Positions 1 to 64,000 of a stretch of DNA of 64,000 bases are shown here, piece by piece. Under the pieces are notes generated by a model. The model saw only the letters and a program-made list of their open reading frames with translations, was not told the origin of the DNA and made no database searches. This stretch comes from Afifella aestuarii (lineage in GTDB: Bacteria; Pseudomonadota; Alphaproteobacteria; Rhizobiales; Afifellaceae), in NCBI RefSeq assembly GCF_004023665.1, contig NZ_SAUF01000002.1, positions 434,001 through 498,000 on the forward strand, in the 5' to 3' direction. Numbering within the stretch: position 1 is the stretch's first letter; each line of letters begins with the position of its first letter. Made by a program: the position numbers and the translations under genes.

Positions 1-951
1 GAGCTGACCTTTGACCTCGGCGGCGGCCTCGGGTCCGGCGGCGATCAGAAGCCGGAAGGCCGTCGGCGAGCCGGCGAGATTGGTGATGCCGTAGCGCTTG
101 ATGATGTCGTAGGTGCTCGCCGCCGTGAACGGCCCGTCATAGAAGGTGGTCGCATGGCCGAGGACGAGCGGGCCGGTGACGGCGTAATAAAGGCCGTAGG
201 CCCACCCCGGATCGGCGATGTTCCAGAAGACGTCGTCCGCCCGCAATTCCACGGCATCGCGCATATAGACGAGGAAGGCGGCAAGCGCCTTGAGCGGCAC
301 CGGCACGCCCTTGGGGAGCCCCGTCGTGCCGGAGGTCGACATCATCAGGAAGAGATCGTCGCCGGAGCGCATCACCGGCGCAAATTCCTCCGACTGGCGC
401 GCCATGGCGCTGTCGAAGTCGAGGTCTCCCGATGACGACGCCGTGCTGTCCCCACTACCGACGAGGACGACGCGGGGAAGAGCCGCGATCCCCTCGAGCT
501 TGCCGCGATTGGCCGTGTCGGTCACGACGAGGCGGGCGTCCGACATCTGGAGCCGGTGCTCGATCGCTTTCGGGCCGAAGGCGGTGAAGAGCGGCTGGTA
601 GACGGCGCCCGCCCGCCAGGTTCCGAGAATGATGGCAAGGAGTGCCGGCGTGCGCGGCAGCATGCCGGCGACGACATCGCCCGGCTTGACGCCCTCCTCG
701 GCTAGAAGATTGGCAAAGCGCGCCGAGAGCTTTTGCATCTGCGCGAAGCTGTAGGTCTCCTGACGGCCATCGGCGCTGATATAGTGAAGCGCCGTGCCGC
801 CGCCGGCCACATGCCGGTCGCAGCATTCGACGCAGGCGTTGATCCCAGTTTCGAGATCGCCCGAGAGAAGCTTCGTGATGTCGTCGAGACGAAAGTTCGC
901 GATCGCGTCGGCATAATCGTCGCGGTCTTCGCTGCCAGAAGGCGCGGCCAT
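1..951 (-). CDS. AMP-dependent acyl-CoA synthetase-like ligase, 3' end off window
   Basis: An adenylate-forming enzyme that would activate a carboxylic acid with ATP and pass it to CoA in the cytoplasm. The frame is open from the ATG at 951 to base 1 (317 residues, no stop), so the C-terminal cap domain lies outside the window. The phosphate-binding A3 motif STSGTTGLPKG is near residue 205, and DPGWAYGLYY with GSPTAFRLL further on is typical of acetyl/acyl-CoA synthetases. A good ribosome site (GGGAGGA) lies about 6 bases before the start. It is divergent from an AraC regulator that may control it. The acid substrate cannot be told; residues that set it are partly missing. Confidence 0.85.
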   Translation of the reverse strand, partial: MAAPSGSEDRDDYADAIANFRLDDITKLLSGDLETGINACVECCDRHVAGGGTALHYISADGRQETYSFAQMQKLSARFANLLAEEGVKPGDVVAGMLPRTPALLAIILGTWRAGAVYQPLFTAFGPKAIEHRLQMSDARLVVTDTANRGKLEGIAALPRVVLVGSGDSTASSSGDLDFDSAMARQSEEFAPVMRSGDDLFLMMSTSGTTGLPKGVPVPLKALAAFLVYMRDAVELRADDVFWNIADPGWAYGLYYAVTGPLVLGHATTFYDGPFTAASTYDIIKRYGITNLAGSPTAFRLLIAAGPEAAAEVKGQL

Positions 952-1099
952 ATCTGTCCTCCCTGAGTTCCTTTCCGCTGCGGCGGAGGAACCGTGTTCT
1001 TTTGTGAAGTCAGGTTAGCGATGAAGAGATATGGCGTGCGATGACCGAATTGCTCTAATTTCATGATCGGTTTCGCCACTTTTTGGGGAGTGGGCTTGA

Positions 1100-2140
1100 T
1101 TGGAACGGCGCATGATCGCCCCGTGTTTCGTCGAAGACGCGCTCGCCTGTCTGGACCGGCGCGGCATCGCGCGAGAGCCGCTCCTGCGCCAGGCCGGCAT
1201 GCCGCCAATCGTGGTGGAGCCGGTGTCGGCCGAGCAATATGGTGCGCTCTGGCTGGCGGTGGCGCTTGCGGTCGATGACGAGTTCTTCGGCGAGGCGGCA
1301 AGGCCGATGCCGCGCGGCAGTTTCACACTTCTGTGCCATGCGATCCTGTCGGCCAAAAGCCTGGAGCAGGCACTGCGGCGGGCGCTGCGTTTTCTGCGGG
1401 TCGTTCTGGAAGACCCTTATGGCGAGCTCTGCGTCGCCGACGGGCTCGCCGAAATCGTCCTCAAGGACAAAGCCAGTCCGCGCTCCGCCTTCGCCTACCG
1501 CACCTATTGGATCATGGTGCACGGGCTCTCCTGCTGGCTGATCGGGCGGCGCATTCCGCTCCGCCGGGTCGACTTTCGCGGACCTCCGCCACCATATGAG
1601 GCCGAATACCGCTTGTTCTTCGGTGCGCCTGTGCGTTTCGATCAGCCGGAGAGCGGGCTCGTCTTCGATGCCGATTTTCTGAAGCTTTCACCGATCCGCG
1701 ACGAGCGGGCGCTGCGCGAGTTCCTGCGCCAGGCGCCCGCCAATATTCTGGTGCGCTACCGCCACGATGCGGGGCAGGCCGCGCGGCTGCGCGAGCGCCT
1801 GCGGGCGATGCCGCCCTCGGCCTGGCCGGGCTTTGAGGAACTCGCCGCGCAGATGCGTCTGCCCGCCTCCACCTTGCGGCGGAAGCTACGTCTCGAAGGC
1901 CAGACCTACAACGACATCAAGGACGAGCTGCGCATGGCGGTGGCGACGCAGGAGCTTCTCCACGGCCATTCAAAGGTCGGCGAGCTTGCCGCCGATCTCG
2001 GCTTTTCCGAGCCGAGCGCCTTTCATCGCGCCTTTCGCCGATGGACCGGCAAGAGCCCGGGCGAGTTCCGCCGCGAGGCGAGAAAGCCTGAGCCCCGATC
2101 GCCCGGCGAGACAGGTTCGGCGCCGAACGAGACGCTCTGA
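1100..2140 (+). CDS. AraC-family transcriptional regulator
   Basis: A DNA-binding regulator of 346 residues. The N-terminal 200 or so residues look like the arabinose-binding-type sensor of the OruR/ArgR-like AraC group. The C-terminal 95 residues hold the double helix-turn-helix, with the second helix region SEPSAFHRAFRRWTG followed by SPGEFR, the AraC hallmark. The start chosen is TTG 1100 because GGGGAG ends 9 bases before it; ATG 1112 is the alternative but has worse spacing. It is transcribed away from the acyl-CoA synthetase gene with about 150 bases between them, so it probably controls that gene. The effector is unknown. Confidence 0.85.
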   Translation: MERRMIAPCFVEDALACLDRRGIAREPLLRQAGMPPIVVEPVSAEQYGALWLAVALAVDDEFFGEAARPMPRGSFTLLCHAILSAKSLEQALRRALRFLRVVLEDPYGELCVADGLAEIVLKDKASPRSAFAYRTYWIMVHGLSCWLIGRRIPLRRVDFRGPPPPYEAEYRLFFGAPVRFDQPESGLVFDADFLKLSPIRDERALREFLRQAPANILVRYRHDAGQAARLRERLRAMPPSAWPGFEELAAQMRLPASTLRRKLRLEGQTYNDIKDELRMAVATQELLHGHSKVGELAADLGFSEPSAFHRAFRRWTGKSPGEFRREARKPEPRSPGETGSAPNETL

Positions 2141-2367
2141 AGGCGCGACGAATCCGCCGCGAACGGGGCGTTTTGCGCGACTTTTGGATCTTCCATCATG
2201 GACAAGGCGTTCACCTGCTGTACCTAGCTGGTGGTTGACCGTTGGATGAGCTGCGGGGGGAATGGGATGCAATCCGGGGAGCTTGCCTTGATGCTTCGGA
2301 TTTTCCGGCGTTCGCACCGCGCGCCGATGGTCGCGTCACCCATCGTCGGAGATTTTGGAGATCGTCC

Positions 2368-3276
2368 ATGAAAATTCTCATCGCCCTGGCTGTCGCGGCC
2401 GGAACGTTCGTCGCCGGTAGTGCCTCCGCCCAGGTGGTCGTCTCCTCCAAGATCGACACCGAAGGCGGCGTCATCGGCAACATCATCCTGGAAGTTCTGA
2501 ACGATGCCGGCATCGAGACGGAAAACCGTCTGCAGCTCGGCGCGACGCCCGTGGTGCGCAAGGCGATCACCGCCGGCGAGATCGACATCTATCCGGAATA
2601 TACCGGCAATGCGGCCTTCTTCTTCAACCGCGCCGACGAGCCGGTCTGGACGGATGCCGAGAAGGCCTACGACATGGCCAAGAAGCTCGACGGAGAGGAA
2701 AACGACATCGTCTGGCTGACGCCGGCGCCGGCCAACAACACCTGGGCCGTGGCGCTTCGAAGCGATGTGGCAGAGGAGAACGGCATCACGACCTTCTCCG
2801 ATTTCGGCAAGTGGGTGAAGGATGGCGGCGAGGTCAAGCTGGTCGCCTCCTCGGAATTCGTGAACTCCGCCGCGGCTCTGCCGGCCTTCCAGAAGGCCTA
2901 TGACTTCAAGCTCAATTCCGATCAGCTCATCGTGCTCTCGGGTGGCGATACGGCGGCCACGATCCGCGCGGCGGCGCGCCAGACGAACGGCGCCAATGCG
3001 GCGATGGTCTACGGCACCGACGGCGCGATCCAGGCGGCCGGCCTGCAGGTTCTGGAAGACGACAAGGGCGTGCAGCCCGTCTATCAGCCGACCGCGATCA
3101 TCAGAAAACCCGTTCTCGACGAGCATCCGGAGATCGCCGATCTCTTGAAGCCCGTATTTGAGGCCCTGACGCTCGAAACGCTGCAGAAGCTCAATGGCCA
3201 GGTGCAGGTCGAGGGCCAGCCGGCGGGCGATGTGGCGCATGAATTCCTCGTCTCGCACGATTTCATCGACGGCTGA
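2368..3276 (+). CDS. Osmoprotectant-type ABC transporter substrate-binding protein
   Basis: A periplasmic binding protein (302 residues) of the OpuAC/OsmF (YehZ) type, expected to bind glycine betaine, choline or a related quaternary amine. A signal peptide covers about residues 1-22 (MKILIALAVAAG through SASA). Family features include the early segment VVSSKIDTEGGVIGNIILEV and DIYPEYTGNAAFFF. ATG 2368 has GGAG 7 bases upstream, so the longer open frame from 2242 is not used. It is the first gene of a four-gene importer with a permease, an ATPase and a second permease packed behind it. The real substrate is inferred from family only. Confidence 0.88.
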   Translation: MKILIALAVAAGTFVAGSASAQVVVSSKIDTEGGVIGNIILEVLNDAGIETENRLQLGATPVVRKAITAGEIDIYPEYTGNAAFFFNRADEPVWTDAEKAYDMAKKLDGEENDIVWLTPAPANNTWAVALRSDVAEENGITTFSDFGKWVKDGGEVKLVASSEFVNSAAALPAFQKAYDFKLNSDQLIVLSGGDTAATIRAAARQTNGANAAMVYGTDGAIQAAGLQVLEDDKGVQPVYQPTAIIRKPVLDEHPEIADLLKPVFEALTLETLQKLNGQVQVEGQPAGDVAHEFLVSHDFIDG

Positions 3277-3286
3277 GCCGGGCTTT

Positions 3287-4435
3287 GTGATCCCGCGTCC
3301 TGACAAGCTCGGCGCGCCCATGGGCGCGCTGCTGGCGGTTGCGCTCGCTCTGCCGCTTTCGAGTTACCGGGCGAACCGGATCGCGCTCGCCGAGGCGCGC
3401 GGGCTTTTCGACGCGCTGCCCGCCGTCTGGGCCGCGGCGCTGCTCGCCTGCGCGGTCACTACCATTGCGGTCGCGCTCTTCGTGCGCCCGCCGGCAATCC
3501 GGCTCGCCGCCCCGGCGCTCACCCTGCTTCTCCTCTTGATCGCGATCGGTGTGTCGGCGCGCATGCTGATGGCGGACGGAGCCGATTATGCGCGCGTGGC
3601 GCCGGGAGCGGGCTTCTGGCTCGCGGGCTTTGCGCTGTCGATCCTGATCACCGATGCGATCGTCAGGCTGAAGCCCGGGCCGCTCCTGAGGCTCGGCGTG
3701 TTTGCGCTTGCGGCGGCCGCGATCGGCGCAATCCTCATGACCGGGGAATGGGACGCCTTGTCGATCCTCGCCGAATATCGCGGGCACGCGGCGACCTTCT
3801 GGCGGGAGGGCGCGCATCATCTGCAGCTCGCCTTCGGTTCGCTCGCCGTCGCCATCGCCGCCGGTGTGCCGATCGGCATCCTGATCCACCGCTCCGAACG
3901 CTTGAAAGGCCCGGTCCTCAGCACCTTGAGCCTCATCCAGACGATCCCGTCGATCGCGCTCTTCGGCATGCTGATCGTGCCTTTGAGCTGGGTGGCGGCG
4001 AACGTGCCGGGCGCCTCCGAAATCGGCATTCGCGGCATCGGCATGGCGCCGGCCTTCGTGGCGCTGTTTCTCTATTCGCTCTTGCCGATGGTTGCGAACA
4101 CGGCGGCCGGGCTTTCCGGGGTATCGCCGAGCGTCACGGAAGCGGCCGCCGGGATGGGGCTGAAGAGCCGCCAACGGCTCATCTCCGTCGAACTGCCGCT
4201 CGCTTTGCCGGTCATTCTGACGGGCGTGCGCATCGTGCTCGTGCAGAATATCGGCCTCACCACCATCGCCGCGCTCATCGGCGGGGGCGGTTTCGGCACC
4301 TTCGTTTTCCAGGGGCTCGGCCAGACGGCGACCGACCTCATCCTTCTCGGCGCACTGCCGACGGTGGCGCTGGCATTTGCCGCCGCCGTCGTGCTCGACG
4401 CCGTCATCGACGTTCTCCCCGGAGCAAAGGCATGA
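3287..4435 (+). CDS. Osmoprotectant ABC transporter permease (large)
   Basis: Inner-membrane permease of the YehY/OpuBB class, about 382 residues. The first half has several hydrophobic segments. The second half holds the BPD-type transport domain with the EAA loop (VTEAAAGMGLKSRQRL) and ELPLALPVILTGVRI, a signature of glycine betaine and choline permeases. The start is uncertain: GTG 3287 just after the stop of the binding-protein gene, or ATG 3320. The stop overlaps the start of the ATPase gene (ATGA), so the genes are translationally coupled. Confidence 0.85.
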   Translation: MIPRPDKLGAPMGALLAVALALPLSSYRANRIALAEARGLFDALPAVWAAALLACAVTTIAVALFVRPPAIRLAAPALTLLLLLIAIGVSARMLMADGADYARVAPGAGFWLAGFALSILITDAIVRLKPGPLLRLGVFALAAAAIGAILMTGEWDALSILAEYRGHAATFWREGAHHLQLAFGSLAVAIAAGVPIGILIHRSERLKGPVLSTLSLIQTIPSIALFGMLIVPLSWVAANVPGASEIGIRGIGMAPAFVALFLYSLLPMVANTAAGLSGVSPSVTEAAAGMGLKSRQRLISVELPLALPVILTGVRIVLVQNIGLTTIAALIGGGGFGTFVFQGLGQTATDLILLGALPTVALAFAAAVVLDAVIDVLPGAKA

Positions 4436-5370
4436 TCCGCATCGAAGGCCTCACCAAGGAATATGCCGGCACTGCCGTCGTTCGCGACGTGTCGATGGAG
4501 ATCGAGGCGGCGACGATCACGGTGATTGTCGGCACGTCCGGCTCGGGCAAGTCGACATTCCTGCGGATGATCAACCGGCTCGTCGAACCGACACGGGGGC
4601 TGGTGGAGATCGACGGCACCGATACGCGGCAGATGAAGGCCTATGAGCTCCGCCGCCGCATCGGCTATGCGATCCAGGATCACGGGCTTTTTCCGCATTG
4701 GACGGTCGCCCGCAACATCGCCACCGTGCCGAAGCTCCTGGGCTGGGATCGCAAGAAGATCGACGCACGCGTGCACGAGCTTCTGGAGCTCCTGCAGCTC
4801 GATCCCGACGAGATCGCGCCGCGCTATCCGCACCAGCTCTCGGGCGGTCAGGCGCAGCGCGTCGGCGTTGCCCGCGCGCTTGCCGCCCGTCCCGACATGC
4901 TTCTGATGGACGAGCCCTTTGGGGCGCTCGATCCCGTCATCCGCGCCAAGGCGCAGACCGATCTCAAGAGCATCCAGGACCGCCTCGGCTCCACCATCCT
5001 GCTCGTCACCCACGACATGGCCGAGGCGATCAGGCTCGGCGACCGCATTGCCGTGATGAGCGAGGGGCGGGTGGAACAGCTCGCGCCGCCGGCCGAAATC
5101 CTGACCCATCCGGCGAGCGACAATGTCCGCAACCTCGTCGGCGACGACGACCGGCCGTTCCGCTATCTCTCGCTCATCCCGGTGAGCGAGCGGACCGAAG
5201 AAGGAACCGCGGAAGGAACGCCGATTGCCGCCGATCGCTCGCTCTATGATGCGCTGGCGGAAATGATCTGGAGTGGTCGCGAGGTTCTGCCCGTGGTCGG
5301 TAAAGACGGGACGGCGTGTGGTCTCGTGCGGCGAGGGGCGCTTCTCGATGCGGCGCGATCGGTGGCATGA
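4432..5370 (+). CDS. Osmoprotectant ABC transporter ATP-binding protein
   Basis: ATPase subunit (312 residues) driving uptake. Walker A GTSGSGKST is near residues 35-43, the ABC signature LSGGQAQRVGVARAL near 137-151, and Walker B LLMDEPFGALDP follows. After the nucleotide-binding domain comes a C-terminal extension of about 90 residues (LYDALAEMIWSGREVLPVVG) that resembles a single CBS-like unit, as in OpuA/ProV-type ATPases where it senses ionic strength. It overlaps its neighbours by 4 bases on both sides. Confidence 0.9.
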   Translation: MIRIEGLTKEYAGTAVVRDVSMEIEAATITVIVGTSGSGKSTFLRMINRLVEPTRGLVEIDGTDTRQMKAYELRRRIGYAIQDHGLFPHWTVARNIATVPKLLGWDRKKIDARVHELLELLQLDPDEIAPRYPHQLSGGQAQRVGVARALAARPDMLLMDEPFGALDPVIRAKAQTDLKSIQDRLGSTILLVTHDMAEAIRLGDRIAVMSEGRVEQLAPPAEILTHPASDNVRNLVGDDDRPFRYLSLIPVSERTEEGTAEGTPIAADRSLYDALAEMIWSGREVLPVVGKDGTACGLVRRGALLDAARSVA

Positions 5371-6101
5371 GCCGGCCTTTCGTCCTCCTCCTGCGGCTTG
5401 CGCTCGTGGCGCTGGTGCTCGCCTTCCTCTTCGTCCCGGAGGCGTTCAGGCCGTTGCTTGAGCCGTTTGCACCCGTGGGCGCGCCGGCGATCTATGACCG
5501 CGCCAGCCTTCTCGACCTCACCATCTCGCATCTTCTGATCGTGGTGGCGGCGATCGTGCCGGCGACCCTGATCAGTGTGGCACTCGCGATCCTGGTGAGC
5601 CGGCCGATCGGCGCGGAATTTCTGCCCCTGTCGCGCGCCATCGTGAATATCGGCCAGACCTTTCCGCCCGTCGCGGTGCTGGCGCTTGCCGTGCCGGTGG
5701 TGGGCTTCGGCACCTGGCCGACCCTGATCGCCCTCTTTCTCTACGGGCTTCTGCCGATCTTCGAGAACACGCTCGCGGGCTTGACCGGCATGCAGCCGGC
5801 CGTCGCGGAAGCGGCGAAGGGGACGGGCATGACGGGGCGGCAGAGGCTTTTTCAGGTGGAGCTGCCGCTCGCTCTGCCCGTGATCCTCGAAGGCGTACGC
5901 ATTTCGCTCGTGATTGCGCTTTCGACGGCGACGATCGGCTCCACGGTCGCCGCCAAAGGCTTAGGCGAGGTGATCATCGCCGGGCTCAACTCCAACAATC
6001 TCGCCTTCGTGCTGCAGGGCGGCCTTTTGACCGGCGCGCTCGCCGTCATCCTCTATGACGGTCTCGGTGAAATCTCGCGGATGACGGCCGCCCGTAGCTA
6101 A
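5367..6101 (+). CDS. Osmoprotectant ABC transporter permease (small)
   Basis: Second membrane subunit, 244 residues, of the YehW/OpuBD class. It has about six hydrophobic segments, an EAA loop (VAEAAKGTGMTGRQRLF) and ELPLALPVILEGVRISLV, nearly identical to the matching stretch in the larger permease of this operon, so the two share ancestry. ATG 5367 overlaps the ATPase stop. It is the last gene of the importer; amn follows 45 bases later on the same strand and may be read through. Confidence 0.88.
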   Translation: MSRPFVLLLRLALVALVLAFLFVPEAFRPLLEPFAPVGAPAIYDRASLLDLTISHLLIVVAAIVPATLISVALAILVSRPIGAEFLPLSRAIVNIGQTFPPVAVLALAVPVVGFGTWPTLIALFLYGLLPIFENTLAGLTGMQPAVAEAAKGTGMTGRQRLFQVELPLALPVILEGVRISLVIALSTATIGSTVAAKGLGEVIIAGLNSNNLAFVLQGGLLTGALAVILYDGLGEISRMTAARS

Positions 6102-6146
6102 ACAGAGGCGTCTTGCGATATGGCCTTCCGGGCGGAAGGAATTGTG

Positions 6147-7607
6147 ATGAAAGACGACAGGACAACCGACATAGCCGGCGTCGAAGACGCGCTGAACCGC
6201 CTCGAACAGCTTTACGAGGCCGCCGTCCAGGAGCTGCGGGACGCCATCGCGCTCTTTGCCAAGGACGGAACGCCGCCCGATCCGGCGGCCCGCCAGGCGG
6301 GCCTTTTCTGTTATCCGGAGCTGCGCGTCAGCTGGGACGGGGCACCGCCGCGCAGCTTCAAGCCGCGCGCCTATGGACGTTTCACGCGCCCGGGCGGCTA
6401 CACGACCACGATCACGCGGCCGGCACTCTTTCGCAACTACCTCGCCGATCAGCTCGCCATTCTGGCCGAAGATCACCGCGTGCATCTGAGCGTGCGTCCG
6501 TCGTCCCAGGAAATCCCTTTTCCCTATGTCCTCGAGGACGGGGATCTCGTGCTCGACCGGGCGACGACGCTCGAAATGATCCGGCATTTTCCGACGACGG
6601 AACTCGCTCTGATCGGCGATGAGGTTTCCGACGGGCTGTTTGCCTCCGCTCAGGAGATCCCGCTGTCGCATTTCGATGCGCTGCGCACGGATTTTTCGCT
6701 GGCGCGGCTGAAGCATTACATGGGCACGCCCGCCGACCACGTTCAGCCCTTCGTTCTCTTCACCAATTACAGCCGCTACGTCGACGAGTTCATTCGCTGG
6801 GCGTGTGAGCAGGTGCGCGATCCGGAAAGCCCCTATGAGGCGCTCTCCTGCGCCGGCGGCAGTCTCGTGACGAAGGAGACGGAGGATCCGGAGCGGGCGA
6901 TCTCCGAGCTCGCCTGGAAGAAGCACCAGATGCCGGCCTATCACCTGATGGGGTCGGGTCGTTCCGGGATCACGCTCGTCAATATCGGCGTCGGACCGTC
7001 GAATGCGAAGACGATCTGCGATCATTTGGCGGTGCTGCGCCCGCATGCCTGGCTGATGATCGGCCATTGCGCCGGCGTGCGCGAAAGCCAGTCGATCGGC
7101 GACTATGTGCTCGCTCACGCCTATCTGCGCGACGACCATGTTCTCGATGCCGTCTTGCCGCCGGATATCCCGATCCCGAGCCTCGCCGAGGTGCAGCGGG
7201 CGCTTTACGATGCGACCAAGCAGGTGAGCGGCATGCATGGCGAAGAGGTGAAGCTGCGGCTCAGAACCGGCACCGTCGTCACCACGGACGACCGCAATTG
7301 GGAGCTGCGCTACACCGCCTCGGCGCATCGCCTCAATCAGAGCCGGGCCGTCGCCGTCGATATGGAGAGTGCGACGATCGCCGCGCAGGGCTACCGTTTC
7401 CGCGTGCCCTACGGGACGCTTCTCTGCGTCTCCGACAAGCCGCTGCACGGCGAGATCAAGCTGCCGGGGCAGGCGAACCGGTTCTATGAGGGGGCGATCT
7501 CAGAGCATCTGCAGATCGGCATCCGCGCCGTCGAGCTTTTGCGCCGCGAGGGAGACAGGCTGCATTCGCGCAAGCTGCGCGCCTTCGACGAGCCGCCCTT
7601 CCGCTGA
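6147..7607 (+). CDS. amn: AMP nucleosidase
   Basis: Cytoplasmic enzyme hydrolysing AMP to adenine and ribose 5-phosphate; it adjusts the adenylate pool. At 486 residues it has the usual bacterial Amn length. The N-terminal half is the Amn-specific domain (FCYPELRVSWDG, RAYGRFTRPGGYTTTITRP). The C-terminal half is the nucleoside phosphorylase-like fold, with MIGHCAGVRESQSIGDYV and AVDMESATIAAQGYRFRVPY, which holds the ribose and base contacts. ATG 6147 is chosen because GGAAGGA lies 6 bases upstream; ATG 6120 is in frame but lacks such a site. Confidence 0.93.
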   Translation: MKDDRTTDIAGVEDALNRLEQLYEAAVQELRDAIALFAKDGTPPDPAARQAGLFCYPELRVSWDGAPPRSFKPRAYGRFTRPGGYTTTITRPALFRNYLADQLAILAEDHRVHLSVRPSSQEIPFPYVLEDGDLVLDRATTLEMIRHFPTTELALIGDEVSDGLFASAQEIPLSHFDALRTDFSLARLKHYMGTPADHVQPFVLFTNYSRYVDEFIRWACEQVRDPESPYEALSCAGGSLVTKETEDPERAISELAWKKHQMPAYHLMGSGRSGITLVNIGVGPSNAKTICDHLAVLRPHAWLMIGHCAGVRESQSIGDYVLAHAYLRDDHVLDAVLPPDIPIPSLAEVQRALYDATKQVSGMHGEEVKLRLRTGTVVTTDDRNWELRYTASAHRLNQSRAVAVDMESATIAAQGYRFRVPYGTLLCVSDKPLHGEIKLPGQANRFYEGAISEHLQIGIRAVELLRREGDRLHSRKLRAFDEPPFR

Positions 7608-7637
7608 GCGCCCGAGATCCGGTGAGCGCCCGAGATC
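7605..7637 (+). repeat. Short direct repeat over the end of amn
   Basis: TGAGCGCCCGAGATC occurs at 7605-7619 and again at 7623-7637, an 18-base period. The first copy contains the amn stop codon (TGA 7605-7607), so the repeat looks like a small tandem duplication of the gene end into the spacer. Confidence 0.6.
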
Positions 7638-7647
7638 TTACTGGAGA

Positions 7648-7669
7648 CAGGCCGGCCGGAGCCGGCCTG
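7648..7669. terminator. Hairpin between convergent amn and HAD gene
   Basis: Perfect 9-base stem CAGGCCGGC / GCCGGCCTG with a CGGA loop, placed between two convergent genes. There is no clear T-run, so its action as a two-way terminator is inferred from position and stem strength. Confidence 0.6.
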
Positions 7670-7695
7670 CAGGATCAAAACGCGCGCGACCGCCT

Positions 7696-8409
7696 TTAGT
7701 GGTTTGCGGCGAAATCCTCGTCGATCGCATCGGCGAGCGCGGCGAGCGTCGGGAAATGGAAGTCCGGCTTCGTCACTTCCTTCGGCACCGGCGTGCCACC
7801 GAAGCCTTCCTGGCCCTGCCGCCGCTCGATCCAGCAGACGGAATAGCCGAGTTCGCGGGCCACGCCGATGTCGTGATACTGGCTCTGCGCCACATGCAGA
7901 ATTTCCTCCTGCTTGTAGCCGAAGGCCGACTGGCGGCCGCGGTTGAAGTCGAAGAAGCGCGGATCGGGCTTGGGGATGCCCACCTCGTCGACCGTCACGC
8001 CGTCATGGAAGGGATGGCCGAGGGTATGCGCGTAGCTCGTGAAGACGACGCGGTCGGTGTTGGTCATCGCGACGAGCCGGAAACGGGTGCGCAGGCGCTT
8101 CAGTGCCTCGGCGGAATCCGGGAAGGCCGGCCAGTTCAGGACATGCGCCTGGAACGCGGTGGCTGCGCCCTTGCTGGTGTCGAGCCCGAGCTTGCCGGCA
8201 ACGTGCTGATAGACGTCTTCCATCACCTGACTGGAGCGGCCCGGATAAATGTGGCGGGCCTCGATGTAGGGAACGAAGATCTCGTCGTCGCTGAGATCGC
8301 GGGCCGCCGGTCCGCCGAACGAACGAAATCCGTCGAGCAGACCTTTCTCGAAATCGATGAGCGTTCCGACGACGTCGAATGTGAGAACCTTGAAGTGGGA
8401 AAATCGCAT
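7696..8409 (-). CDS. HAD-superfamily hydrolase, haloacid dehalogenase type II-like
   Basis: A 237-residue HAD hydrolase. Motif I is LTFDVVGTLID with the nucleophile Asp, motif II is AMTNTD, the lysine motif is GIPKPDPRFF, and the later acidic motif falls around AQSQYHDIGVARELG. Members of this group remove halide from 2-haloacids or act on small phosphates; which applies is not visible. The start at 8409 is chosen since the longer frame would run into the upstream gene. It ends the minus-strand run of catabolic and transport genes, 46 bases after the flavin enzyme gene. Confidence 0.8.
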   Translation of the reverse strand: MRFSHFKVLTFDVVGTLIDFEKGLLDGFRSFGGPAARDLSDDEIFVPYIEARHIYPGRSSQVMEDVYQHVAGKLGLDTSKGAATAFQAHVLNWPAFPDSAEALKRLRTRFRLVAMTNTDRVVFTSYAHTLGHPFHDGVTVDEVGIPKPDPRFFDFNRGRQSAFGYKQEEILHVAQSQYHDIGVARELGYSVCWIERRQGQEGFGGTPVPKEVTKPDFHFPTLAALADAIDEDFAANH

Positions 8410-8455
8410 GGCGTGGCCTTTCTTGGGGGAAATTGCAGAAGCTGGTGCTGCCCGC

Positions 8456-10522
8456 TCAAAGCGGGCTGCAGATGCGGACCGCATCGAGCATGGCGGCGTG
8501 GATGTTGCGGCTTGAAACGGCATCGCCGATGCGGTGGACCTCGAAGCCGGCGCCGTCCCGGAAGGGCTGCGGTTGCAGGCTGATGAAGGTCTCGATGTCG
8601 GTGATGCCGTCATTCTTGGAAGTCGTGCGCAGCTCTTCGAAGAGTTCGTTCATCGGGATGCTGCCCTGCTCGACGATCACCTGGTCGACGAGAACGGAGG
8701 TCTCCTCCCGCGACAGCTCGTTGAGGAGGACGGCTTCGAGGCGGTTGTCCTTGCGGGTGACGGCGACGAGGCGGGTCTCCGAAACGGGCGTGACGCCGAG
8801 GGCGAGGAAGCGCTTCTTCCAGCGCAGCCGCTCCGCATAGGTGAGCTCTTCGCAGATCGTCACATCGATCGTGGCATAGGTGACGTTCGCCCCGGCCTCC
8901 TTCGCCTTCTCGGCGGCAAGCGGCCCCGGATGACGGCCGGTGCCGTCATAGACGAGGACGTCGCGCCCGATCGGCACCTGGCCTGAAAGGATGTCCCAGG
9001 TGCTGACGCAGAGATCGTCGCCTTCAAGAAGATCGATCTGCGGCAGGCCGCCTGTGGCGAGAATGACGACGTCGGGGGCGAGCGCCTTGATGTCGTCGGC
9101 CTCCATATAGGCGTTGGTGTGGATCTCGACGCCGAGGCGCGAAAGCTCGGCGACCCGCCATTCCACGATGCCGATGAGATCGCGGCGCCAGGAGCCGGTC
9201 GAGCCGAGAAGAACCTGCCCGCCGACATCGGCCGCGGCTTCGTAGAGCGATACGTCATGGCCGCGTTCGGCCGCGATGCGCGCCGCTTCGAGCCCGGCCG
9301 GGCCGCCGCCGATGACGACGACCTTGCGCTTCGGCCCGTCCGTCGGGCGGATGACGTGGCTCAGCTTCGTTTCCCGGCCGGTGACGGGGTTGTGCAGGCA
9401 GGAGGGGCGATAGGGCGACTGGCAATGCGTGGCGCCGACGCAGGGGCGGACGTCCTCCTCGCGACCGGCGGCAAGCTTGGCGACGAGATGCGGATCGGCG
9501 ATCTGCGCGCGCGTCATCCCCGCCATATCGAGCTTGCCTTCGGCAACGGCAAAGCGCGCCGACGAGATGTCGGCGATGCGGGCGGCATGGAAGACCGGCA
9601 GGCCGATCTCGGCCTTGAAGGCGCCGACCGGCTCGACCCAGGGCGCGAGCTTGGAGCCCATGCCCGGCATGTTCTCTTCCGCGAGCGCCCGCGTCGTGTC
9701 CATCGTGCCGTAGATGGCGTTGAAGAAATCGACGGCGCCTTCGCGCTTCAAAAGCAGCGCCGCCTCGACGCAATCGTCGAAGCTGAGGCCGCCCTTGGTC
9801 GCTTCGTCGACCACGTAGCGAATGCCGATCAGGAAATCCTCTCCGACCGCCTCGCGCATCGCCGCATGCACCATCACGGCAAAGCGGCAGCGGTTTTCCA
9901 GGCTGCCGCCGAAGCGGTCGGTGCGCCGGTTGGTGAGAGGCGAGAGGAACTGGCCGATCAGATGCCCGGCGGCGAGCGTCTCGATGCCGTCGAGCCCGCC
10001 CTCCTTGCAGCGGCGCGCGGCGGCGGCATAGGCCTTCACGACACGCGCGATGTCGTGTTCGTCCATCTCCTTCGGGATGCTGCGGTGCAGGGTTTCGCGC
10101 AGCGGCGAGGGGGCGATCGTCGGCAGCCAGTCGCCGGCATAGGGATCGCCGCGGCGGCCGAGATGCGTGATCTGGCACATGAGCGCCGCGCCTTCCCCGT
10201 GCATGCGTTCGCTGAAGCGCCTCAGATGCGGAATGATCGCGTCGTCGCCGACATTGAGCTGACGAAAAATGTTCGGGGAATCGCGGTCGACGTTGGACGA
10301 ACCGCCGAACATGGACAGCCCGATACCGCCCTTGGCCTTTTCCAGATGATAGAGCTGGTAGGCCTCCTGAGGCATGCCGCCGGATTCAAGCCCGCAGGCA
10401 TGGCTCGTGCTCATGATGCGGTTGCGGAATTCGACATGCTTGATGCGCAAAGGGCGCAGGAGCGGATCCTTGTGGGCGGGATCGCCTTGCAGCGGCGTTT
10501 GGCTGAGTGCGGTTTCAAACAT
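8456..10522 (-). CDS. OYE/TMADH-type flavin oxidoreductase, N-methylproline demethylase-like
   Basis: A 688-residue enzyme with an N-terminal old-yellow-enzyme barrel (FMN; DPLLRPLRIKHVEFRNRIM, then LSPLTNRRTDRFGGS), a cysteine-rich iron-sulfur segment, and a C-terminal FAD/NAD(P) domain (VVVIGGGPAGLEAARIAAERG). This layout is shared by trimethylamine dehydrogenase, dienoyl-CoA reductase and the demethylases of N-methylproline and betaines. The cluster motif reads CVGATHC then C, so the second of four usual cysteines is Ala. Start 10522 fits the conserved N-terminus; the longer frame to 10579 does not. It lies just downstream of an ABC importer and probably demethylates the imported compound. 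Confidence 0.75.
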   Translation of the reverse strand: MFETALSQTPLQGDPAHKDPLLRPLRIKHVEFRNRIMSTSHACGLESGGMPQEAYQLYHLEKAKGGIGLSMFGGSSNVDRDSPNIFRQLNVGDDAIIPHLRRFSERMHGEGAALMCQITHLGRRGDPYAGDWLPTIAPSPLRETLHRSIPKEMDEHDIARVVKAYAAAARRCKEGGLDGIETLAAGHLIGQFLSPLTNRRTDRFGGSLENRCRFAVMVHAAMREAVGEDFLIGIRYVVDEATKGGLSFDDCVEAALLLKREGAVDFFNAIYGTMDTTRALAEENMPGMGSKLAPWVEPVGAFKAEIGLPVFHAARIADISSARFAVAEGKLDMAGMTRAQIADPHLVAKLAAGREEDVRPCVGATHCQSPYRPSCLHNPVTGRETKLSHVIRPTDGPKRKVVVIGGGPAGLEAARIAAERGHDVSLYEAAADVGGQVLLGSTGSWRRDLIGIVEWRVAELSRLGVEIHTNAYMEADDIKALAPDVVILATGGLPQIDLLEGDDLCVSTWDILSGQVPIGRDVLVYDGTGRHPGPLAAEKAKEAGANVTYATIDVTICEELTYAERLRWKKRFLALGVTPVSETRLVAVTRKDNRLEAVLLNELSREETSVLVDQVIVEQGSIPMNELFEELRTTSKNDGITDIETFISLQPQPFRDGAGFEVHRIGDAVSSRNIHAAMLDAVRICSPL

Positions 10523-10612
10523 CCATTTCTCTCTTTGACGAAGGCATAGCGATCCCTTCGGCGCGACGGGGTCCGTCACGCCGTTGCGACCGCGAGGCCG
10601 AGGGCGATGCGG

Positions 10613-11401
10613 CTAGACGACTTGGCTAAGGAAGCGCTGGGTGCGCTCGTCCTTGGCGCGGGTGAACAATTCTTCCGGCGGACCGTGCTCGACGATCACG
10701 CCTCGGTCGGTGAAATACACGTGGTCCGCCACCTCCCGGGCAAAGCCCATTTCGTGGGTCACGAGGATGCAGGTCATGCCTTCGGCCGCGAGCTCCTTGA
10801 TGGTGAGGAGCACTTCCTTGACCGTTTCCGGATCGAGCGCCGCCGTCACCTCGTCGAAGAGCATGACGTCGGGGCGCATGGCGAGGCTGCGGGCGATCGC
10901 CACGCGCTGCTGCTGGCCGCCGGAAAGATGGCCGGGATAGACGTCTTCCTTGCCGCTCAGGCGCACTTTCGCGATGAGGGCGCGGGCGCGCTCCTCCACC
11001 TCTTTCTTCGGCTCTTTGAGAACCTTCACCGGCGCCATCATGACGTTTTCGAGCGCCGTCTTGTGGGGGAAGAGATTGTACTGCTGGAAGACGATGCCGA
11101 CCTTCTTGCGCAGTTCCAGGAGGTTGAGGTTGGGGTCGTTGACCTCCTGGCCTTCGACCTTGATCGAGCCCTGCTGGATGTTGTTGAGGCCGTTGATGCA
11201 GCGGATCAGCGTCGACTTGCCGGAACCCGACGGGCCGATGATGCACACGACCTCGCCCTGGCGGACATCGAAGCTGACGCCCTTCAAGACTTCGAGCTCG
11301 CCGAAGGATTTGTGAACGTCGTGCACCTCGACGAGCGGCATGTCCGGCGTCCAGGCCGGCGTATCCGCGCCAGACGCAGTTTTCTTAGGTCTCGACAGCA
11401 T
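10613..11401 (-). CDS. Polar amino acid-type ABC transporter ATP-binding protein
   Basis: ATPase of the GlnQ/HisP class, 262 residues. Walker [11 protein letters not shown]-loop [10 protein letters not shown], signature [16 protein letters not shown], Walker [15 protein letters not shown] and the switch [14 protein letters not shown] are all present. The start at 11401 overlaps the upstream permease by 17 bases; a later Met (MPLVEVHD) is possible because the first 21 residues are not conserved in type. It powers import through the two permeases upstream. Confidence 0.9.
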
Positions 11402-12227
11402 ATTTTCGCTCGATCGCTCGGGTCCAAATCGAAATCGGGTAGATGTAGGCGAAGAAGAGAAGCAGCAGGAACAGATAGAACGGCACGAGGAGTTCCGGCC
11501 GGGCACCCGCCGCTTCCATCGCCGCCTGCGCATTCCCGACGGCTTCGCGCACGCCGAGAATGGAGGCCATCGGCGTCGCCATGGCGAGAAGCGCGTACCA
11601 GTTCATCCACGGCGGGATCGCCCGCTTCACGCACTGCGGCAGGATGATCCAGCGCAGCGTCTGGCCGCGGGTGAAGGCGAGGCTCTCCGCCGATTCCCAC
11701 TGCCCGCGCGGGATGGAAACGATGGCGCCGCGCACGATCTCGCTGACATTCGCCATCACCGGCAGCGAGAAGGCGATCGTCGCCTTGATCCAGTCGGAGA
11801 GGATCAGGTTTCGCCCGCCCGGCAGCTCCACCTCGAAAGGGACGAGGAGCATGACGACGAAGAGGATGACGAGCCAGGGCGAGTTGCGGAAGAGATGCGT
11901 GATGATCCAGGCCGGCGCGCGCAGGAGGCGGCTGTGGCTGAGCTGCAGCATGCCGAGCGCGATCCCGAGAACCGTCGCGATCCCCATCGCCAGGAAGCTC
12001 ATGACGAGGTTGAGGACGAAGCCTTTCAGAATAAAGGGCATCCACTCGATGAGCGTGGCGATTGCCGAGGGTGTCTGCGGCGCCGCGACGCCCTGAGCCT
12101 GTGCGGCGGCGAGGCTCGCGAGAAAGATGCCGAGAAGCAGGAGGCCCTGCCAGCCGCGGATCGCGCGACTGGGAAGGAACGACGACAGGGTTTCGGCGTC
12201 GATGCGGAAGGGGCGGACTGTCTTCAT
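11385..12227 (-). CDS. Polar amino acid-type ABC transporter permease
   Basis: Membrane subunit of 280 residues in the HisM/GlnP class. An N-terminal membrane anchor (about residues 25-45) precedes the transport domain with [21 protein letters not shown], the EAA-like coupling loop, and an [16 protein letters not shown] segment. ATG 12227 overlaps the stop of the first permease (ATGA). It forms a heterodimer with that permease by inference. Confidence 0.88.
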
Positions 12228-12985
12228 TGTCCATATCCCGGCAGCGCCAGATGTTTTTCGAGCCAGTGCAGGCCGGCGGCGATCAGGCTGACGATGATGA
12301 CGTAGAAGAGGAACAGGACGAGCATCATCTCCGGCACGTTGATGTTGTCCGACCAGACCTGATTGAGCGTGTAGGTCATCTCCGGGACCGAGATCACGTA
12401 GGCGAGCGAGGTCGTCTTCGCGAGGCTGACGAGGTTGTTGGTGAGGGCCGGCAGGCTGATGCGGAAGGCGAGAGGCAGGGTGACATAGGCGTAGGTCTGC
12501 CAGCGTGAGAAGCACAGGCTTTCCGCGGCTTCCGCCGTCGATTTCGGCACCGCCTCGATGCCGGAGCGGAAGATCTCCACGTTGAAGGCGCCGCCGAAAA
12601 TGCCGAGCGACAGGATCGCCCAGCTGAAGGAGGAGATGAGCGGCTCGTAATAGCCGCCCATATCGACCTGCGGCGTGAAGGCGCCGAGGCCGAAATAGAA
12701 AAACAGGAGCTGGATGAGGGGCGGCGTGTTGCGGAAGAGCTGGATGTAGCCGTTGACGACGCCCCTCAGGAGCCGTGAGCGCGAGGTTTGCACCCACGCG
12801 CCCAGAACCCCGATGACGAGGGAAAGCAGAATGGACCAGAAGATGAGCTGCAGCGAAATCGCGATTCCGGAGACGAAACGGTCGTATTCATAGCGATCGT
12901 AGAAAACGATGAAGTTGAGGCCGGTCTCGTCGTAGAGCCGCTGGAACAAAGGCGCGATGAGGCTGAACAAGCTTATGCCCTGCAA
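12224..12985 (-). CDS. Polar amino acid-type ABC transporter permease
   Basis: Membrane subunit of 253 residues. The family pattern is clear: GYIQLFRNTPPLIQLLFFYFG near residue 90, the coupling loop FRSGIEAVPKSTAEAAESL, and TLPLAFRISLPALTNNLVSL. About five membrane segments can be drawn. It sits 35 bases after the binding-protein gene and overlaps the second permease by 4 bases. Confidence 0.9.
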   Translation of the reverse strand: MQGISLFSLIAPLFQRLYDETGLNFIVFYDRYEYDRFVSGIAISLQLIFWSILLSLVIGVLGAWVQTSRSRLLRGVVNGYIQLFRNTPPLIQLLFFYFGLGAFTPQVDMGGYYEPLISSFSWAILSLGIFGGAFNVEIFRSGIEAVPKSTAEAAESLCFSRWQTYAYVTLPLAFRISLPALTNNLVSLAKTTSLAYVISVPEMTYTLNQVWSDNINVPEMMLVLFLFYVIIVSLIAAGLHWLEKHLALPGYGQ

Positions 12986-13020
12986 TTAAAACTGACTTCC
13001 CCTGGTCTCGCTACGGGCGC

Positions 13021-13878
13021 TTATTGGCCGTCGAGGTAGCTTTCGTCCCATTCGAGACGCTTGTGCTGTTCGGCGAGCCAATCGGACGGCTTCACGCCCC
13101 ACTTCTTTTCAAGCTCGAGGAGCTTGCCGTCGGCCTGCCAGCGATAGGCCATGCCGGTCATGAAGACGCCCCAGGGCTTGTCGAGCTCTTCGATCGGCAC
13201 GGCGGAGGCCCAGGGATTGTTGAAGAGGACGGAGACGGGCATTTCGTAGCCGTCCCATTCGCCGGAGGCGAGGTCGGCCATGATGGAGGCGTCGTCATAG
13301 AGCCAGGCGACGCATTTGCCGGCTCGAAGGGCGGCCTTGCCTTCCGTATTGCCGGTGAAAGCGACGAGACGCGGCCCGTATTCGCGCTGAACCTGCTTGT
13401 TGTAATTGGCGCCCTGCTTGGCGCAGATCGGCTTGTCCTTGATGTCTTCCCAACTCGCAATGGCACCTTCCTTGGCCATCAAGGTCGGGCCGGAGGTCCA
13501 GTAGGCCGGCTCGATGATGCCGATGATCTTGCGGCGTTCGGCCGTGTCGTACATGCCGCCGATGATCACATCGATCTTGCCCTGCTGCAGGAACTGCATG
13601 CGGTTCGCGGAGGTGACGACGACCGGTTCGAGATCGACGCCGAGCGTATCGGCCACGCTCTTTGCGAGGTCGATTTCGATGCCTTCCTGGGTGCCGTCGG
13701 TCGAGGGGAACGACCAGGGCTTGAACGCCCCGAGCACGCCGACGCGGACCGTGCCGCGATCGAGGATTTCCTGCAGGCGGCCGTCAGCCGCCTGGGCCGG
13801 GGCCGTGGCGCCGAGGAAGGTCGCGCCCGCCAATGCGGCGAGGACGGGGAGGCCTAGGACTTTCGCTATCGATTTCAT
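13021..13878 (-). CDS. Amino acid-type ABC transporter substrate-binding protein
   Basis: Periplasmic binding protein (family 3), 285 residues with a signal peptide ending near residue 30 (APAQAADG). The core pattern is GTVRVGVLGAFKPWSF, EGIEIDLAKSVADTLGVD and GKIDVIIGGMYDTAERRK. ATG 13878 overlaps the stop of the oxidase gene by 4 bases. Its ligand is unknown; context with a demethylase and a flavin oxidase hints at an N-methylated amino acid or amine. Confidence 0.9.
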   Translation of the reverse strand: MKSIAKVLGLPVLAALAGATFLGATAPAQAADGRLQEILDRGTVRVGVLGAFKPWSFPSTDGTQEGIEIDLAKSVADTLGVDLEPVVVTSANRMQFLQQGKIDVIIGGMYDTAERRKIIGIIEPAYWTSGPTLMAKEGAIASWEDIKDKPICAKQGANYNKQVQREYGPRLVAFTGNTEGKAALRAGKCVAWLYDDASIMADLASGEWDGYEMPVSVLFNNPWASAVPIEELDKPWGVFMTGMAYRWQADGKLLELEKKWGVKPSDWLAEQHKRLEWDESYLDGQ

Positions 13879-15494
13879 GGCTGCATGTCTCCGGTTGAGG
13901 CTGGCATTGCGGTCGATCGATCATTTGAGCGCTGACCGGTGCGAAACACCGTCCGCTGGTAGTTGAGGAAGCCCTCGACTTCTTCGGCTGTTCGTTCGGG
14001 CGTCCATTCGAGGAGATCGGCCACCGACCGGGCGGCCTCCTCCACATCTTCGCGTGCGAGATGGCGGCGCCAGGCAAGGGCCGTGCGCGTGTAAAGAATG
14101 CCTTTGAGGTCGCGCGCATGTTCGTGCGTGACGGCATGGCGGAAGGCGGCGCGTCGGGCGTTGCCGGCGGGTTCCGGCTGCGACAGCCGCGGCGAGGTCT
14201 CGGAGATCCGCCAGGGCGAAGCGGACTTGCCTTTGGCGTGGGGTGCGGGGCCGAGTGCCGCCTCCGCGCGTTTGCGCAGTACCCGGCCGGCGCTGCGATG
14301 CGACATCACCGGCCCGGCGGTCATGGCGAAGACGTTCGGCATGCCGTCCTGCCACAGGTCGTGGATCTCGCGCGAGCGGCGGCCCATCGGCAGCTCTTCA
14401 TCGAAGGTGAGGGGCCTGACCCCTGCCCAGGTGAAGGCGATGTCGGCGCGGGTGAGGTTCAAGCCCGGCAGGAGATAATTGGCTTCGCCGAGAAGGAAAT
14501 CGATCTCGTCGTCGGTTGCGGAAATATCCTTGGCGTCGCCGTCGAAGGGCGTTTCCGTCGGCCCGAAATAGAAGAAATCCTCATGCGAGGGCAGGGCGTA
14601 GAAGGGCATGCCCTGCCGGTGCATGGTGGCGATGCCGTAGCCCTGATACCTCTCAGGCAGGCGCACCATCATATGCGCCCCCTTGGTGCCGCGGATCAGC
14701 CGCTCGGGCCCTTCGCGCGGGGCGTCATGCGCGCCGGGAGCAGCCTCCGCATTAACCTCGTCGATCCAGGTGCCCGCCATGTTGAAGACGAGGCGGGCCT
14801 TTGCCGTCGCGACCGAGCCGTCCTTGGCTTCGAGCCGCAGGATCCAGCGTTTTGCCGCATCCCTCTCGACGAGCTCCGCGCGGCAGAAGTTCTTGACGAC
14901 GGCGCCCTCCGCTTCCGCTTCGAGCGCGGCATCGACGCAGAAGCGTTCCGGCCAGTCGAAGACGTATTCGCGGTAGGTCGCCACGGCCTTGAGGCGGTCG
15001 AGATCGCGCAGATCGCCCGCAAAGGGCAGGTGCCGTTCGAAATCGCCGGTGATCTTGCGGTATTCGAGAGGCGGCGCGCCGGGGCCGATCCGCTCCAGGA
15101 GCCGGAGCCCGACATCGAGATGCCAGCTCTTCACCGGGCTTTCGGGATAGACCGGGAAGCACATTGTGAACGGTTTCACGCCGTCGGCTGCGGTCTCGGC
15201 GATCTCGTGGCGGGCCTCCATGCCGGCGCGCGCCATCCTCAAGGCCTGCACAAACCGCTGCGGATGCAGGCCGAAGGCCGCGACCGGGTTTTCGGCCTCG
15301 AAGTAACGCAGCCCGCAATGCAGCATCCGCGAAGAGCGGCTGCTCGCGCCGGCGGCGAAATCTTCCTTGTCGCAGAGAAGGACAGAATAACCCGCTTCGG
15401 TCAGTTCGCGAGCGGCACTTGCTCCGTTGATCCCGGCTCCGATGACAGCGACATCGCATTCAAGCCCGTCAAGGTTCGCAAGGGTGCTCGGCAT
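13875..15494 (-). CDS. GlpD-like FAD-dependent oxidoreductase
   Basis: A 539-residue DAO-fold flavoprotein. The FAD-binding motif VAVIGAGINGASAARELTE is at residues 14-32, followed by SSRSSRMLHCGLRYFE, as in glycerol-3-phosphate dehydrogenases. The last 100 residues (DLKGILYTRTALAWRRHLAR) resemble the GlpA/GlpD C-terminal domain. The natural substrate may be another hydroxy or amino compound handled by this cluster, because no glycerol genes are near. ATG 15494 is taken since GGGAAG lies shortly before it; the frame stays open upstream to 15590 without a better start. Confidence 0.8.
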   Translation of the reverse strand: MPSTLANLDGLECDVAVIGAGINGASAARELTEAGYSVLLCDKEDFAAGASSRSSRMLHCGLRYFEAENPVAAFGLHPQRFVQALRMARAGMEARHEIAETAADGVKPFTMCFPVYPESPVKSWHLDVGLRLLERIGPGAPPLEYRKITGDFERHLPFAGDLRDLDRLKAVATYREYVFDWPERFCVDAALEAEAEGAVVKNFCRAELVERDAAKRWILRLEAKDGSVATAKARLVFNMAGTWIDEVNAEAAPGAHDAPREGPERLIRGTKGAHMMVRLPERYQGYGIATMHRQGMPFYALPSHEDFFYFGPTETPFDGDAKDISATDDEIDFLLGEANYLLPGLNLTRADIAFTWAGVRPLTFDEELPMGRRSREIHDLWQDGMPNVFAMTAGPVMSHRSAGRVLRKRAEAALGPAPHAKGKSASPWRISETSPRLSQPEPAGNARRAAFRHAVTHEHARDLKGILYTRTALAWRRHLAREDVEEAARSVADLLEWTPERTAEEVEGFLNYQRTVFRTGQRSNDRSTAMPASTGDMQP

Positions 15495-15616
15495 ATACTT
15501 CCCGGTGAGGCGACTTTCTGTCGCGACTATGTCGATAGCCTCGAAATGTTCAAAATTAAAAATATGCCGATGGTTATGCGCAAAAGGCATACCGAGAGCG
15601 GGATGCGGCGCCCGGG

Positions 15617-16519
15617 TCAGGACGGAACCTCGGCAAGCACTTTGTCCCGTTCCATTTTTGCCAGCTCGAGCATGCGCTCGACCGCCGGGGTTGCGGCACG
15701 AAATTGCGGCCGAAGAAGAGCCACGCTGAAAGGAATGGCCGGGCGGAAGGGGATGAGGCGGATGCGATCGTCGCGCTGCAGGATCGCCGTGTAGGGATCG
15801 ATGACGGCAATGCCGAGGCCCTGTTTCACCATCTCATAAGCGGCGCCCGAGAGGCTCGTTTCGCACAGCGCCTCCACGCGCACCCCCGAAGTGATGAGTG
15901 CCTGATCGAGAAGATGGCGTGCCGCGACGAAGGGCGTCCAGTAGATGAGGGGCCCTTTGGCGAGATCGGTCGGCCCAAGACAGGAGCGATCCGCGAGATC
16001 GTGGTCGCTCGGCACCGCCGCCACATAGGGGGAATCTGAGAAGATCTCGGTATCGAAGCCGGTTCGACGAACCGGCATCTCGGCAAAGCCGAAATCGACC
16101 TGCTGGCCGGCCGCCCATTCCTCCACGGTGGGTGACATGCGGATGGCGAGGCTGACGCGGGTGCCGGGCCGCTCGTCGCGGAATCTTGCGATGACGCGCG
16201 GCATGAAGCTGAGCCCGAGGGCGGGAAGGATGGCGAGGTTGACCTGGTCGCCCTGGCCCTTGGCGAGCCGGGTCGCCAGCGCCTGCAAGGAATCGAGCGA
16301 GACATAGGCGCGCTCGACCTCGTCGAGCAGCCGGCGCGCCTGCGGCATCGGCATGATCAGGCCCTTGCGGCGTTCAAAGAGGGTGAGGCCGAGATCCGCC
16401 TCCAGCCGGTCCAGCATGCGGCTCACCGCCGGCTGGCTGCGCCCCAGAACTTCGGCGGCGCCGCTGACGGTGCCGGTCATCATGACGGCGCGGAAAGCTG
16501 CGAGCTGTTGAAGGTTCAA
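15617..16519 (-). CDS. LysR-family transcriptional regulator
   Basis: A 300-residue regulator. The winged helix at residues 1-60 (LAAFRAVMMTGTVSGAAEVL, SQPAVSRMLDRLEADLGLTLFER) is followed by the effector-binding domain. The sequence is closest in style to the OccR/NocR opine-regulator branch. It uses a TTG start at 16519 with GAGG about 6 bases upstream. Unlike many LysR genes it is not divergent but lies inside the run, 13 bases after the enolase-superfamily gene, so it probably controls the whole minus-strand cluster. Confidence 0.9.
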   Translation of the reverse strand: MNLQQLAAFRAVMMTGTVSGAAEVLGRSQPAVSRMLDRLEADLGLTLFERRKGLIMPMPQARRLLDEVERAYVSLDSLQALATRLAKGQGDQVNLAILPALGLSFMPRVIARFRDERPGTRVSLAIRMSPTVEEWAAGQQVDFGFAEMPVRRTGFDTEIFSDSPYVAAVPSDHDLADRSCLGPTDLAKGPLIYWTPFVAARHLLDQALITSGVRVEALCETSLSGAAYEMVKQGLGIAVIDPYTAILQRDDRIRLIPFRPAIPFSVALLRPQFRAATPAVERMLELAKMERDKVLAEVPS

Positions 16520-16531
16520 GGCTGCCTCGCT

Positions 16532-17701
16532 TCAGGTGAGGTCGATCCGGCAGAACAGAAAGTCGGCAATTCTCTCATCATCGAGGTCGACGCCGAAGCC
16601 CGGTCGGTCGTCGACGGGGAGGCGGCCGTTTTGGACCCGTGGCTCGAGCGGGTCTTGCAGCACTTCCACATAGCCGGGCACTCGCGCCCAATAGGGGAAA
16701 TGCTCCTGGACGTAAAAACTCGGGATCGATGCGCTGAAATGCGCACCGATCGCTGTCGACAGCGAGCTGGCGCAGATATGCGGCTGGACCTTGAGGCCAT
16801 AGGCTTCCGCCATCGCGGCGATCTTGCGAGCCTCCCAGATGCCGCCCGTATTGCCGAGGTCGGGCTGCAGGATGGCGACGCTGCGGCTTTCCAGGAGATC
16901 GCGAAAACCCTGGCGGCCATAGAGGCGCTCGCCGACGGCGATCGGCTGCGACACGCGATCCGAGATGAGCTTGAGCGCGTTCAAATCGTCGGGTTCGGTC
17001 GGTTCTTCGACGAAGGCCACGTCGTATTTTTCGATCTCGTGGCAGAAGCGGATCGCATCGAAGGGCGTGAGGCCGGCGGAGAGATCGAGCAGCAATTCAA
17101 CATCCGTCCCGACCGCTTCGCGTACTGCAGCGACGAGGGCGACACCGCGCTTGACGAGATCGGGATCGGCACTGCCGCGCAGGGAGGGATGGCGGAGGCG
17201 TCCGTCGTCGAGGATTTCTGCGAAGGGATAAAATTTTAGGCTGGAATAGCCGTCAGCGACGGTTCGCTCGGCGGCCGCGGGCAGTTCCCGATCCGAGCTG
17301 CAGCCGAAATACCAGCCATTGGCATAGGTTCTCAGCGTGTCGCGCATCCGCCCGCCCAGGAGCTCGTAGACAGGAACGTCGAGGCTGCGTGCCTTGATGT
17401 CGATGAGAGCCTGTTCGATGGCGCTCAATCCCGCATGCAGGATCGGCCCGCCGCCCTTCGCCCAGAAACTGAAATCCTTGATGCTCGCAGCGATGCTTTC
17501 GGTGCGATAGGGATCGACGCCCCCACGTAGAAAGCGCTCGGCGAGCTCCTGCAGCATTGCCGCGGCGGCCTTGGCGCCGACACCATAGGCGACGGCAGCT
17601 TCTCCGAGGCCGACCACACCGCTGTCGGTCGTCAGGCGCAGCAGCACCGGATTGATACCGCCGCTTTTGAGCGCGAAGATTTCAGCAGACTTCAAAAACA
17701 T
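16532..17701 (-). CDS. Mandelate racemase/muconate lactonizing family enzyme
   Basis: Enolase-superfamily protein of 389 residues. Metal ligands can be placed: Asp in ELLLDLSAGL, Glu in FVEEPTEPDD and Glu in AVGERL. QPDLGNTGG and the His in QPHICASS look like the Asp-His dyad of the mandelate racemase branch, and SLKFYPF carries the lysine side. Such enzymes dehydrate sugar acids or epimerise acids and betaines. It is the first gene of the nine-gene minus run, with about 130 bases of upstream spacer. The substrate cannot be assigned. Confidence 0.85.
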   Translation of the reverse strand: MFLKSAEIFALKSGGINPVLLRLTTDSGVVGLGEAAVAYGVGAKAAAAMLQELAERFLRGGVDPYRTESIAASIKDFSFWAKGGGPILHAGLSAIEQALIDIKARSLDVPVYELLGGRMRDTLRTYANGWYFGCSSDRELPAAAERTVADGYSSLKFYPFAEILDDGRLRHPSLRGSADPDLVKRGVALVAAVREAVGTDVELLLDLSAGLTPFDAIRFCHEIEKYDVAFVEEPTEPDDLNALKLISDRVSQPIAVGERLYGRQGFRDLLESRSVAILQPDLGNTGGIWEARKIAAMAEAYGLKVQPHICASSLSTAIGAHFSASIPSFYVQEHFPYWARVPGYVEVLQDPLEPRVQNGRLPVDDRPGFGVDLDDERIADFLFCRIDLT

Positions 17702-17833
17702 GATCGCAGGTGCCGCTCTGTTGTGGATGGCATTGCGGTCAGTCTCTGTTGTGATCGATCGTTTGGCCAGTCTCTTATTTGACTAAAAGAACAATCGTGG
17801 GATTGCCTTCAAGGGTCTGTTAGCATTTGCGCG

Positions 17834-19222
17834 TCATGCGGGTCCGGCTTCGGAACGGGGCAGCGTGAAGCGAACCTCGAAACCCGCAGGCTTACCGGGG
17901 ATCGGCGAGGCGAAGGCGAGCTCGCCGCCGCCGCGCTCGGCGATGGTGCGCACGATGGCAAGGCCGAGGCCGCTGCCATCCTTCTTGTCGCTGGCGCGCG
18001 CAAAGCGGGTCGTGAGCCGGGCGAGATCCTCTTCCGCCACCGGCGGGCAGGCATTGGCGACCGCCAGGATGCCGGCCTGCGACAGCGCGATATCGACCGG
18101 TTCGCCCGTGCGCCCGTGCTTCAGAGCGTTTTCGATGAGGTTGCGGCAGAGAATGCCGAAAGCGTCGCGTTCGAGGTCGGACAGGACCGGCTCGTCCGGC
18201 ATCTCAAGATGCAGGCGGGGTGCTGCGCCGATGCGGGCGAAATCGTCCACGACGAGCTTCAGGATCGGCCGCATATCGGCGGGGGTGTCGGTGCGCAGTC
18301 TGGCGCCCTCGGCACGTGCGAGCTGCATGAGTTTTTCCGACAGGAGATTGAGCCGCTTCAGCGTCGTCTCGATCTCCTTCGCACGCTCGGCAGCACTCGC
18401 GTCCTCGGTTTCGGCGCGCAGCCTTTGGGCCTGCGCGATCGCGCCAGCGACCGGCGTGCGCAATTCATGCGCCGCGTTGGCGGCGAAACTCCGTTCCGCC
18501 TCGAAGGCGGCCCGCAGCCTGTCGAGAAGCTGGTTCATGCCCTGAACGATCGGTTCAAGCTCGCTCGGCAGGCCGCGATCCGAAAGCGCTGCAAGATTGC
18601 GGGCGCCGCGTTGCGCGAGATCGGCGCGCAGCCGCCGGACAGGCCGCAGGCTGGTGCGCACGGCAAAGAAGATCGCCGCAAGGCTGAGCGGGATGACGAT
18701 GACGAGCGGCAGCCCGAGCGAGAGAAGCATCTCGCGCGCCATGGCGGTCCGGTGGGAGAGGGGTTCGGCAACCGCAATCGTCAGCCCGTCGCGACCGGCC
18801 GCATCGTAGTAAAGGCGGTGCGTCGCCGTCTGTCGGAACCCCTCGCGGGTGAAGGGAGGAAAGGCCTCCTTGTCGGCATTGGCCGAGCGCAGCACCGTCT
18901 CGCCCTTCCGGTCGCGCACAACCCAGGTGAAGAAGCGGTCGTCCTTGTGCAGCCGGGCGATGCGCTCCGCTCGTGCCGGTCCGCCACGGCGATCACGACG
19001 CTCGTCGTCTCGGGATTCCTCGTCACGCCGATGTTCGCGGCGGCTGTGCATGGCGAGCGGCAGAATGCGCTGGGCCGCGTCCTTCAGCGCCGCGTCGAAG
19101 AGCCCGTCCATTTCGTGACGGAGCTTTTCGGCCGTGAAGCTTGCCGCCGCGAGCCACAGGATCGTGACGGCGAGACCGAGCGCGAGCGCGAGGCGAAGCT
19201 GAAGGGAGCGCGGCGCGGTCAT
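17834..19222 (-). CDS. Two-component sensor histidine kinase
   Basis: Inner-membrane kinase of 462 residues with a membrane segment at about 10-30, a periplasmic part, a second segment near 165-190, HAMP, the H-box NAAHELRTPVAGA near residue 250, N-box CRNLIENALKHG, and G-box DGSGLGLAIVRTIAERGGG. The periplasmic part has a very charged stretch of Arg, Asp and Glu (about residues 60-80). It overlaps the response regulator by 4 bases. The signal is unknown; the charged loop suggests a cation or antimicrobial peptide. Confidence 0.9.
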   Translation of the reverse strand: MTAPRSLQLRLALALGLAVTILWLAAASFTAEKLRHEMDGLFDAALKDAAQRILPLAMHSRREHRRDEESRDDERRDRRGGPARAERIARLHKDDRFFTWVVRDRKGETVLRSANADKEAFPPFTREGFRQTATHRLYYDAAGRDGLTIAVAEPLSHRTAMAREMLLSLGLPLVIVIPLSLAAIFFAVRTSLRPVRRLRADLAQRGARNLAALSDRGLPSELEPIVQGMNQLLDRLRAAFEAERSFAANAAHELRTPVAGAIAQAQRLRAETEDASAAERAKEIETTLKRLNLLSEKLMQLARAEGARLRTDTPADMRPILKLVVDDFARIGAAPRLHLEMPDEPVLSDLERDAFGILCRNLIENALKHGRTGEPVDIALSQAGILAVANACPPVAEEDLARLTTRFARASDKKDGSGLGLAIVRTIAERGGGELAFASPIPGKPAGFEVRFTLPRSEAGPA

Positions 19223-19878
19223 GGATGGCCGAGACGGTAGCCGAGGCCGCGTTCGGTCTCGATGATGTCGCGGCCGAGCTTCTTGCGCAGGCGGCTGACA
19301 TGCACCTCGATGGCGTTGCTGTCGACCGTATCGTCGAAGGAATAAAGCCGCTCTTCCAGCTGGGCCTTGGACAGGAGCTGGCCCGGACGCTGCACAAAAG
19401 CTTCAAACAGCGCCCATTCGCGGGCCGTCAGCGCCACGGCCTTGCCGTCGCGGTGGATGCTGCGGGCGGCGAGGTCGATGTCGAGCGGCCCGAGCGTCAC
19501 GATGGGATTGGGATTTCCCGAATAGCGCCGAGCGACGGAGCCGATCCGCGCGGAAAGTTCGTCGAGATCGAACGGCTTGACGATGTAATCGTCGGCGCCG
19601 GCATTGAGCCCGTCGATGCGGTCGGAAATCTGGTCGAGCGCAGTCAGGATGATGACGGGCGTGACGGCCCCGCTCGTGCGCAGGTTCTTGAGAAATGGCA
19701 CGCCGCGCCCGTCCGGCAGCATGAGGTCGAGGAGGATGAGATCGAAGATTCCGGCGGAAAGCGTGTCGCGGGCGTCGTCGAGGCGTGTGACCCAGTCGAC
19801 GGAATGGCCGTCGGCCTTGATCTGATCTCGCACCGCGGCCCCGAGAACCGTGTCGTCCTCGATGAGAAGGACGCGCAT
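19219..19878 (-). CDS. OmpR-family response regulator
   Basis: A 219-residue regulator. The receiver domain starts MRVLLIEDD, has the phosphorylated Asp in LILLDLMLPDG near residue 51 and Lys in YIVKPFDLDEL. The C-terminal winged helix has LTAREWALFEAFVQRPG and ends VHVSRLRKKLGRDIIETERGLGYRL. It belongs to the TctD/PmrA/QseB group. Start 19878 is fixed by the conserved N-terminus and AGGTGG upstream. It likely acts on the 140-base spacer shared with the divergent exported-protein gene. Confidence 0.92.
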   Translation of the reverse strand: MRVLLIEDDTVLGAAVRDQIKADGHSVDWVTRLDDARDTLSAGIFDLILLDLMLPDGRGVPFLKNLRTSGAVTPVIILTALDQISDRIDGLNAGADDYIVKPFDLDELSARIGSVARRYSGNPNPIVTLGPLDIDLAARSIHRDGKAVALTAREWALFEAFVQRPGQLLSKAQLEERLYSFDDTVDSNAIEVHVSRLRKKLGRDIIETERGLGYRLGHP

Positions 19879-19923
19879 TCCAATCCACCTTTTGTTTTGC
19901 TTCCGACGTTCTGCGTGATCTGC

Positions 19924-19962
19924 CTGACAGGAAGCTGACGGCATTTTCTCTGCGCCGTCAGC
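19924..19962. promoter_or_regulatory. Candidate response-regulator binding region
   Basis: Between the response regulator and the divergent exported-protein gene, CTGACA at 19924 and CTGACG at 19935 form a direct repeat with an 11-base period, as OmpR-family dimers prefer. The second element is also the left arm of a 9-base inverted repeat, GCTGACGGC (19934-19942) and GCCGTCAGC (19954-19962). Regulation of the small gene from here is inferred. Confidence 0.5.
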
Positions 19963-20018
19963 GCGTGATCAGACGGCGCGCCGATCTTCATGACATCAAC
20001 AACGTCATGGAGAAAGAA

Positions 20019-20519
20019 ATGACATCCAGAAAGACCCTTCTCGCCGGCGTGCTTGCGGCCGCCACCTTGTTCGTCCCCGCGGCAAGCATGGCTGCATCGC
20101 CAGACGGCGCTTCGCCGGTCGCGATGCAGCAGACGGCCAACCGCAATGGCGATTGCAGCCCGCGTTCCGATTGGGGCCGCTCCAACCAGCAATATCGCTC
20201 CCACGCCTATCAGAAGCACGGAAAGCACGGCGGCCAGGCCCGCCCACGCAACGATGCCCGCAATGGCATGTGCGACGGCAGCGTCTGCAGCCGCAATTTC
20301 GATCGCGCGAGGCCGGGCAATTCTCAGCAGGGCATGAACGGTCGCAACAATGACCAGCGGCCCCGCTTCGATCGCCGTGATGACCGCCGCGGCGACCGGC
20401 GGCCGGGCTACGACCGCCGCGATGATCGCCGTTTCGAGCGCTGGGACGACCGCCGGCCGTCCGCTCCGCAGGCCCCGAACGGTGGCGCATCGCCGAGCAG
20501 CTATTTCGGCAAGATCTGA
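20019..20519 (+). CDS. Small exported Arg/Asp-rich protein
   Basis: A 166-residue protein of unknown function. It starts with a clear signal peptide (MTSRKTLLAGVLAAATLFVP then MAAS). The mature part is Gly/Asn/Arg-rich with three cysteines, and the C-terminal third repeats units such as RRDDRRGDRR and YDRRDDRRFERWDDRR, so it is low-complexity and highly charged. ATG 20019 is chosen over ATG 20007 because GGAG lies 6 bases before it. It is divergent from the two-component genes and is a likely target of them. It may be a cell-envelope stress or metal-related protein; this is a guess from context. Confidence 0.75.
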   Translation: MTSRKTLLAGVLAAATLFVPAASMAASPDGASPVAMQQTANRNGDCSPRSDWGRSNQQYRSHAYQKHGKHGGQARPRNDARNGMCDGSVCSRNFDRARPGNSQQGMNGRNNDQRPRFDRRDDRRGDRRPGYDRRDDRRFERWDDRRPSAPQAPNGGASPSSYFGKI

Positions 20520-20547
20520 TCCGCTTCACTGAAGGCGGATTGAAAAA

Positions 20548-20574
20548 GGGCCCGGCGCAGATCGCGTCGGGCCC
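20548..20574. terminator. Hairpin between convergent genes
   Basis: GGGCCCGGCGC and GCGTCGGGCCC pair around an AGATC loop with one mismatch. It lies between the exported-protein gene (+) and the DUF4405 gene (-). An A-run precedes it on the + strand, which reads as a T-run for minus-strand transcripts. Confidence 0.7.
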
Positions 20575-20605
20575 TCATCGTTTGGGGGGTGAGGCGAAAG
20601 CGGCG

Positions 20606-21106
20606 TCAGCTCGCCGGCGTCAGAAGGGCGCCGATCGCCCGCATCTCGTTGGCCCCGCTCTTGGAAATCGCCTCGGCAATCGGCTGGTTGGGATCTGAGA
20701 TCTCGACGCCGGCTGCGCGCAACCGGGCCGCCACGTCCTCGCCCGTCATGCCAAGAAGCGGCGCGACGGCATCGGCCGAATTCGTCAGGATCTGATGCGA
20801 AAAGGCGAAGGGCGGAGGGCCTTTGCGCGTCTCGCCGCTCGTCGGCATGAGGAAGGGCAGAGAAATGAGCAGCGAGACGGCAAGGGCGATCACCATGGGC
20901 GAGCGCTTGAAGTAATTCGTCAGCGGCCGCCAGTTTTTCCAGAGGTGCAGGACGAAGGGCAGGATGAGCACCATGCTCAGCCATTCGTGCATCCCGTGAA
21001 AGCCGCTCGGGCCGACATGGAAGAAGAGGGCGATGCCTGACACCAGGGAAACGATGAAAAGCCCCGTGATGAAGGGCGTCGCATAACGGTTGATGAGGGA
21101 GGGCAT
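20606..21106 (-). CDS. DUF4405-type membrane protein
   Basis: A 166-residue protein with three hydrophobic segments (about 10-30, 42-60, 70-90). The pattern FITGLFIVSLVSGIALFFH, MHEWLSMVLILPFVLHLWKNW with conserved His residues is like the cytochrome b561-like DUF4405 family, which may bind haem. The C-terminal 70 residues are soluble and hold a small helical domain (LLGMTGEDVAARLRAAGVEI). Such genes often lie next to two-component systems, as here. The role is not known. Confidence 0.7.
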   Translation of the reverse strand: MPSLINRYATPFITGLFIVSLVSGIALFFHVGPSGFHGMHEWLSMVLILPFVLHLWKNWRPLTNYFKRSPMVIALAVSLLISLPFLMPTSGETRKGPPPFAFSHQILTNSADAVAPLLGMTGEDVAARLRAAGVEISDPNQPIAEAISKSGANEMRAIGALLTPAS

Positions 21107-21336
21107 TGAAATCTCCTGACAGGACCGGGCCGGCTTGGGCCCATGTCTCTCGTTTGGGTGTCTTCGCTTCGGCGCCGCGCTGCGGTGTCCCGCGCGGGCG
21201 TCTGTCAGGAGCGATGCGCCCCCTGCCTTACGATGAGCTGACGGAGGCAGGCGGAGACTGTCAGGAAGCGATCAGTCGGGGCGCGGCAAATTGCCGGCGA
21301 TGGCAGCGTCGAGACAATCGGCGCTGACCGTGTCGC

Positions 21337-22242
21337 CTAGCGGGCCGGATAGAAGATGGCGCAGGGCGCATAGGCTTTCGGAAGCTCGATCTCTCCCGGC
21401 ATCTCCCGCCCGCCTGTGATCGCCTCCGCCTGAAGCTCCGTGCGGACGCCTTCCGGCTCGCGCATGGTCGATGCGGTGGAGCGAGCATAGACTTCCATGC
21501 GGCCGACCGATATCAGGATGATGCGGTCGGCGGAGCCTTCCCGGATTTCTTGGCCGGCCTCGGCGAGGACCCGCTGCCACGGCTCTCCTTCCAGCTCCTG
21601 AAGCCGCTTTTGCAGTGCCTGATCCTTCGTGCGGACGAAGACGCGGGCGACGGGGCTGCCGAAACCGAGCTCGAAAGCGAGCGCGTCGCGATCGCCTTCG
21701 CGAATGGCGCCCTGGTCGGGTCCGGCGGCATTGAGCGTCACGCCCGCGGGCGGTTGCAGCCTGCCGCGGGGCAGCGCCATCACGATGGCTTTGCCTTCCT
21801 CAAAGGCGAAGGCGCGCAGTTTCTCCGGCAGCCGCAGGCGCATCGCGCCCGCCTGTGTGGCGACAGTGAGGGCGTTCTTGACCTCGGGCTGTTCGCCGGC
21901 TCCGATCGCGAATTCGCCGAAGGCACCATCGATGCCGAAGACCCATCGACCTTTTCCCGGACGCAGCGTGTCGCGCATGAACCGTGCGATCTCCTCCTCG
22001 TCCCAGTCGAGGCGGGCGATCTTGATGCCGAGATCGGCGCGACGCGCTGGCAGAACCGCGGTGATCTTGCGCAAGAGATCGTCGGGCGCGCGGCTCCAGA
22101 TGGCGATCTCGTCGCTCGTCCGCGCGCAGCCACGACAAAAGCCGCTGTCTGAATCGATCTCGCAGACCCCGGTGCACGGACTGACCGGGCGGCGCGAGGA
22201 GGCGCTGGGTGAAAGGTCGGGAGTTCCTTGAGGGTTGTTCAT
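21337..22242 (-). CDS. DUF1289 domain protein
   Basis: A 301-residue protein. Residues 20-50 hold the DUF1289 cysteine motif SPCTGVCEID...GFCRGCAR followed by TSDEIAIW, a small probable metal-binding unit found across proteobacteria. The remaining 240 residues, rich in LRLPEKLRAFAFEEG and VFGIDGAFGEFAIG-type segments, are of unknown function, and this fusion is longer than stand-alone DUF1289 proteins (about 60-100 residues). It follows the cobalamin importer by 39 bases and likely belongs to that transcript. Start 22242 has AAGGATAAGA before it. Confidence 0.75.
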   Translation of the reverse strand: MNNPQGTPDLSPSASSRRPVSPCTGVCEIDSDSGFCRGCARTSDEIAIWSRAPDDLLRKITAVLPARRADLGIKIARLDWDEEEIARFMRDTLRPGKGRWVFGIDGAFGEFAIGAGEQPEVKNALTVATQAGAMRLRLPEKLRAFAFEEGKAIVMALPRGRLQPPAGVTLNAAGPDQGAIREGDRDALAFELGFGSPVARVFVRTKDQALQKRLQELEGEPWQRVLAEAGQEIREGSADRIILISVGRMEVYARSTASTMREPEGVRTELQAEAITGGREMPGEIELPKAYAPCAIFYPAR

Positions 22243-22281
22243 TCTTATCCTTCGTCAAACGGCCCTGGGGGGAACGGGCCT

Positions 22282-23169
22282 TCAGGAATCGAGGGTCCGC
22301 CGTTGCTGCGCGCCATTGAGAGGCACGATACGGCCGTGCCCGTTGGCGATCAGGGGCGGGGCGAGGCGGTCCGTCTTCAAATCATGCGATGGGTGTGAGG
22401 CTTTCTGCCAGGGCACGATGAAACGCCCACCCGCATGGATGCCGGTCAAGGCGCGCACACCGTAGCATTGGGCGAGGATGTCGTCGGTGAGAACATCCTG
22501 CGGCGCGCCTTCGGCCGCGACCCGGCCGCGATCGAGGAGCACGAGACGGTCGCAGAACCGCGAGGCGAGGGTGAGGTCGTGCAGCACGACGACGATGCCG
22601 GTGCCGCGGTCTCGGGTCCTGCGCAGGAGTTCCATGACATTGAGCTGATGCAGGGGGTCGAGCGCATCGACGGGTTCGTCGGCGAGAAGCGTCTCCGCCT
22701 CGACGGCGAGCGCGCGGGCGAGGAGAACCCGGGCGCGTTCGCCGCCGGAGAGCGTCTGCACGTTGCGCTCCGCGAACTGGGCGATGCCGGCCGTCTCCAT
22801 TGCGGCGCGGATGGCTCTGTCATCGGCGTGCTTGTCGTGCGCGGCGAAGAGGCCGGAATAGGGCAGGCGGCCGAGAGCGACGACCTTTTCGACGGAGAGA
22901 GGCCAGTCGACGGTGGCATCCTGCTTCAGATAGGCGAGGCGGCGCGCCAGGCTGCGTCGCGGCACGGATGCGGCGGGCTTGCCGTCGTAGAAGACCTGAC
23001 CGAGTTCCGGTTTGCGCAGACCGGCGATGACCTCGAGCAAGGTCGATTTGCCGGCGCCGTTCGGGCCGATGAGCCCGACCACTTCGCCGGCGCGCGCGAC
23101 GAAGTCGACACTCTGCAGGATCGTCGCCTCGCCTCTTTTCACGCCGATGCCGGAGGCTGAGATGATCAT
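22282..23169 (-). CDS. btuD: Cobalamin-type ABC transporter ATP-binding protein
   Basis: ATPase (295 residues) of the FecE/BtuD/HmuV class. Walker A GPNGAGKST, signature LSGGERARVLLARALA, Walker B LLADEPVDALDP, switch VVLHDLTLASRF. The last 40 residues run past the usual end of the family. The gene overlaps btuC by 4 bases and is under the cobalamin riboswitch, which decides for cobalamin over iron or haem as substrate. Confidence 0.87.
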   Translation of the reverse strand: MIISASGIGVKRGEATILQSVDFVARAGEVVGLIGPNGAGKSTLLEVIAGLRKPELGQVFYDGKPAASVPRRSLARRLAYLKQDATVDWPLSVEKVVALGRLPYSGLFAAHDKHADDRAIRAAMETAGIAQFAERNVQTLSGGERARVLLARALAVEAETLLADEPVDALDPLHQLNVMELLRRTRDRGTGIVVVLHDLTLASRFCDRLVLLDRGRVAAEGAPQDVLTDDILAQCYGVRALTGIHAGGRFIVPWQKASHPSHDLKTDRLAPPLIANGHGRIVPLNGAQQRRTLDS

Positions 23170-24191
23170 CTGAGGTCTCCACGCATGCGCCAGACGAGCG
23201 AGAACAGGAAGGGTGCTCCGATAACGGCCGTGACGACGCCGAGTTTCAGTTCCGGCTGCGTCGGGATGAGACGCACGGCGATGTCGGCGGAAAGCGTCAG
23301 GATCGCGCCGCCGAGCGCGCTTGCCGGCAGAAGCAGGCTCGGGCGGTAGGCGACGAAGGGGCGCAAGAGATGTGGCACGACGAGACCGACGAAGCCGATC
23401 GTGCCGCTGACGGCGACGGCGCCGCCGACGGCGAGGGCCACCCCGCCGACGAGGAGGGCCCGCGTGATGCGCAGATCGAAGCCGAGGCTCGTGGCCGTAT
23501 CCTCGCCGAGCGCCAGGGCATCGAGCGCCCGCGACGTCAAGAAGAGCGCGATGCAGCCGGCGAGGATCGGCGGGAGCGCGATGGCGACATGCGTCAGGCT
23601 GCGATCGGCGAAGGAGCCCATCAGCCAGAACATGATTTCGGTGGCCGCGAAGGGATTGGGCGACAGGTTGAGAACGAGCGAGACGAGGGCGCCGGCGAGA
23701 CTGTTGACCGCAATGCCGGCGAGGATGAGCGTCGCCGTGTTGGCGTTCCGCCCGGCGACGGCGAAGAGGAGAAGGCCGGCGGCAAGGGCCGCCACGATCC
23801 CGCCGATGGGCAGAAGCAGCGAGGAGACGGCGGAAAGCCCGGAATAGAAGATGACGACGGCGCCGAAGGCGGCGGCCCCTGAAATGCCGATGATGCCGGG
23901 CTCGGCGAGCGGATTGCGCAAGAACGCCTGCATCACGGCGCCGGCAAGACCGAGCGCGAAGCCGACGAAGAGCCCGAGAAGGGCCCGCGGCAGCCGGATT
24001 TCTATAAGGACGAGGGCGCCGAGATCGTCCTTTCCGGAGAGCGCGCTGTTGAGCGCGGCGCCGAAATCGAAGGGGCCGTAGCCGATGGCAAGCGACAGGA
24101 CGAAGGCGACGAGAAGCATGAGCGACAGGACGCCGAGGAGCCTGCGGTAGCCGGCCGCCGACCTGGTGGCTTGAAGCGCGATCTCACTCAT
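23166..24191 (-). CDS. btuC: Cobalamin-type ABC transporter permease
   Basis: FecCD/BtuC family permease, 341 residues with about nine to ten hydrophobic segments. Typical family stretches are IRLPRALLGLFVGFALGLAG, FLRNPLAEPGIIGISGAAAF, and the later GTIGFVGLVVPHLLRPFV followed by RLIPTQPELKLGVVTAVIGA. ATG 24191 overlaps the binding-protein stop by 4 bases; the longer open frame is a shadow. Confidence 0.9.
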   Translation of the reverse strand: MSEIALQATRSAAGYRRLLGVLSLMLLVAFVLSLAIGYGPFDFGAALNSALSGKDDLGALVLIEIRLPRALLGLFVGFALGLAGAVMQAFLRNPLAEPGIIGISGAAAFGAVVIFYSGLSAVSSLLLPIGGIVAALAAGLLLFAVAGRNANTATLILAGIAVNSLAGALVSLVLNLSPNPFAATEIMFWLMGSFADRSLTHVAIALPPILAGCIALFLTSRALDALALGEDTATSLGFDLRITRALLVGGVALAVGGAVAVSGTIGFVGLVVPHLLRPFVAYRPSLLLPASALGGAILTLSADIAVRLIPTQPELKLGVVTAVIGAPFLFSLVWRMRGDLR

Positions 24192-25033
24192 TGCCGCGCC
24201 CTCGCTTTGTCGGCCGCCTGGCGCAAGACCTCGACCGCCTTGAAGATGTCCGGTCCTCCGCACATCCACAGACGCTGCGGGACGGAAACGATCTCCATCG
24301 GCCGCGGCATGCGCGAGAGGACCGGATGGTGCAGGATCTCGTTGGCGACGGCCGGCGCGTCACGATAATCGCCGACGACGAGCACGTCGGGCGACAGGGC
24401 CACGAGTTTTTCGAGCGGCAACCGGCTGTAGCTTTCAAGCCCTTTTTCGGCGGCGAGATTTTCAAGGCCGGCGAGCGAGATGAGGACGTTGATGATCGAG
24501 CCGGCGCCGACCGTATAGCCGTTCGGTTCGTAGACGATCGCCGACGGGCGCTCGGAGGCCGGAACCTCTTCGGTCGCAAGCCGCGCCTCCATCTCCCGCA
24601 CCAACGCCTCCGCCCGCGCCTCCTGGCCGAGCTCGGCGCCGACGCGGCGGATCTGGGCCTCGATGTCGGGAAGCGAGCGCGGCACGTCGAGTTCCACGAC
24701 ATCGACGCCGATCCGCTTCAACAGATCGACGGTGACGCGCTTCGTATAGCGCCCGGCAAAGACCATGTCGGGTTTGTAGCGCATCACCTCCTCGGCGAGG
24801 CCGCGATTGCGCGGAAACGCGCGGGCCTCCTCGGCGAGGTTCGACATGGAGGCGTCGCGCGAGAAATAGCTGAGTGAGGCGATCTGATCGGGATCTGCAA
24901 GCCGCATCAGAAGCTGATCGGCACACAGATTGATCGAGACGATGTGCTGCGGCCTCGCCGCCGCCGGAGGAGCATCGGCGACGGCGAGGACCGCAACGGC
25001 TGCCAGACAATACGTGAGCCAAGGCCCAGGCAT
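24188..25033 (-). CDS. btuF: Cobalamin-type ABC transporter substrate-binding protein
   Basis: Periplasmic binding protein of the BtuF/FhuD class, 281 residues with a signal peptide ending around residue 26. The sequence after it, HIVSINLCADQLLMRLADPD and KPDMVFAGRYT, is typical of helical-backbone metal-chelate binding proteins. The start codon overlaps the btuB stop by one base (TAATG), so the two are coupled. Confidence 0.87.
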   Translation of the reverse strand: MPGPWLTYCLAAVAVLAVADAPPAAARPQHIVSINLCADQLLMRLADPDQIASLSYFSRDASMSNLAEEARAFPRNRGLAEEVMRYKPDMVFAGRYTKRVTVDLLKRIGVDVVELDVPRSLPDIEAQIRRVGAELGQEARAEALVREMEARLATEEVPASERPSAIVYEPNGYTVGAGSIINVLISLAGLENLAAEKGLESYSRLPLEKLVALSPDVLVVGDYRDAPAVANEILHHPVLSRMPRPMEIVSVPQRLWMCGGPDIFKAVEVLRQAADKARARQ

Positions 25034-26994
25034 TAGAATGTCAGCCGAACTCCGGCATAGGCGCTGACGCCTTCCCGGTCATAACCCCACTGATCATAGG
25101 CCTTTTCGTCGAGGAGGTTCTCCACGCGCCCGTAGATCTGGGTGTTGTCGGTGATGTCGTAGGAGGCGGCGACATCTACGAGCGTGTAGGGATCGAGGGT
25201 GAGCGTCTCGCGGTTCACGTAAAGGGCGTCGGTCCACACCCAGTCCTTCTGCTCGCCGTTGTAATCGACCGACACGTTGACGTTGGCGCGGCCCTGAAGG
25301 AAGGCGTAATTGACGACGAGACTGGCGACGTTCTGCGGCCGGCGGATCAATTCGTCGCCGGTCGGGTCCTCGCCGTCCGTATAGGTGTAGGAGCCTGTCA
25401 CCGTCAGATTGTCGATCGGCTCCACCGTCAGGGCGACTTCCACGCCATCGATCTTGGATTCTCCCGGCTGGTTGATCGAGGACTGGCCCGAGCCGGTGAT
25501 GAGGTCGGAGATCTCCTGATTGAAATAGGTGACGTCGAGCGAGGCGCGGTTCGCCCAGAAGGCCTGCGTGACGCCGACGTCGAAACCCTTCGCCTCTTCC
25601 GGCTCGAGATCCGGATTGCCGCGATAGGTGTTGGTGTAGCCGTAGAGTTCGAAGAGCGTCGGGTTCTTCACGCCGGTGCCGTAGGAGGCGTGGAGCTTGG
25701 TGCCGGTCTGGCGGAAATTGTAGGCGCCGGTCAGCCGGTAGGTGGTGGCATCCTCGAAGACGTCGTTCAGGTCGTGGCGGAGGCCCGCCGTCAGCGACAG
25801 GTCCTCAAACAGGCTCAGCTGATACTGGCCGATGAAACCCGTCGAGGTGATGGAACGATCGAAGGACGACCAGGCGCTGTCGGAGACGGCGCTGTCTTCA
25901 CCCCGCTCGACCCCAAAGGTGAGCGTATGCCCGGCATTGGCGATGGCGGGCGTATCGAACATGAAGGTCGAGCGGTAATCGAACTGCAGCCGCTCGCCTT
26001 CGTAAGTGCTGGTCACCGTGGTCGGGTCGAGATCGCGATAATCGCGGTTCTGATCGGTATAGGAGATGCCGGCGAGCTGTTCCCAATGACCGTCGAGGAG
26101 CGTCACCTTCGCCTGGGCGCGGGTGAAAAGCTGGTCGCCCTTCATGTCCTGATTGGAATCGAGCGGGCCGGTATGGCCGACGGAGGGCAGAAACCCTTCC
26201 GAATCGAGATCGGTGCGCAGGCGCGTGTAGCGTGCAACGCCTGAAAGGTTCAGCCAGTCGGTGACGTCGACGCCGCCCTTGGCGAAGAGGGTGCCGTTTT
26301 CGTAGCCGTCGTCTTCCCTGTTGCCGAGGCGTTCATCGGCGACCGAGACGCCGTCGGTGCGTACGCCGGAGGCGCCGGCGAGAAAATCGTAATTGGCGCC
26401 GGCCGTGCCAATGGTGGCGTTGCCGCTCAGCGTCTTGTGCGAACCGGCTTCGAGGCGGCCCGTCAGATGCGTGCCGGGTTCGGCGCGCCGGGTAATGATG
26501 TTGACGACGCCGCCGATCGCATCGGAGCCGTAGAGCGCGCTCTGCGGCCCGCGCAGCACCTCGATGCGCTCTATGTTGTCCGCAAGAAGATGCGCGAAAT
26601 CGAATTCCGAACCGCGCGCCGGGTCGTTGACGGGGATGCCGTCGACGAAGATCTTGGTCTGGTTGCCTTCAGAGCCGCGGATCCGAAGCTGCGTGAACTG
26701 GCCGCGTGGGCCGGCCGCGTTGACGATCACACCCGGCACCTGGCGCAGTGCTTCCGTCGCGTCGTGGATGTTCTGCTGTTTCAGCTCCTCGCCGGTGATG
26801 ACGGTCACGGCGCTGCCGACCTCCGTGAGCGGCGTCGCCGTCAGGTTCGCCGTGACGGAGAGTTCGGGGAGTTCGATGACGTCATCGTCCTGCGCGGCGG
26901 CCGGAGAGATGCCGGCGGCGACGAAAAAGCCGGCACAAACGGCGACGAAGCGTTGCGGCGGAACGCCTTCACGCGAGGGGCGGGAGAAAAACAC
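25033..26994 (-). CDS. btuB: TonB-dependent outer-membrane cobalamin receptor
   Basis: Outer-membrane receptor of 653 residues. A signal peptide (cut near SPAAAQ, residue 34) is followed by a TonB-box region (DVIELPELSVTAN), the plug domain (TGEELKQQNIHDATEALRQV, IRGSEGNQTKIFVDG, LRGPQSALYGSDAIGGVVNI) and a beta barrel ending GYDREGVSAYAGVRLTF with the terminal Phe expected for barrel insertion. It is the first gene of the riboswitch-controlled operon, so vitamin B12 is the likely cargo. Confidence 0.93.
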   Translation of the reverse strand: MFFSRPSREGVPPQRFVAVCAGFFVAAGISPAAAQDDDVIELPELSVTANLTATPLTEVGSAVTVITGEELKQQNIHDATEALRQVPGVIVNAAGPRGQFTQLRIRGSEGNQTKIFVDGIPVNDPARGSEFDFAHLLADNIERIEVLRGPQSALYGSDAIGGVVNIITRRAEPGTHLTGRLEAGSHKTLSGNATIGTAGANYDFLAGASGVRTDGVSVADERLGNREDDGYENGTLFAKGGVDVTDWLNLSGVARYTRLRTDLDSEGFLPSVGHTGPLDSNQDMKGDQLFTRAQAKVTLLDGHWEQLAGISYTDQNRDYRDLDPTTVTSTYEGERLQFDYRSTFMFDTPAIANAGHTLTFGVERGEDSAVSDSAWSSFDRSITSTGFIGQYQLSLFEDLSLTAGLRHDLNDVFEDATTYRLTGAYNFRQTGTKLHASYGTGVKNPTLFELYGYTNTYRGNPDLEPEEAKGFDVGVTQAFWANRASLDVTYFNQEISDLITGSGQSSINQPGESKIDGVEVALTVEPIDNLTVTGSYTYTDGEDPTGDELIRRPQNVASLVVNYAFLQGRANVNVSVDYNGEQKDWVWTDALYVNRETLTLDPYTLVDVAASYDITDNTQIYGRVENLLDEKAYDQWGYDREGVSAYAGVRLTF

Positions 26995-27121
26995 GGGACG
27001 ACCTCAAGGGCGGCGCACGGCCGGTTGGCACATCACCGCGATCGAGGACGCTTCATGGGCGCGTGCGCATGAAGTCTACCCCATCGGCACACCCCGACCG
27101 ACGTGACCGCGCGTGACCACG

Positions 27122-27291
27122 GTTGACGGCAGGTCTCCTGACTTGCGGGTCATGATCGCGTCGCCGCCTTCCCGGTACCCTCGGGGCCAGTGGCATTGTG
27201 ACGAGCGATTCACCGCTCACAGTTGCGGGGACAGTCGCGGATTTGAGCATCGCCCGCACCGCGTTCCCTTTTGAGCCTCCAAAGAGGCACC
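27122..27291 (-). promoter_or_regulatory. Cobalamin (AdoCbl) riboswitch
   Basis: On the minus strand the leader carries the ordered B12-box elements: GGTGCC-like start with AAAAGGGAA near 27270, GCGACTGTCCCCGCAACTGTG near 27220-27240, GCCACTG near 27190, GGGAAGGC near 27170, and AAGTCAGGAGACCTGCC near 27127-27143. It precedes btuB by about 130 bases, where it would shut off expression when adenosylcobalamin is plentiful. Confidence 0.93.
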
Positions 27292-27760
27292 GTCGAAAGG
27301 ACGGGACCACGATCGCGACCGTCGCGTCAAGATGAATCGCAGGCGCATGGGCTTGATTGGAAGTCGCTTTCGCTTTTGGCGGCGGCGGATGAAGCTTGCC
27401 GATGGCGCCCAGCGGCGCGGCCTCCTGCGAGAATGGATGGCTCTGGGAGAGGGGCAAAAGGCCGCAGAGGCGGGGCGCACACGGGGCCTTCGCCGGGTTT
27501 CGTGGGGCTTCCCATAGGTCGGGCGGATAGATTGGGCCTCAGAGGTTGCGCCTGAGCGATCGGCAGAAAGTCCGCCTTGACGGTGTGCGCTGCGGTGCGC
27601 TTGAGGCGGGAAGGTGCTCAGGCCCTGCGCCCCTTGGGCGAGGTTTGCGCGCCTTCTGCGGCGCCGGCGAGGCAGGGCAGCTTAAGCGCTTGGGATGGGG
27701 AGGTCTCGACATGGTCATCGCAGCAGAACATTTGCGTGCTGAAACGGCGGGGAGCGCGCA
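27292..27760. other. Intergenic stretch, no gene seen
   Basis: This 469-base gap lies between the riboswitch (-) and the thioesterase gene (+). It must hold both promoters. Small open frames here have no family features and overlap one another; I see no RNA gene or repeat in it. Confidence 0.5.
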
Positions 27761-28555
27761 ATGAACGCGCCGGAGAAAAGCCCGGAGAACGTGTTGGGGC
27801 GTCCCGCCAACGGCTTTACCCGACTGATCGACTTCGTCTTTCCCGGCGACGCCAATCACCATGGCACGCTCTTCGGCGGCATCGGCCTTGCGCATATGGA
27901 CAAGGTCGCCTTCCTCGTCGCCTCGCGTTACGCGCATGTCGACTTCGTCACCGCGTCCTGCGAGCGCATCGATTTTCACGTCCCAGCGCATGTCGGGGAA
28001 ATCGTCGAGCTGACGGGAAAGGTCGTTCGCGTCGGCCGCCGTTCGCTCGGCGTCGAGGTCGATCTCTTCGCCGAGGCGCCGCTGTCCGGCGAACGGCGCC
28101 TGTCGACGCGGGGCATCTTCAATATGGTGGCTGCTGATACGCTGGAGCGATATGGCGGCGCGCTGCCACCCCTGTCGGACGAACCCGAGATGCCGGTGTC
28201 TGAAAGCGGCTCCTGCGAAATCGTCTTTCCCGATCAGACGAGCCATTACGGCAGCCTCTATGGCGGCCACGTCCTTGCCGCGATGGGCAAATCCGCGTTC
28301 GTCGCAGCGACCCGACATTGCCGAAAAATCGTCGTCATGGCCGCCTCGCAACGCGTCGATTTCATGGATCAGGTCGTCGCCGGCGAGATGATCGAGCTCA
28401 ACCCCTCGATCGTGGCGACCGGGCGCTCCTCGATGACCGTCGAGGTGACGATGATTGCCGAGGCGCTCCTGTCGGAAAACCGCCGGCTGTGCGGCAAGGG
28501 GACGTTCGTGATGGTCGCCGTCGACGAGGCCCACCGCCCGGTTGCGATCGCCTGA
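27761..28555 (+). CDS. Double-hotdog acyl-CoA thioesterase
   Basis: A 264-residue protein made of two hotdog domains in tandem. The first has NHHGTLFGGIGLAHMDKVAF (residues 32-51), the second SHYGSLYGGHVLAAMGKSAF (about 161-180); these are matching active-site regions of BFIT/YciA-type thioesterases that hydrolyse acyl-CoA to free acid and CoA. The first domain carries Asp in the catalytic helix where the second has Gly, which suggests that the domains form one pseudo-dimer with unequal sites. GGGGAG lies 6 bases before ATG 27761. It stands alone between the btu and nik loci. Confidence 0.87.
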   Translation: MNAPEKSPENVLGRPANGFTRLIDFVFPGDANHHGTLFGGIGLAHMDKVAFLVASRYAHVDFVTASCERIDFHVPAHVGEIVELTGKVVRVGRRSLGVEVDLFAEAPLSGERRLSTRGIFNMVAADTLERYGGALPPLSDEPEMPVSESGSCEIVFPDQTSHYGSLYGGHVLAAMGKSAFVAATRHCRKIVVMAASQRVDFMDQVVAGEMIELNPSIVATGRSSMTVEVTMIAEALLSENRRLCGKGTFVMVAVDEAHRPVAIA

Positions 28556-28889
28556 GCGCTTTTTGGGATTTAATGGGGGGCCGTCGGTCGGATGAAGCGA
28601 GGCGGGCGCGAGCCTCAGTCGTTTCACGGCGCCCGATCCACGAGCGCACCCTGCCGTCAATAGGCGACCACGAGGGGGATTCTCGTTCTTCAGCCCGCGA
28701 TCCGGGCGCAGATCTGGCGCTGCGGTCCTGGGCCTTTCGGGGCGCGGCGGGTCCGCATCACTTGGCGAGGCCTTTCATCCGCCCCCAATGCGATCGGTTG
28801 ACGGCAAACGGTTGCGGGCTCGTTTTTCGATCGGGTCGCGGCTATTCCTGGGCCATAGTGTCGGACAGACGGCGCCAATGGCGGGCGGT
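28556..28889. other. Intergenic stretch before nikR
   Basis: About 330 bases without a supported gene. It should hold the nikR promoter. I see no clear NikR-type GTATGA/TCATAC pair in it and no other structure. Confidence 0.45.
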
Positions 28890-29393
28890 ATGGAACGGAT
28901 CACCATCACTCTCGAAGAAGACCTCCTCAAGGAGATCGACGCTTTGAGCGAAGAGCGCGGCTATCAAAGCCGCTCCGAGGCGTTGCGCGACATGGCCCGC
29001 GAGGTTCTGGCGCGCGAGGCGACCGAATCGGGAGAGCCACTCGGCAACGACCAGCTCTGCTACGGCTCACTCACCTATGTGTACGATCACGCGATCCGCG
29101 ACCTGCCGAACCGGCTTACGGACAATCATCACGCGCATCATGCGCTGTCGATCGCCACGACGCATGTGCACATCAATGCACAGAACTGCCTCGAGGTGTC
29201 GCTTCTCGCCGGCACTGCGGGGGATTTGCGCAAATTTGCCGACAGTGTCAGCAGCCAGCGGGGCGTGCGCTACGGCAAACTCCACATCATCCCGCTGATC
29301 GGACGGCTGAGCGGCCCCCTGACGGGAGCCTTGGCGGCTGGAGGGGACGCTTCCCCGCATTCCGGCGGGTCTCACGATGACCACGAGCATTGA
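28890..29393 (+). CDS. nikR: Nickel-responsive regulator NikR
   Basis: A 167-residue ribbon-helix-helix repressor. Residues 1-30 (MERITITLEEDLLKEIDAL) form the DNA-binding ribbon and helix; the ACT-like nickel domain holds HHAHHALSIATTHVHIN and the Cys in QNCLEVSLLAG, giving the square-planar His3Cys nickel site of the family. The C-terminus is extended by about 30 residues and ends His/Asp-rich (HSGGSHDDHEH), which may bind extra metal. The start chosen (28890) matches the family N-terminus; ATG 28878 is also possible. It lies upstream of nikABCDE. Confidence 0.92.
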   Translation: MERITITLEEDLLKEIDALSEERGYQSRSEALRDMAREVLAREATESGEPLGNDQLCYGSLTYVYDHAIRDLPNRLTDNHHAHHALSIATTHVHINAQNCLEVSLLAGTAGDLRKFADSVSSQRGVRYGKLHIIPLIGRLSGPLTGALAAGGDASPHSGGSHDDHEH

Positions 29394-29542
29394 GCGGCCT
29401 TTTCGCCGCTAACACCATTCCGCCCACGTGAAGACTGAGATCGAAACGGCGGAGGGGGGAAGCCGCATGGGCGGTCGTTTGACCCTGCGAAACGCCATGC
29501 TTTTTTTCGGGGACCCGCAGGGCAGGGTCCCTGCCGGCGGGG

Positions 29543-29573
29543 TTGACACGTAGGGGAAGTATGAGGGTACTGA
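29543..29573 (+). promoter_or_regulatory. Probable nikA promoter
   Basis: TTGACA at 29543-29548 is a consensus -35 box. A weak -10 candidate (GGTACT/TACTGA) sits about 17-19 bases downstream. The NikR-type operator covers the spacer end and the -10, which fits repression by blocking RNA polymerase. Confidence 0.5.
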
Positions 29574-29586
29574 AATAGTTCATACT
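29558..29586. promoter_or_regulatory. NikR operator
   Basis: A perfect inverted repeat AGTATGA (29558-29564) and TCATACT (29580-29586) flanks a 15-base spacer, 24 bases before the nikA start. The half-sites equal the known NikR consensus GTATGA/TCATAC; the Escherichia coli spacer is 16 bases, one more than here. Confidence 0.85.
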
Positions 29587-29609
29587 CCGTCCTTTCTCCC
29601 CCAAGGCCG

Positions 29610-31190
29610 ATGTTTAAAACTCTCCGCGTGATCGCGTTCTGTGTGGGCGCAGCCCTTTCACTCGTGCCGCATGCGTCGGCCTCAGCCGGTGCGACCCTCA
29701 CCTTTTCGTGGCCGGTCAATGTCGGCTGGCTCAACCCGCATCTTTATTCCCCGAACCAGATGTTCGCGCAGAACATGGTCTACGAGCCGCTGGTGCGCTA
29801 CCGCGCCGACGGCACGCTGGAGCCGTGCCTGGCGCAATCCTGGCAATCTTCGGACGACGGCAAGACCTATACGTTCAAGCTGCGCAAAGGCGTGACCTTC
29901 TCCGACGGAGAGGTGTTCGATGCGGCGGCGGCCAAGGCCAATTTCGACGCCATTCTGGCCAATCGATCGCGCCACGCCTGGCTCGAGCTCGCCAACCAGA
30001 TCGTTTCCGTCGAGGCCGTCGACAGCGACACGCTCAAACTGACGCTGAAGGACAGCTATTACCCGCTGCTGCAGGAGCTCGCGCTGCCGCGTCCCTTCCG
30101 TTTCATCGCACCTTCCATGTTCAAGGACGGCGGCACGAAGGACGGCATTCTCGAGCCTATCGGAACCGGCCCCTGGAAGCTTCAGGAAACCCGCCTCGGC
30201 GAGCGGGACGTGTTCGTGCGAAACGACAGCTATTGGGGTGAAAAACCGGCTTACGAGAAAATCGTCGTGAAGGTGATCTCCGATCCGAACACGCGGGCGA
30301 TCGCCTTCGAGACCGGCGAGATCGATCTGATTTACGGCGTCGATGGGCCGATCACCCCCGATACCTTCGAGCGCTTTCGGCAGATGGGCATCTACACGAC
30401 GGAGCTCTCCGAGCCCTACGAAACCAAGATGCTGGCGCTCAACACCAATCGCGGCGCGACGCGCGACCTCGCCGTACGCAAGGCGATCAATCACGCCGTC
30501 GACAAGGACAAGATGATCTCCACGGTGCTGTACGATACGCAGCTCCGCGCCGACACGCTCTTCGCTCCCAACGTTCCCTATGCCGATATCGGCCTGAAGC
30601 CGTACCTCTTCGATCCGGAAGAGGCGAAAAGGCTGCTCGAAGAGGATGGCTGGCACGCCGAAAGCGACAGGGCGATCCGCGAGAAGGACGGCGAGCCCTT
30701 GGCGATCGAGCTCTGCTTTCCGGGAACGGATGCCGTAGCGAAATCCATGGCAGAAATCATCCAGGGCGATCTTCGCAAGGTCGGCATCGACGTCAAGCTG
30801 ACGGGCGAGGAAGAAAGCAGCATCTATGCGCGCCAGCGCGACGGCCGCTTCGGGATGATCTTCAACATGACCTGGGGCGCGCCCTACGATCCGCATGCGT
30901 TCGTGAGCTCCATGCGCATCCCCTCGCATGCCGATTACGAGGCGCAGCAAGGCCTCGCCGATAAGGCGAAGATCGACGCCGAAATCGGCGAGGTCCTCGT
31001 CTCGACGGATGAAAAAGCCCGCCAGGAGCTTTATCGCGACATCTTCACCCGCCTGCACGAAGAGGCCGTCTATCTGCCCCTGACCTATGTCACGGCGATT
31101 GCCGTGGCGAAGCCGGAAGTCGGCGACGTGCCTTTCGGCGCCTTGTCGAGCGAGATCCCCTTCGATCGTCTCAAGCCGCAGGAGAATTGA
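29610..31190 (+). CDS. nikA: Nickel ABC transporter substrate-binding protein
   Basis: Periplasmic nickel-chelate binding protein (family 5), 526 residues, near the 524 of Escherichia coli NikA. A signal peptide ends near residue 25 (ASASAG). Family features include [37 protein letters not shown] and [16 protein letters not shown]. First gene of nikABCDE, behind a NikR operator. Confidence 0.93.
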
Positions 31191-31195
31191 TCTCC

Positions 31196-32140
31196 ATGGC
31201 GGGTTTCATCCTGAAGCGGGTTCTGCTGCTTGTCCCGATGCTGTTCGGCGCCTCGCTCGTCATCTTCCTGCTCTTGAGGCTCGGGCCGAGCGATCCGGCG
31301 ATGGATTATCTGCGGCTTTCGAAAGTGCCGCCGACGCCCCAGGCGCTCGAAGACGTGCGCCAGATGCTGGGTCTCGATCAGCCGATTTTCGTTCAGTATT
31401 TCGACTGGTTGAACAACGCCTTGCACCTCGATTTCGGCGTCTCCTTCGCGACGCAGCGGCCGGTTCTGCCGGACCTTCTGCACTACCTGCCGGCGACGCT
31501 TCAGCTTGCCGGCGTGGCGCTCGCCCTGACCCTCGTCATCTCGATCCCCCTCGGCGTCTGGGCGGCGCGCTACCGCGAGCGCTGGCCCGACCAGGCCGTG
31601 AGGCTTCTCGCCTTCGTCGGCGTCTCGATGCCGAATTTCTGGCTCGGCTTCCTGCTGGTGCTCTTGTTTTCGGTGGAGCTCGGTTGGCTGCCGTCCATGG
31701 GCCGCGGCGGCGTCTCGCACATCGTCATGCCGGCCATCGCCATTTCCTTCATGTCGCTCGCGATCAACGCGCGCTTGCTGCGTGCGAGCATGCTGGAAGT
31801 CGCGGGCCAGAGGCATGTGCGCTACGCAAGGCTGCGGGGGCTTTCTGAGCGAAAGGTCGAGCGCTCCCACATCCTCCGCAACGCCTGGCTGCCGATCATC
31901 ACGGCGATCGGCATGCATATCGGCGAGATGCTCGGCGGCACCTTGATCATCGAGAGCATTTTCGGCTGGCCGGGTGTCGGGCGCTATGCCGTGTCCGCCG
32001 TCCTCAACCGGGATTATCCGGTCATCCAGTGCTTTACGCTGATGATGGTGGTGATTTTCGTCGTCTGCAATCTGATCGTCGACATCGTCTATGCCGTCGC
32101 CGATCCGCGCATCCGGCTGTCCTCCGAGGGCGTCAAATGA
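31196..32140 (+). CDS. nikB: Nickel ABC transporter permease
   Basis: Inner-membrane permease of 314 residues, the same length as Escherichia coli NikB. It opens with [19 protein letters not shown], has the DppB-type loops and a coupling segment [16 protein letters not shown], and ends with [25 protein letters not shown] 31196 is preferred over TTG 31187 because GGAGAA ends 9 bases before it. It overlaps nikC by 4 bases. Confidence 0.92.
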
Positions 32141-33003
32141 CCGACATGGCTCTTCCCATGAAGGCCGCGCGCTGGCGCGCCTGGGGCGGACGGACAACGG
32201 TGCGTCTCGCCCTCGCCATCGTCGTGGTGCTTGTCTTTGCGGCCGTCTTCGGCCCGTGGATTTCGCCTTACGATCCGAACCAGGTGGAGCTGGGCGACCG
32301 GCTGATGTCGCCGGACATGGCCCATTGGCTCGGAACCGACCATCTCGGCCGGGACATTCTTTCCAGGCTGATCGCGGGCACGCGCGTCTCGCTCGGATCG
32401 GTCGCGGTGTCGCTTGCCATCATCCTCGTCCTCGGCATCACGATCGGCGGGGCCTCCGGCTTCATCGGCGGCCGCATCGATCAGGTGATCATGCGCATCA
32501 CCGACGTTTTTCTGACGTTTCCGACGCTCGTCCTGGCGCTGTTCATGATCGGCATGCTGGGCACCGGTCTCGTCAATGTCGTCATCGCCATCGCGCTCTC
32601 GCATTGGGCCTGGTACGCGCGCATCGTCCGCGGCATCGTGCTGTCGCTGCGCCATCGCGAGTTCCTCATGGCCGCGCGCCTCGCCGGGGCGAGCCGCACG
32701 CGCAGCTTCGTCGAGCATCTTCTGCCGGCGACGCTGTCGCAGCTCCTCGTGCTCGCGACCTTGGATATCGGCCACATGATGCTGCACGTCGCGGGCCTGT
32801 CGTTTCTGGGCCTCGGCGTGACGGCACCCACCGCCGAATGGGGCGTGATGATCAGCGATGCCCGCCAGTTCGTGTGGACCGCGCCGATGCTGATCTTCTG
32901 GCCGGGATTTGCGCTTTTCATCAGCGTCATGGCCTTCAACATTCTGGGCGATGTCTTGCGCGACCGTCTCGATCCGCATTTGAGGGCCGAGCATTGTCAC
33001 TGA
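32137..33003 (+). CDS. nikC: Nickel ABC transporter permease
   Basis: Second permease, 288 residues, DppC-type. Marks are [21 protein letters not shown], the coupling loop [16 protein letters not shown] and [19 protein letters not shown]. It overlaps both nikB and nikD, so all five genes are likely coupled. Confidence 0.92.
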
Positions 33004-33785
33004 CACCGAAGCATTTCACGCTCGAAAATCTGACGATCGCGACCGGCGCCGAAAACTTCCACCTGCTCGTCGACGATCTCTCCTTGGAGATGACGCGCGG
33101 GCGTGTGCTTGCGCTCGTCGGCGCGAGCGGTTCCGGAAAGTCGCTGAGCTGCTCGGCGGCGCTCGGGGTTTTGCCGCCGGGCGTCGCACGGATCGGCGGG
33201 CGGATTTTGGTCGATGGCGAGGTTCGCCCCGCCGAGAGGTTGCGGGGGCGAACGGTCGCCACGATCATGCAGAACCCGCGCAGCGCCTTCAATCCGGTCA
33301 AGACCATGCGCGAGCATGTCATGGAGACGCTGACGGCGATCGGCCGATCGCGCCGCGATGCGGAGGGAAAGATCGAAGCCGCCTTGCGCGAGGTGGGGCT
33401 CGACGAGCCGGAGGCCGTTCTCGGCCTATACCCGTTCGAGATGAGCGGCGGGATGCTGCAGCGGATGATGATCGCCATCGCGCTTTTGAGCGAGGCGCCG
33501 TTTCTCGTCGCCGACGAGCCGACGACGGATCTCGACGTGGTCGTGCAGATGCGCATCCTCGCTCTGCTGGAAGGGCTCGTGCGCGAGCACGATCTCGGCG
33601 TTCTCCTCGTTACGCACGATATGGGCGTCGTCGCCCGGCTTGCCGACGATGTCGCCGTTCTCGACCATGGCCGCCTGGTCGAGACGGCCTCTGTCGATGA
33701 GATCTTCCACCGGCCGAAGCATCCCGTGACGCGCATGCTCGTCGGGGCGCATCTCGCGCGCTACGGAATGGAGCTGGCCGAATGA
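32994..33785 (+). CDS. nikD: Nickel ABC transporter ATP-binding protein
   Basis: ATPase of 263 residues (Escherichia coli NikD has 254). Walker [11 protein letters not shown]-loop [11 protein letters not shown], signature [15 protein letters not shown], Walker [11 protein letters not shown], switch VTHDMGVVA. The start is an internal TTG at 32994 with GAGGG 7 bases upstream; it overlaps nikC by 10 bases. No ATG is available near the N-terminus. Confidence 0.9.
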
Positions 33786-34582
33786 GCCTTCTGCGCGCCG
33801 AGAATGTCGCAAAGCATTACCAGACCTACTCGCTCGTCGGGGCGAGTGCCTCGCGCATGGCGCTCGACGGGGTCTCGCTGTCGATCGAAGAAGGCGAGAC
33901 CGTCGGCCTTCTCGGGCGCAGCGGCTGCGGCAAGAGCACGCTCGCCCGTCTCTTGTGCGGGCTGGAGCAGCCCGGTCGCGGCCAGGTCTTCTACCGCGGC
34001 GATGATCTGCGGCATCTCACGCGGGCGCAAAGGCGCGCCTTTCGCCGCGACGTTCAGATGGTCTTTCAGGATTCCGTCAGTGCCGTCGATCCGCGCTTCG
34101 ACATGCGCGCCATCATCGCCGAGCCGCTTCGCCATCTGACGGATCTCGACGCGCGGGCCCGCGACGCACGCATCGGCGAATTGCTGGAGATGGTGGAGCT
34201 TCCGACCTCCATCGCCGGCATGCTGCCGTCACAAGTGAGCGGCGGGCAGTTGCAGCGCGTCTGCATCGCGCGTGCGCTGGCGCCGCGGCCGAAGCTGATC
34301 ATCCTCGACGAGGCCGTTTCCGACCTCGACGTCCATCTTCAGGCCTCGGCGATCGCGCTGCTTGCAAAACTCCAGGAAAGCGAGGGGATCGCCTATCTCT
34401 TCGTCACGCATGATCTGCGGCTGACGGAGAGATTTGCCGAACGCGTGGTCGTCATGGACGAGGGCCGGGTCGTCGAAGAAGTGCCGACCGGCTCGCTCGC
34501 CGCGCTCACGCATCCGGCGTCTCTGCTTCTGAAGGACGCCGTGCTGCCGCCTTTGCCGGAAAGGCGCGCCGCCGCGCAATGA
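33782..34582 (+). CDS. nikE: Nickel ABC transporter ATP-binding protein
   Basis: Second ATPase, 266 residues. Walker [12 protein letters not shown]-loop [12 protein letters not shown], signature [15 protein letters not shown], Walker [12 protein letters not shown]. The Q-loop run and the AVSDLD sequence are typical of NikE. It ends the operon; a strong hairpin follows. Confidence 0.92.
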
Positions 34583-34584
34583 CA

Positions 34585-34608
34585 GCCGGCCCGATCGAGC
34601 GGGCCGGC
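34585..34608. terminator. Hairpin after nikE
   Basis: Perfect 9-base stem GCCGGCCCG / CGGGCCGGC with loop ATCGAG, between nikE (+) and the oxidoreductase gene (-). It probably ends transcripts from both sides, though no long T-run is present. Confidence 0.7.
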
Positions 34609-34616
34609 CTCAACGC

Positions 34617-35750
34617 CTAATCTTCGATTTTCGTCCAGACGTTGCCGTCTCGGTCGGAGGCGAGGCAGGCGGCGACGAAGGCGAGGCCGCGCACGCCGTC
34701 ATCGGCGTTGGGGATGAATTCAGAGCCTGGCGGAGAGCGAAGCGCGTCGGCGGCGTCGCTGTAGATGTTGGCGAAAGCCTCCAGATAGCCTTCCGGATGG
34801 GCGGCCGGCACGCGGCTGCCGGCGATCGCGGCCGCGGTCGCGCCCGCCCCGTTGCGGCGCAGGAGCTGGCGCGGCTCGCCGAGACGCGTGAACCACAATT
34901 CCTCCGGCCGCTCCTGCCACCATTCGAGCCCGCCCTTGTCGCCATAGATGCGGATCGAGAGATTGTTGCCGTTGCCGGGCAGGACCTGGCTGGCCAGGAT
35001 CGCGCCCTTGGCGCCCGAGGCATAGCGCATCATGATCATCGCATCGTCGTCGACGGAGCGGCCGGAAACGAGGGAGGCAAGCTCGGCAAGGAGATGCGTC
35101 GGCTCTTCGCCGGCCACGAAGGCGGCCAGGTTGTAGGCATGCGTGCCGACATCGCCGATGGCGCCGCCCTGGCCGGCCTTGGCGGGATCGGTGCGCCAGA
35201 CCGCGCCTTCGGAGCCTGTGTTTTCGACGGCAGTGGCGAGCCAGTCCTGGAGATATTCGACCTCCACGCGGCGAAGGGTGCCGATTTCGCCCGCCGCCAC
35301 CATCTCGCGCGCCTGCCGCACCATCGGATAGCCGGTATAGGTGTGGGTGAGGACGAAGCTCTTGCCGGTCTCCTTTACGAGCGCGGCGAGCGTTCTCGCT
35401 TCCTCCAAAGTGGTCGTCATCGGCTTTTCGCAGATGACGTGGAAACCGGCTTCCAGCGCTGCCTTGGCGACCGGGAAATGCAGGAAGTTCGGCGTCACGA
35501 TCACGACGGCGTCGATCTTGTCGTCGCGCGCCGCTTCGGCTTCGAGCATCTCTTCGTAAGTGCCGTAGGCGCGCTCGGGCGCCAGCCTCAGCGTTTCGGC
35601 GAACTCCCGGCCGCGCGCCGGATCGCTGTCGAAGGCTCCGGCCACGAGCTCGAACCGATCGTCCATGCGCGCGGCGATGCGGTGGACCGGCCCGATGAGG
35701 GCGGTGGGGCCGCCGCCGACCATGCCGAGACGGATGCGGGGTTGGCTCAT
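34617..35750 (-). CDS. Gfo/Idh/MocA-family dehydrogenase
   Basis: NAD(P)-dependent sugar or inositol-type oxidoreductase, 377 residues. The Rossmann fold starts IRLGMVGGGPTALIG; the catalytic lysine is in the conserved VICEKPMTTTLEEAR, and GGAIGDVGTHAYNLAAF holds the Asp and His of the active site. It is the last gene of the sugar ABC operon, 10 bases after the isomerase/epimerase gene. Substrate is likely a sugar alcohol or oxidised sugar brought in by that importer. Confidence 0.88.
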   Translation of the reverse strand: MSQPRIRLGMVGGGPTALIGPVHRIAARMDDRFELVAGAFDSDPARGREFAETLRLAPERAYGTYEEMLEAEAARDDKIDAVVIVTPNFLHFPVAKAALEAGFHVICEKPMTTTLEEARTLAALVKETGKSFVLTHTYTGYPMVRQAREMVAAGEIGTLRRVEVEYLQDWLATAVENTGSEGAVWRTDPAKAGQGGAIGDVGTHAYNLAAFVAGEEPTHLLAELASLVSGRSVDDDAMIMMRYASGAKGAILASQVLPGNGNNLSIRIYGDKGGLEWWQERPEELWFTRLGEPRQLLRRNGAGATAAAIAGSRVPAAHPEGYLEAFANIYSDAADALRSPPGSEFIPNADDGVRGLAFVAACLASDRDGNVWTKIED

Positions 35751-35760
35751 AATATCGTCC

Positions 35761-36813
35761 TTATGTGAGGCCGAGCAGGCGGCGGTTGGTGGCCGCGTCG
35801 GCGCCGCTTTGGGCAAAATCGTCGAAGGCGTGCTCGGTGACGCGGATGATGTGGTCGCGGATGAAGGGGGCGCCTTCGCGGGCTCCGTCCTCGGGATGTT
35901 TCAAGGCACATTCCCATTCCAGAACCGCCCAGCCGTCGAAATCGTACTGGGCGAGCTTGGAGAAGATCGCCTTGAAATCGACCATGCCGTCGCCGAGCGA
36001 ACGGAAGCGGCCGGGCCGGTCGATCCAGCCCTGATAGCCGCCATAGACGCCGGAGCGCCCGTTCGGGCGAAGCTCGGCATCCTTCACGTGAAAGGCGCGC
36101 ACGCGCTCGTGATAGATGTCGAGGAAATCGAGATAATCGAGCGCCTGCAGCACGAAATGCGACGGGTCGTAGAGGATCGAGGCGCGCGGGTGATCGCCGA
36201 CTTCGGCGAGGAAGCGCTCGAAGGTCGCGCCGTCATGGAGATCTTCGCCCGGATGCAGCTCGTAGCAGAGATCGACGCCGGCCTCGTCATAGGCGTCGAG
36301 GATCGGCTTCCAGCGCCGGCCGAGTTCGGCAAAAGCCTCGTCGATGAGCCCCGCCGGGCGCTGCGGCCAGGGATAGATGAAGGGCCATGCGAGGGCGCCG
36401 GAGAAGGTGGCGTGGGCGGTCAGGCCGAGATTGACGGAGGCCTTTGCGGCCAGGCGCAATTGCTCGTCCGCCCATTCCCTGCGTGCTTGCGGGTTGCCGC
36501 GCACTTCTTCCGGCGCAAAGCCGTCGAAGAGTTCGTCATAGGCCGGATGGACGGCGATGAGCTGGCCCTGGATATGCGTGGAGAGCTCCGTGATCTCCAC
36601 GCCCTCCTCGGCAAGGCGCCCCTTCAGCTCGTCGGCATAGGTCTTCGAGGTCGCCGCTTTTTCAAGATCGAAGAGGCCCGCCGTCGTCGGCAGCTGCAGG
36701 CCGAGATAGCCGAGATCGGCAGCCCATCGCGCCATCGAGAAAAGGTCGTCGAAAGGCGGCTTGTCGCCGACGAATTGGGCGAGAAAGATCGCCGGTCCTC
36801 GCAGGGTCTTCAT
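35761..36813 (-). CDS. Sugar phosphate isomerase/epimerase
   Basis: Xylose-isomerase-like TIM barrel protein, 350 residues. Probable metal ligands are Glu and His in LCYELHPGED, Asp and His in ILYDPSHFVLQ, His in RAFHVKDAE and Glu in AVLEWECALKHP. Such proteins often pair with Gfo/Idh/MocA dehydrogenases and ribose-type ABC importers, as here. The specific sugar is not evident. Confidence 0.87.
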   Translation of the reverse strand: MKTLRGPAIFLAQFVGDKPPFDDLFSMARWAADLGYLGLQLPTTAGLFDLEKAATSKTYADELKGRLAEEGVEITELSTHIQGQLIAVHPAYDELFDGFAPEEVRGNPQARREWADEQLRLAAKASVNLGLTAHATFSGALAWPFIYPWPQRPAGLIDEAFAELGRRWKPILDAYDEAGVDLCYELHPGEDLHDGATFERFLAEVGDHPRASILYDPSHFVLQALDYLDFLDIYHERVRAFHVKDAELRPNGRSGVYGGYQGWIDRPGRFRSLGDGMVDFKAIFSKLAQYDFDGWAVLEWECALKHPEDGAREGAPFIRDHIIRVTEHAFDDFAQSGADAATNRRLLGLT

Positions 36814-36875
36814 CGTGGGCTCCCAGTCTTGGTGTCGGTTGCGGTCCGCCGTGAAAGCGGAGGCAAGGGCAGGGT

Positions 36876-36902
36876 GGGGCGGCCTCGTCGCAAGGCCGCC
36901 CC
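36876..36902 (-). terminator. Intercistronic hairpin after the sugar-binding protein gene
   Basis: Perfect 10-base stem GGGGCGGCCT / AGGCCGCCCC with a 7-base loop, in the 107-base gap between the binding-protein gene and the downstream isomerase gene. No T-run follows, so it more likely protects the binding-protein message or attenuates than ends all transcription. Confidence 0.6.
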
Positions 36903-36920
36903 GATGCGGCGTTCAAACGA

Positions 36921-37907
36921 TCAGAACGGTGAATCCGGGAAGTAGAAGTCTTCCGCGTTCGACTTGTCGATCAGCTCGGAGGGAAGGATCGTCGTCTCGG
37001 GCAATGCCTCGCCGTTGAGGCGCGCCTCGGCCGTCCGCTTGATCGCCTCGTAGATGAATTTCGGCGAATAGGAGACGTCGGCTTTGATGAGCGGATTGTC
37101 GTCATCCATGATCGTCTTGACCATGCCCTTGGCGCCGGCGCCGCCGAAGACTTCCTTGATGTCGCCTTCGCGGCCCGCCTGACGGATCGCCTGGAGAACG
37201 CCGATCGCCATGTCGTCGTCGGCCGCCCAGACGAGATCAATGTCTTTGAAGCGGGTCAGGAAGTCCTGCATGACCTTGAAGGCGTCGTCGCGGTTCCAGT
37301 TGCCGTACTGGGCGTCGAGGATCTTCATGTCGGGATGCTCGTCGATGACGCTGGTGAAGGCTTCCCAGCGCTCGTTGTCGAGCGTGGTCGGGATGCCGCG
37401 CAGCGCCACGATATTGGCCTTGCCGTCATACTTCTTGGCAAAATACTCCGCCGGGATCTTGCCGAAGGCCGTGTTGTCGCCGGCCATATAGGCGTCCTGC
37501 GCGCTCGGATCTGTCAGGCCGCGATCGACCACGGTGACATAGACGCCCTTGTTCTTCGCCTGGGCGACAGGCTGGGTGAGGGCTGCGGATTCAAACGGGA
37601 AGATGACGAGGGTGTTGATGCCGGTGACGGTGACGAGATCCTGAAGCTGGTTCGCCTGTTCCGGCGCGCCGCTCGAGGTCTTGACGGTGATCTGGAGGTC
37701 GTCGGGATGGGCGGATTCGAGGTCTTTCTTGGCCTCGTTCGCCCACCACACGATGCCGGCGGTGAAGCTGTGGGTCGCGGCGGGAATGGAGACGCCGAGA
37801 TTGACCTTTTCCTGGGCTGCCGAGATGCCGGGCAGGGCGATCAGCGCCGAGGTGCCGAGCGCCAGGGCGAGAGCCGAGCGGCGCGTTAGAGACGCAAGGA
37901 CGGACAT
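36921..37907 (-). CDS. Ribose-type sugar ABC transporter substrate-binding protein
   Basis: Periplasmic binding protein of the RbsB/LacI-like fold, 328 residues with an N-terminal signal region ending near ISAAQE (residue 32) and a twin-arginine-looking SLTRRSALALALG. The core shows TAGIVWWANEAKKD, LVIFPFESAALTQPV, and DLVWAADDDMAIGVLQAIRQAG near the hinge. It is the third gene of the sugar importer operon. Confidence 0.9.
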   Translation of the reverse strand: MSVLASLTRRSALALALGTSALIALPGISAAQEKVNLGVSIPAATHSFTAGIVWWANEAKKDLESAHPDDLQITVKTSSGAPEQANQLQDLVTVTGINTLVIFPFESAALTQPVAQAKNKGVYVTVVDRGLTDPSAQDAYMAGDNTAFGKIPAEYFAKKYDGKANIVALRGIPTTLDNERWEAFTSVIDEHPDMKILDAQYGNWNRDDAFKVMQDFLTRFKDIDLVWAADDDMAIGVLQAIRQAGREGDIKEVFGGAGAKGMVKTIMDDDNPLIKADVSYSPKFIYEAIKRTAEARLNGEALPETTILPSELIDKSNAEDFYFPDSPF

Positions 37908-37991
37908 TCTATAGTTCTCCCATCGATAACAATTGTTGCTTTCGTGTCGATGCCGCTTGCCGGCGGTCTTGTCCTTGGGGAGCGGCCCGTA

Positions 37992-39020
37992 TCAGGGCCG
38001 CCGCCTTTGCAAAAACGCCACGGAAATGATCACGATACCCTGCACGGCTGCGTTGAGGTGAACGCTGATGATGCTCGTCAGGTTGAGGATATTGCCGATG
38101 ACGGAAAGAAGGATGGCGCCGATCACGGTGCCGGTGACGCGGCCGGACCCGCCCTTGAAGGAGGTGCCGCCGACGATCACCGCGGCGATCGCTTCGAGCT
38201 CCCACAAGAGCCCGGTCGTGGGGGAGGCGGAGCCGAGTCGCGGCACGTAGAGGAGGGTGGCGATGCCGACGCAGAGACCGAGAAACGCGTAGGTGAGGAT
38301 TTTGACGCGATCGACGTCGACCGCCGCATAGCGCGCCACCTGCTCGTTGGAGCCGATCGCCTGCACATAGCGGCCGAAGGCGGTGCGCCGCAAAAGCACG
38401 GTGCCGATGATGGCGACGCCGAGGAACACCCAGACCGGGATCGGGATGCCCAGAACCGTGCCGTAATAGACCGGGCCATAGGTCTGCGAGAGACCGAAAT
38501 CGAGGGTGATGGCGCCGCCATCGGCAAGCCAGGTGAGGACGGCGCGAAACGTGCCGAGCGTGCCGAGCGTGACGATGAAGGGTTCGATCCGCCCCTTGGT
38601 GATGAGGAGGCCGTGCATGGTGCCGAAGGCGGCACCCATGAGGAGCGAAACCGCCATCCCGACGATGACCACCAGGACCGGTGCATCGATATGCATGGCG
38701 AGGCTGTTCATCACCAGGATGATGCTGCCGGCGATCAGCGCCACCATGGAGCCGACCGAGAGATCGATGCCGCCGGAGATGATGACGAAGGTCATGCCGA
38801 CGGCGATGATGCCGATGAAAGAGGTCCGCGTCAGCACGTTCATCCAGTTGGCGAGACTGGCGAAATCGGAATTGAGCGCGGTGCCGACGATGGCGAGCAG
38901 GATGAGGCCGAGGATCGGACCCTGGCTGCTTAAATCGAATTTTCCGAGCCGGCGGCGCGCCGAGGCGCGGGCGCTCTGGCCCTCAGCCTCATTCGGCTGC
39001 GGTTCTTGTGCCGATGGCAT
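37992..39020 (-). CDS. Ribose-type sugar ABC transporter permease
   Basis: RbsC-type permease, 342 residues with about eight to ten hydrophobic segments. The segments [38 protein letters not shown] and [21 protein letters not shown] are diagnostic. The start overlaps the ATPase end by 32 bases. A GC hairpin (37982-38001) covers its stop codon. Confidence 0.9.
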
Positions 39021-40488
39021 GGCTGAGTAGCTCCTCTTCGCTGAGGCGGTCTGCGGGCACTTCGGCCGTCACGCGCCCGTCGCGCATGACGATGACGCGG
39101 TGACAGAGACCGATCAGCTCCACCAATTCCGATGATATGACGATGATGCCCCGCCCTTCGGCGGCGAGGCGGTCGATGAGAAAATAGATGTCCCGCTTGG
39201 CGCCGACATCGACACCCCGGGTCGGCTCGTCGAGCACGAAGATCTGCGGCTCCGGGGCGAGATATTTGGCGATCGCGAGTTTCTGCTGGTTGCCGCCCGA
39301 TAAAGACGAGGCAAGGCATTCCCGGTCGCCGACGCGGATGCCGAATTCGTCGACGGCGCGGTCGAGGGCTGCCCGTTCCTCCCGGGGGGAGAGGAAGGGA
39401 TGGGTGTAGGTCTTGAGATCGAGGAGAGTGAGATTGTCGGACAGGACGCGTCCGACATGCAAACCCTTCCCTTTGCGATCCTCGGAGAGATAGGTGAGCC
39501 CGAGGCGCGCGGCGGCGCGCGGATCGCCCATGCGCACCTCCTTGCCGCCCATGAAGATGCGCCCCGAGGAGCGGGGGCGAAGGCCGAGGAGACCTTCGAA
39601 AAGCTCGGTGCGGCCGGCGCCGACGAGGCCGGCAAAACCCAGGATTTCGCCCGGCATCAGGGAGAAAGAGACGTTCTGCGCCCAGCCCGGGACGGAAAGA
39701 TCTTCAACGCGCAGGAGCGGTTCGCCGGCCGAGGCGACGGGACGTTTGGGCGGATACATGTCGGCAAGCTCGCGCCCCACCATCAGCGCCGCCATGCGGG
39801 CGCGCGAGGTCTCGGCGGTCTTGGCCTGTGAGATGAAATGCCCGTCGCGCATGACGATCACCTCGTCGGTGACGCGCTCCACCTCGTCGAGCTTGTGGGA
39901 GATGTAGAGGACGATGATGCCCTCTTCGCGCAGCTGGGCGATGAGGCTGAAGAGATGCTCGCATTCGTTGGGCGTGAGGCTCGCCGTCGGCTCGTCGAGG
40001 ATGAGGACGCGCGTGTGGCGCACCTGCGCCTTGGCGATCTCCACGAGCTGCTTTTCCGCCACGATCAGATCGCCGACCCGGTCGTCGGGATGGCTGTGCG
40101 CCCCGACGCTTTCGAGCGCCGCCTCGGCCTGGCGTGCCATCGTCTTCTCGTCGAGGAGGAAGCCTTTGCGGATCTCGTGGCCGAGAAACATGTTCTGCAC
40201 GACGGTGAGCGCATCGGCGAGGTTGAGCTCCTGGTGCACCATGACGATGCCCCGCTCTTCCGCCTCGCGGGAACTTGCAAACGAGACGGGTTCGCCGTCG
40301 ATCACGACGGTCCCGGCGCTCGGCTCGTGGTAGCCCGCGAGGATCTTCATCAAGGTGGATTTGCCGGCGCCGTTTTCGCCGATGAGGCCATAGACGCGCC
40401 CCGCCTCCAGCCGGAAGCTGACGTCGTGGAGCACGCGCACGGAGCCGAAATCCTTGGCGATCCCGTGAAACTCGACGGCGAGGCCCAT
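38989..40488 (-). CDS. Ribose-type sugar ABC transporter ATP-binding protein
   Basis: A double ATPase (RbsA class) of 499 residues. First half: Walker [10 protein letters not shown], signature shape [13 protein letters not shown], Walker [15 protein letters not shown]. Second half: degenerate Walker [25 protein letters not shown] and [14 protein letters not shown], the pattern usual in this family, where one site is weak. ATG 40488 has AGGAAGG just upstream. First gene of the sugar operon, divergent from the ROK regulator. Confidence 0.92.
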
Positions 40489-40635
40489 AACGGCCTTCCT
40501 CCCTTCGCCTGAGGGGCGGGAGCGGGCCGGATCGTCTCGCCGAGCCCTGTCTCGACGCCCTTTTTTATTTTCGGGAAAACTCGCTTCCGGATGCCGTCGA
40601 CATCCAGGGGCCTTCCTCATTGCAGCGAAAATTAC

Positions 40636-40655
40636 GCTCAGCAATTTGATTGAGC
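40636..40655. promoter_or_regulatory. Candidate ROK operator
   Basis: GCTCA (40636-40640) and TGAGC (40651-40655) form an inverted repeat around an AT-rich 10-base core, in the gap between the divergent sugar operon and the ROK gene. Site choice is by symmetry and position only. Confidence 0.35.
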
Positions 40656-40707
40656 AATGGTCAAGTTCGGTCTATTTACGGTCAAAGCGCGTTCAATGAG
40701 GTCAAAC

Positions 40708-41889
40708 ATGCGCGGCTTTTCGCAATTGTCGCCGACCGAGCGCCGGCTCTTGCTCGAGGTTTTCTGGGCGCGCACCAGTGCCCGCAGCGATCTGGCCGGC
40801 CGGCTCGATTTCTCCAAGAGCAAGATCAATGCGGCGATCACCGATCTGATCGGCGCCGGGCTGATCACGGAGATTGGGCCGCAACCCTCCTCCGGCGGGC
40901 GCCGCGCGGAAGGTCTGCGCGTCACGCTGCGCGACGGTCTGATCGCCGGCGTCGACATCCGCGCCACCCATATGGACGTCGCCCTTCTGTCGCCGGACAT
41001 GAGCATCATGGCCCGGCACTGCGAACCGATCTCCGTGCGCGGCGAGCCGGAGCCGTTGTTTGCCCGCCTGCGCGATGTGCTCGATCTGCTCTTGCGGCAG
41101 ATGGGCCAGGAGCGCGAGTGCATCCGCATGATCGGCATCGGCGTGCCGGGGCCGGTCGATTTCGAGAGCGCCCGTCTCGCCACCCCGCCCTTGATGCCGC
41201 TCTGGGAGGGTTTTTCGCCGCGTCAGGCGCTGGCGGCCGATTTCGACGTGCCGATCTTCGTCGACAACGACGTCAACATTCTCGCTCTCGGCACGCTGTG
41301 GCATCTGTCGCGCAGCGCCGACGATTTCCTCGTGGTCAAGGTCGCGACCGGGATCGGCTGCGGCATCATTTGCCGCGGCCAGGTCTATCGCGGCGTCGAC
41401 GGCGCGGCAGGCGATGTCGGCCATATCTGCATCGATCCGCACGGCCCCGTCTGCCATTGCGGCAATGTCGGCTGTGTGGAGGCGATGGCGGCGGCCCCGG
41501 CGATCGCCCGAGCCGGCGCGGCGGCCGCCCGCTCAGGCGAAAGCCCGCGTCTCCTGGAGTTGTTGCAGGCGCATGGCGCCTTGAACCCGGAGGATGTCGG
41601 TCTCGCGAGCCGCGAGGGCGATCCGGCGGCCAATGCCATCATCCGCGGTGCCGGCGCCGATGTCGGGCGGATGCTCGCCACCCTCGTCAATTTCTTCAAT
41701 CCGAGCCATGTCTTCATCTGCGGGGGCGTCGCCGCCATCGGCCCGGCCTTCCTCGCCTCGATCCGCCAGAGCGTCTATCAGCGCTCGCTGGCCCTCTCGA
41801 CGCGCCATCTCGCCATCCGGCCGATCCCGCATCCCGATGATGCCGGCATCGTCGGAGCCGGCGTCCTCGGATTTTTGGAGGCGATCTGA
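40708..41889 (+). CDS. ROK-family transcriptional repressor
   Basis: A regulator of about 393 residues. The N-terminal winged helix (LSPTERRLLLEVFWARTSAR, SKSKINAAITDLIGAGLITE) is followed by the ROK kinase-like domain with DNDVNILALGTLW and the zinc motif CHCGNVGCVEAMAAA. It likely represses the divergent sugar operon until sugar binds. ATG 40708 has GAGGT 6 bases upstream; ATG 40657 and 40696 are also in frame but would place the N-terminus in the likely operator. Confidence 0.88.
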   Translation: MRGFSQLSPTERRLLLEVFWARTSARSDLAGRLDFSKSKINAAITDLIGAGLITEIGPQPSSGGRRAEGLRVTLRDGLIAGVDIRATHMDVALLSPDMSIMARHCEPISVRGEPEPLFARLRDVLDLLLRQMGQERECIRMIGIGVPGPVDFESARLATPPLMPLWEGFSPRQALAADFDVPIFVDNDVNILALGTLWHLSRSADDFLVVKVATGIGCGIICRGQVYRGVDGAAGDVGHICIDPHGPVCHCGNVGCVEAMAAAPAIARAGAAAARSGESPRLLELLQAHGALNPEDVGLASREGDPAANAIIRGAGADVGRMLATLVNFFNPSHVFICGGVAAIGPAFLASIRQSVYQRSLALSTRHLAIRPIPHPDDAGIVGAGVLGFLEAI

Positions 41890-41918
41890 CGCGACGCAGC
41901 CGGAGCTGGTCGCAACCG

Positions 41919-42515
41919 TCACGTCTCCTCGTCGGACCTGTCGTTCTGGTCTTTCGTCTCGAACAGAGCCGTCTTCGGGTAGTGGATGGTGTTGTGGAAG
42001 TGCGCGATGTCGGCGCTCATGTTGCGATAGCCGTGCGGCTGGTCGGCGGGGAAGCGGAAAGCGTCCCCGTAGCTGCAGCTCTTCCATTCTCCGGCGATCA
42101 AGACCTCCATCGCGCCGCGCGTCACGAAGACATCTTCGACGACGCCCGTATCATGCGGGTTCGACTGGTGAACCTGGCCCGGTTGGAGTGTCATCAAAAA
42201 CGTCTCGGAGCCGAAGACGGGGTCGAACGGGAAGACGGTGTGAAAGCCGATGCTTCCCCGAAACTGGACGGGGCGCACCTGCGCGGGCGCGAAGGTGCCC
42301 GTGGTTTCAATCAGATCCTCGATGAAGGCGGTCAGCGGCAGCTGGAAGCCTTTGGCGAGTTTCCAAAGCGTCGCGATCGTGGGGCTCGATTCCCCGCGCT
42401 CGATCTGGCCGAGCATGGCCTTGCTGACGCCGGTGAGCTCGGCCGCCTGCGCCAGGCTGAGGCCCGCACGGCTGCGCGCGGCCTTGAGATTGATGCGGAT
42501 TTTTTCTTCGGTCAT
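41919..42515 (-). CDS. XRE regulator with C-terminal cupin domain
   Basis: A 198-residue regulator. Residues 8-62 form the helix-turn-helix (AGLSLAQAAELTGVSKAMLGQIERGESSPT); residues 110-185 form a cupin with TLQPGQVHQSNPHDTGVVEDVFVTRG and GDAFRFPADQPHGYRN. Such proteins bind small ligands and often repress a nearby transporter. It is divergent from benE, with two abutting palindromes between them that are likely its operators. Confidence 0.9.
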   Translation of the reverse strand: MTEEKIRINLKAARSRAGLSLAQAAELTGVSKAMLGQIERGESSPTIATLWKLAKGFQLPLTAFIEDLIETTGTFAPAQVRPVQFRGSIGFHTVFPFDPVFGSETFLMTLQPGQVHQSNPHDTGVVEDVFVTRGAMEVLIAGEWKSCSYGDAFRFPADQPHGYRNMSADIAHFHNTIHYPKTALFETKDQNDRSDEET

Positions 42516-42529
42516 TCACATCGCCTGTT

Positions 42530-42561
42530 GTGCGCTATAACGCACGGACGTTATAACGTCC
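42530..42561. promoter_or_regulatory. Two abutting palindromic operators for the XRE regulator
   Basis: GTGCGCTATAACGCAC (42530-42545, one mismatch pair) is followed without gap by the perfect 16-base palindrome GGACGTTATAACGTCC (42546-42561). Both centre on TATA and lie 15 bases before the regulator start and 55 before benE, so they can serve autoregulation and control of benE. Confidence 0.75.
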
Positions 42562-42615
42562 GGAACTGGATTGGGCACATTCCTAGCGCGCACGAACTGG
42601 AAAGGCACGGCTACA

Positions 42616-43809
42616 ATGCTGGCGGGACTGAAACTATCGCACATCGTTGCGGGCTGCATTGCCGTCCTTCTCGGCTATACGAGCAGCGTTGCAATCATCT
42701 TCCAGGCGATCGACGTCCTGGGCGCCTCGCAGGCGGAGGCCAACAGCTGGATGCTGGCGCTCGGCCTCGGCATGGGGATCAGCGGTCTCATCCTCTCCTT
42801 GCGCTACCGGATGCCGATCCTGACCGCCTGGTCCACGCCCGGCGCGGCCCTTCTCGTCATCAGCCTCAACGGCGTGGCGATGAGCGAGGCGATCGGCGCC
42901 TTTCTCTTCTGCGGCCTCTTGTTGACCCTGACCGGCATCACCGGCTGGTTTGAAAGATTGTCCCATCTCATTCCCGACACCATCGGCAACGCCCTGCTTG
43001 CCGGCATTCTTTTCCAGTTTGGCCTCGGGATCTTTTCCTCCATGGAGGACAATCTGCCCCTCGTGGCGGTGATGTGCGCGACCTATCTCGCCGGCCGGCG
43101 CTGGTTTGGGCGCTTTGCCATTCCCGCCGTGCTCTTCGCGGGGTGCGCCTTCTGTGCCGCGACCGGGGCGTTTCAGGCCGGGGAGGGGATCGATTTTTCT
43201 GTCGCCCAGCCGGTCTTCACCATGCCGGCCTTCTCGCTGCCGGTGTTGCTCGGCGTCGGGCTGCCGCTTTTCATCGTCACCATGGCCTCGCAGAACACGC
43301 CTGGCATCGTCACGCTGAAAGCCTCCGGATACGAGCCGCCGGTGTCCGCCTGTCTCACCGTCACCGGTCTGACGACGCTCCTTCTGGCACCCTTCGGAGG
43401 CTACGCCTTCAATCTCGCCGCCATTACGGCGGCGATCTGCGCCGGGCCGGAGGCCGATGAGAACCCGAAGACCCGCTACAAGGCCGTCGTCGTGACGGGC
43501 GTCATCTATTGCGTGGTGGGGCTTCTGGGCGCGGCCGTCATCAGTCTGTTTCTCATCGCCCCAAAAGCCCTGGTGGTGACGGTCGCGGGTCTCGCCTTGC
43601 TGAACACGATCGGTGCGAGCCTGAGCGCCGCGCTGGCGCAGCCGGAAAAACGGGAAGCCGCCCTGGTGACGTTTATGACCACCGTCTCGGGCATCACCTT
43701 TCTCGGCATCGGCGCGCCGCTCTGGGCGCTGCTTTTCGGGATCGCCACGGGCGTGGTTCTCTCCCCACGCGGCCGGCGGTCCTTTAGGCCGATTTTTGCC
43801 CGGCGGTAG
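42616..43809 (+). CDS. benE: Benzoate/H+ symporter family transporter BenE
   Basis: Membrane transporter of 397 residues with about eleven to twelve hydrophobic segments. Family features are CIAVLLGYTSSVAIIFQA, FERLSHLIPDTIGNALLAG and FIVTMASQNTPGIVTLKASGY, all typical of BenE. Members move benzoate or related acids with protons; the present substrate is not proven, and no benzoate genes are near. ATG 42616 has GGAAAGG about 10 bases before it. Probably controlled by the divergent cupin-XRE protein. Confidence 0.88.
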   Translation: MLAGLKLSHIVAGCIAVLLGYTSSVAIIFQAIDVLGASQAEANSWMLALGLGMGISGLILSLRYRMPILTAWSTPGAALLVISLNGVAMSEAIGAFLFCGLLLTLTGITGWFERLSHLIPDTIGNALLAGILFQFGLGIFSSMEDNLPLVAVMCATYLAGRRWFGRFAIPAVLFAGCAFCAATGAFQAGEGIDFSVAQPVFTMPAFSLPVLLGVGLPLFIVTMASQNTPGIVTLKASGYEPPVSACLTVTGLTTLLLAPFGGYAFNLAAITAAICAGPEADENPKTRYKAVVVTGVIYCVVGLLGAAVISLFLIAPKALVVTVAGLALLNTIGASLSAALAQPEKREAALVTFMTTVSGITFLGIGAPLWALLFGIATGVVLSPRGRRSFRPIFARR

Positions 43810-44121
43810 GACGCACCGCGCCTGTGTGCACGCGCCCTTCCAGGTCGCGCGGAGGCCGCGCCTGGCGCATCTTACGATCGATGTCGTGAGAGAGAAAACT
43901 GGTACGAACGGGTGGATTCGAACCACCGACCTTCGGAGCCACAATCCGACGGAATGACAACATATTTTGCAGCTACCTTGTGCTAAATGCCTGAAATACC
44001 ATATTCATGATAGCGGCTTAGCGGAATCGATAAAATCAGAACGAAACAAGAATTGTGCCCCATAAGGCTCCGTCAACTTTTTTGAGGTTGGTAGGAATAT
44101 GGTAGGGTTTTTGGAGGTGGC
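43810..44121. other. Junction spacer between benE and integrase
   Basis: This 312-base gap holds the tRNA-His remnant. Base composition shifts to AT-rich at about 43950-44100, right of the remnant, which fits the edge of acquired DNA. No gene is seen here. Confidence 0.6.
43900..43949 (-). other. 3' remnant of tRNA-His (attachment site)
   Basis: On the minus strand this is the 3' part of a tRNA: a 5-base anticodon stem TCGGA/TCCGA around loop TTGTGGC (anticodon GTG, His), variable AGGTC, T-arm GGTGG-TTCGAAT-CCACC, then CGTTCGT, A, CCA. The D-arm and 5' acceptor strand are missing; sequence just beyond the anticodon stem is unrelated. A at the discriminator position instead of C fits the alphaproteobacterial tRNA-His type. 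A 3' tRNA piece next to an integrase gene is the usual sign of a recombined att site. Confidence 0.85.
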
Positions 44122-45714
44122 ATGGCGACGGAGCGTGTCGAACTCAGCGAATATCATCGGAAAGAGGCGAAGCGGATCGTGGATCGCCGCGGCTCCACTG
44201 CCTCCGACCCACGCATCTTTGCCGACACCCGTAATCCTGGGCTCCAGCTGCGCATCGGTGGGCGCACATCGCGGTGGATCCTGAAGCATGCGGGGCGCAC
44301 GCTGACCCTGGCCGACAGTGGCACGCTCACCGTCCAGGAGGCTCGCGCACTCGCGGATGCCGTCCGCGAACTGCGCGGGAGAGGAGCGTCTGAAGAGCGC
44401 CTGCGGACCTACATTTCTGAGCGTCTGCAGGGCGGCGACCATGACGCCGCACTCGCGGTGGTGAAGAGGCAGGAGGCGGCCGAGGAAGGTCACTGGACCC
44501 TCCGACAGATGATGCAGCGGTATCTCGACGAACACATCCGACCCGGTCGGATGCGAGGTGGTGAGCGGCTCGCACCGAGCGACAAGACCATAGCGGAGGT
44601 CGACCTGGTGATGCGCCGGGAAGCGTTCGTGAGCCGGTCCGAGAAGCTCGTCTCGGAAATGCACGAAGGCCATCTGGAGGCGCTGCGCGACGAGATCCGG
44701 ACGGCGAACGGTCCCTCGGCTGCACGGAAGGCCGTGACCTATATCCGCCGTGCTTTCAGATGGGCGAAGGCGACCCATTCCGGCGAAAGCGGTCTGCGCG
44801 GCGTGGCGCCATGGTGGGCCGACGTCGCCACGCTTCACACGGAGCGTCGCCGGACCCGATATCTGACGGTCGGTCAGATTGGGCTTCTTCTTGTGACGGC
44901 AGAGGCCTACCGGGTGATGCCGGGAAGGGCCTCTCAGAAAGGCACCTCCGACATGGTCCTCTGCGCTCTGTGGTGGGCGGTGCTGACCGGCCAGAGGACC
45001 GGCGCCATCGCAAAGGTGGAGCGATCCTGGCTGATGGCCGATCTGGAGAACGAGGGCTGGGGGATTGTGCTCTTCCCGGCGCATGTCATGAAGTCTCGGC
45101 GAGATTTTGCATTGCCGCTCCCGCCGGTGCTCTGGGACATCACGCAAGAGACCCTTAAGAGGGGACGGAAGGAGAGCCGCTATCTTCTCGCCTCGAACCG
45201 CATCAGAGGTCCTGGTCACCCGCTCGGCGATGACACGCCGGTCAATCAGTCCGCCGTGCTCAACCTGATGCTTCGCCTGCGCGGGCAGTATAAGCCCGAA
45301 AAGAGGTCGAACGGAGCGGTCACTCGCCGTGTCGGCCCCGACCTCCTGCCCGACCTGCCGCATACCAGCCCGCACGATTTTCGCCGGTCCATCACGACAG
45401 AGCTGGAAGACCGAGGGGTGAGAGGCGCTGCGATCAGCGCCATGCTCTCGCATTCGCAAGGCGAGAGGCATCTGAATGTCGATCCGGAAGACATCGTGGC
45501 AATGATCACGCGATCGGTCTACTCCCAAAGCCAGAGGCTGCCGTTGAAGCGGGAAGCGATCGGCCGGTGGTGCGACCTCGTCTTCGAGGCCTACGAGCAT
45601 CACCACGACGCAATTTTCGCGGAGGCTGCGGAGAGGCAGGTTGATCCCGCTTGGCGGGAAATGCGGCTTAAGGAAGTCGTCATCCGACAACCGGAGCGCC
45701 CAGTCGCAGTCTGA
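44122..45714 (+). CDS. Tyrosine recombinase (integrase)
   Basis: Site-specific recombinase of 530 residues that would insert or excise the island at tRNA-His. Catalytic residues can be placed: Arg 292 in TGQRTGAIAK, His 418 and Arg 421 in SPHDFRRSITTELEDRG, His 444 in LSHSQG, and the nucleophile probably Tyr 467 in SVYSQSQ. The N-terminal 100 residues (FADTRNPGLQLRIGGRTSRW) are an arm-binding-type DUF4102-like region. It begins about 170 bases inside the tRNA remnant and reads inward, the usual layout for a tRNA-targeted island. Confidence 0.9.
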   Translation: MATERVELSEYHRKEAKRIVDRRGSTASDPRIFADTRNPGLQLRIGGRTSRWILKHAGRTLTLADSGTLTVQEARALADAVRELRGRGASEERLRTYISERLQGGDHDAALAVVKRQEAAEEGHWTLRQMMQRYLDEHIRPGRMRGGERLAPSDKTIAEVDLVMRREAFVSRSEKLVSEMHEGHLEALRDEIRTANGPSAARKAVTYIRRAFRWAKATHSGESGLRGVAPWWADVATLHTERRRTRYLTVGQIGLLLVTAEAYRVMPGRASQKGTSDMVLCALWWAVLTGQRTGAIAKVERSWLMADLENEGWGIVLFPAHVMKSRRDFALPLPPVLWDITQETLKRGRKESRYLLASNRIRGPGHPLGDDTPVNQSAVLNLMLRLRGQYKPEKRSNGAVTRRVGPDLLPDLPHTSPHDFRRSITTELEDRGVRGAAISAMLSHSQGERHLNVDPEDIVAMITRSVYSQSQRLPLKREAIGRWCDLVFEAYEHHHDAIFAEAAERQVDPAWREMRLKEVVIRQPERPVAV

Positions 45715-45922
45715 GTGAAGTTGGCGCGCGTTCTGGGGCGGAGCTCTGCCGGAGAACTTCCGCGGCAAGTGAGTTCCCGGGTGTGTGGCGCGATGTCACC
45801 AGCGCATTCGCGCTTTGCGCTATGACTTCGTGTCGACAATCTTGGTTGCGGCGGTCATTCTCTCCGGATTGGTGTGCTTCATGAAGGCGTCGTAAGGGAC
45901 ATTTTTGCTCGAATCTGGAAAA
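45715..45922. other. Spacer with a possible gene-end remnant
   Basis: No complete gene. On the minus strand an open frame ends in a TAG at 45820-45822 and reads YDAFMKHTNPERMTAATKIV before it, which looks like the C-terminus of a real protein that has no start; upstream it runs into the CRISPR leader. Family not recognised. Confidence 0.35.
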
Positions 45923-46080
45923 TCGCCCTTGGAAAACTTGAAAACATTTGATCTTGCTTGATAAATAGCCGGAAAAGGAGATGAGAGGCGGGCGCGATAT
46001 TTGCGAATCGAGGTCGAAAAGGTTCGCCCTTGGAAAACCGGTCAAAAATGCAAGTGGTTGTAGATGTTTGCAGAGAGTGA
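45923..46080 (+). promoter_or_regulatory. CRISPR leader 1
   Basis: AT-rich leader directly before the first repeat. It carries TCGCCCTTGGAAAA at 45923 and again at 46024, 158 and 57 bases before the repeat. The second copy continues CCGGTCAAAAATGCAAGTGG, shared with leaders 2 and 3. It should contain the array promoter and the site for spacer insertion. Confidence 0.8.
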
Positions 46081-46180
46081 GTGGCAGCCACTTGTCCGCA
46101 TGGACGCGGATTGAGACAAAGCGACGACCGCCGAGGCGGAATTCGTAGTGCGTGGCAGCCACTTGTCCGCATGGACGCGG
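46081..46180 (+). CRISPR. CRISPR array 1 (one spacer)
   Basis: One full 37-base repeat (46081-46117; begins GTGGCAGCCACTTG, ends GCGGATTGAGAC), a 34-base spacer (46118-46151), and a shortened terminal repeat (46152-46180) that lacks the last 8 bases. The repeat folds as TCCGC-ATGGAC-GCGGA, and ATTGAGAC would be the 5' handle of crRNAs, so transcription is to the right. Confidence 0.9.
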
Positions 46181-46766
46181 GAAAGGAAAACGGCGAAGGC
46201 GTGAGACAGCCCCGATGAACTGGCGGGGTTCGTGATGTCTACGGTCGTTGTCGCTGGCCAGGGTGCGGAATGTGCCTTGGGTGGGTGAGCGGAGGATGTC
46301 ACCCGTCATCTTCCCGCGTCTGCAGGAGGCTGCATCCCGGATTGTTAGAGCCTGACGCTAACTGCGCCCTCACGGAGAAGACCAAAATCCAAGCGCTCTG
46401 TGACGCCGATCTCCGGCTTTCGCGCTGCCGCGCCGAACTGGGCAAGGTCGACAAAGGCGATGCTCTTCTCAGGTCGATGCCGGGTGGGCGACTTAAAGCA
46501 GCAATACGGCGTTGTGAGAGCTTCGATATCGCTGAGGTCCTGTCGGAAAGGCGAGATATACCGTCTCTCTTCGTGGCGATAATTGTTGCCGCGCTTAGAT
46601 GTCTCTCTGAGGCCTTGCGACATATTGAGCTTCAGGCTCGTTTCTCCTTGAAATTAAAGTAAATTTTCCTGCGATGAAGCCTGGGTGGATATTTTTGCCT
46701 ATTGAAAATTATGAGGCAGCCGAATACGCCTAAAACATGAAAATTGTGCAGTATTCTTATTCATAA
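46181..46766. other. Spacer before the cas effector operon
   Basis: About 590 bases without a convincing gene. Open frames at 46270-46662 (+) and 46345-46623 (-) overlap each other and show no family features; they may be decayed genes. The last 150 bases are AT-rich (TATTTTTGCC, TTCTTATTCATAA) and probably hold the promoter of the cas10 operon. Confidence 0.5.
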
Positions 46767-48503
46767 ATGAGATTCTGTATGGCGGGCGAAGATTGGGTTT
46801 TGCGCATAGAAGGCGTCAATTTTGGCGCTGCCGTATTTAATACGGGCGATCTCAGCACAATCAGGGGCGCTTCTCTGGCCTATGAGGTCGCGATGGAAGA
46901 TGCCGCGGAGCGAATGGAGGAAAGGGTTCTCCAGGTCGCGCCGAATGCGACTTGCGAGCGAATTTATGTTGGGGGATCGCAGGCGGCCTTCCGCATCAAG
47001 GTCTGTGACGCGGAGAGCATGGAGGCAATTGCCGCGAGGCTTCGCCGCGAACTGCGCGAAGGCCAGTATTTTGTCGCCGAGAAGCCGGAGTTCCGGCCGG
47101 AGGGCAAACGTAAAGATCAGAACAGGCCGCCGACACAGCATCTTTGCTTCGTTGTCGATGTCGCCCCGGTCGAGAACGATGATGAGGCGGGCGCTGTCGA
47201 CCGCGCCATGACCCGCTCTCGTTTCCGACAGATGCGGGCGCCTTCGCTGCCACGAGCTGAGGTCAGGGTCGGCCTCAGCGATGGTGTGAAAGTCCGTCGA
47301 AGCGCGTTTTGTCCGATCGATCCGATGCGCCCGGCCGCCGCCGAGGAAGAAAGTCGGATCTGGACCGCACCCGGCCAGTTTCCTTTCGGTGAAGCTCTGG
47401 AGCCGAAGGTAAACGCAAAGGGCGACGTCGTTGCAGAGAGAATCGCTGTCTGCCGCCGGGTAGGCGATCTGCGCCCCTATGGCCGCACCGCGCGGTGGCA
47501 GCTCTACAAGCGCAGGTTCAAAGAGCGAAAGCTAACAGACCTTGCCGACATCCGCGTCGCGGAGAGCTTTGAGGATATCGTCGAAGATCCGCCAAAAGAC
47601 TTGCCCGAGTCGGCCAAAGGAAAGATGGCCGTGTTCTATGTGGATGGTGCGGGCTTCGGGGCGTTACGCCGTAAGCTTGGGCTGCGCGAATTCTCTCAGT
47701 TGATGCAAGAGCTTTATATTGACACGCTGCTCTATGAGCAGCTTGCCGATTTTGATGCCGGGTCGAAGCGCGAGAAAGACCGATATGCTCGGTTCCGGTT
47801 CGACTATGAGGCGTCGGATGGAAAGACGCCGCCTAAGCCTTTCTTGCGCTTCGAGACGCTGATGTTCGGGGGAGAGGACTGGTGCTTCGTGGTGCCGAGC
47901 TGGCTGGCTTCGGAAGTGCTCGAACGAATCTTCGCGCGCACAGCGGAGTTCTCGGAAAAGGGCGGTGTCGAGCTTGGCTTGCGCGCCGGGGTGCTGATTT
48001 GCCCGTCAAAGACGCCGATCCGCCGCGCCACTGGGGTGGCTCACGATCTCTGCGACGGCGCCAAGTTGTTTATGGGCGAGACTGGGGCTCGCTCTGCAAT
48101 CGACATCCATGTCATGGAAAGCATCGACGTGCCGTATGGCGCTCTTAAAACGCAGCGCAGGCGCATTTTTGGCGCTGTCGAACCGGAGGTCTTTGGCTTC
48201 GATGGCGGAAGCTGGACGAAAGAGGCGCGGAAGTTCCGACATTTGTCCCGGCTGCCGCGTTCGCAACTCTACGCGCTCATCCGGCGGATTGGGGATGAAG
48301 GCGACACCAACGCCAAGGAAGAGATTCGGCGCGCCTGCGAGCGTAGCCTCGATTTGCGGGAAATCCTGTGTCCGAATGATGCGGCGGAGCCCGATCTCGA
48401 TCTCTTGCCCGCCAAAGCGGGCGGTGGCGACATATCCTTCCGGCTGAAACGGCTCGCTGATCTCTGGGATTACGTGGTGGTGCAGCCGGAGGCTCGATCA
48501 TGA
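46767..48503 (+). CDS. cas10: Cas10-like type III CRISPR large subunit, HD-less
   Basis: Predicted large subunit and nucleotide cyclase/ligase of a type III complex, 578 residues, shorter than most Cas10. No N-terminal HD nuclease is present. Residues 1-130 look like a first palm domain, with FNTGDLSTIRGASLAYE. The second palm has MAVFYVDGAGFGALRRKL at about 286-303 and FGGEDWCFVVPSW, where G368-G369-E370-D371 replaces the usual GGDD; the region ends with a helical tail. It overlaps the next RAMP gene by 4 bases. With CorA and a DHH protein nearby, it may make a product other than cyclic oligoadenylate. ATG 46779 is an alternative start. Confidence 0.78.
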   Translation: MRFCMAGEDWVLRIEGVNFGAAVFNTGDLSTIRGASLAYEVAMEDAAERMEERVLQVAPNATCERIYVGGSQAAFRIKVCDAESMEAIAARLRRELREGQYFVAEKPEFRPEGKRKDQNRPPTQHLCFVVDVAPVENDDEAGAVDRAMTRSRFRQMRAPSLPRAEVRVGLSDGVKVRRSAFCPIDPMRPAAAEEESRIWTAPGQFPFGEALEPKVNAKGDVVAERIAVCRRVGDLRPYGRTARWQLYKRRFKERKLTDLADIRVAESFEDIVEDPPKDLPESAKGKMAVFYVDGAGFGALRRKLGLREFSQLMQELYIDTLLYEQLADFDAGSKREKDRYARFRFDYEASDGKTPPKPFLRFETLMFGGEDWCFVVPSWLASEVLERIFARTAEFSEKGGVELGLRAGVLICPSKTPIRRATGVAHDLCDGAKLFMGETGARSAIDIHVMESIDVPYGALKTQRRRIFGAVEPEVFGFDGGSWTKEARKFRHLSRLPRSQLYALIRRIGDEGDTNAKEEIRRACERSLDLREILCPNDAAEPDLDLLPAKAGGGDISFRLKRLADLWDYVVVQPEARS

Positions 48504-50311
48504 GTGCCGGATACTACAAATCGGATCTGCGTATCCGCCTGGAAAGCCCGTTTCTGTCCGCCGGATTGGAAGCGAAGGCCTTTGGGGTCGATGCGGCGCA
48601 GCTTCGTGACCGAAGCGGCTATCCGGTCCTGCCCGCGGGCCTGTTGCGCGGCGTGTTGCGCCATGCGCTGGAAGACCTGCTAGCGCGCAACATAGATGTG
48701 AAAGATGTCCTCGATCTCTTCGGCAGAGAGCTCCCGCACAAGGAGCCGGAGGATGATAAGCGTAATGAGGGCGTAGAAGAGAAAGAGCGTCCCGGTCGCA
48801 TCCGCATCAGCGACGCCCGCGCATGCCAGCCGTCCTCTGGCAAAGAGAGGGCGACACGGATCGCCATTGAGCCAGAGACGGGGGCGGTCAAGGAGGGCGC
48901 GCTTTTGGTCGTCGAGCTCTCCTATCCGGTGGGGAAGGAGGTCGATTTCAAGGCCGAAGTGCGGTTTCCTGCTGCCAGTCAGGCAGAGGCAAAACAGATT
49001 GCGGTTACCCTCGACAAGGCGCTGAAGCAGGTCGTGGCCGTCGGAGCTTACAAGACCGTCGGATTCGGGCGGGTCGTCGAATGCGCGGTTCTGGCCCCCC
49101 AGCAAGAGAAGCCATTTGCGGCAAAGCCGGAGCCGAAGAAAGGCTCCTCGTTTGTCTATTCATTCCAGCTCGATGGGCCGTTGCTGGTCGACACCCATTA
49201 CGCGGAGCAGAACGTTCTGCAAAGCTCAACCCGGATCTCCGGTGCTGTTTTGAAGGGTGCCTTGGCCCGGCGGCTTGCCGATAGTGGGGCGGCGAACGAA
49301 GAGGGCTTCGTCACCGGGCTGCTCGGAGAAGCGCTGAAGAAAACGATCATCTCGTTTGCGGATGTTTTTCAAGGCGCTTTGCCTCTGTCGATCGTTCAGC
49401 GTTACCTCGACAAGGATACAGCCGTTCCCGACGATGCAACGGGTTATATTGCCGACGATCTTTGGAAGGCCTCAAGCGGCAAAGCCGCAGCGTTCCGGAG
49501 CGATTGGAAGGACGAGGACTGGAAAAAAGGGGCCGCTCCAAGCGAAGCCGATCCTCTATCGGAGCTGGAGACGCGCACGCGCCTCAGTATCGAGCCGACG
49601 ACCGGCGCTGCCAAGCCGAGCGCGTTGTTCTCGCACCAGTTCTTGCGGACACCCCTTAAGGGCGAGGCGGCGCCCATCTGGAAAGCGCTGATAAAATGGC
49701 CGGAGCCGGGAGAGCCGCCGGACGAATTCTACAAGCTTCTCGGACATCTGAAAGCTGGGCTCTGGTCGATCGGGCGCCTGAAGGCAGGGACATGCTGTGA
49801 GCGGCTAGAGCTGGAGGAAGGAGTGCCACAGGCGGCCAACCAAGCGGAATTGACCGGGAAGATCGCTCTGATCCTGACAACGCCACATCTGATGGTGCGT
49901 GTCGGCGCTTTGGACGACGAAGAGACCTTCGGCGCTGCGATCGATGACTATTTCAAGACGGCAAGCGATGGTGCCTGGCAGATTGCCCGCGGAGCGGATG
50001 GCGAGCGGCAGCTCTTTGCTCAACAGGAATTGCGCGGGGACTTGCAGGCTGCGCGCTTTAGGCCTTTCGGGCGCGATCGGCTTGAACCTTTCGTGCTGAT
50101 GAAGGCTGGCTCGGTCTTCGTTCTTGAGCCAGTGCAGGCGAACGCCGCCGACATGCTTTCCGAATGGGAACGTTACGGCCTGCCGGATCCGCAATGGGAA
50201 GGCGTGCGACTTGAGGCGGCGACCTGTCCCTTCTTGAGGGGCAACGGTTACGGCGCGATCCGTATCGGCGCGCCGGGCACGCTGGTAGGGGCAGAGGAGG
50301 TCGCGCGGTGA
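48500..50311 (+). CDS. RAMP-family CRISPR protein, tandem Cas7-like domains
   Basis: A 603-residue backbone subunit. Two RAMP units are seen. The first (about 1-195) has SPFLSAGLEAKAFGVDA, VLPAGLLRGVLRHALEDLL and the glycine loop GAYKTVGFGRVV. The second (about 215-430) has LDGPLLVDTHYAEQNVL, RISGAVLKGALARRL and LSIEPTTGAAKPSALFSHQF. A further 170 residues at the end may be a third small domain. It would bind crRNA and perhaps cut target RNA every six bases, as Cas7 proteins do; which Asp is catalytic is not certain. ATGA overlap with cas10; next gene starts with GTG 50308. Confidence 0.75.
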   Translation: MSAGYYKSDLRIRLESPFLSAGLEAKAFGVDAAQLRDRSGYPVLPAGLLRGVLRHALEDLLARNIDVKDVLDLFGRELPHKEPEDDKRNEGVEEKERPGRIRISDARACQPSSGKERATRIAIEPETGAVKEGALLVVELSYPVGKEVDFKAEVRFPAASQAEAKQIAVTLDKALKQVVAVGAYKTVGFGRVVECAVLAPQQEKPFAAKPEPKKGSSFVYSFQLDGPLLVDTHYAEQNVLQSSTRISGAVLKGALARRLADSGAANEEGFVTGLLGEALKKTIISFADVFQGALPLSIVQRYLDKDTAVPDDATGYIADDLWKASSGKAAAFRSDWKDEDWKKGAAPSEADPLSELETRTRLSIEPTTGAAKPSALFSHQFLRTPLKGEAAPIWKALIKWPEPGEPPDEFYKLLGHLKAGLWSIGRLKAGTCCERLELEEGVPQAANQAELTGKIALILTTPHLMVRVGALDDEETFGAAIDDYFKTASDGAWQIARGADGERQLFAQQELRGDLQAARFRPFGRDRLEPFVLMKAGSVFVLEPVQANAADMLSEWERYGLPDPQWEGVRLEAATCPFLRGNGYGAIRIGAPGTLVGAEEVAR

Positions 50312-51687
50312 TCGGGGCCTGGACTGAAATCGAGGTTATCGCCGTGGCGGCGACTCCACTTATGATCGGCAGCGGCGACCACAAGAATATTCGGCGGCAC
50401 GACGGCAAGGATTTGCAGGAGGTGGAGCTTGCGCTTGTCGCCGTCGATGAAGATGGAAAGCCCGTCATCCCGGGCTCCACCCTGAAAGGCGCGCTCAGGG
50501 CACTGGCCGTGGCCGGGGGCTGTCCGGGCACGGAGGCTCTATTCGGGCCGGAGCGTATCGATGACCCTAAGAAGGCGAAGAGCGGGCGACTGATTTGCTG
50601 GACCGGGCGCTTCGAGGCTGCGCCCGACATGGGTGACTCCTCGATAAGGGAGAAAAACATTCCCGGCCACGGTACCGCCGCTGCCGCGAAAGGGCTGTTC
50701 GTCGACGCGCGCACGGCTATAGACCCAGCCTCCGGTGTGGCCTGGCAGGGGCGGCTGTTTCACGTCCAGGCCGTGGCGAAGGGCACGACCTTCCGGCTGC
50801 GCTTCGGGCTTCAGACCGCAGATAAGGCCGCTATTGGCCTCATGCAGAGCGTGCTTGCCCAGATGGCTCGCGACGGGCTCGTCTTGGGCAAGGGGCGGGG
50901 CGTGGGGCAGGGCAGTCTTAAGCTTTGCCTTGATGAGCTAAAGGTCGTGCGTCACGACGTGGATGTCTCCGGGGCCCCGGCAGAAGACTGCATCACTGAC
51001 GAATGGCGCGAGGCCATCGACGCAGTTGAGCACCCAGAGGGGGGTGGGCTCACAAAGCTCCTACTAACCTGCAAGGAAGCATTCATCAGCAACGATAACG
51101 CTGGCGTGGACTACGACAAGGACGGCTCGCCCAAGCTCGTCTATTTGCGCGAGCCTGGAACGGATAAACCGCGCTTGACGGGCGCCAGCCTGCGGGGGGC
51201 CTTGCGTGCCCGCGCCGTCTGGCTGGAACGCCTGAGAGACCCGGATCATCGCGATAACCGGGATTTGATACTCGACAAGACGATCCCCGCTTCCGATGCG
51301 GATCTGACGCGGCCGCGGGCGCGATGCAAGACCGTCGGAGAGCTGTCGTCGACCGAGCTCCTCTTCGGCATCAATGGTTGGCGCGGTCGCTTGCGTATTG
51401 TCTCTGTTCAGTGCGGAGAGCCTAAGGGAAGCGTCGTCATACGTTCCGTGCGGCTTGATCGTTTCTCCGGTGGGCCGATGCATGGGGCGCTGTTCTCCAT
51501 CGAGGCGGCGCGTGCGCCAGACTTCGAAGCTTGGCTGGCCCTCGATCCCGTCGGCCCTCTTGGCGCCTCTGAGCAGGATACAGTGCGCGGCGATCTGTTG
51601 AGGCGCCTCATCGAGGATCTGAAGAGGAACGGCCTGCGGCTGGGACATGGCACGAACAAAGGCTATGGGTGGTTCGATGTCGTTTAA
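50308..51687 (+). CDS. RAMP-family CRISPR protein, two Cas7-like domains
   Basis: A 459-residue double RAMP. First unit: TPLMIGSGDHKNIRRHDG, VIPGSTLKGALRALA and the glycine loop GKGRGVGQGSLKL (to about residue 210). Second unit: KLLLTCKEAFISNDNAG, RLTGASLRGALRARAVWLE, and final loop LRLGHGTNKGYGWFDVV. This matches the Cas7-2x type of fused backbone subunit known from type III-D variants. Starts at GTG 50308 in the overlap with the gene before and overlaps the next by 11 bases. Confidence 0.78.
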   Translation: MIGAWTEIEVIAVAATPLMIGSGDHKNIRRHDGKDLQEVELALVAVDEDGKPVIPGSTLKGALRALAVAGGCPGTEALFGPERIDDPKKAKSGRLICWTGRFEAAPDMGDSSIREKNIPGHGTAAAAKGLFVDARTAIDPASGVAWQGRLFHVQAVAKGTTFRLRFGLQTADKAAIGLMQSVLAQMARDGLVLGKGRGVGQGSLKLCLDELKVVRHDVDVSGAPAEDCITDEWREAIDAVEHPEGGGLTKLLLTCKEAFISNDNAGVDYDKDGSPKLVYLREPGTDKPRLTGASLRGALRARAVWLERLRDPDHRDNRDLILDKTIPASDADLTRPRARCKTVGELSSTELLFGINGWRGRLRIVSVQCGEPKGSVVIRSVRLDRFSGGPMHGALFSIEAARAPDFEAWLALDPVGPLGASEQDTVRGDLLRRLIEDLKRNGLRLGHGTNKGYGWFDVV

Positions 51688-53959
51688 AGAAAAGTCACCC
51701 GAAGAAAAATTGAAGCTGGCGGGGTTCCCTGTTGATAGGCGTCATCTCGATTTCTTGAGGAGTGCCATATTTCAAATTGAATGGAGAGGAGAAGAGTACT
51801 CTCTAGAAAGTGTAAGAAGTAAAATATTGCAGTCGATCCATAATGAGCCTGTTGTCAATGAGGCCCTAGAAAAAGCTAAGAGCGAAGTGCGAAAAACCGA
51901 AAGTGGCTCGATAAAAAATAAGAGGCTTTCGGAAACAATTGAGGAGAAGTTGGATACGAAAATATGGTCGTCGGCTGAACTTGGGCCTCTCCTGAACGCT
52001 CCATATCGCTTCGCTGTACTGAATGAAAGCGTTGTCGCCGCTCAGTCCCAACCCGATCTTGATCGGCCCCTGCCGGGTGGGCTGTGCGCCACACTTAAGG
52101 TCAGTTGGCGGATCGAAACGCCGCTACTCGTTGGGGCGGGTGACAGCAATGATGTTCCCTTCGCCCTTGGCGGGCCTAAAGACTGGGTCATTCCTGGCGC
52201 TACGTTACGTGGCGTGGTGCGGGCAGCCCTTGAGGCGGTGGCCCATGCGAGGCTGGTTCAGACCAATCGGCGCTATCGGTTCGCACTGCGCGATTTCGAG
52301 CATCCGAGATACAAGCGCTTCATCAAGGAAGGGGGCGTCGGTGACGGCGCCCTGAAGGCTGGCTGGCTGACCAAGGAGTGTGACAAATACAAAATCAGGC
52401 CCTGTAAAACCTGGGGGCGCATCCCAATTGATTTGTTGAAGGCACGCATTCGTCCAGAAGAGCAAAAAAAAAGCATATCGTGGGCCAAATTTGACAGAAC
52501 CAGGAAGTATACGGCTTCGAGTCCGGACTTGAAGCTAGTTTTTGAGCCCCATTGGAAGGACCGTAAACTTGCCTTCAAAACCCCGCGGGCCTTCCGTTCG
52601 GAGCGGGACCGGCATCAGCAGGAGGTTTTCCGACCTTTGCCAATCGGGGAATCTGGAACTCAAGGCTTTTACGTCTTCTCCGGTGCGGCAACCGATCCGC
52701 AAAAGAAGCAATATGAGTACGTCTTCTTCGACGATCCCGAGGCAAAGTCGGTCGCATTGACGGAGAGGTCATGGCTCAACTTCCTCGTCACGAACACGAA
52801 ACAGGGCAACCGCGATCGCGAGCCGGATGGCGCCTGGAAGGAATTCGGCGGGGACGTCGTCGAGGGGCAGCGCATCCCGATCTTCTTCTATGGTGACCTC
52901 AACGAGCAGAACGAAGAGTTTTGTTTCGGGCTCACGCGGCTCTTTCGTATGCCGCATGCGCATGCGGTCGGCGATCTCGTTCCGAAACCGCATGAGCTAA
53001 GGCTCGATGACAGGGGCCGGTTGGAGCCGGACCTCGTCGAGGCCCTCTTCGGATATGTCTTCGAGACGGAGGACTTTCCGCAACCACGGCCGGACGAGGC
53101 GGTGGCGCATAAGGGGCGGATCGCCTTCGGTTTCGCGCGGCCGGTCAACAGAAAGGCGTTCGAACTCTGGCCGGGGGACAAGAAAGACCCGCTAGAGACG
53201 ATCCAGGGTGCGCCGAAGCCGAGCTTTGCGCCCTTCTATCTGGTCGGGCCGGAAAAGGACTGGTCTGCGGATAACGCTCAGCTTGCCGGGCGCAAGCGTT
53301 ATGTGCCTAGGGAGGCTGAAGACTCAGGCCTTATGGTCGAGAGGCTGATGGAGCATCGGATGGATGACGCAAGGGCAGGTGGGGCCATCTCGAAGAAAAC
53401 CATCAGCAAACTGCGCTTCCTGCGTCCGATCTCTGCAGATGCAACCTTCTCAGGCGAAATTCGCCTTCATAACGTGAGCGAGGCGGAACTCGGCGCCATC
53501 CTTTGGGTGCTAACTTTTGGTGGCGGCGGAGCGAACCGCTATCGCCATATGCTGGGGCGCGGCAAGCCATTCGGTGCCGGGCGGGCGGCGGTTGCAGGCA
53601 TCGAGGGTTCCATTCGCCGCAATGCCGATCCGGAGAAGCCGGAGAAGATTACCTGGAAAATCGGCGACGGCGCAGGCGAGTTGGGGCCTTTCCTGGAGAA
53701 GTTCGAGGCGCAGATGGACTCTGCGCTTGGTAGACCTGGGGCTTGGCGCGCTTCAGGACCCGTTCGGTCTTTTCTAGCCTGTTCCCTGCCGCAGGATTGG
53801 CGTCTACCCGAGTTTGATTATCTTAACTTTGCCAGAGACCCGAAAGTTGGCGAGAAAAATAATGGTTGGCGCTTCAAGAAGCTGCGTGATCATACGGGGC
53901 TGGGAGCGCAAGGGGCTCCGGACCGGCTTTTGAAGGCGCCGCCAGACAAGGACGTGTAA
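51677..53959 (+). CDS. Large RAMP protein (TIGR03986-like)
   Basis: A 760-residue CRISPR protein. Residues 1-115 are helical, charged and coded by distinctly AT-rich DNA, and might act as the Cas11-like small subunit that is otherwise missing. The RAMP body follows: ETPLLVGAGDSNDVPFALGG, VIPGATLRGVVRAALEAV near 185, large inserts, and LHNVSEAELGAILWVLTFGG with GGANRYRHMLGRGKPFGAGR near 620. Length and pattern resemble the TIGR03986 family of CRISPR RAMPs. Start 51677 is inferred from the gene overlap; ATG 51647 is possible. Last gene of the effector operon. Confidence 0.75.
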   Translation: MSFKEKSPEEKLKLAGFPVDRRHLDFLRSAIFQIEWRGEEYSLESVRSKILQSIHNEPVVNEALEKAKSEVRKTESGSIKNKRLSETIEEKLDTKIWSSAELGPLLNAPYRFAVLNESVVAAQSQPDLDRPLPGGLCATLKVSWRIETPLLVGAGDSNDVPFALGGPKDWVIPGATLRGVVRAALEAVAHARLVQTNRRYRFALRDFEHPRYKRFIKEGGVGDGALKAGWLTKECDKYKIRPCKTWGRIPIDLLKARIRPEEQKKSISWAKFDRTRKYTASSPDLKLVFEPHWKDRKLAFKTPRAFRSERDRHQQEVFRPLPIGESGTQGFYVFSGAATDPQKKQYEYVFFDDPEAKSVALTERSWLNFLVTNTKQGNRDREPDGAWKEFGGDVVEGQRIPIFFYGDLNEQNEEFCFGLTRLFRMPHAHAVGDLVPKPHELRLDDRGRLEPDLVEALFGYVFETEDFPQPRPDEAVAHKGRIAFGFARPVNRKAFELWPGDKKDPLETIQGAPKPSFAPFYLVGPEKDWSADNAQLAGRKRYVPREAEDSGLMVERLMEHRMDDARAGGAISKKTISKLRFLRPISADATFSGEIRLHNVSEAELGAILWVLTFGGGGANRYRHMLGRGKPFGAGRAAVAGIEGSIRRNADPEKPEKITWKIGDGAGELGPFLEKFEAQMDSALGRPGAWRASGPVRSFLACSLPQDWRLPEFDYLNFARDPKVGEKNNGWRFKKLRDHTGLGAQGAPDRLLKAPPDKDV

Positions 53960-54009
53960 GGCATGGTGCCGTACCGGCAGGCTCGTTCCGCGCTGGTGTT
54001 TTTAAGGGT

Positions 54010-54834
54010 TTAACGTCGCCCAGGTGCGGCAATCTCCGCGCGGTATTCCGGCTCTTGTTTCAGAACCGCAAGAGCGGCTTCTGCGTCTGGAGCGCCGCCG
54101 TCCCGGCGCATGCCCCAGAAACCCTGCTCCGGAAGGTCACCGCCGCGCCAGCCGCCAGGGAAGGCCGCATCGAGCGCGGCGATGGAGGCGCCGCGTCCGA
54201 AAAAGGAAAGCTCCTCCGGCCCTTCGATCAGAAGATCACGCGTTGGGTCGCCTCTTTCCAGCTCCCTAAGTCGGAGCGGATCTGTAATCGCGGCTGTGCG
54301 ATCGTGCGGGCTCCGTACGATGAGGAGCCGACCGTCTAAGGCCTCTTCCGCAGCCGCAAGGGCGGCGATGCCTGCTTGCTCTTCCTCCGCGGTGATGCCT
54401 TGGGCAGCGCGATCGTCGCGCCGGATCTTGTCCATCTCCTCGGGGCTAGCCCCAAGCTCCGCCATGGCGCGCAGATGCCCGCAATCGTTGGCGGCGATGA
54501 GCGCAAAACGACGTGTCCATCGTTCCTTCGGCAAGTCGAGAAGCTGGAAAACCTGTTCCAGCGCGCTTGGCCGTCCCGCCGTCTCGCCATGGTGATCGAC
54601 GACGATCGCGCCAGATATCTCATCGTCGATCTCAAGCTCGACAAGAACGGGGCGCTTGCCCGCCTTCAGGACAGTGTCGATGTCGCTGGCGTAATCGGAC
54701 GCGCGCGCGCCCCAGAAGAGGCCTCTGTCGACGATCGCGTCTGCGCCCAGCGTCTCTTCGACGAGGTGCCGGATCGCCAGCATTTCGAGGTCTCTGCCAC
54801 CCAGGAAGAAGACGAGATCTGATGTCTGGCTCAT
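54010..54834 (-). CDS. DHH-type phosphoesterase-like protein (CRISPR-linked)
   Basis: A 274-residue protein, antisense to the effector operon and convergent with it. It holds GAIVVDHHGETAG with D80-H81-H82, the signature of DHH phosphoesterases; upstream VLVELEIDDE may be motif II, and RFALIAANDCGH a further metal ligand region. The C-terminus GGWRGGDLPEQGFWG takes the place of the DHHA1 Gly-rich motif. DHH proteins of the NrN type degrade SAM-AMP in CorA-associated type III systems; here that role is inferred from the neighbouring CorA. The classic DxD of motif I is not obvious. Start 54834 is the Met best matching a fold start; the longer frame lacks support. Confidence 0.65.
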   Translation of the reverse strand: MSQTSDLVFFLGGRDLEMLAIRHLVEETLGADAIVDRGLFWGARASDYASDIDTVLKAGKRPVLVELEIDDEISGAIVVDHHGETAGRPSALEQVFQLLDLPKERWTRRFALIAANDCGHLRAMAELGASPEEMDKIRRDDRAAQGITAEEEQAGIAALAAAEEALDGRLLIVRSPHDRTAAITDPLRLRELERGDPTRDLLIEGPEELSFFGRGASIAALDAAFPGGWRGGDLPEQGFWGMRRDGGAPDAEAALAVLKQEPEYRAEIAAPGRR

Positions 54835-54972
54835 GAACGATCGTCTGCTGTGTGTTGAAGGCGAGAGAGGGGCCGAGGAAAGCGTTTTGGCCAAGCGGCT
54901 GCATATCCGCGGGCAGAACGTTTCACAAGGCGTGAGGCACCTTGGCATGTTGCGTATGCGGTAAGATCATGC

Positions 54973-54991
54973 TTCCTATCCAGTATAGGAA
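54973..54991. promoter_or_regulatory. Inverted repeat upstream of the CorA-like gene
   Basis: TTCCTAT-CCAGT-ATAGGAA, a perfect 7-base inverted repeat with a 5-base gap, 33 bases before the CorA-like start and in the gap shared with the divergent DHH gene. It could be an operator or an RNA hairpin; no matching regulator gene is seen nearby. Confidence 0.45.
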
Positions 54992-55023
54992 GAAACGCCT
55001 TTTTCTTGAGAATATTTCCGCCG

Positions 55024-56757
55024 ATGTCTATTTGGAAACCTCAGCCCGCCGAGAGTATCAAGGTCAAGCAATTCCGGCAGATCTTCTTCTGGCCGCTGAC
55101 GCTTGCCGATCCTCCGGTTAAACGGGTGGGCGAGGACGTCGCAAAAGTCCGGGCCTCGCTTAAGGACACCGCCTGGAAACCAGCTGATCCGTGGACGGTG
55201 CAGCCGGACAACAACTTTGGCGGCCCTTACGAGGAGTTCGTCTACTTTCACGACTTCGTCCAGCGCTTTCTTTACGATCGTCGTGAAGACGGGCCGATTT
55301 CACTTTTTCATCGGACCGATATTCGTACGCTTAAAGCGACAATCAACGGGGAAATTTACAGCTTCAACGTCGAACTGTTGACACTCCATCTCTTCGAGAC
55401 GGGTACGGCGGTTCTGACGCTGGAGCTGGTGCACGAGCAGGAAGGGGACGAAAAAATCTCATTGGCGCAGGCGCAGACGACCGCCGATCAATTGCGGCGT
55501 GCGTTTCCTGGCTTCTGGCAAGACGGCGCGGCAGGGTTCTGCCCCTCTGACGTGACGCTGTGCACCCCCTGTGGGCGGGCGGTGACGCTGCCTGATGCGT
55601 CTCGGGGCCGCCTGCACGCGACCGACTGGGCTCACAAGAACAGCACCGCCCGCGTGTTTCCCTGGTGGCGGGCGCTCGTGGCGCCCCTGCAGCTCGATGG
55701 CGAGATCAAGGTCGGCCCTCGCTGGCGGCACGTGCTCGACGAGCGGTTGCCGACCATGACTTATATCTCTCTGAGTGAGGCGTGTAGCTCTCTGAGTGGT
55801 GCGTCGGGCGGCTCCGCCGCCGATGATTTTGCCCTCGTCAGCCCTGGCGACTGGATGCGCCTTGCGCAGGCTGATGGAGCCGGTTCCGATCTGGCACCCG
55901 CCAATATGGCGTTTCTCGAAGAGGCGGTTGGCCGGGAAGCTTTTTACGATCGCTTCTTTCCGGGCGAAGGCATGCATCCCGACACGGCCACACGTTTCGC
56001 CTTTCTCGGCTACCATTTCCTCGCCGTCGGCGCAGGATGGTTCTTCGACAACATCCTGCGAGAGCATTTCCGCCGCCATTACCGCCAGATGGCCTTCGTC
56101 GCCCATCTGGAGTTTGCATCTCTCCTTGCTCTCTCCAGCCGTGTCACCAAGCTGGTCGACGAAACCTCCAAGCATAAGGACAAGGAGCCCGATCGCTTCC
56201 GCAATGGTCTCTTGGCGATCGAGGAGGATTTTCTCGATTTCACCCATCGCTATCGCTTCACCAACGTCTCCAATCATGTTCAGGCCCGCGAGATGTTCGA
56301 GCGCATGCGAAAGACCTTGGGCCTTGCTGAGCTCTACGACGATGTGAAGGAAGAGATTAAGACGGCGGCCGAGCTTGCGGTCGCTCTCGATCAGTGTGAG
56401 AGCGCCCGGGCCGCCACGCGCCTGACGCGTTTGGCGACGCTGGGCCTTCCCGCGGGCCTGGCCGTCGGGGCGGGCGGAATGAACCTTCTCGTCGGATCGG
56501 AGGCGCCAAACGTCGCGTGGATTCCAGACGATGGCGCGGCCGGTCTATGGCGGGCCCAGGTTCTGCAATTCGCTCTTCTGCTTTCCGTCTTCTACGGGCT
56601 TGGCTGGGCGGCGCTCAGCCTGATCGTGCATGACGAGGGCAAGGAGGCGGCGCGTCTGCGCGGCGTCACGCTGGGTCTTGCCGTCGCCGCCGCGATCGCT
56701 GCCCTGGCGCTGGTCGCGTCCTTCCTGGCCGGGAGTCCCACGGCCGGTGGTGGCTAG
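55024..56757 (+). CDS. CorA-like membrane protein, CRISPR ancillary effector
   Basis: A 577-residue protein. A long soluble domain (1-460; PYEEFVYFHDFVQRFLYD, HLEFASLLALSSRVTKLVDE and a long helix FTHRYRFTNVSNHVQAREMF) precedes three C-terminal hydrophobic segments (about 466-492, 510-536, 546-571). The first ends with G485-M486-N487, the GMN selectivity motif of CorA channels, and VSNHVQA with the helix before it is the CorA stalk type. In type III CRISPR systems such proteins are membrane effectors opened or activated by a Cas10-made nucleotide. Here it is next to the cas operon and divergent from the DHH gene. The third membrane segment is unusual. Confidence 0.75.
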   Translation: MSIWKPQPAESIKVKQFRQIFFWPLTLADPPVKRVGEDVAKVRASLKDTAWKPADPWTVQPDNNFGGPYEEFVYFHDFVQRFLYDRREDGPISLFHRTDIRTLKATINGEIYSFNVELLTLHLFETGTAVLTLELVHEQEGDEKISLAQAQTTADQLRRAFPGFWQDGAAGFCPSDVTLCTPCGRAVTLPDASRGRLHATDWAHKNSTARVFPWWRALVAPLQLDGEIKVGPRWRHVLDERLPTMTYISLSEACSSLSGASGGSAADDFALVSPGDWMRLAQADGAGSDLAPANMAFLEEAVGREAFYDRFFPGEGMHPDTATRFAFLGYHFLAVGAGWFFDNILREHFRRHYRQMAFVAHLEFASLLALSSRVTKLVDETSKHKDKEPDRFRNGLLAIEEDFLDFTHRYRFTNVSNHVQAREMFERMRKTLGLAELYDDVKEEIKTAAELAVALDQCESARAATRLTRLATLGLPAGLAVGAGGMNLLVGSEAPNVAWIPDDGAAGLWRAQVLQFALLLSVFYGLGWAALSLIVHDEGKEAARLRGVTLGLAVAAAIAALALVASFLAGSPTAGGG

Positions 56758-56790
56758 CGACCTACGGTGACTGCGCTCAAAGAGATGAAA

Positions 56791-56948
56791 TCGCCCTTGG
56801 AAAATGGACAAGTCACTGAGTTAATTTGAGAAAAAGGAAGAAAAGGAGGCAAAAAGGACGTTTGAGACATGCGCAGGAGACGCAAAATGGCTCGCCCTTG
56901 GAAAACCGGTCAAAAATGCAAATGGCTGCGGATGCTTACAGAGAGTGA
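56791..56948 (+). promoter_or_regulatory. CRISPR leader 2
   Basis: Leader of array 2, with the motif TCGCCCTTGGAAAA at 56791 and 56892 (158 and 57 bases before the repeat). It is almost the same as leader 3 over the whole length, including GACAAGTCACTGAGTTAATT after the first motif, so the two are recent copies. Confidence 0.85.
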
Positions 56949-57189
56949 GTGGCAGCCACTTGTCCGCATGGACGCGGATTGAGACCTGTCCGGCCTCAGC
57001 CGGGCCCGGAGCTACCAGTGGCAGCCACTTGTCCGCATGGACGCGGATTGAGACTTGGTGACCACCAGTACGTCGTAGAAACCTCCGTGGCAGCCACTTG
57101 TCCGCACGGACGCGGATTGAGACCCGCAAGATGAGAGGCTGGATAAACACCGACAGTCGGTGGCAGCCACTTGTCCGCATGGACGCGGA
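56949..57189 (+). CRISPR. CRISPR array 2 (three spacers)
   Basis: Repeats at 56949-56985, 57018-57054, 57087-57123 and a shortened one at 57160-57189; spacers of 32, 32 and 36 bases between them. The third repeat has C for T in the hairpin loop (CACGG). The terminal repeat keeps the hairpin but loses the ATTGAGAC handle. Transcription to the right, convergent with cas2. Confidence 0.95.
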
Positions 57190-57292
57190 GGTGCGGCGCG
57201 GTGGCGGGCGTTTGCTCGTCGCGGCTGCCGTCGACCGTGTCCTCGCGCGGTCCGTGCTGTTGCGCGGCGCGTCCCGGGCGTCCCCGTCTTGA

Positions 57293-57583
57293 TCAGATGA
57301 TCCAGTAGCCCTCTTCGCTCTCGAAGGGGGCGCCGTCGCCATAGACGCGGCTGCGTTCAAAACCGTCTGCGCCGATGACATAGACGCGCAGGCTGTCGCC
57401 GGGGCCCAGCAGGGCGGCGAGCCTCTGGCCGAGGGCTGCGGCCTTGGCGCGGCTCATGCGCACCTCGAAGACGGAATATTGCACGCGCGTCGCGGCGTTC
57501 TCCAGAAGTCGGGCGATACGCCTCCTGCGCCGGTCTTCGGAAACGTCATAGGAGAACACCGTCAGCATCTCACCGCGCGCCAT
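57293..57583 (-). CDS. cas2: CRISPR-associated protein Cas2
   Basis: A 96-residue adaptation protein that bridges Cas1 dimers during spacer insertion. The ferredoxin-like start LTVFSYDVSEDRRRRRIARLL holds the conserved Asp, followed by RVQYSVFEVRMS. AAAGGAG lies 5 bases upstream of ATG 57583. It stands alone between arrays 2 and 3, not in one unit with cas1, which is unusual. Confidence 0.93.
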   Translation of the reverse strand: MARGEMLTVFSYDVSEDRRRRRIARLLENAATRVQYSVFEVRMSRAKAAALGQRLAALLGPGDSLRVYVIGADGFERSRVYGDGAPFESEEGYWII

Positions 57584-57692
57584 CGCCGCTCTCCTTTCGC
57601 CTCGACAACCCCTGTTTGAGGCGGCATTCTCGCCCGGTCGGCGCCATCCGGAAAGGCGCCGCGGCGGTCGCAGGGGGCCAGAAAGCCTGAAA

Positions 57693-57850
57693 TCGCCCTT
57701 GGAAAATGGACAAGTCACTGAGTTAATTTGAGAAAAAGGCAGAAAAGGAGGCAAAAAGGACGTTTGAGAGGTGCGTAGGAGACGCAAAATGGCTCGCCCT
57801 TGGAAAACCGGTCAAAAATGCAAGTGGTTGCAGCTGCTTACAGAGAGTGA
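57693..57850 (+). promoter_or_regulatory. CRISPR leader 3
   Basis: Leader of array 3. TCGCCCTTGGAAAA at 57693 and 57794, the same spacing to the repeat (158 and 57) as in leader 2, which it matches closely throughout. It starts about 110 bases upstream of the divergent cas2 start, so the gap carries both promoters. Confidence 0.85.
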
Positions 57851-58241
57851 GGGGCAGCCACTTGTCCGCACGGACGCGGATTGAGACCGACTTCGTCGTC
57901 GCTCTCCATGGCGCCGCCATGGGGCAGCCACTTGTCCGCACGGACGCGGATTGAGACTCAGCAGCTTTTGGCTGCCGTGGCTGCGCCTGCCGCCCAGGGG
58001 CAGCCACTTGTCCGCACGGACGCGGATTGAGACGGAGGGTGAGGAACAGGCCAATCTCCCGTACCTCGGGGCAGCCACTTGTCCGCACGGACGCGGATTG
58101 AGACGCGGCCTAAGCCGCGGTTGCAAACTTCACGCCGCGGGGCAGCCACTTGTCCGCATGGACGCGGATTGAGACGCAAGCTTGGCGCGCGAAATCCGCT
58201 TTTCGTTGCGTGGCAGCCACTTGTCCGCATGGGCGCAGATC
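57851..58241 (+). CRISPR. CRISPR array 3 (five spacers)
   Basis: Repeats at 57851, 57921, 57997, 58068 and 58139 (37 bases each) and a decayed terminal copy from 58210. Spacers are 33, 39, 34, 34 and 34 bases. The first four repeats begin GGGG and have CACGG in the loop; the last intact one (58139) has the CATGG of array 2. The terminal copy has changes in the stem (GGGCGCAGAT). It is the largest array of the window and is convergent with cas1. Confidence 0.95.
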
Positions 58242-58330
58242 GGGGTTTGCTGGGGATCTGAAGCCCGGCGGCGTGCCCATTCCGGCGAGCGACCGGCAGG
58301 GGGCTGAGGGCCGGCCCGCTCGCGGCTCTG

Positions 58331-59632
58331 CTAATGGTCGATCACTTGGGGCTGGAAGGGCTGGCTCTTCGGGGCACGGCAATGTGCGCCATAGGCACCT
58401 GCCTCTTCCTCCATGAGGACGCGCCAGCTACGCTTGCGCCCCGAATGGGGGCTTTTCAGCCGCCGCGCCGCGGCCGTCTCGTAGCCCTCGATGATCGCGC
58501 GCCGCGCCTCTGGCCCGATCCACATCGTGCCGTCCTCCCGACCCGAAAACATGTCGGCATCGAGCCGCCCCTGGTTGAAGAGCGAGACGGCGAGCCCTTC
58601 CGTCAGGGGCGCGCGGAAACCTTCCATCAGATCCCAGACGCAGGCCTCGCCCCGATCGGAGGCCGCATGCAGCGCGCCGATGCCCGGATGCAGGCCGCGG
58701 CTCAGAAGGGCGGCGCGGATATCGCGTGCCAAAAGCGCCGTCAGATAATTGATCGTGGCGTTGAGCGGATCGCCCGCCGGACGCAGGCGGCGAAAGGGTT
58801 GCGGCGCCACCGCGGCAAGGCGGCCGAGCGCCGGCCAATAGATCGCGCCCGCCGCGCCCTCGGCGCCGCGCAAGGCGTCCACGTCGCGCGCTTCCGGCAG
58901 CTTGCGGATCATCCGGCCGAGCGTCTTCGTGGCGACGATCACTTCCGGATCGCTGACACGGCGGTTCAAGCGGTGCAGCTGGGCGCGCTCGTTGCGCAGC
59001 CGTCCTTCCACGATGCGTCTCGCAAGATCGGCGGCAAGTGCCGAGTCGAGCGCCACTTTCGCTTGCGCCAGATGCAGGCCTGCACGTCTGAAAGAGGGCG
59101 GCGATAGCCAGCCGAGGGTCTCGCCCTCGCCATTGACGAAGGCGAAGTCGGTATCGCTCGCCAGGGCATGGCGGATCGCTTCCGTCTCGACCTCGGCGCC
59201 CGGACCGAGCTCGATGCGGTCGACCCGGGTGTGGGCGATGGCAAGAAGCTCGCGGCTGTCTTCGCCCGTGACGGTGAAGCTGAGGTTGCGCAAGGCGAGG
59301 CGGCGCCCGGCACCGACCACATGCAAAATGCGCTGGCCGCGGTCATAGCCGCGCGCGAGCTCGTCCTCCTCAAGGACTTCGGCGGCGCGGACCTCTTCCG
59401 CCTTGGCCGCGTCGCGCGCCGCGAGGCCGCGCATCGCTTCCAGCGCCTCTTCCTCCGGGTCGGCGACGCGCTTCAGCGTCATGGAGCGGACGAACAGATG
59501 GCCGAGGAACTCAAAGCCCCGATCGAAATCGACGACGCGGCTGCCTTCGCCATGCATTTCCAGGCCGTGGCGATCGAGCACCTCCTGCGCGCGCCCCAAT
59601 GCGCGCCGAGCCGCGGCGGCGGCACAGGATGA
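58331..59632 (-). CDS. cas1: Cas1, C-terminal part of a reverse transcriptase-Cas1 fusion
   Basis: Integrase of CRISPR adaptation. From 59779 the frame is open, but similarity begins near 59620 with the end of the RT domain (RRALGRAQEVLDRHGLEMHG, GFEFLGHLFV). The Cas1 domain follows with the expected residues: Glu in RGAEGAAGAIYWPAL, His in GLHPGIGALHAAS and Asp/Glu in VWDLMEGFRAPLTEG, and DPLNATINYLTALLARD. It is in a different frame from the RT half by one base. No good independent start is evident, so it likely needs the upstream half or a frameshift to be made. Confidence 0.88.
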   Translation of the reverse strand, partial: SSCAAAAARRALGRAQEVLDRHGLEMHGEGSRVVDFDRGFEFLGHLFVRSMTLKRVADPEEEALEAMRGLAARDAAKAEEVRAAEVLEEDELARGYDRGQRILHVVGAGRRLALRNLSFTVTGEDSRELLAIAHTRVDRIELGPGAEVETEAIRHALASDTDFAFVNGEGETLGWLSPPSFRRAGLHLAQAKVALDSALAADLARRIVEGRLRNERAQLHRLNRRVSDPEVIVATKTLGRMIRKLPEARDVDALRGAEGAAGAIYWPALGRLAAVAPQPFRRLRPAGDPLNATINYLTALLARDIRAALLSRGLHPGIGALHAASDRGEACVWDLMEGFRAPLTEGLAVSLFNQGRLDADMFSGREDGTMWIGPEARRAIIEGYETAAARRLKSPHSGRKRSWRVLMEEEAGAYGAHCRAPKSQPFQPQVIDH

Positions 59633-60341
59633 CGAAATCATCGGCAAAGCGGATGAGCCGCGCTCCGCCCGTCGCCAGCTCCTCGTCGACGGAATCGAGA
59701 TAGAGATTGGCGAGAAGCGGCGACAGTGGCGAACCCTGCGGCAACCCTGTGCCGGGCGTCGAGAGGGACGCGCCCGCATGTTCGAGCCAATGGGCGACGA
59801 GATCGCTCACGCGCTCCGCACCGCTGCGTCCGGCGAGAGCCTCTTCGAGCCTCTGGAGCAGCGGCGCTTGCGGGATCCGCTCAAAACAGCGCACGATGTC
59901 GGCTTCGACGACATGCACGAAGCCCTTCCGGCGCAACGAGCCGATGCGACGGACGGCCATGGCGACGGAACGCCCCGGACGATAGGCGAAGCTGTCGTCC
60001 TCGAACATCGGATCGAGCAGGGGCGTGAGCTCCTGTGCGCAGGCCGTCTGCGCGACGCGGTCGACGATGGAGGGGATGGCGAGGGGCCGGGTGCCGCCGC
60101 GCTTCTTCGCAATTTCCACGATGCGCAGGGCGCGCGGGCGATAGCTGCCCTCGCGCAGCTGTTTCGACAGGGAGAGGATGCGCCTTGCGGCCGCGCGCGA
60201 AAAGGCGGCAAGCGTCTCGCCGTCGCCCCCGGCGCAGCCGCCATTGGCGCGCACCCGCGCCCAGGCCTGATCGAGCGTGGCGGGTTCGGTGACCCGCAAG
60301 AAGAGATCTTCAGGCCGCATCGGCCCGTCCCGTAGCGCCAT
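59511..60341 (-). CDS. Reverse transcriptase, N-terminal part of the RT-Cas1 fusion
   Basis: Group II intron-like reverse transcriptase domain. Conserved blocks are in order: GCAGGDGETLAAF, REGSYRPRALRIVEIAKKRGG, the first catalytic Asp in EADIVRCFERI, GTGLPQGSPLSPLLANLYL, and RFADDFVILC with D234-D235 intact. After Cys 240 the frame turns to unrelated Arg-rich sequence and stops at 59511, whereas the expected continuation is found in the +1 frame. In known RT-Cas1 systems the RT lets spacers be taken from RNA. Start 60341 is the first in-frame ATG, about 135 bases from leader 4. Confidence 0.88.
   Translation of the reverse strand: MALRDGPMRPEDLFLRVTEPATLDQAWARVRANGGCAGGDGETLAAFSRAAARRILSLSKQLREGSYRPRALRIVEIAKKRGGTRPLAIPSIVDRVAQTACAQELTPLLDPMFEDDSFAYRPGRSVAMAVRRIGSLRRKGFVHVVEADIVRCFERIPQAPLLQRLEEALAGRSGAERVSDLVAHWLEHAGASLSTPGTGLPQGSPLSPLLANLYLDSVDEELATGGARLIRFADDFVILCRRRGSARIGARAGGARSPRPGNAWRRQPRRRFRSGL
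59605..59622 (-). other. Probable +1 frameshift point in RT-Cas1
   Basis: Reading after TGC (59624-59622) must skip one base to keep the RT domain going into Cas1. The stretch is a CCG repeat (CGCCGCCGCGG), a site prone to slippage or to base-call error. Together the two halves would code for about 670 residues, the normal size for an RT-Cas1 fusion without Cas6. Confidence 0.7.
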
Positions 60342-60477
60342 CGGCGTATTCTCTCCCCCAAGGTCGGCAGCATGCGGGGTCTTGCCTCTGCCTGGCGCTG
60401 GAAACGCATGGCCCTAAGCTTTGCGGAGACAGCTTTCGCGCTCACGAAAGCTAGCCGAAACGCGCAAAAACCGGAAA

Positions 60478-60634
60478 TCGCCCTTGGAAAAGTGATAAAT
60501 ATCTGTTCGAAAAAGAAAAATTTTCCTGTTAGGAGGATTTCGGGAGGGTTGTGCCGCAGGATTCGTGCAAAAAATGCTCGCCCTTGGAAACTGGGCTTTT
60601 TTGTTGTTTGACGTCAAAGAGTTCTGGCGGGTAA
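60478..60634 (+). promoter_or_regulatory. CRISPR leader 4
   Basis: Leader of array 4. TCGCCCTTGGAAAA at 60478 and TCGCCCTTGGAAA at 60578, 157 and 57 bases before the repeat. Sequence between and after the motifs is unlike leaders 1-3, yet the distances are kept. Confidence 0.8.
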
Positions 60635-60881
60635 GCTGCAGCGTGATGTCCGCATGGACGCGGATTGAGACGAGAAGCTCGAAAAGGGGCGCGGTGGTGG
60701 CCGTGATCGGCTGCAGCGTGATGTCCGCATGGACGCGGATTGAGACCAAGCGTTCAGCCTCGCGCGCGTTTTTTCCGCTCTGCTGCAGCGTGATGTCCGC
60801 ATGGACGCGGATTGAGACCCCGTCGAACTCTCCGGCGATATTTTGCCCCATGCTGCAGCTTGATGTCCGCATGGACGCGGA
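60635..60881 (+). CRISPR. CRISPR array 4 (three spacers, variant repeat)
   Basis: Repeats at 60635-60671, 60710-60746, 60782-60818 and a shortened one at 60852-60881; spacers of 38, 35 and 33 bases. The repeat begins GCTGCAGCGTGATG in place of GTGGCAGCCACTTG, but the remaining 23 bases with the hairpin and ATTGAGAC handle equal the other arrays. The terminal copy again stops right after GCGGA. Convergent with cas6. Confidence 0.93.
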
Positions 60882-60894
60882 CGAGCGGGGCGCC

Positions 60895-61833
60895 TTAGCT
60901 TGCCAGGGTGAGGAGGTCGTAGCGGCCCATGCCGAGTGCGGCGTGGGAGCCGACATGGGTTTCCGCGCCGATGCGCAGGAGCGCTGCGAGATCGGGCGTG
61001 GGCTGCGGCAGCATCAGCGTGCCGAGGACGCCGCCCATCGCTCTTTCACGCCTTTGGGCCTTTGACCCATTCCGCCAGCCGGGCGCGGTCTCCACCTGCC
61101 ATTCGGCCCGGCGTCCGAGCGCGTCCGCTTCCGCCTTCAACGCCGCCGGGTCGATGGCAAGCGCATGCCCCTGCCAAAGCGCAAGCCCGCCGACGCGATT
61201 GGCGACGCCGGTCAAGAGGCTTTCCGGGCGCACATGCATCTGCGCGCCGGAGCGCAGCGCCACCGGCGTCACGAAGGAGAGGAGAAGGCCCGCGCCCGCC
61301 TCGGCGGCGGGCAGGCCGCTTGCGAGGCCGACCCGGCGATCTGTCACTTTCAGCGGGCGGCGTCTGTCGTGGGTGTCGAGGCCGTTTCGCAGAGCCCGGA
61401 CCATGGCGTCGGCCGCTTCGCCCGCCCAATCGACCGCAATGCCGAAGAGCGTCAGCGAGACGATGAGGTCGTTTCCGTCCGTATCGAGCGCGATGGCGAA
61501 AGGCTTTGGGATCTCGAGCCGCGCCGTCATCCTGCCCTGGACGTTGAAGAAGAGATCGTAGGCGCAAGGGGCGGGCCAGGGGCAGGGGCCGCCCGCAAGC
61601 GCCTCCGCGGAGGCACCCTCGGCCAGAGCGCGGCCCCAGGCGCCGCGCATTCTCGCCGGTGCATTCGGATTTTTCGCAAGCGCCGCAGCCCCAGGACAGA
61701 AGAGCTCGATGCGCGCCATGCGCCATGTCGCGAGGAGATCGACGGGCACGAGCGGCCGCTGCCGCGCCGCCTCAAGATAGGCGCGAAGGGAAGTGAGGGG
61801 CGTGTCGGCGGGGCGCTCTTGCATGACCTGCAC
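60895..61833 (-). CDS. cas6: Cas6-like crRNA-processing endoribonuclease
   Basis: A 312-residue protein expected to cut the precursor transcript at the repeat hairpin. It shows the PF10040-type C-terminal domain, with TPVALRSGAQMHVRPESLL, VTDRRVGLASG and the Gly-rich end THVGSHAALGMGRYDLL. The N-terminal half (MARIELFCPGAAALAKNPNA) is the first ferredoxin-like fold. The start is GTG 61833 or ATG 61824. It lies alone between arrays 4 and 5. Confidence 0.82.
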   Translation of the reverse strand: MQVMQERPADTPLTSLRAYLEAARQRPLVPVDLLATWRMARIELFCPGAAALAKNPNAPARMRGAWGRALAEGASAEALAGGPCPWPAPCAYDLFFNVQGRMTARLEIPKPFAIALDTDGNDLIVSLTLFGIAVDWAGEAADAMVRALRNGLDTHDRRRPLKVTDRRVGLASGLPAAEAGAGLLLSFVTPVALRSGAQMHVRPESLLTGVANRVGGLALWQGHALAIDPAALKAEADALGRRAEWQVETAPGWRNGSKAQRRERAMGGVLGTLMLPQPTPDLAALLRIGAETHVGSHAALGMGRYDLLTLAS

Positions 61834-62053
61834 AACCTTGTCGGGATTTTCGTGCCGCGCAACTGCGCCCTATGGCGCAACCCGGCGGCATGATTGTTCG
61901 TGGGGATGCGAGCGCGCGCGCCCGCCCCGGGCAGAAGGCGGCGATCTGTCTCCGACTTCCCGCTCGACAAGGCCCATTGAGGCCTGCATTCTCGCCACCC
62001 GGGCGGTCTTTCGGGTGCATATCTTCTGGTTGAGATCGTTCGAAGGGCTGAAT

Positions 62054-62211
62054 TCGCCCTTGGAAAATGTATAATATGCTGATTTTAAAGGAGAATAAGG
62101 CGGAGGTGGCGGGTAAAAGCCGACGATGGCGGCGGCCGGAAAGGGAAAATGATTTCGCCCTTGAAAAACCGGGCTAAAATGCGAGTGGCTGCAAGGATTT
62201 GCAGAGGGTGA
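62054..62211 (+). promoter_or_regulatory. CRISPR leader 5
   Basis: Leader in front of a single repeat. TCGCCCTTGGAAAA at 62054 and a one-base variant (TCGCCCTTGAAAAA) at 62155, 158 and 57 bases before the repeat. The end, from CCGGGCTAAAATGCGAGTGGCTGCA on in two short blocks, resembles leaders 1-3. Begins about 220 bases upstream of the divergent cas6 start. Confidence 0.8.
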
Positions 62212-62248
62212 GTGGCAGCCACTTGTCCGCATGGACGCGGATTGAGGC
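62212..62248 (+). CRISPR. Solitary CRISPR repeat (array 5, no spacer)
   Basis: One 37-base repeat of the main type, with its handle changed to ATTGAGGC. No second repeat follows. With its complete leader it is either an array that lost its spacers or an unused insertion site. Confidence 0.85.
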
Positions 62249-62373
62249 TGCCGGAGACCGAAGAGACCCCTGACCTGCAGGCCGAGGCGGCCGTGCAGGA
62301 GATTTTTACGATCAGGTGGCGGATCGAGAAGGGCGGCGCTTAAGGGCTCGCCTCCGTTCCCGTCTGCGGAGGC
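62249..62373. other. Spacer with possible gene-end remnant
   Basis: On the + strand an open frame of 31 codons runs from the end of the solitary repeat to TAA 62341-62343 (ending VQEIFTIRWRIEKGGA). It has no start of its own and could be the tail of a gene cut by the leader-repeat unit. A GC hairpin lies around 62345-62375. Nothing else is seen. Confidence 0.35.
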
Positions 62374-64000
62374 TCAGGCAACCATCAGGTCTTCCAGGAA
62401 CTCCGAGCCGGGCTCCAAACCCGAAACGAGAGCCCGGTCGCGGGCGCGCGTCAGGGCGACGTAGAGGAGCTGGCGCTCCGTCGTCACCACCTCGTCGAGC
62501 TCGAACTCGTCGGCGACATCGGCGATGCGCTCCGCCAGCGGCAGCACACCCTCGTCGCAGGCCACGATGGCGACAGCCCGGAACTCCAGCCCCTTGGCAA
62601 GATGCATCGTGCCGACCAGCAGCCGCTCCTCGCCGTCGTCGCTTCGCCACTCCGACAGCGTGCGGATGGCAAGTCCGGCTTCTTCCGCAGCGGCGCGGGC
62701 GCGGGGAAGCTCGTTCGCGGAACGCACGAAGAGGCCGATCTCAGCCGGTGAGATCCCGTCCGCCACAGCGCGCTGCAGGAAGGCCGCCACCGCCGCCCGT
62801 TCGGTGGCCTCGTCCGCGGCAAGGACGACCACGGGCTCCGGCCCTTCGAAGACGGAAACCGTGCCGGCGCGCTCATCCTCCAGCCCGTCGACGTCGCGCA
62901 CATTCGGCGGCAGAAGCCGGTCGGCCGCACGCCGGATCTGGTGGGAGGTGCGGTAGTTCACCTTCAGCGTCGCTGAGCGGCCGCGCACGTCGATGCCGAG
63001 CCCCTTCCAGGAAAAAGGCTGCTGGAAGATGCGCTGGCCGATATCACCAGCAAAGAAGAGGGCGTCCGGCGCGTCGGGGGCGATCGCCGCCAGGAAGCGC
63101 AGCTCCGGCACGCCGAGATCCTGCGCCTCGTCGACGACGATATGGTCGAAGGGTTTTTCCGCGCGCGTTTCGTAGGCCGCCGCGACGGCGGCGAACATCG
63201 AAGCGGGCGTCATCAGCGCGCGGCGGGCGAGCGTGGCCCGCAGGCGCGAAAAAACCTCCCACAGCCGCTCGCGCTGCCGGGCCCCGAGCCGGTTCTTGCG
63301 GCCCATGCGCGGCACCTCGGCATAGGCTTCGGCGCGGTCGATCTGCCAGGCGTCGATGACATGTGCCCATTCGGAAAGGAGGAACTGCTGGGAAAAGCCG
63401 GTCTCACCCGCCTCTTCGGCCGCCTTCATCAGGCTGAGGCGGATCTGCTCCGGCTTGGCGAGCGCGGGCTCGCGGCCCGTGAGGAGGGAGTAGAGCTCTG
63501 CGCCGATCCGCTCGAACGAAGCGATGGTGACGCGCCGTAAAAGGTCCGCACGCTCTCCGAGGAGGATGCCGAGCTTCTCTTCAAGGGCGCGGGCCAAAGG
63601 ATCGGAAAAGGTGGTCAGGAGGATGCGCGCCTGCGGCTCCTGGTGAAGAAGGCGAGCAACGCGGTGGAGCGCGACGACGGTCTTGCCGGTTCCGGCCGAG
63701 CCGATGACGCGGGCCGGACCGGACCAGGCACGATCGACGACGCCGCGCTGCGCCGGGTGCAGGAAGACGGCCCATTTCTCGAAGGGCCAGTCGAGCGCCG
63801 CCTTCATTTCCTCCACGCCATCCAGCACGCGGAAGCGGCGCAGCGTGTCGGGATGCGCCAGCGGATCGGCCATCTGCGCGACCGCCGGATGCAGGATGCC
63901 CGTCGCGGCATATTCCAGGAGGGCTTCGGCCGCCTCGGCGGGCAGGTGCGGGGCGAGGGCGAAGAAGTCGTCCTCGCTCGCCGCCGCGACATCCGCCAGC
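62374..64000 (-). CDS. UvrD-like helicase, 5' end off window
   Basis: Superfamily 1 DNA helicase; 541 codons are in the window and the frame is open at base 64000, so the N-terminus is missing. Walker A is VIGSAGTGKTVVALHRVA, Walker B FDHIVVDEAQDLGVPEL, motif III-IV LFFAGDIGQRIFQQPFSW and VNYRTSHQIRRAADRLL, and motif V-VI VGTMHLAKGLEFRAVAIV with LLYVALTRARDRAL. Its role with the CRISPR locus, if any, is unknown; it is convergent with leader-repeat unit 5. It may be cargo of the same island or chromosomal. Confidence 0.88.
   Translation of the reverse strand, partial: LADVAAASEDDFFALAPHLPAEAAEALLEYAATGILHPAVAQMADPLAHPDTLRRFRVLDGVEEMKAALDWPFEKWAVFLHPAQRGVVDRAWSGPARVIGSAGTGKTVVALHRVARLLHQEPQARILLTTFSDPLARALEEKLGILLGERADLLRRVTIASFERIGAELYSLLTGREPALAKPEQIRLSLMKAAEEAGETGFSQQFLLSEWAHVIDAWQIDRAEAYAEVPRMGRKNRLGARQRERLWEVFSRLRATLARRALMTPASMFAAVAAAYETRAEKPFDHIVVDEAQDLGVPELRFLAAIAPDAPDALFFAGDIGQRIFQQPFSWKGLGIDVRGRSATLKVNYRTSHQIRRAADRLLPPNVRDVDGLEDERAGTVSVFEGPEPVVVLAADEATERAAVAAFLQRAVADGISPAEIGLFVRSANELPRARAAAEEAGLAIRTLSEWRSDDGEERLLVGTMHLAKGLEFRAVAIVACDEGVLPLAERIADVADEFELDEVVTTERQLLYVALTRARDRALVSGLEPGSEFLEDLMVA

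What the first reader, a model, noticed from the sequence alone, without database searches (positions are those of the whole stretch)
56791..62248. Leader-array units interleaved one by one with cas2, RT-cas1 and cas6
Order on the map: array 2, cas2, array 3, RT-cas1, array 4, cas6, solitary repeat 5. All arrays read right and all three genes read left, so each gene is flanked by a divergent leader and a convergent array end. This is unlike the usual single array beside a cas operon and suggests repeated copying of a leader-repeat unit into gene gaps.
Basis: seen in the sequence. Interest (0 to 1): 0.75.

Follow-up and report, generated by a model that had tools for sequence, protein, structure and literature searches.

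The report
CRISPR arrays interleaved with cas genes
A bacterium's CRISPR immune locus carries five units of control region plus memory array, three of them set one by one in front of the spacer-capture and RNA-processing genes; this is the extreme of a layout seen in several relatives and suggests that the place where immune memories are written has been multiplied inside the locus.

Summary
The map is right. Five leader-array units, all on the + strand (17 repeats, 12 distinct spacers), lie in a type III CRISPR locus. Units 2-5 alternate with cas2, RT-cas1 and cas6, which read left; each gene start faces a leader, each gene end meets an array end. Misassembly is unlikely.

Leaders 1, 2, 3 and 5 are clearly copies (70-95% identical); leader 4 shares mainly its two boxes. 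There are no target-site duplications, copy ends differ, and unit 1 carries DNA matching the start of cas2: segmental duplication fits better than insertion of a discrete element. Of 16 relatives in the RT-Cas1 clade, 7 clearly have two or more units (3 more possibly) and 4 have one between adaptation or cas6 genes, so the layout is extreme, not unique.

All five leaders keep two boxes 100-101 nt apart. Such pairs occur in other CRISPR leaders, with and without RT, and leader motifs aid spacer uptake in type I-D; so all five look like acquisition sites (inferred).

New variant of a known kind.

The parts
45795..45892 (.). stretch upstream of leader 1, homologous to 57561-57661 (cas2 start and its upstream region)
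   Evidence: local alignment score 28, maximum 21 in 300 shuffles; 0 of 500 shuffles in a shorter window
45917..46082 (+). leader of unit 1 (boxes 45923-45936 and 46024-46037)
46083..46180 (+). array 1: 2 repeats, 1 spacer; last repeat ends at the presumed Cas6 site
46767..53959 (+). effector genes: Cas10-like 46767-48503, RAMP genes 48500-50311, 50308-51687, 51647-53959
   Evidence: Cas10 by PADLOC E 1.7e-25, Pfam palm2 only E 0.0049, below its cut-off
54010..54948 (-). DHH-family ancillary gene
   Evidence: PADLOC E 9e-77 and 4e-37
55006..56757 (+). CorA-like ancillary gene
   Evidence: PADLOC E 2.6e-85
56786..56950 (+). leader of unit 2 (boxes 56791-56804 and 56892-56905), 95% identical to leader 3
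56951..57190 (+). array 2: 4 repeats, 3 spacers
57293..57583 (-). cas2
   Evidence: PF09827 E 1.1e-17; start codon at 57583
57688..57852 (+). leader of unit 3 (boxes 57693-57706 and 57794-57807)
57853..58240 (+). array 3: 6 repeats, 5 spacers
58331..59779 (-). Cas1 part of RT-cas1 (own frame)
   Evidence: PF01867 E 5.6e-54; E, H, D, E columns invariant in alignment A2 (their catalytic role is recalled)
59511..60341 (-). RT part of RT-cas1 (different frame from the Cas1 part)
   Evidence: PF00078 E 3.3e-26; FADD motif in the translation
60472..60636 (+). leader of unit 4 (boxes 60478-60491 and 60578-60591), the most diverged
60637..60883 (+). array 4: 4 repeats, 3 spacers; 5' part of the repeat differs from the other units
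60895..61833 (-). cas6
   Evidence: PF10040 E 4.3e-8; PADLOC E 1.6e-27
62048..62213 (+). leader of unit 5 (boxes 62054-62067 and 62155-62168)
62214..62248 (+). solitary repeat 5, no spacer
43891..43951 (.). left attachment repeat, 61 nt identical to the tRNA-His end of the island at contig C2:512884-512944
44122..45714 (+). tyrosine recombinase of the island
   Evidence: PF00589 E 1.6e-7

Best explanation
The locus is a type III CRISPR-Cas locus with an RT-cas1 adaptation gene, in which the leader-array unit (a site where new spacers are added and from which the array is transcribed) has been multiplied to five, mainly by segmental duplication and recombination within the locus. Units 3, 4 and 5 keep the geometry that is usual in the family: leader head to head with a cas gene start, array reading away from it. 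As units were added, the compact RT-cas1/cas2/cas6 block came apart into single genes, each facing its own leader. Shown here: homology of leaders 1, 2, 3 and 5, both leader boxes kept in all five, distinct spacers, copy ends that differ and in one case reach into cas2. Inferred: that unit 4 is an older copy, that the locus's own Cas1-Cas2 reads the boxes in all five leaders, that several leader ends are kept because each gives fresh, well expressed memory slots, and that the shared intergenic stretches also drive the divergent cas genes. As sequenced, RT-cas1 is frame-broken, so acquisition may be off now, or RT and Cas1 may be made apart, or the break may be a sequencing error.
For: Leaders 1, 2, 3, 5 are 70-95% identical. 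17 of the 19 leaders compared in 8 multi-unit loci match best within their own locus, the 2 exceptions being Rhodovulum sp. PH10. Two boxes 100-101 nt apart in all five leaders (the second box of leader 5 has one change and missed the strict pattern). 13 of 25 leaders of the family, four of the five in the window among them, have the strict pair; 0.16 expected from shuffles. The 5' flanks of the two boxes match within a leader more than between loci (14 loci, 0 of 10,000 permutations). Unit 1 upstream DNA matches the cas2 start region. No target-site duplications. RT-cas1, cas2 and cas6 in one block in 9 of 16 relatives; two-unit interleaved forms in Azospirillum lipoferum, Rhodovulum sp. PH10, Roseospirillum parvum and Tistrella mobilis. 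In type I-D, leader motifs are reported to enhance spacer uptake (review PMC10212523, passages read).
Against: Leader 4 is 37-42% identical to the others without gaps, so its copy status is not shown by overall likeness. No genome near enough (best RT 56%, best Cas1 49%) shows an intermediate, so the order of events is unknown. Within-locus likeness could come from gene conversion. The unit 3/unit 5 upstream match is significant only in a short window (0 of 500), not in a longer one (score 22, shuffle maximum 27). RT-cas1 is frame-broken, the arrays are short and unit 5 has no spacer, which also fits decay. No expression data; the promoter scan found no sigma-70-like site in 56700-62400.
Confidence: 0.65

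Rival explanations
1. The multi-unit layout is old and was inherited; the leaders look alike because gene conversion, or joint selection by the same Cas1-Cas2, keeps them alike, not because of recent copying.
For: Multi-unit loci are scattered over the RT-Cas1 clade; leaders match best within a locus in six other loci; leader boxes covary within a leader; leader 4 is as far from its neighbours as from other species.
Against: Leaders 2 and 3 are 95% identical outside the boxes too, with a sharp upstream edge; unit 1 shares cas2-side DNA with unit 3.
Confidence: 0.19
2. A discrete leader-repeat element moves and inserts into gene gaps, by a Cas1-type integration or by RT-made copies of an array transcript that ends at the Cas6 cut.
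For: Unit 2 starts near the first box, and three of the four multi-repeat arrays end at the presumed Cas6 site.
Against: No target-site duplications; upstream DNA of unit 1 reaches into cas2; terminal repeats intact up to the Cas6 site and then lost occur in 9 of 22 arrays examined, 2 of 4 single-array relatives among them, so this mark is not special.
Confidence: 0.06
3. A decaying locus: units are leftovers of recombination and none matters.
For: RT-cas1 frame break; short arrays and a solitary repeat; mobile island. A solitary repeat also stands in relative L114 where its near twin Tistrella has an array.
Against: Both boxes kept in all five leaders; repeats near identical within arrays, three terminal repeats kept up to the Cas6 site; effector, cas2 and cas6 frames are open.
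Confidence: 0.18
4. Assembly artefact.
For: Repeats can confuse assemblers; the genome is in 8 contigs.
Against: Longest exact repeat under 55 nt; units differ by many bases; the contig is 1.22 Mb.
Confidence: 0.02

Closest known systems
RT-Cas1 type III loci of Alphaproteobacteria (probably clade 7 of PMC5541045; label by taxonomy only, not tested)
   Same: RT-Cas1, Cas2 and Cas6 homologues; array in front of RT-cas1, with the leader towards the gene in most; leader box pair about 100 nt apart in many; closest RT 56% (Azospirillum lipoferum), closest Cas1 49% (Rhodovulum sp. PH10)
   Different: five units, where the relatives' stretches show one to three; cas2 set apart from RT-cas1 by a unit; RT-cas1 in two frames
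Azospirillum lipoferum 4B plasmid AZO_p2 and Rhodovulum sp. PH10 loci
   Same: array, RT-cas1, cas2, array, cas6 with arrays antiparallel to the genes
   Different: two units; no array between RT-cas1 and cas2
Type I-D leader motifs I-III (Kieper et al. 2019, not held; seen only in passages of review PMC10212523)
   Same: long leader with conserved motifs reported to enhance spacer uptake
   Different: other CRISPR type; experimental there, only comparative here; motif-to-box identity not tested
Arrays inside Cas loci ('overlap' class of PMC12814883; section 14 and passages read)
   Same: array lies within the cas gene block
   Different: that survey counts them as a small number of arrays; the parts read do not describe one-by-one alternation

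Membership tests
Type III CRISPR-Cas locus | CRISPR arrays with leader | tested here: met
Type III CRISPR-Cas locus | Cas10 | tested here: inconclusive
   PADLOC Cas10 E 1.7e-25; Pfam palm2 E 0.0049, below cut-off; subtype not settled
Type III CRISPR-Cas locus | RAMP effector subunits | tested here: met
   PF03787 above cut-off in three genes; TIGR03986 E 4.7e-58, above its cut-off
RT-Cas1 fusion protein | RT and Cas1 in one open reading frame | tested here: not met
   two frames in this sequence; one frame in 25 of 26 relatives tried. Split RT and Cas1 genes are also known (PMC5513706, section 6 read)
RT-Cas1 adaptation module (descent) | RT and Cas1 domains group with RT-Cas1 fusions | tested here: met
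   Cas1 tree: 17-row alphaproteobacterial clade 100/100; the RT tree gives the same 17 rows only weakly, 89/89, drawn open inside
RT-Cas1 adaptation module (descent) | spacer uptake from RNA | not testable with these tools
   no acquisition data; phage searches with arrays 2 and 3 gave only a repeat-borne match, E 0.1-0.2
Mobile leader-repeat element | target-site duplication and fixed ends | tested here: not met

The most novel reading that the evidence does not exclude
Each leader is a two-way control region: the locus's own Cas1-Cas2 (or a partner) binds two boxes set about ten helical turns apart, loops the leader to place new spacers, and at the same time governs the cas gene on the other side. 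Splitting the operon so that cas2, RT-cas1 and cas6 each face a leader would couple the supply of each protein to use of its own array, giving distributed memory with built-in feedback.
Probability: 0.15. Interest if true: 0.8.

Novelty: new variant of a known kind. Interest (0 to 1): 0.55.

Why it matters
CRISPR loci are usually drawn as one operon and one array. This family shows the acquisition platform itself multiplied and set in front of single cas genes, in several lineages, with leaders that mostly resemble their neighbours. It offers a natural set of five leaders for one integrase, with diverged and solitary forms, for asking how Cas1-Cas2 chooses its array and why cells keep several. 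The leader box pair gives concrete sites to mutate.

Tried and rejected
Target-site duplications: none. RT-made copying ending at the Cas6 site: the same ends occur in 9 of 22 arrays examined (for Tistrella and L023 the script set the repeat edge imprecisely), so the mark is not special.

Leader boxes as an RT-Cas1 speciality: not supported by the control. The pair (two 12-mers alike at 11 or more positions, nearer copy at -42 to -70, spacing 70-130) was found at 12 of 73 array sides in the first RT set (10 of 28 loci; 0.4 sides expected), 5 of 22 in a held-out RT set (4 of 7 loci; 0.12 expected), and 4 of 36 in loci without RT (3 of 14 loci with a testable array, 15 fetched; 0.4 expected; two at 100 and 101 nt). 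By loci, 14 of 35 against 3 of 14, Fisher p 0.32. One of the 12, L023, is an AT run and should be discounted. L136, L142 and L156 of the held-out set gave none. RT was confirmed by tblastn in all 7 held-out loci (weak in L136) and in none of the 15 controls. Clustering of spacings near 81, 91 and 101 nt suggests whole helical turns, weakly: 0 of 20,000 random sets for 10 related loci, 528 of 20,000 if only three classes count; the Roseospirillum pair at 98 and some held-out or control pairs (79, 95, 108) fit less well.

Isolated repeats: none outside arrays in 11 relatives, but L114, checked later, has one. Spacer origin: arrays 2 and 3 searched in phages, only a Gordonia phage match in the repeat; arrays 1 and 4 not searched. 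Viral contigs: no relative of the Cas1 part. Promoter scan: none. The exact paired leader pattern was found in the own genome only: 1 of 11 in the family, 1 of 385 in the class sample.

Literature: ten searches. In the listings and passages that I saw, nothing describes one-by-one interleaving or these boxes in RT-Cas1 loci. Read: PMC5513706 section 6 and passages; PMC5541045 first part of section 4 and passages; PMC12814883 section 14 and passages; passages only of PMC11014452, PMC9456107, PMC6360697, PMC12259127, PMC10212523. Figures of loci could not be seen; Buyukyoruk 2025, Santiago-Frangos 2021 and Kieper 2019 are not held, so novelty in print is uncertain.

Full report
What is there. 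The window holds a type III CRISPR-Cas locus at 45.8-62.25 kb. From left to right: leader-array unit 1 (45917-46180, +), a Cas10-like gene and three RAMP genes (46767-53959, +), a DHH-family gene (-), a CorA-like gene (+), unit 2 (56786-57190, +), cas2 (57293-57583, -), unit 3 (57688-58240, +), RT-cas1 (58331-60341, -), unit 4 (60472-60883, +), cas6 (60895-61833, -) and unit 5 (62048-62248, +), a leader with a single repeat. The arrays hold 2, 4, 6, 4 and 1 repeats and 12 different spacers of 32-39 nt. The repeat core gave 13 matches in the window against none in 100 shuffles and occurs only in this locus of the genome. The longest exact repeat across the locus is at least 50 and under 55 nt and the contig is 1.22 Mb, so the order is unlikely to be an assembly error.

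What the finding does not mention. The RT part and the Cas1 part of RT-cas1 lie in different frames that overlap near 59.5-59.8 kb. Of 26 relatives tried for the trees, 25 have both in one frame, a set chosen partly for that; L044 does not, and L051, L061 and L115 look split or partial. The FADD motif of the RT and the invariant E, H, D and E columns of Cas1 are intact (their catalytic role is recalled). Either this strain cannot make the fusion, or makes the parts separately (secondary splits are reported in PMC5513706, section 6), or the sequence has an error there. The locus lies on an integrative island: 61 nt at 43891-43951 are repeated exactly at a tRNA-His gene 35 kb away (C2:512884-512944), and a tyrosine recombinase gene stands next to the left copy. 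Two genus mates (G001, G002) have the same left flank and tRNA-His gene with other content between, and none of the four genus mates has a match to the Cas1 part at E 1e-30.

Are the units copies? For units 1, 2, 3 and 5, yes: gapped identity of the 165-nt leaders is 95% between units 2 and 3 and 70-75% for the other pairs among these four (61-69% without gaps). Leader 4 is 59-64% identical to the others with gaps and 37-42% without; leaders of different species often reach 55-63% by the gapped measure, so overall likeness does not show that unit 4 is a copy. It does have the same box sequence twice at the same places and the same repeat stem-loop and 3' handle, with a different 5' part of the repeat. 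The same Cas6 could thus process all five; that is inference.

How were they copied? The best direct repeat across each unit is 5 nt, no better than chance. The copied stretches have no fixed ends: the homology of units 2 and 3 stops at the leader edge, while unit 1 shares a further ~100 nt with unit 3 (45795-45892 and 57561-57661), which on the unit 3 side runs through the cas2 start codon at 57581-57583 (score 28, maximum 21 in 300 shuffles). Units 3 and 5 share part of the same stretch, significant in a short window only (0 of 500; not above shuffles). A unit 2/unit 4 upstream match (2 of 500) is weak, since ten pairs were tested. No cas gene start faces unit 1 today, so its upstream DNA is best read as copied together with cas2-side DNA. 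Segmental duplication by recombination fits; a discrete mobile leader-repeat element does not.

Is it unusual? In the Cas1 tree the window falls in a 17-row alphaproteobacterial clade (support 100/100). All 16 relatives in it have an array just upstream of RT-cas1. It reads away from the gene in most; L045 is an exception judged by its leader boxes, and L025 and L040 are unsure. Nine of 16 have RT-cas1, cas2 and cas6 together (L021, L022, L023, L024, L025, L026, L035, L037, L041). Seven clearly have two or more units (L024, L026, L027, L028, L034, L037, L038). Three more may: L045 has a second two-repeat array, the longer stretch L039 of the Oryzibacter locus L025 has a second array with a related repeat, and L114 has a solitary repeat after cas6, where its near twin Tistrella (L028) has an array. 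Four have a unit between RT-cas1, cas2 or cas6 (L027, L034, L038, L028), five with L114. Stretches differ in length, so these are lower bounds; duplicates L036 (of L022), L039 (of L025) and L029/L030 (of L028/L114) were dropped before counting. So the window's five-unit, one-by-one alternation is the extreme of a recurrent tendency. Of 19 leaders compared in 8 multi-unit loci, 17 match best within their own locus, some by small margins; the two of Rhodovulum sp. PH10 do not. Either duplication was repeated in each lineage or leaders are kept alike within a locus.

What the leaders do. Every window leader has TCGCCCTTGGAAAA or a near copy twice, 100 or 101 nt apart, the nearer TGGAAA core about 52 nt before the first repeat. 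Many clade leaders share the layout with other sequences: 13 of 25 leaders, four of the five in the window among them, have a strict pair 92-108 nt apart where shuffles give 0.16; the leaders within a locus are not independent. The bases before the core match between the two boxes of one leader better than between loci (mean 3.4 against 1.7 of 6; 0 of 10,000 permutations over 14 loci). Cautions: the automatic choice took a decoy for box 1 of unit 1, and the second boxes of L024 are weak. The covariation suggests recognition by something specific to each locus, its Cas1-Cas2 being the first candidate (inference). A scan without motif knowledge found such pairs, most often at spacings near 81, 91 and 101, in RT loci of several phyla and in a held-out RT set, but also in loci without RT (14 of 35 RT loci against 3 of 14, p 0.32). 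The pair is therefore not shown to be special to RT-Cas1. In type I-D, leader motifs are reported to enhance spacer uptake (review PMC10212523, passages read). By that likeness, all five window leaders, including the one with a lone repeat, look like working or recently working acquisition sites.

Terminal repeats. In units 1, 2 and 4 the last repeat is intact up to the presumed Cas6 site and then lost. The same holds for 9 of 22 arrays examined in the family, among them L035 and L023 of the 4 single-array relatives looked at, but not L021 or L022. I read this as loss of a part that no spacer needs, not as a sign of copying from RNA.

Verdict. The most likely account is segmental multiplication of acquisition platforms, most keeping their leader head to head with a cas gene. 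The functional gain (more fresh memory slots, separate control of each gene) is inference. In the listings and passages of ten literature searches I saw no description of one-by-one interleaving; figures could not be viewed and key leader surveys are not held, so novelty in print is not certain. I file it as a new variant of a known kind.

Noticed in passing
window 59511-59779: RT-cas1 is in two frames (RT ORF and Cas1 ORF overlap); 25 of 26 relatives tried have one frame. Sequencing error, split gene or loss of the fusion.
   Followed up: partly
window 43891-43951 to contig C2:512944 (L126): 35-kb integrative island at tRNA-His with a tyrosine recombinase at one end; the far half carries a DNA methylase and a ResIII-type gene, probably a restriction system, plus AAA and GIY-YIG-like genes. 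The same tRNA-His site holds other content in genus mates G001 and G002.
   Followed up: partly
leaders of L021, L035, L045, L046, L048, L043, L061, L041, L094, L137, L138, L140, L155, L150, L151: Paired 12-nt leader boxes at spacings near 81, 91 or 101 nt, the nearer box 55-65 nt from the array, in RT-linked and some other CRISPR types; the spacings differ by about one helical turn.
   Followed up: partly
window 54010-56757: DHH-family gene and CorA-like gene next to the effector operon, both also seen in L024, L026, L034, L048 and L053; from general knowledge this pair points to the SAM-AMP signalling kind of type III system (recalled, not tested).
   Followed up: no
window 60637-60883: Unit 4 repeats have a different 5' part (CTGCAGCGTGA for GTGGCAGCCACT) but the same stem-loop and handle as the other units.
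   Followed up: partly
L045:9432-9934: Rhodobacteraceae locus whose leader boxes lie on the far side of the array from RT-cas1, the reverse of its relatives.
   Followed up: no
L114:5216: Solitary repeat after cas6, where the near twin Tistrella locus (L028) has an array: a parallel to unit 5 of the window.
   Followed up: no
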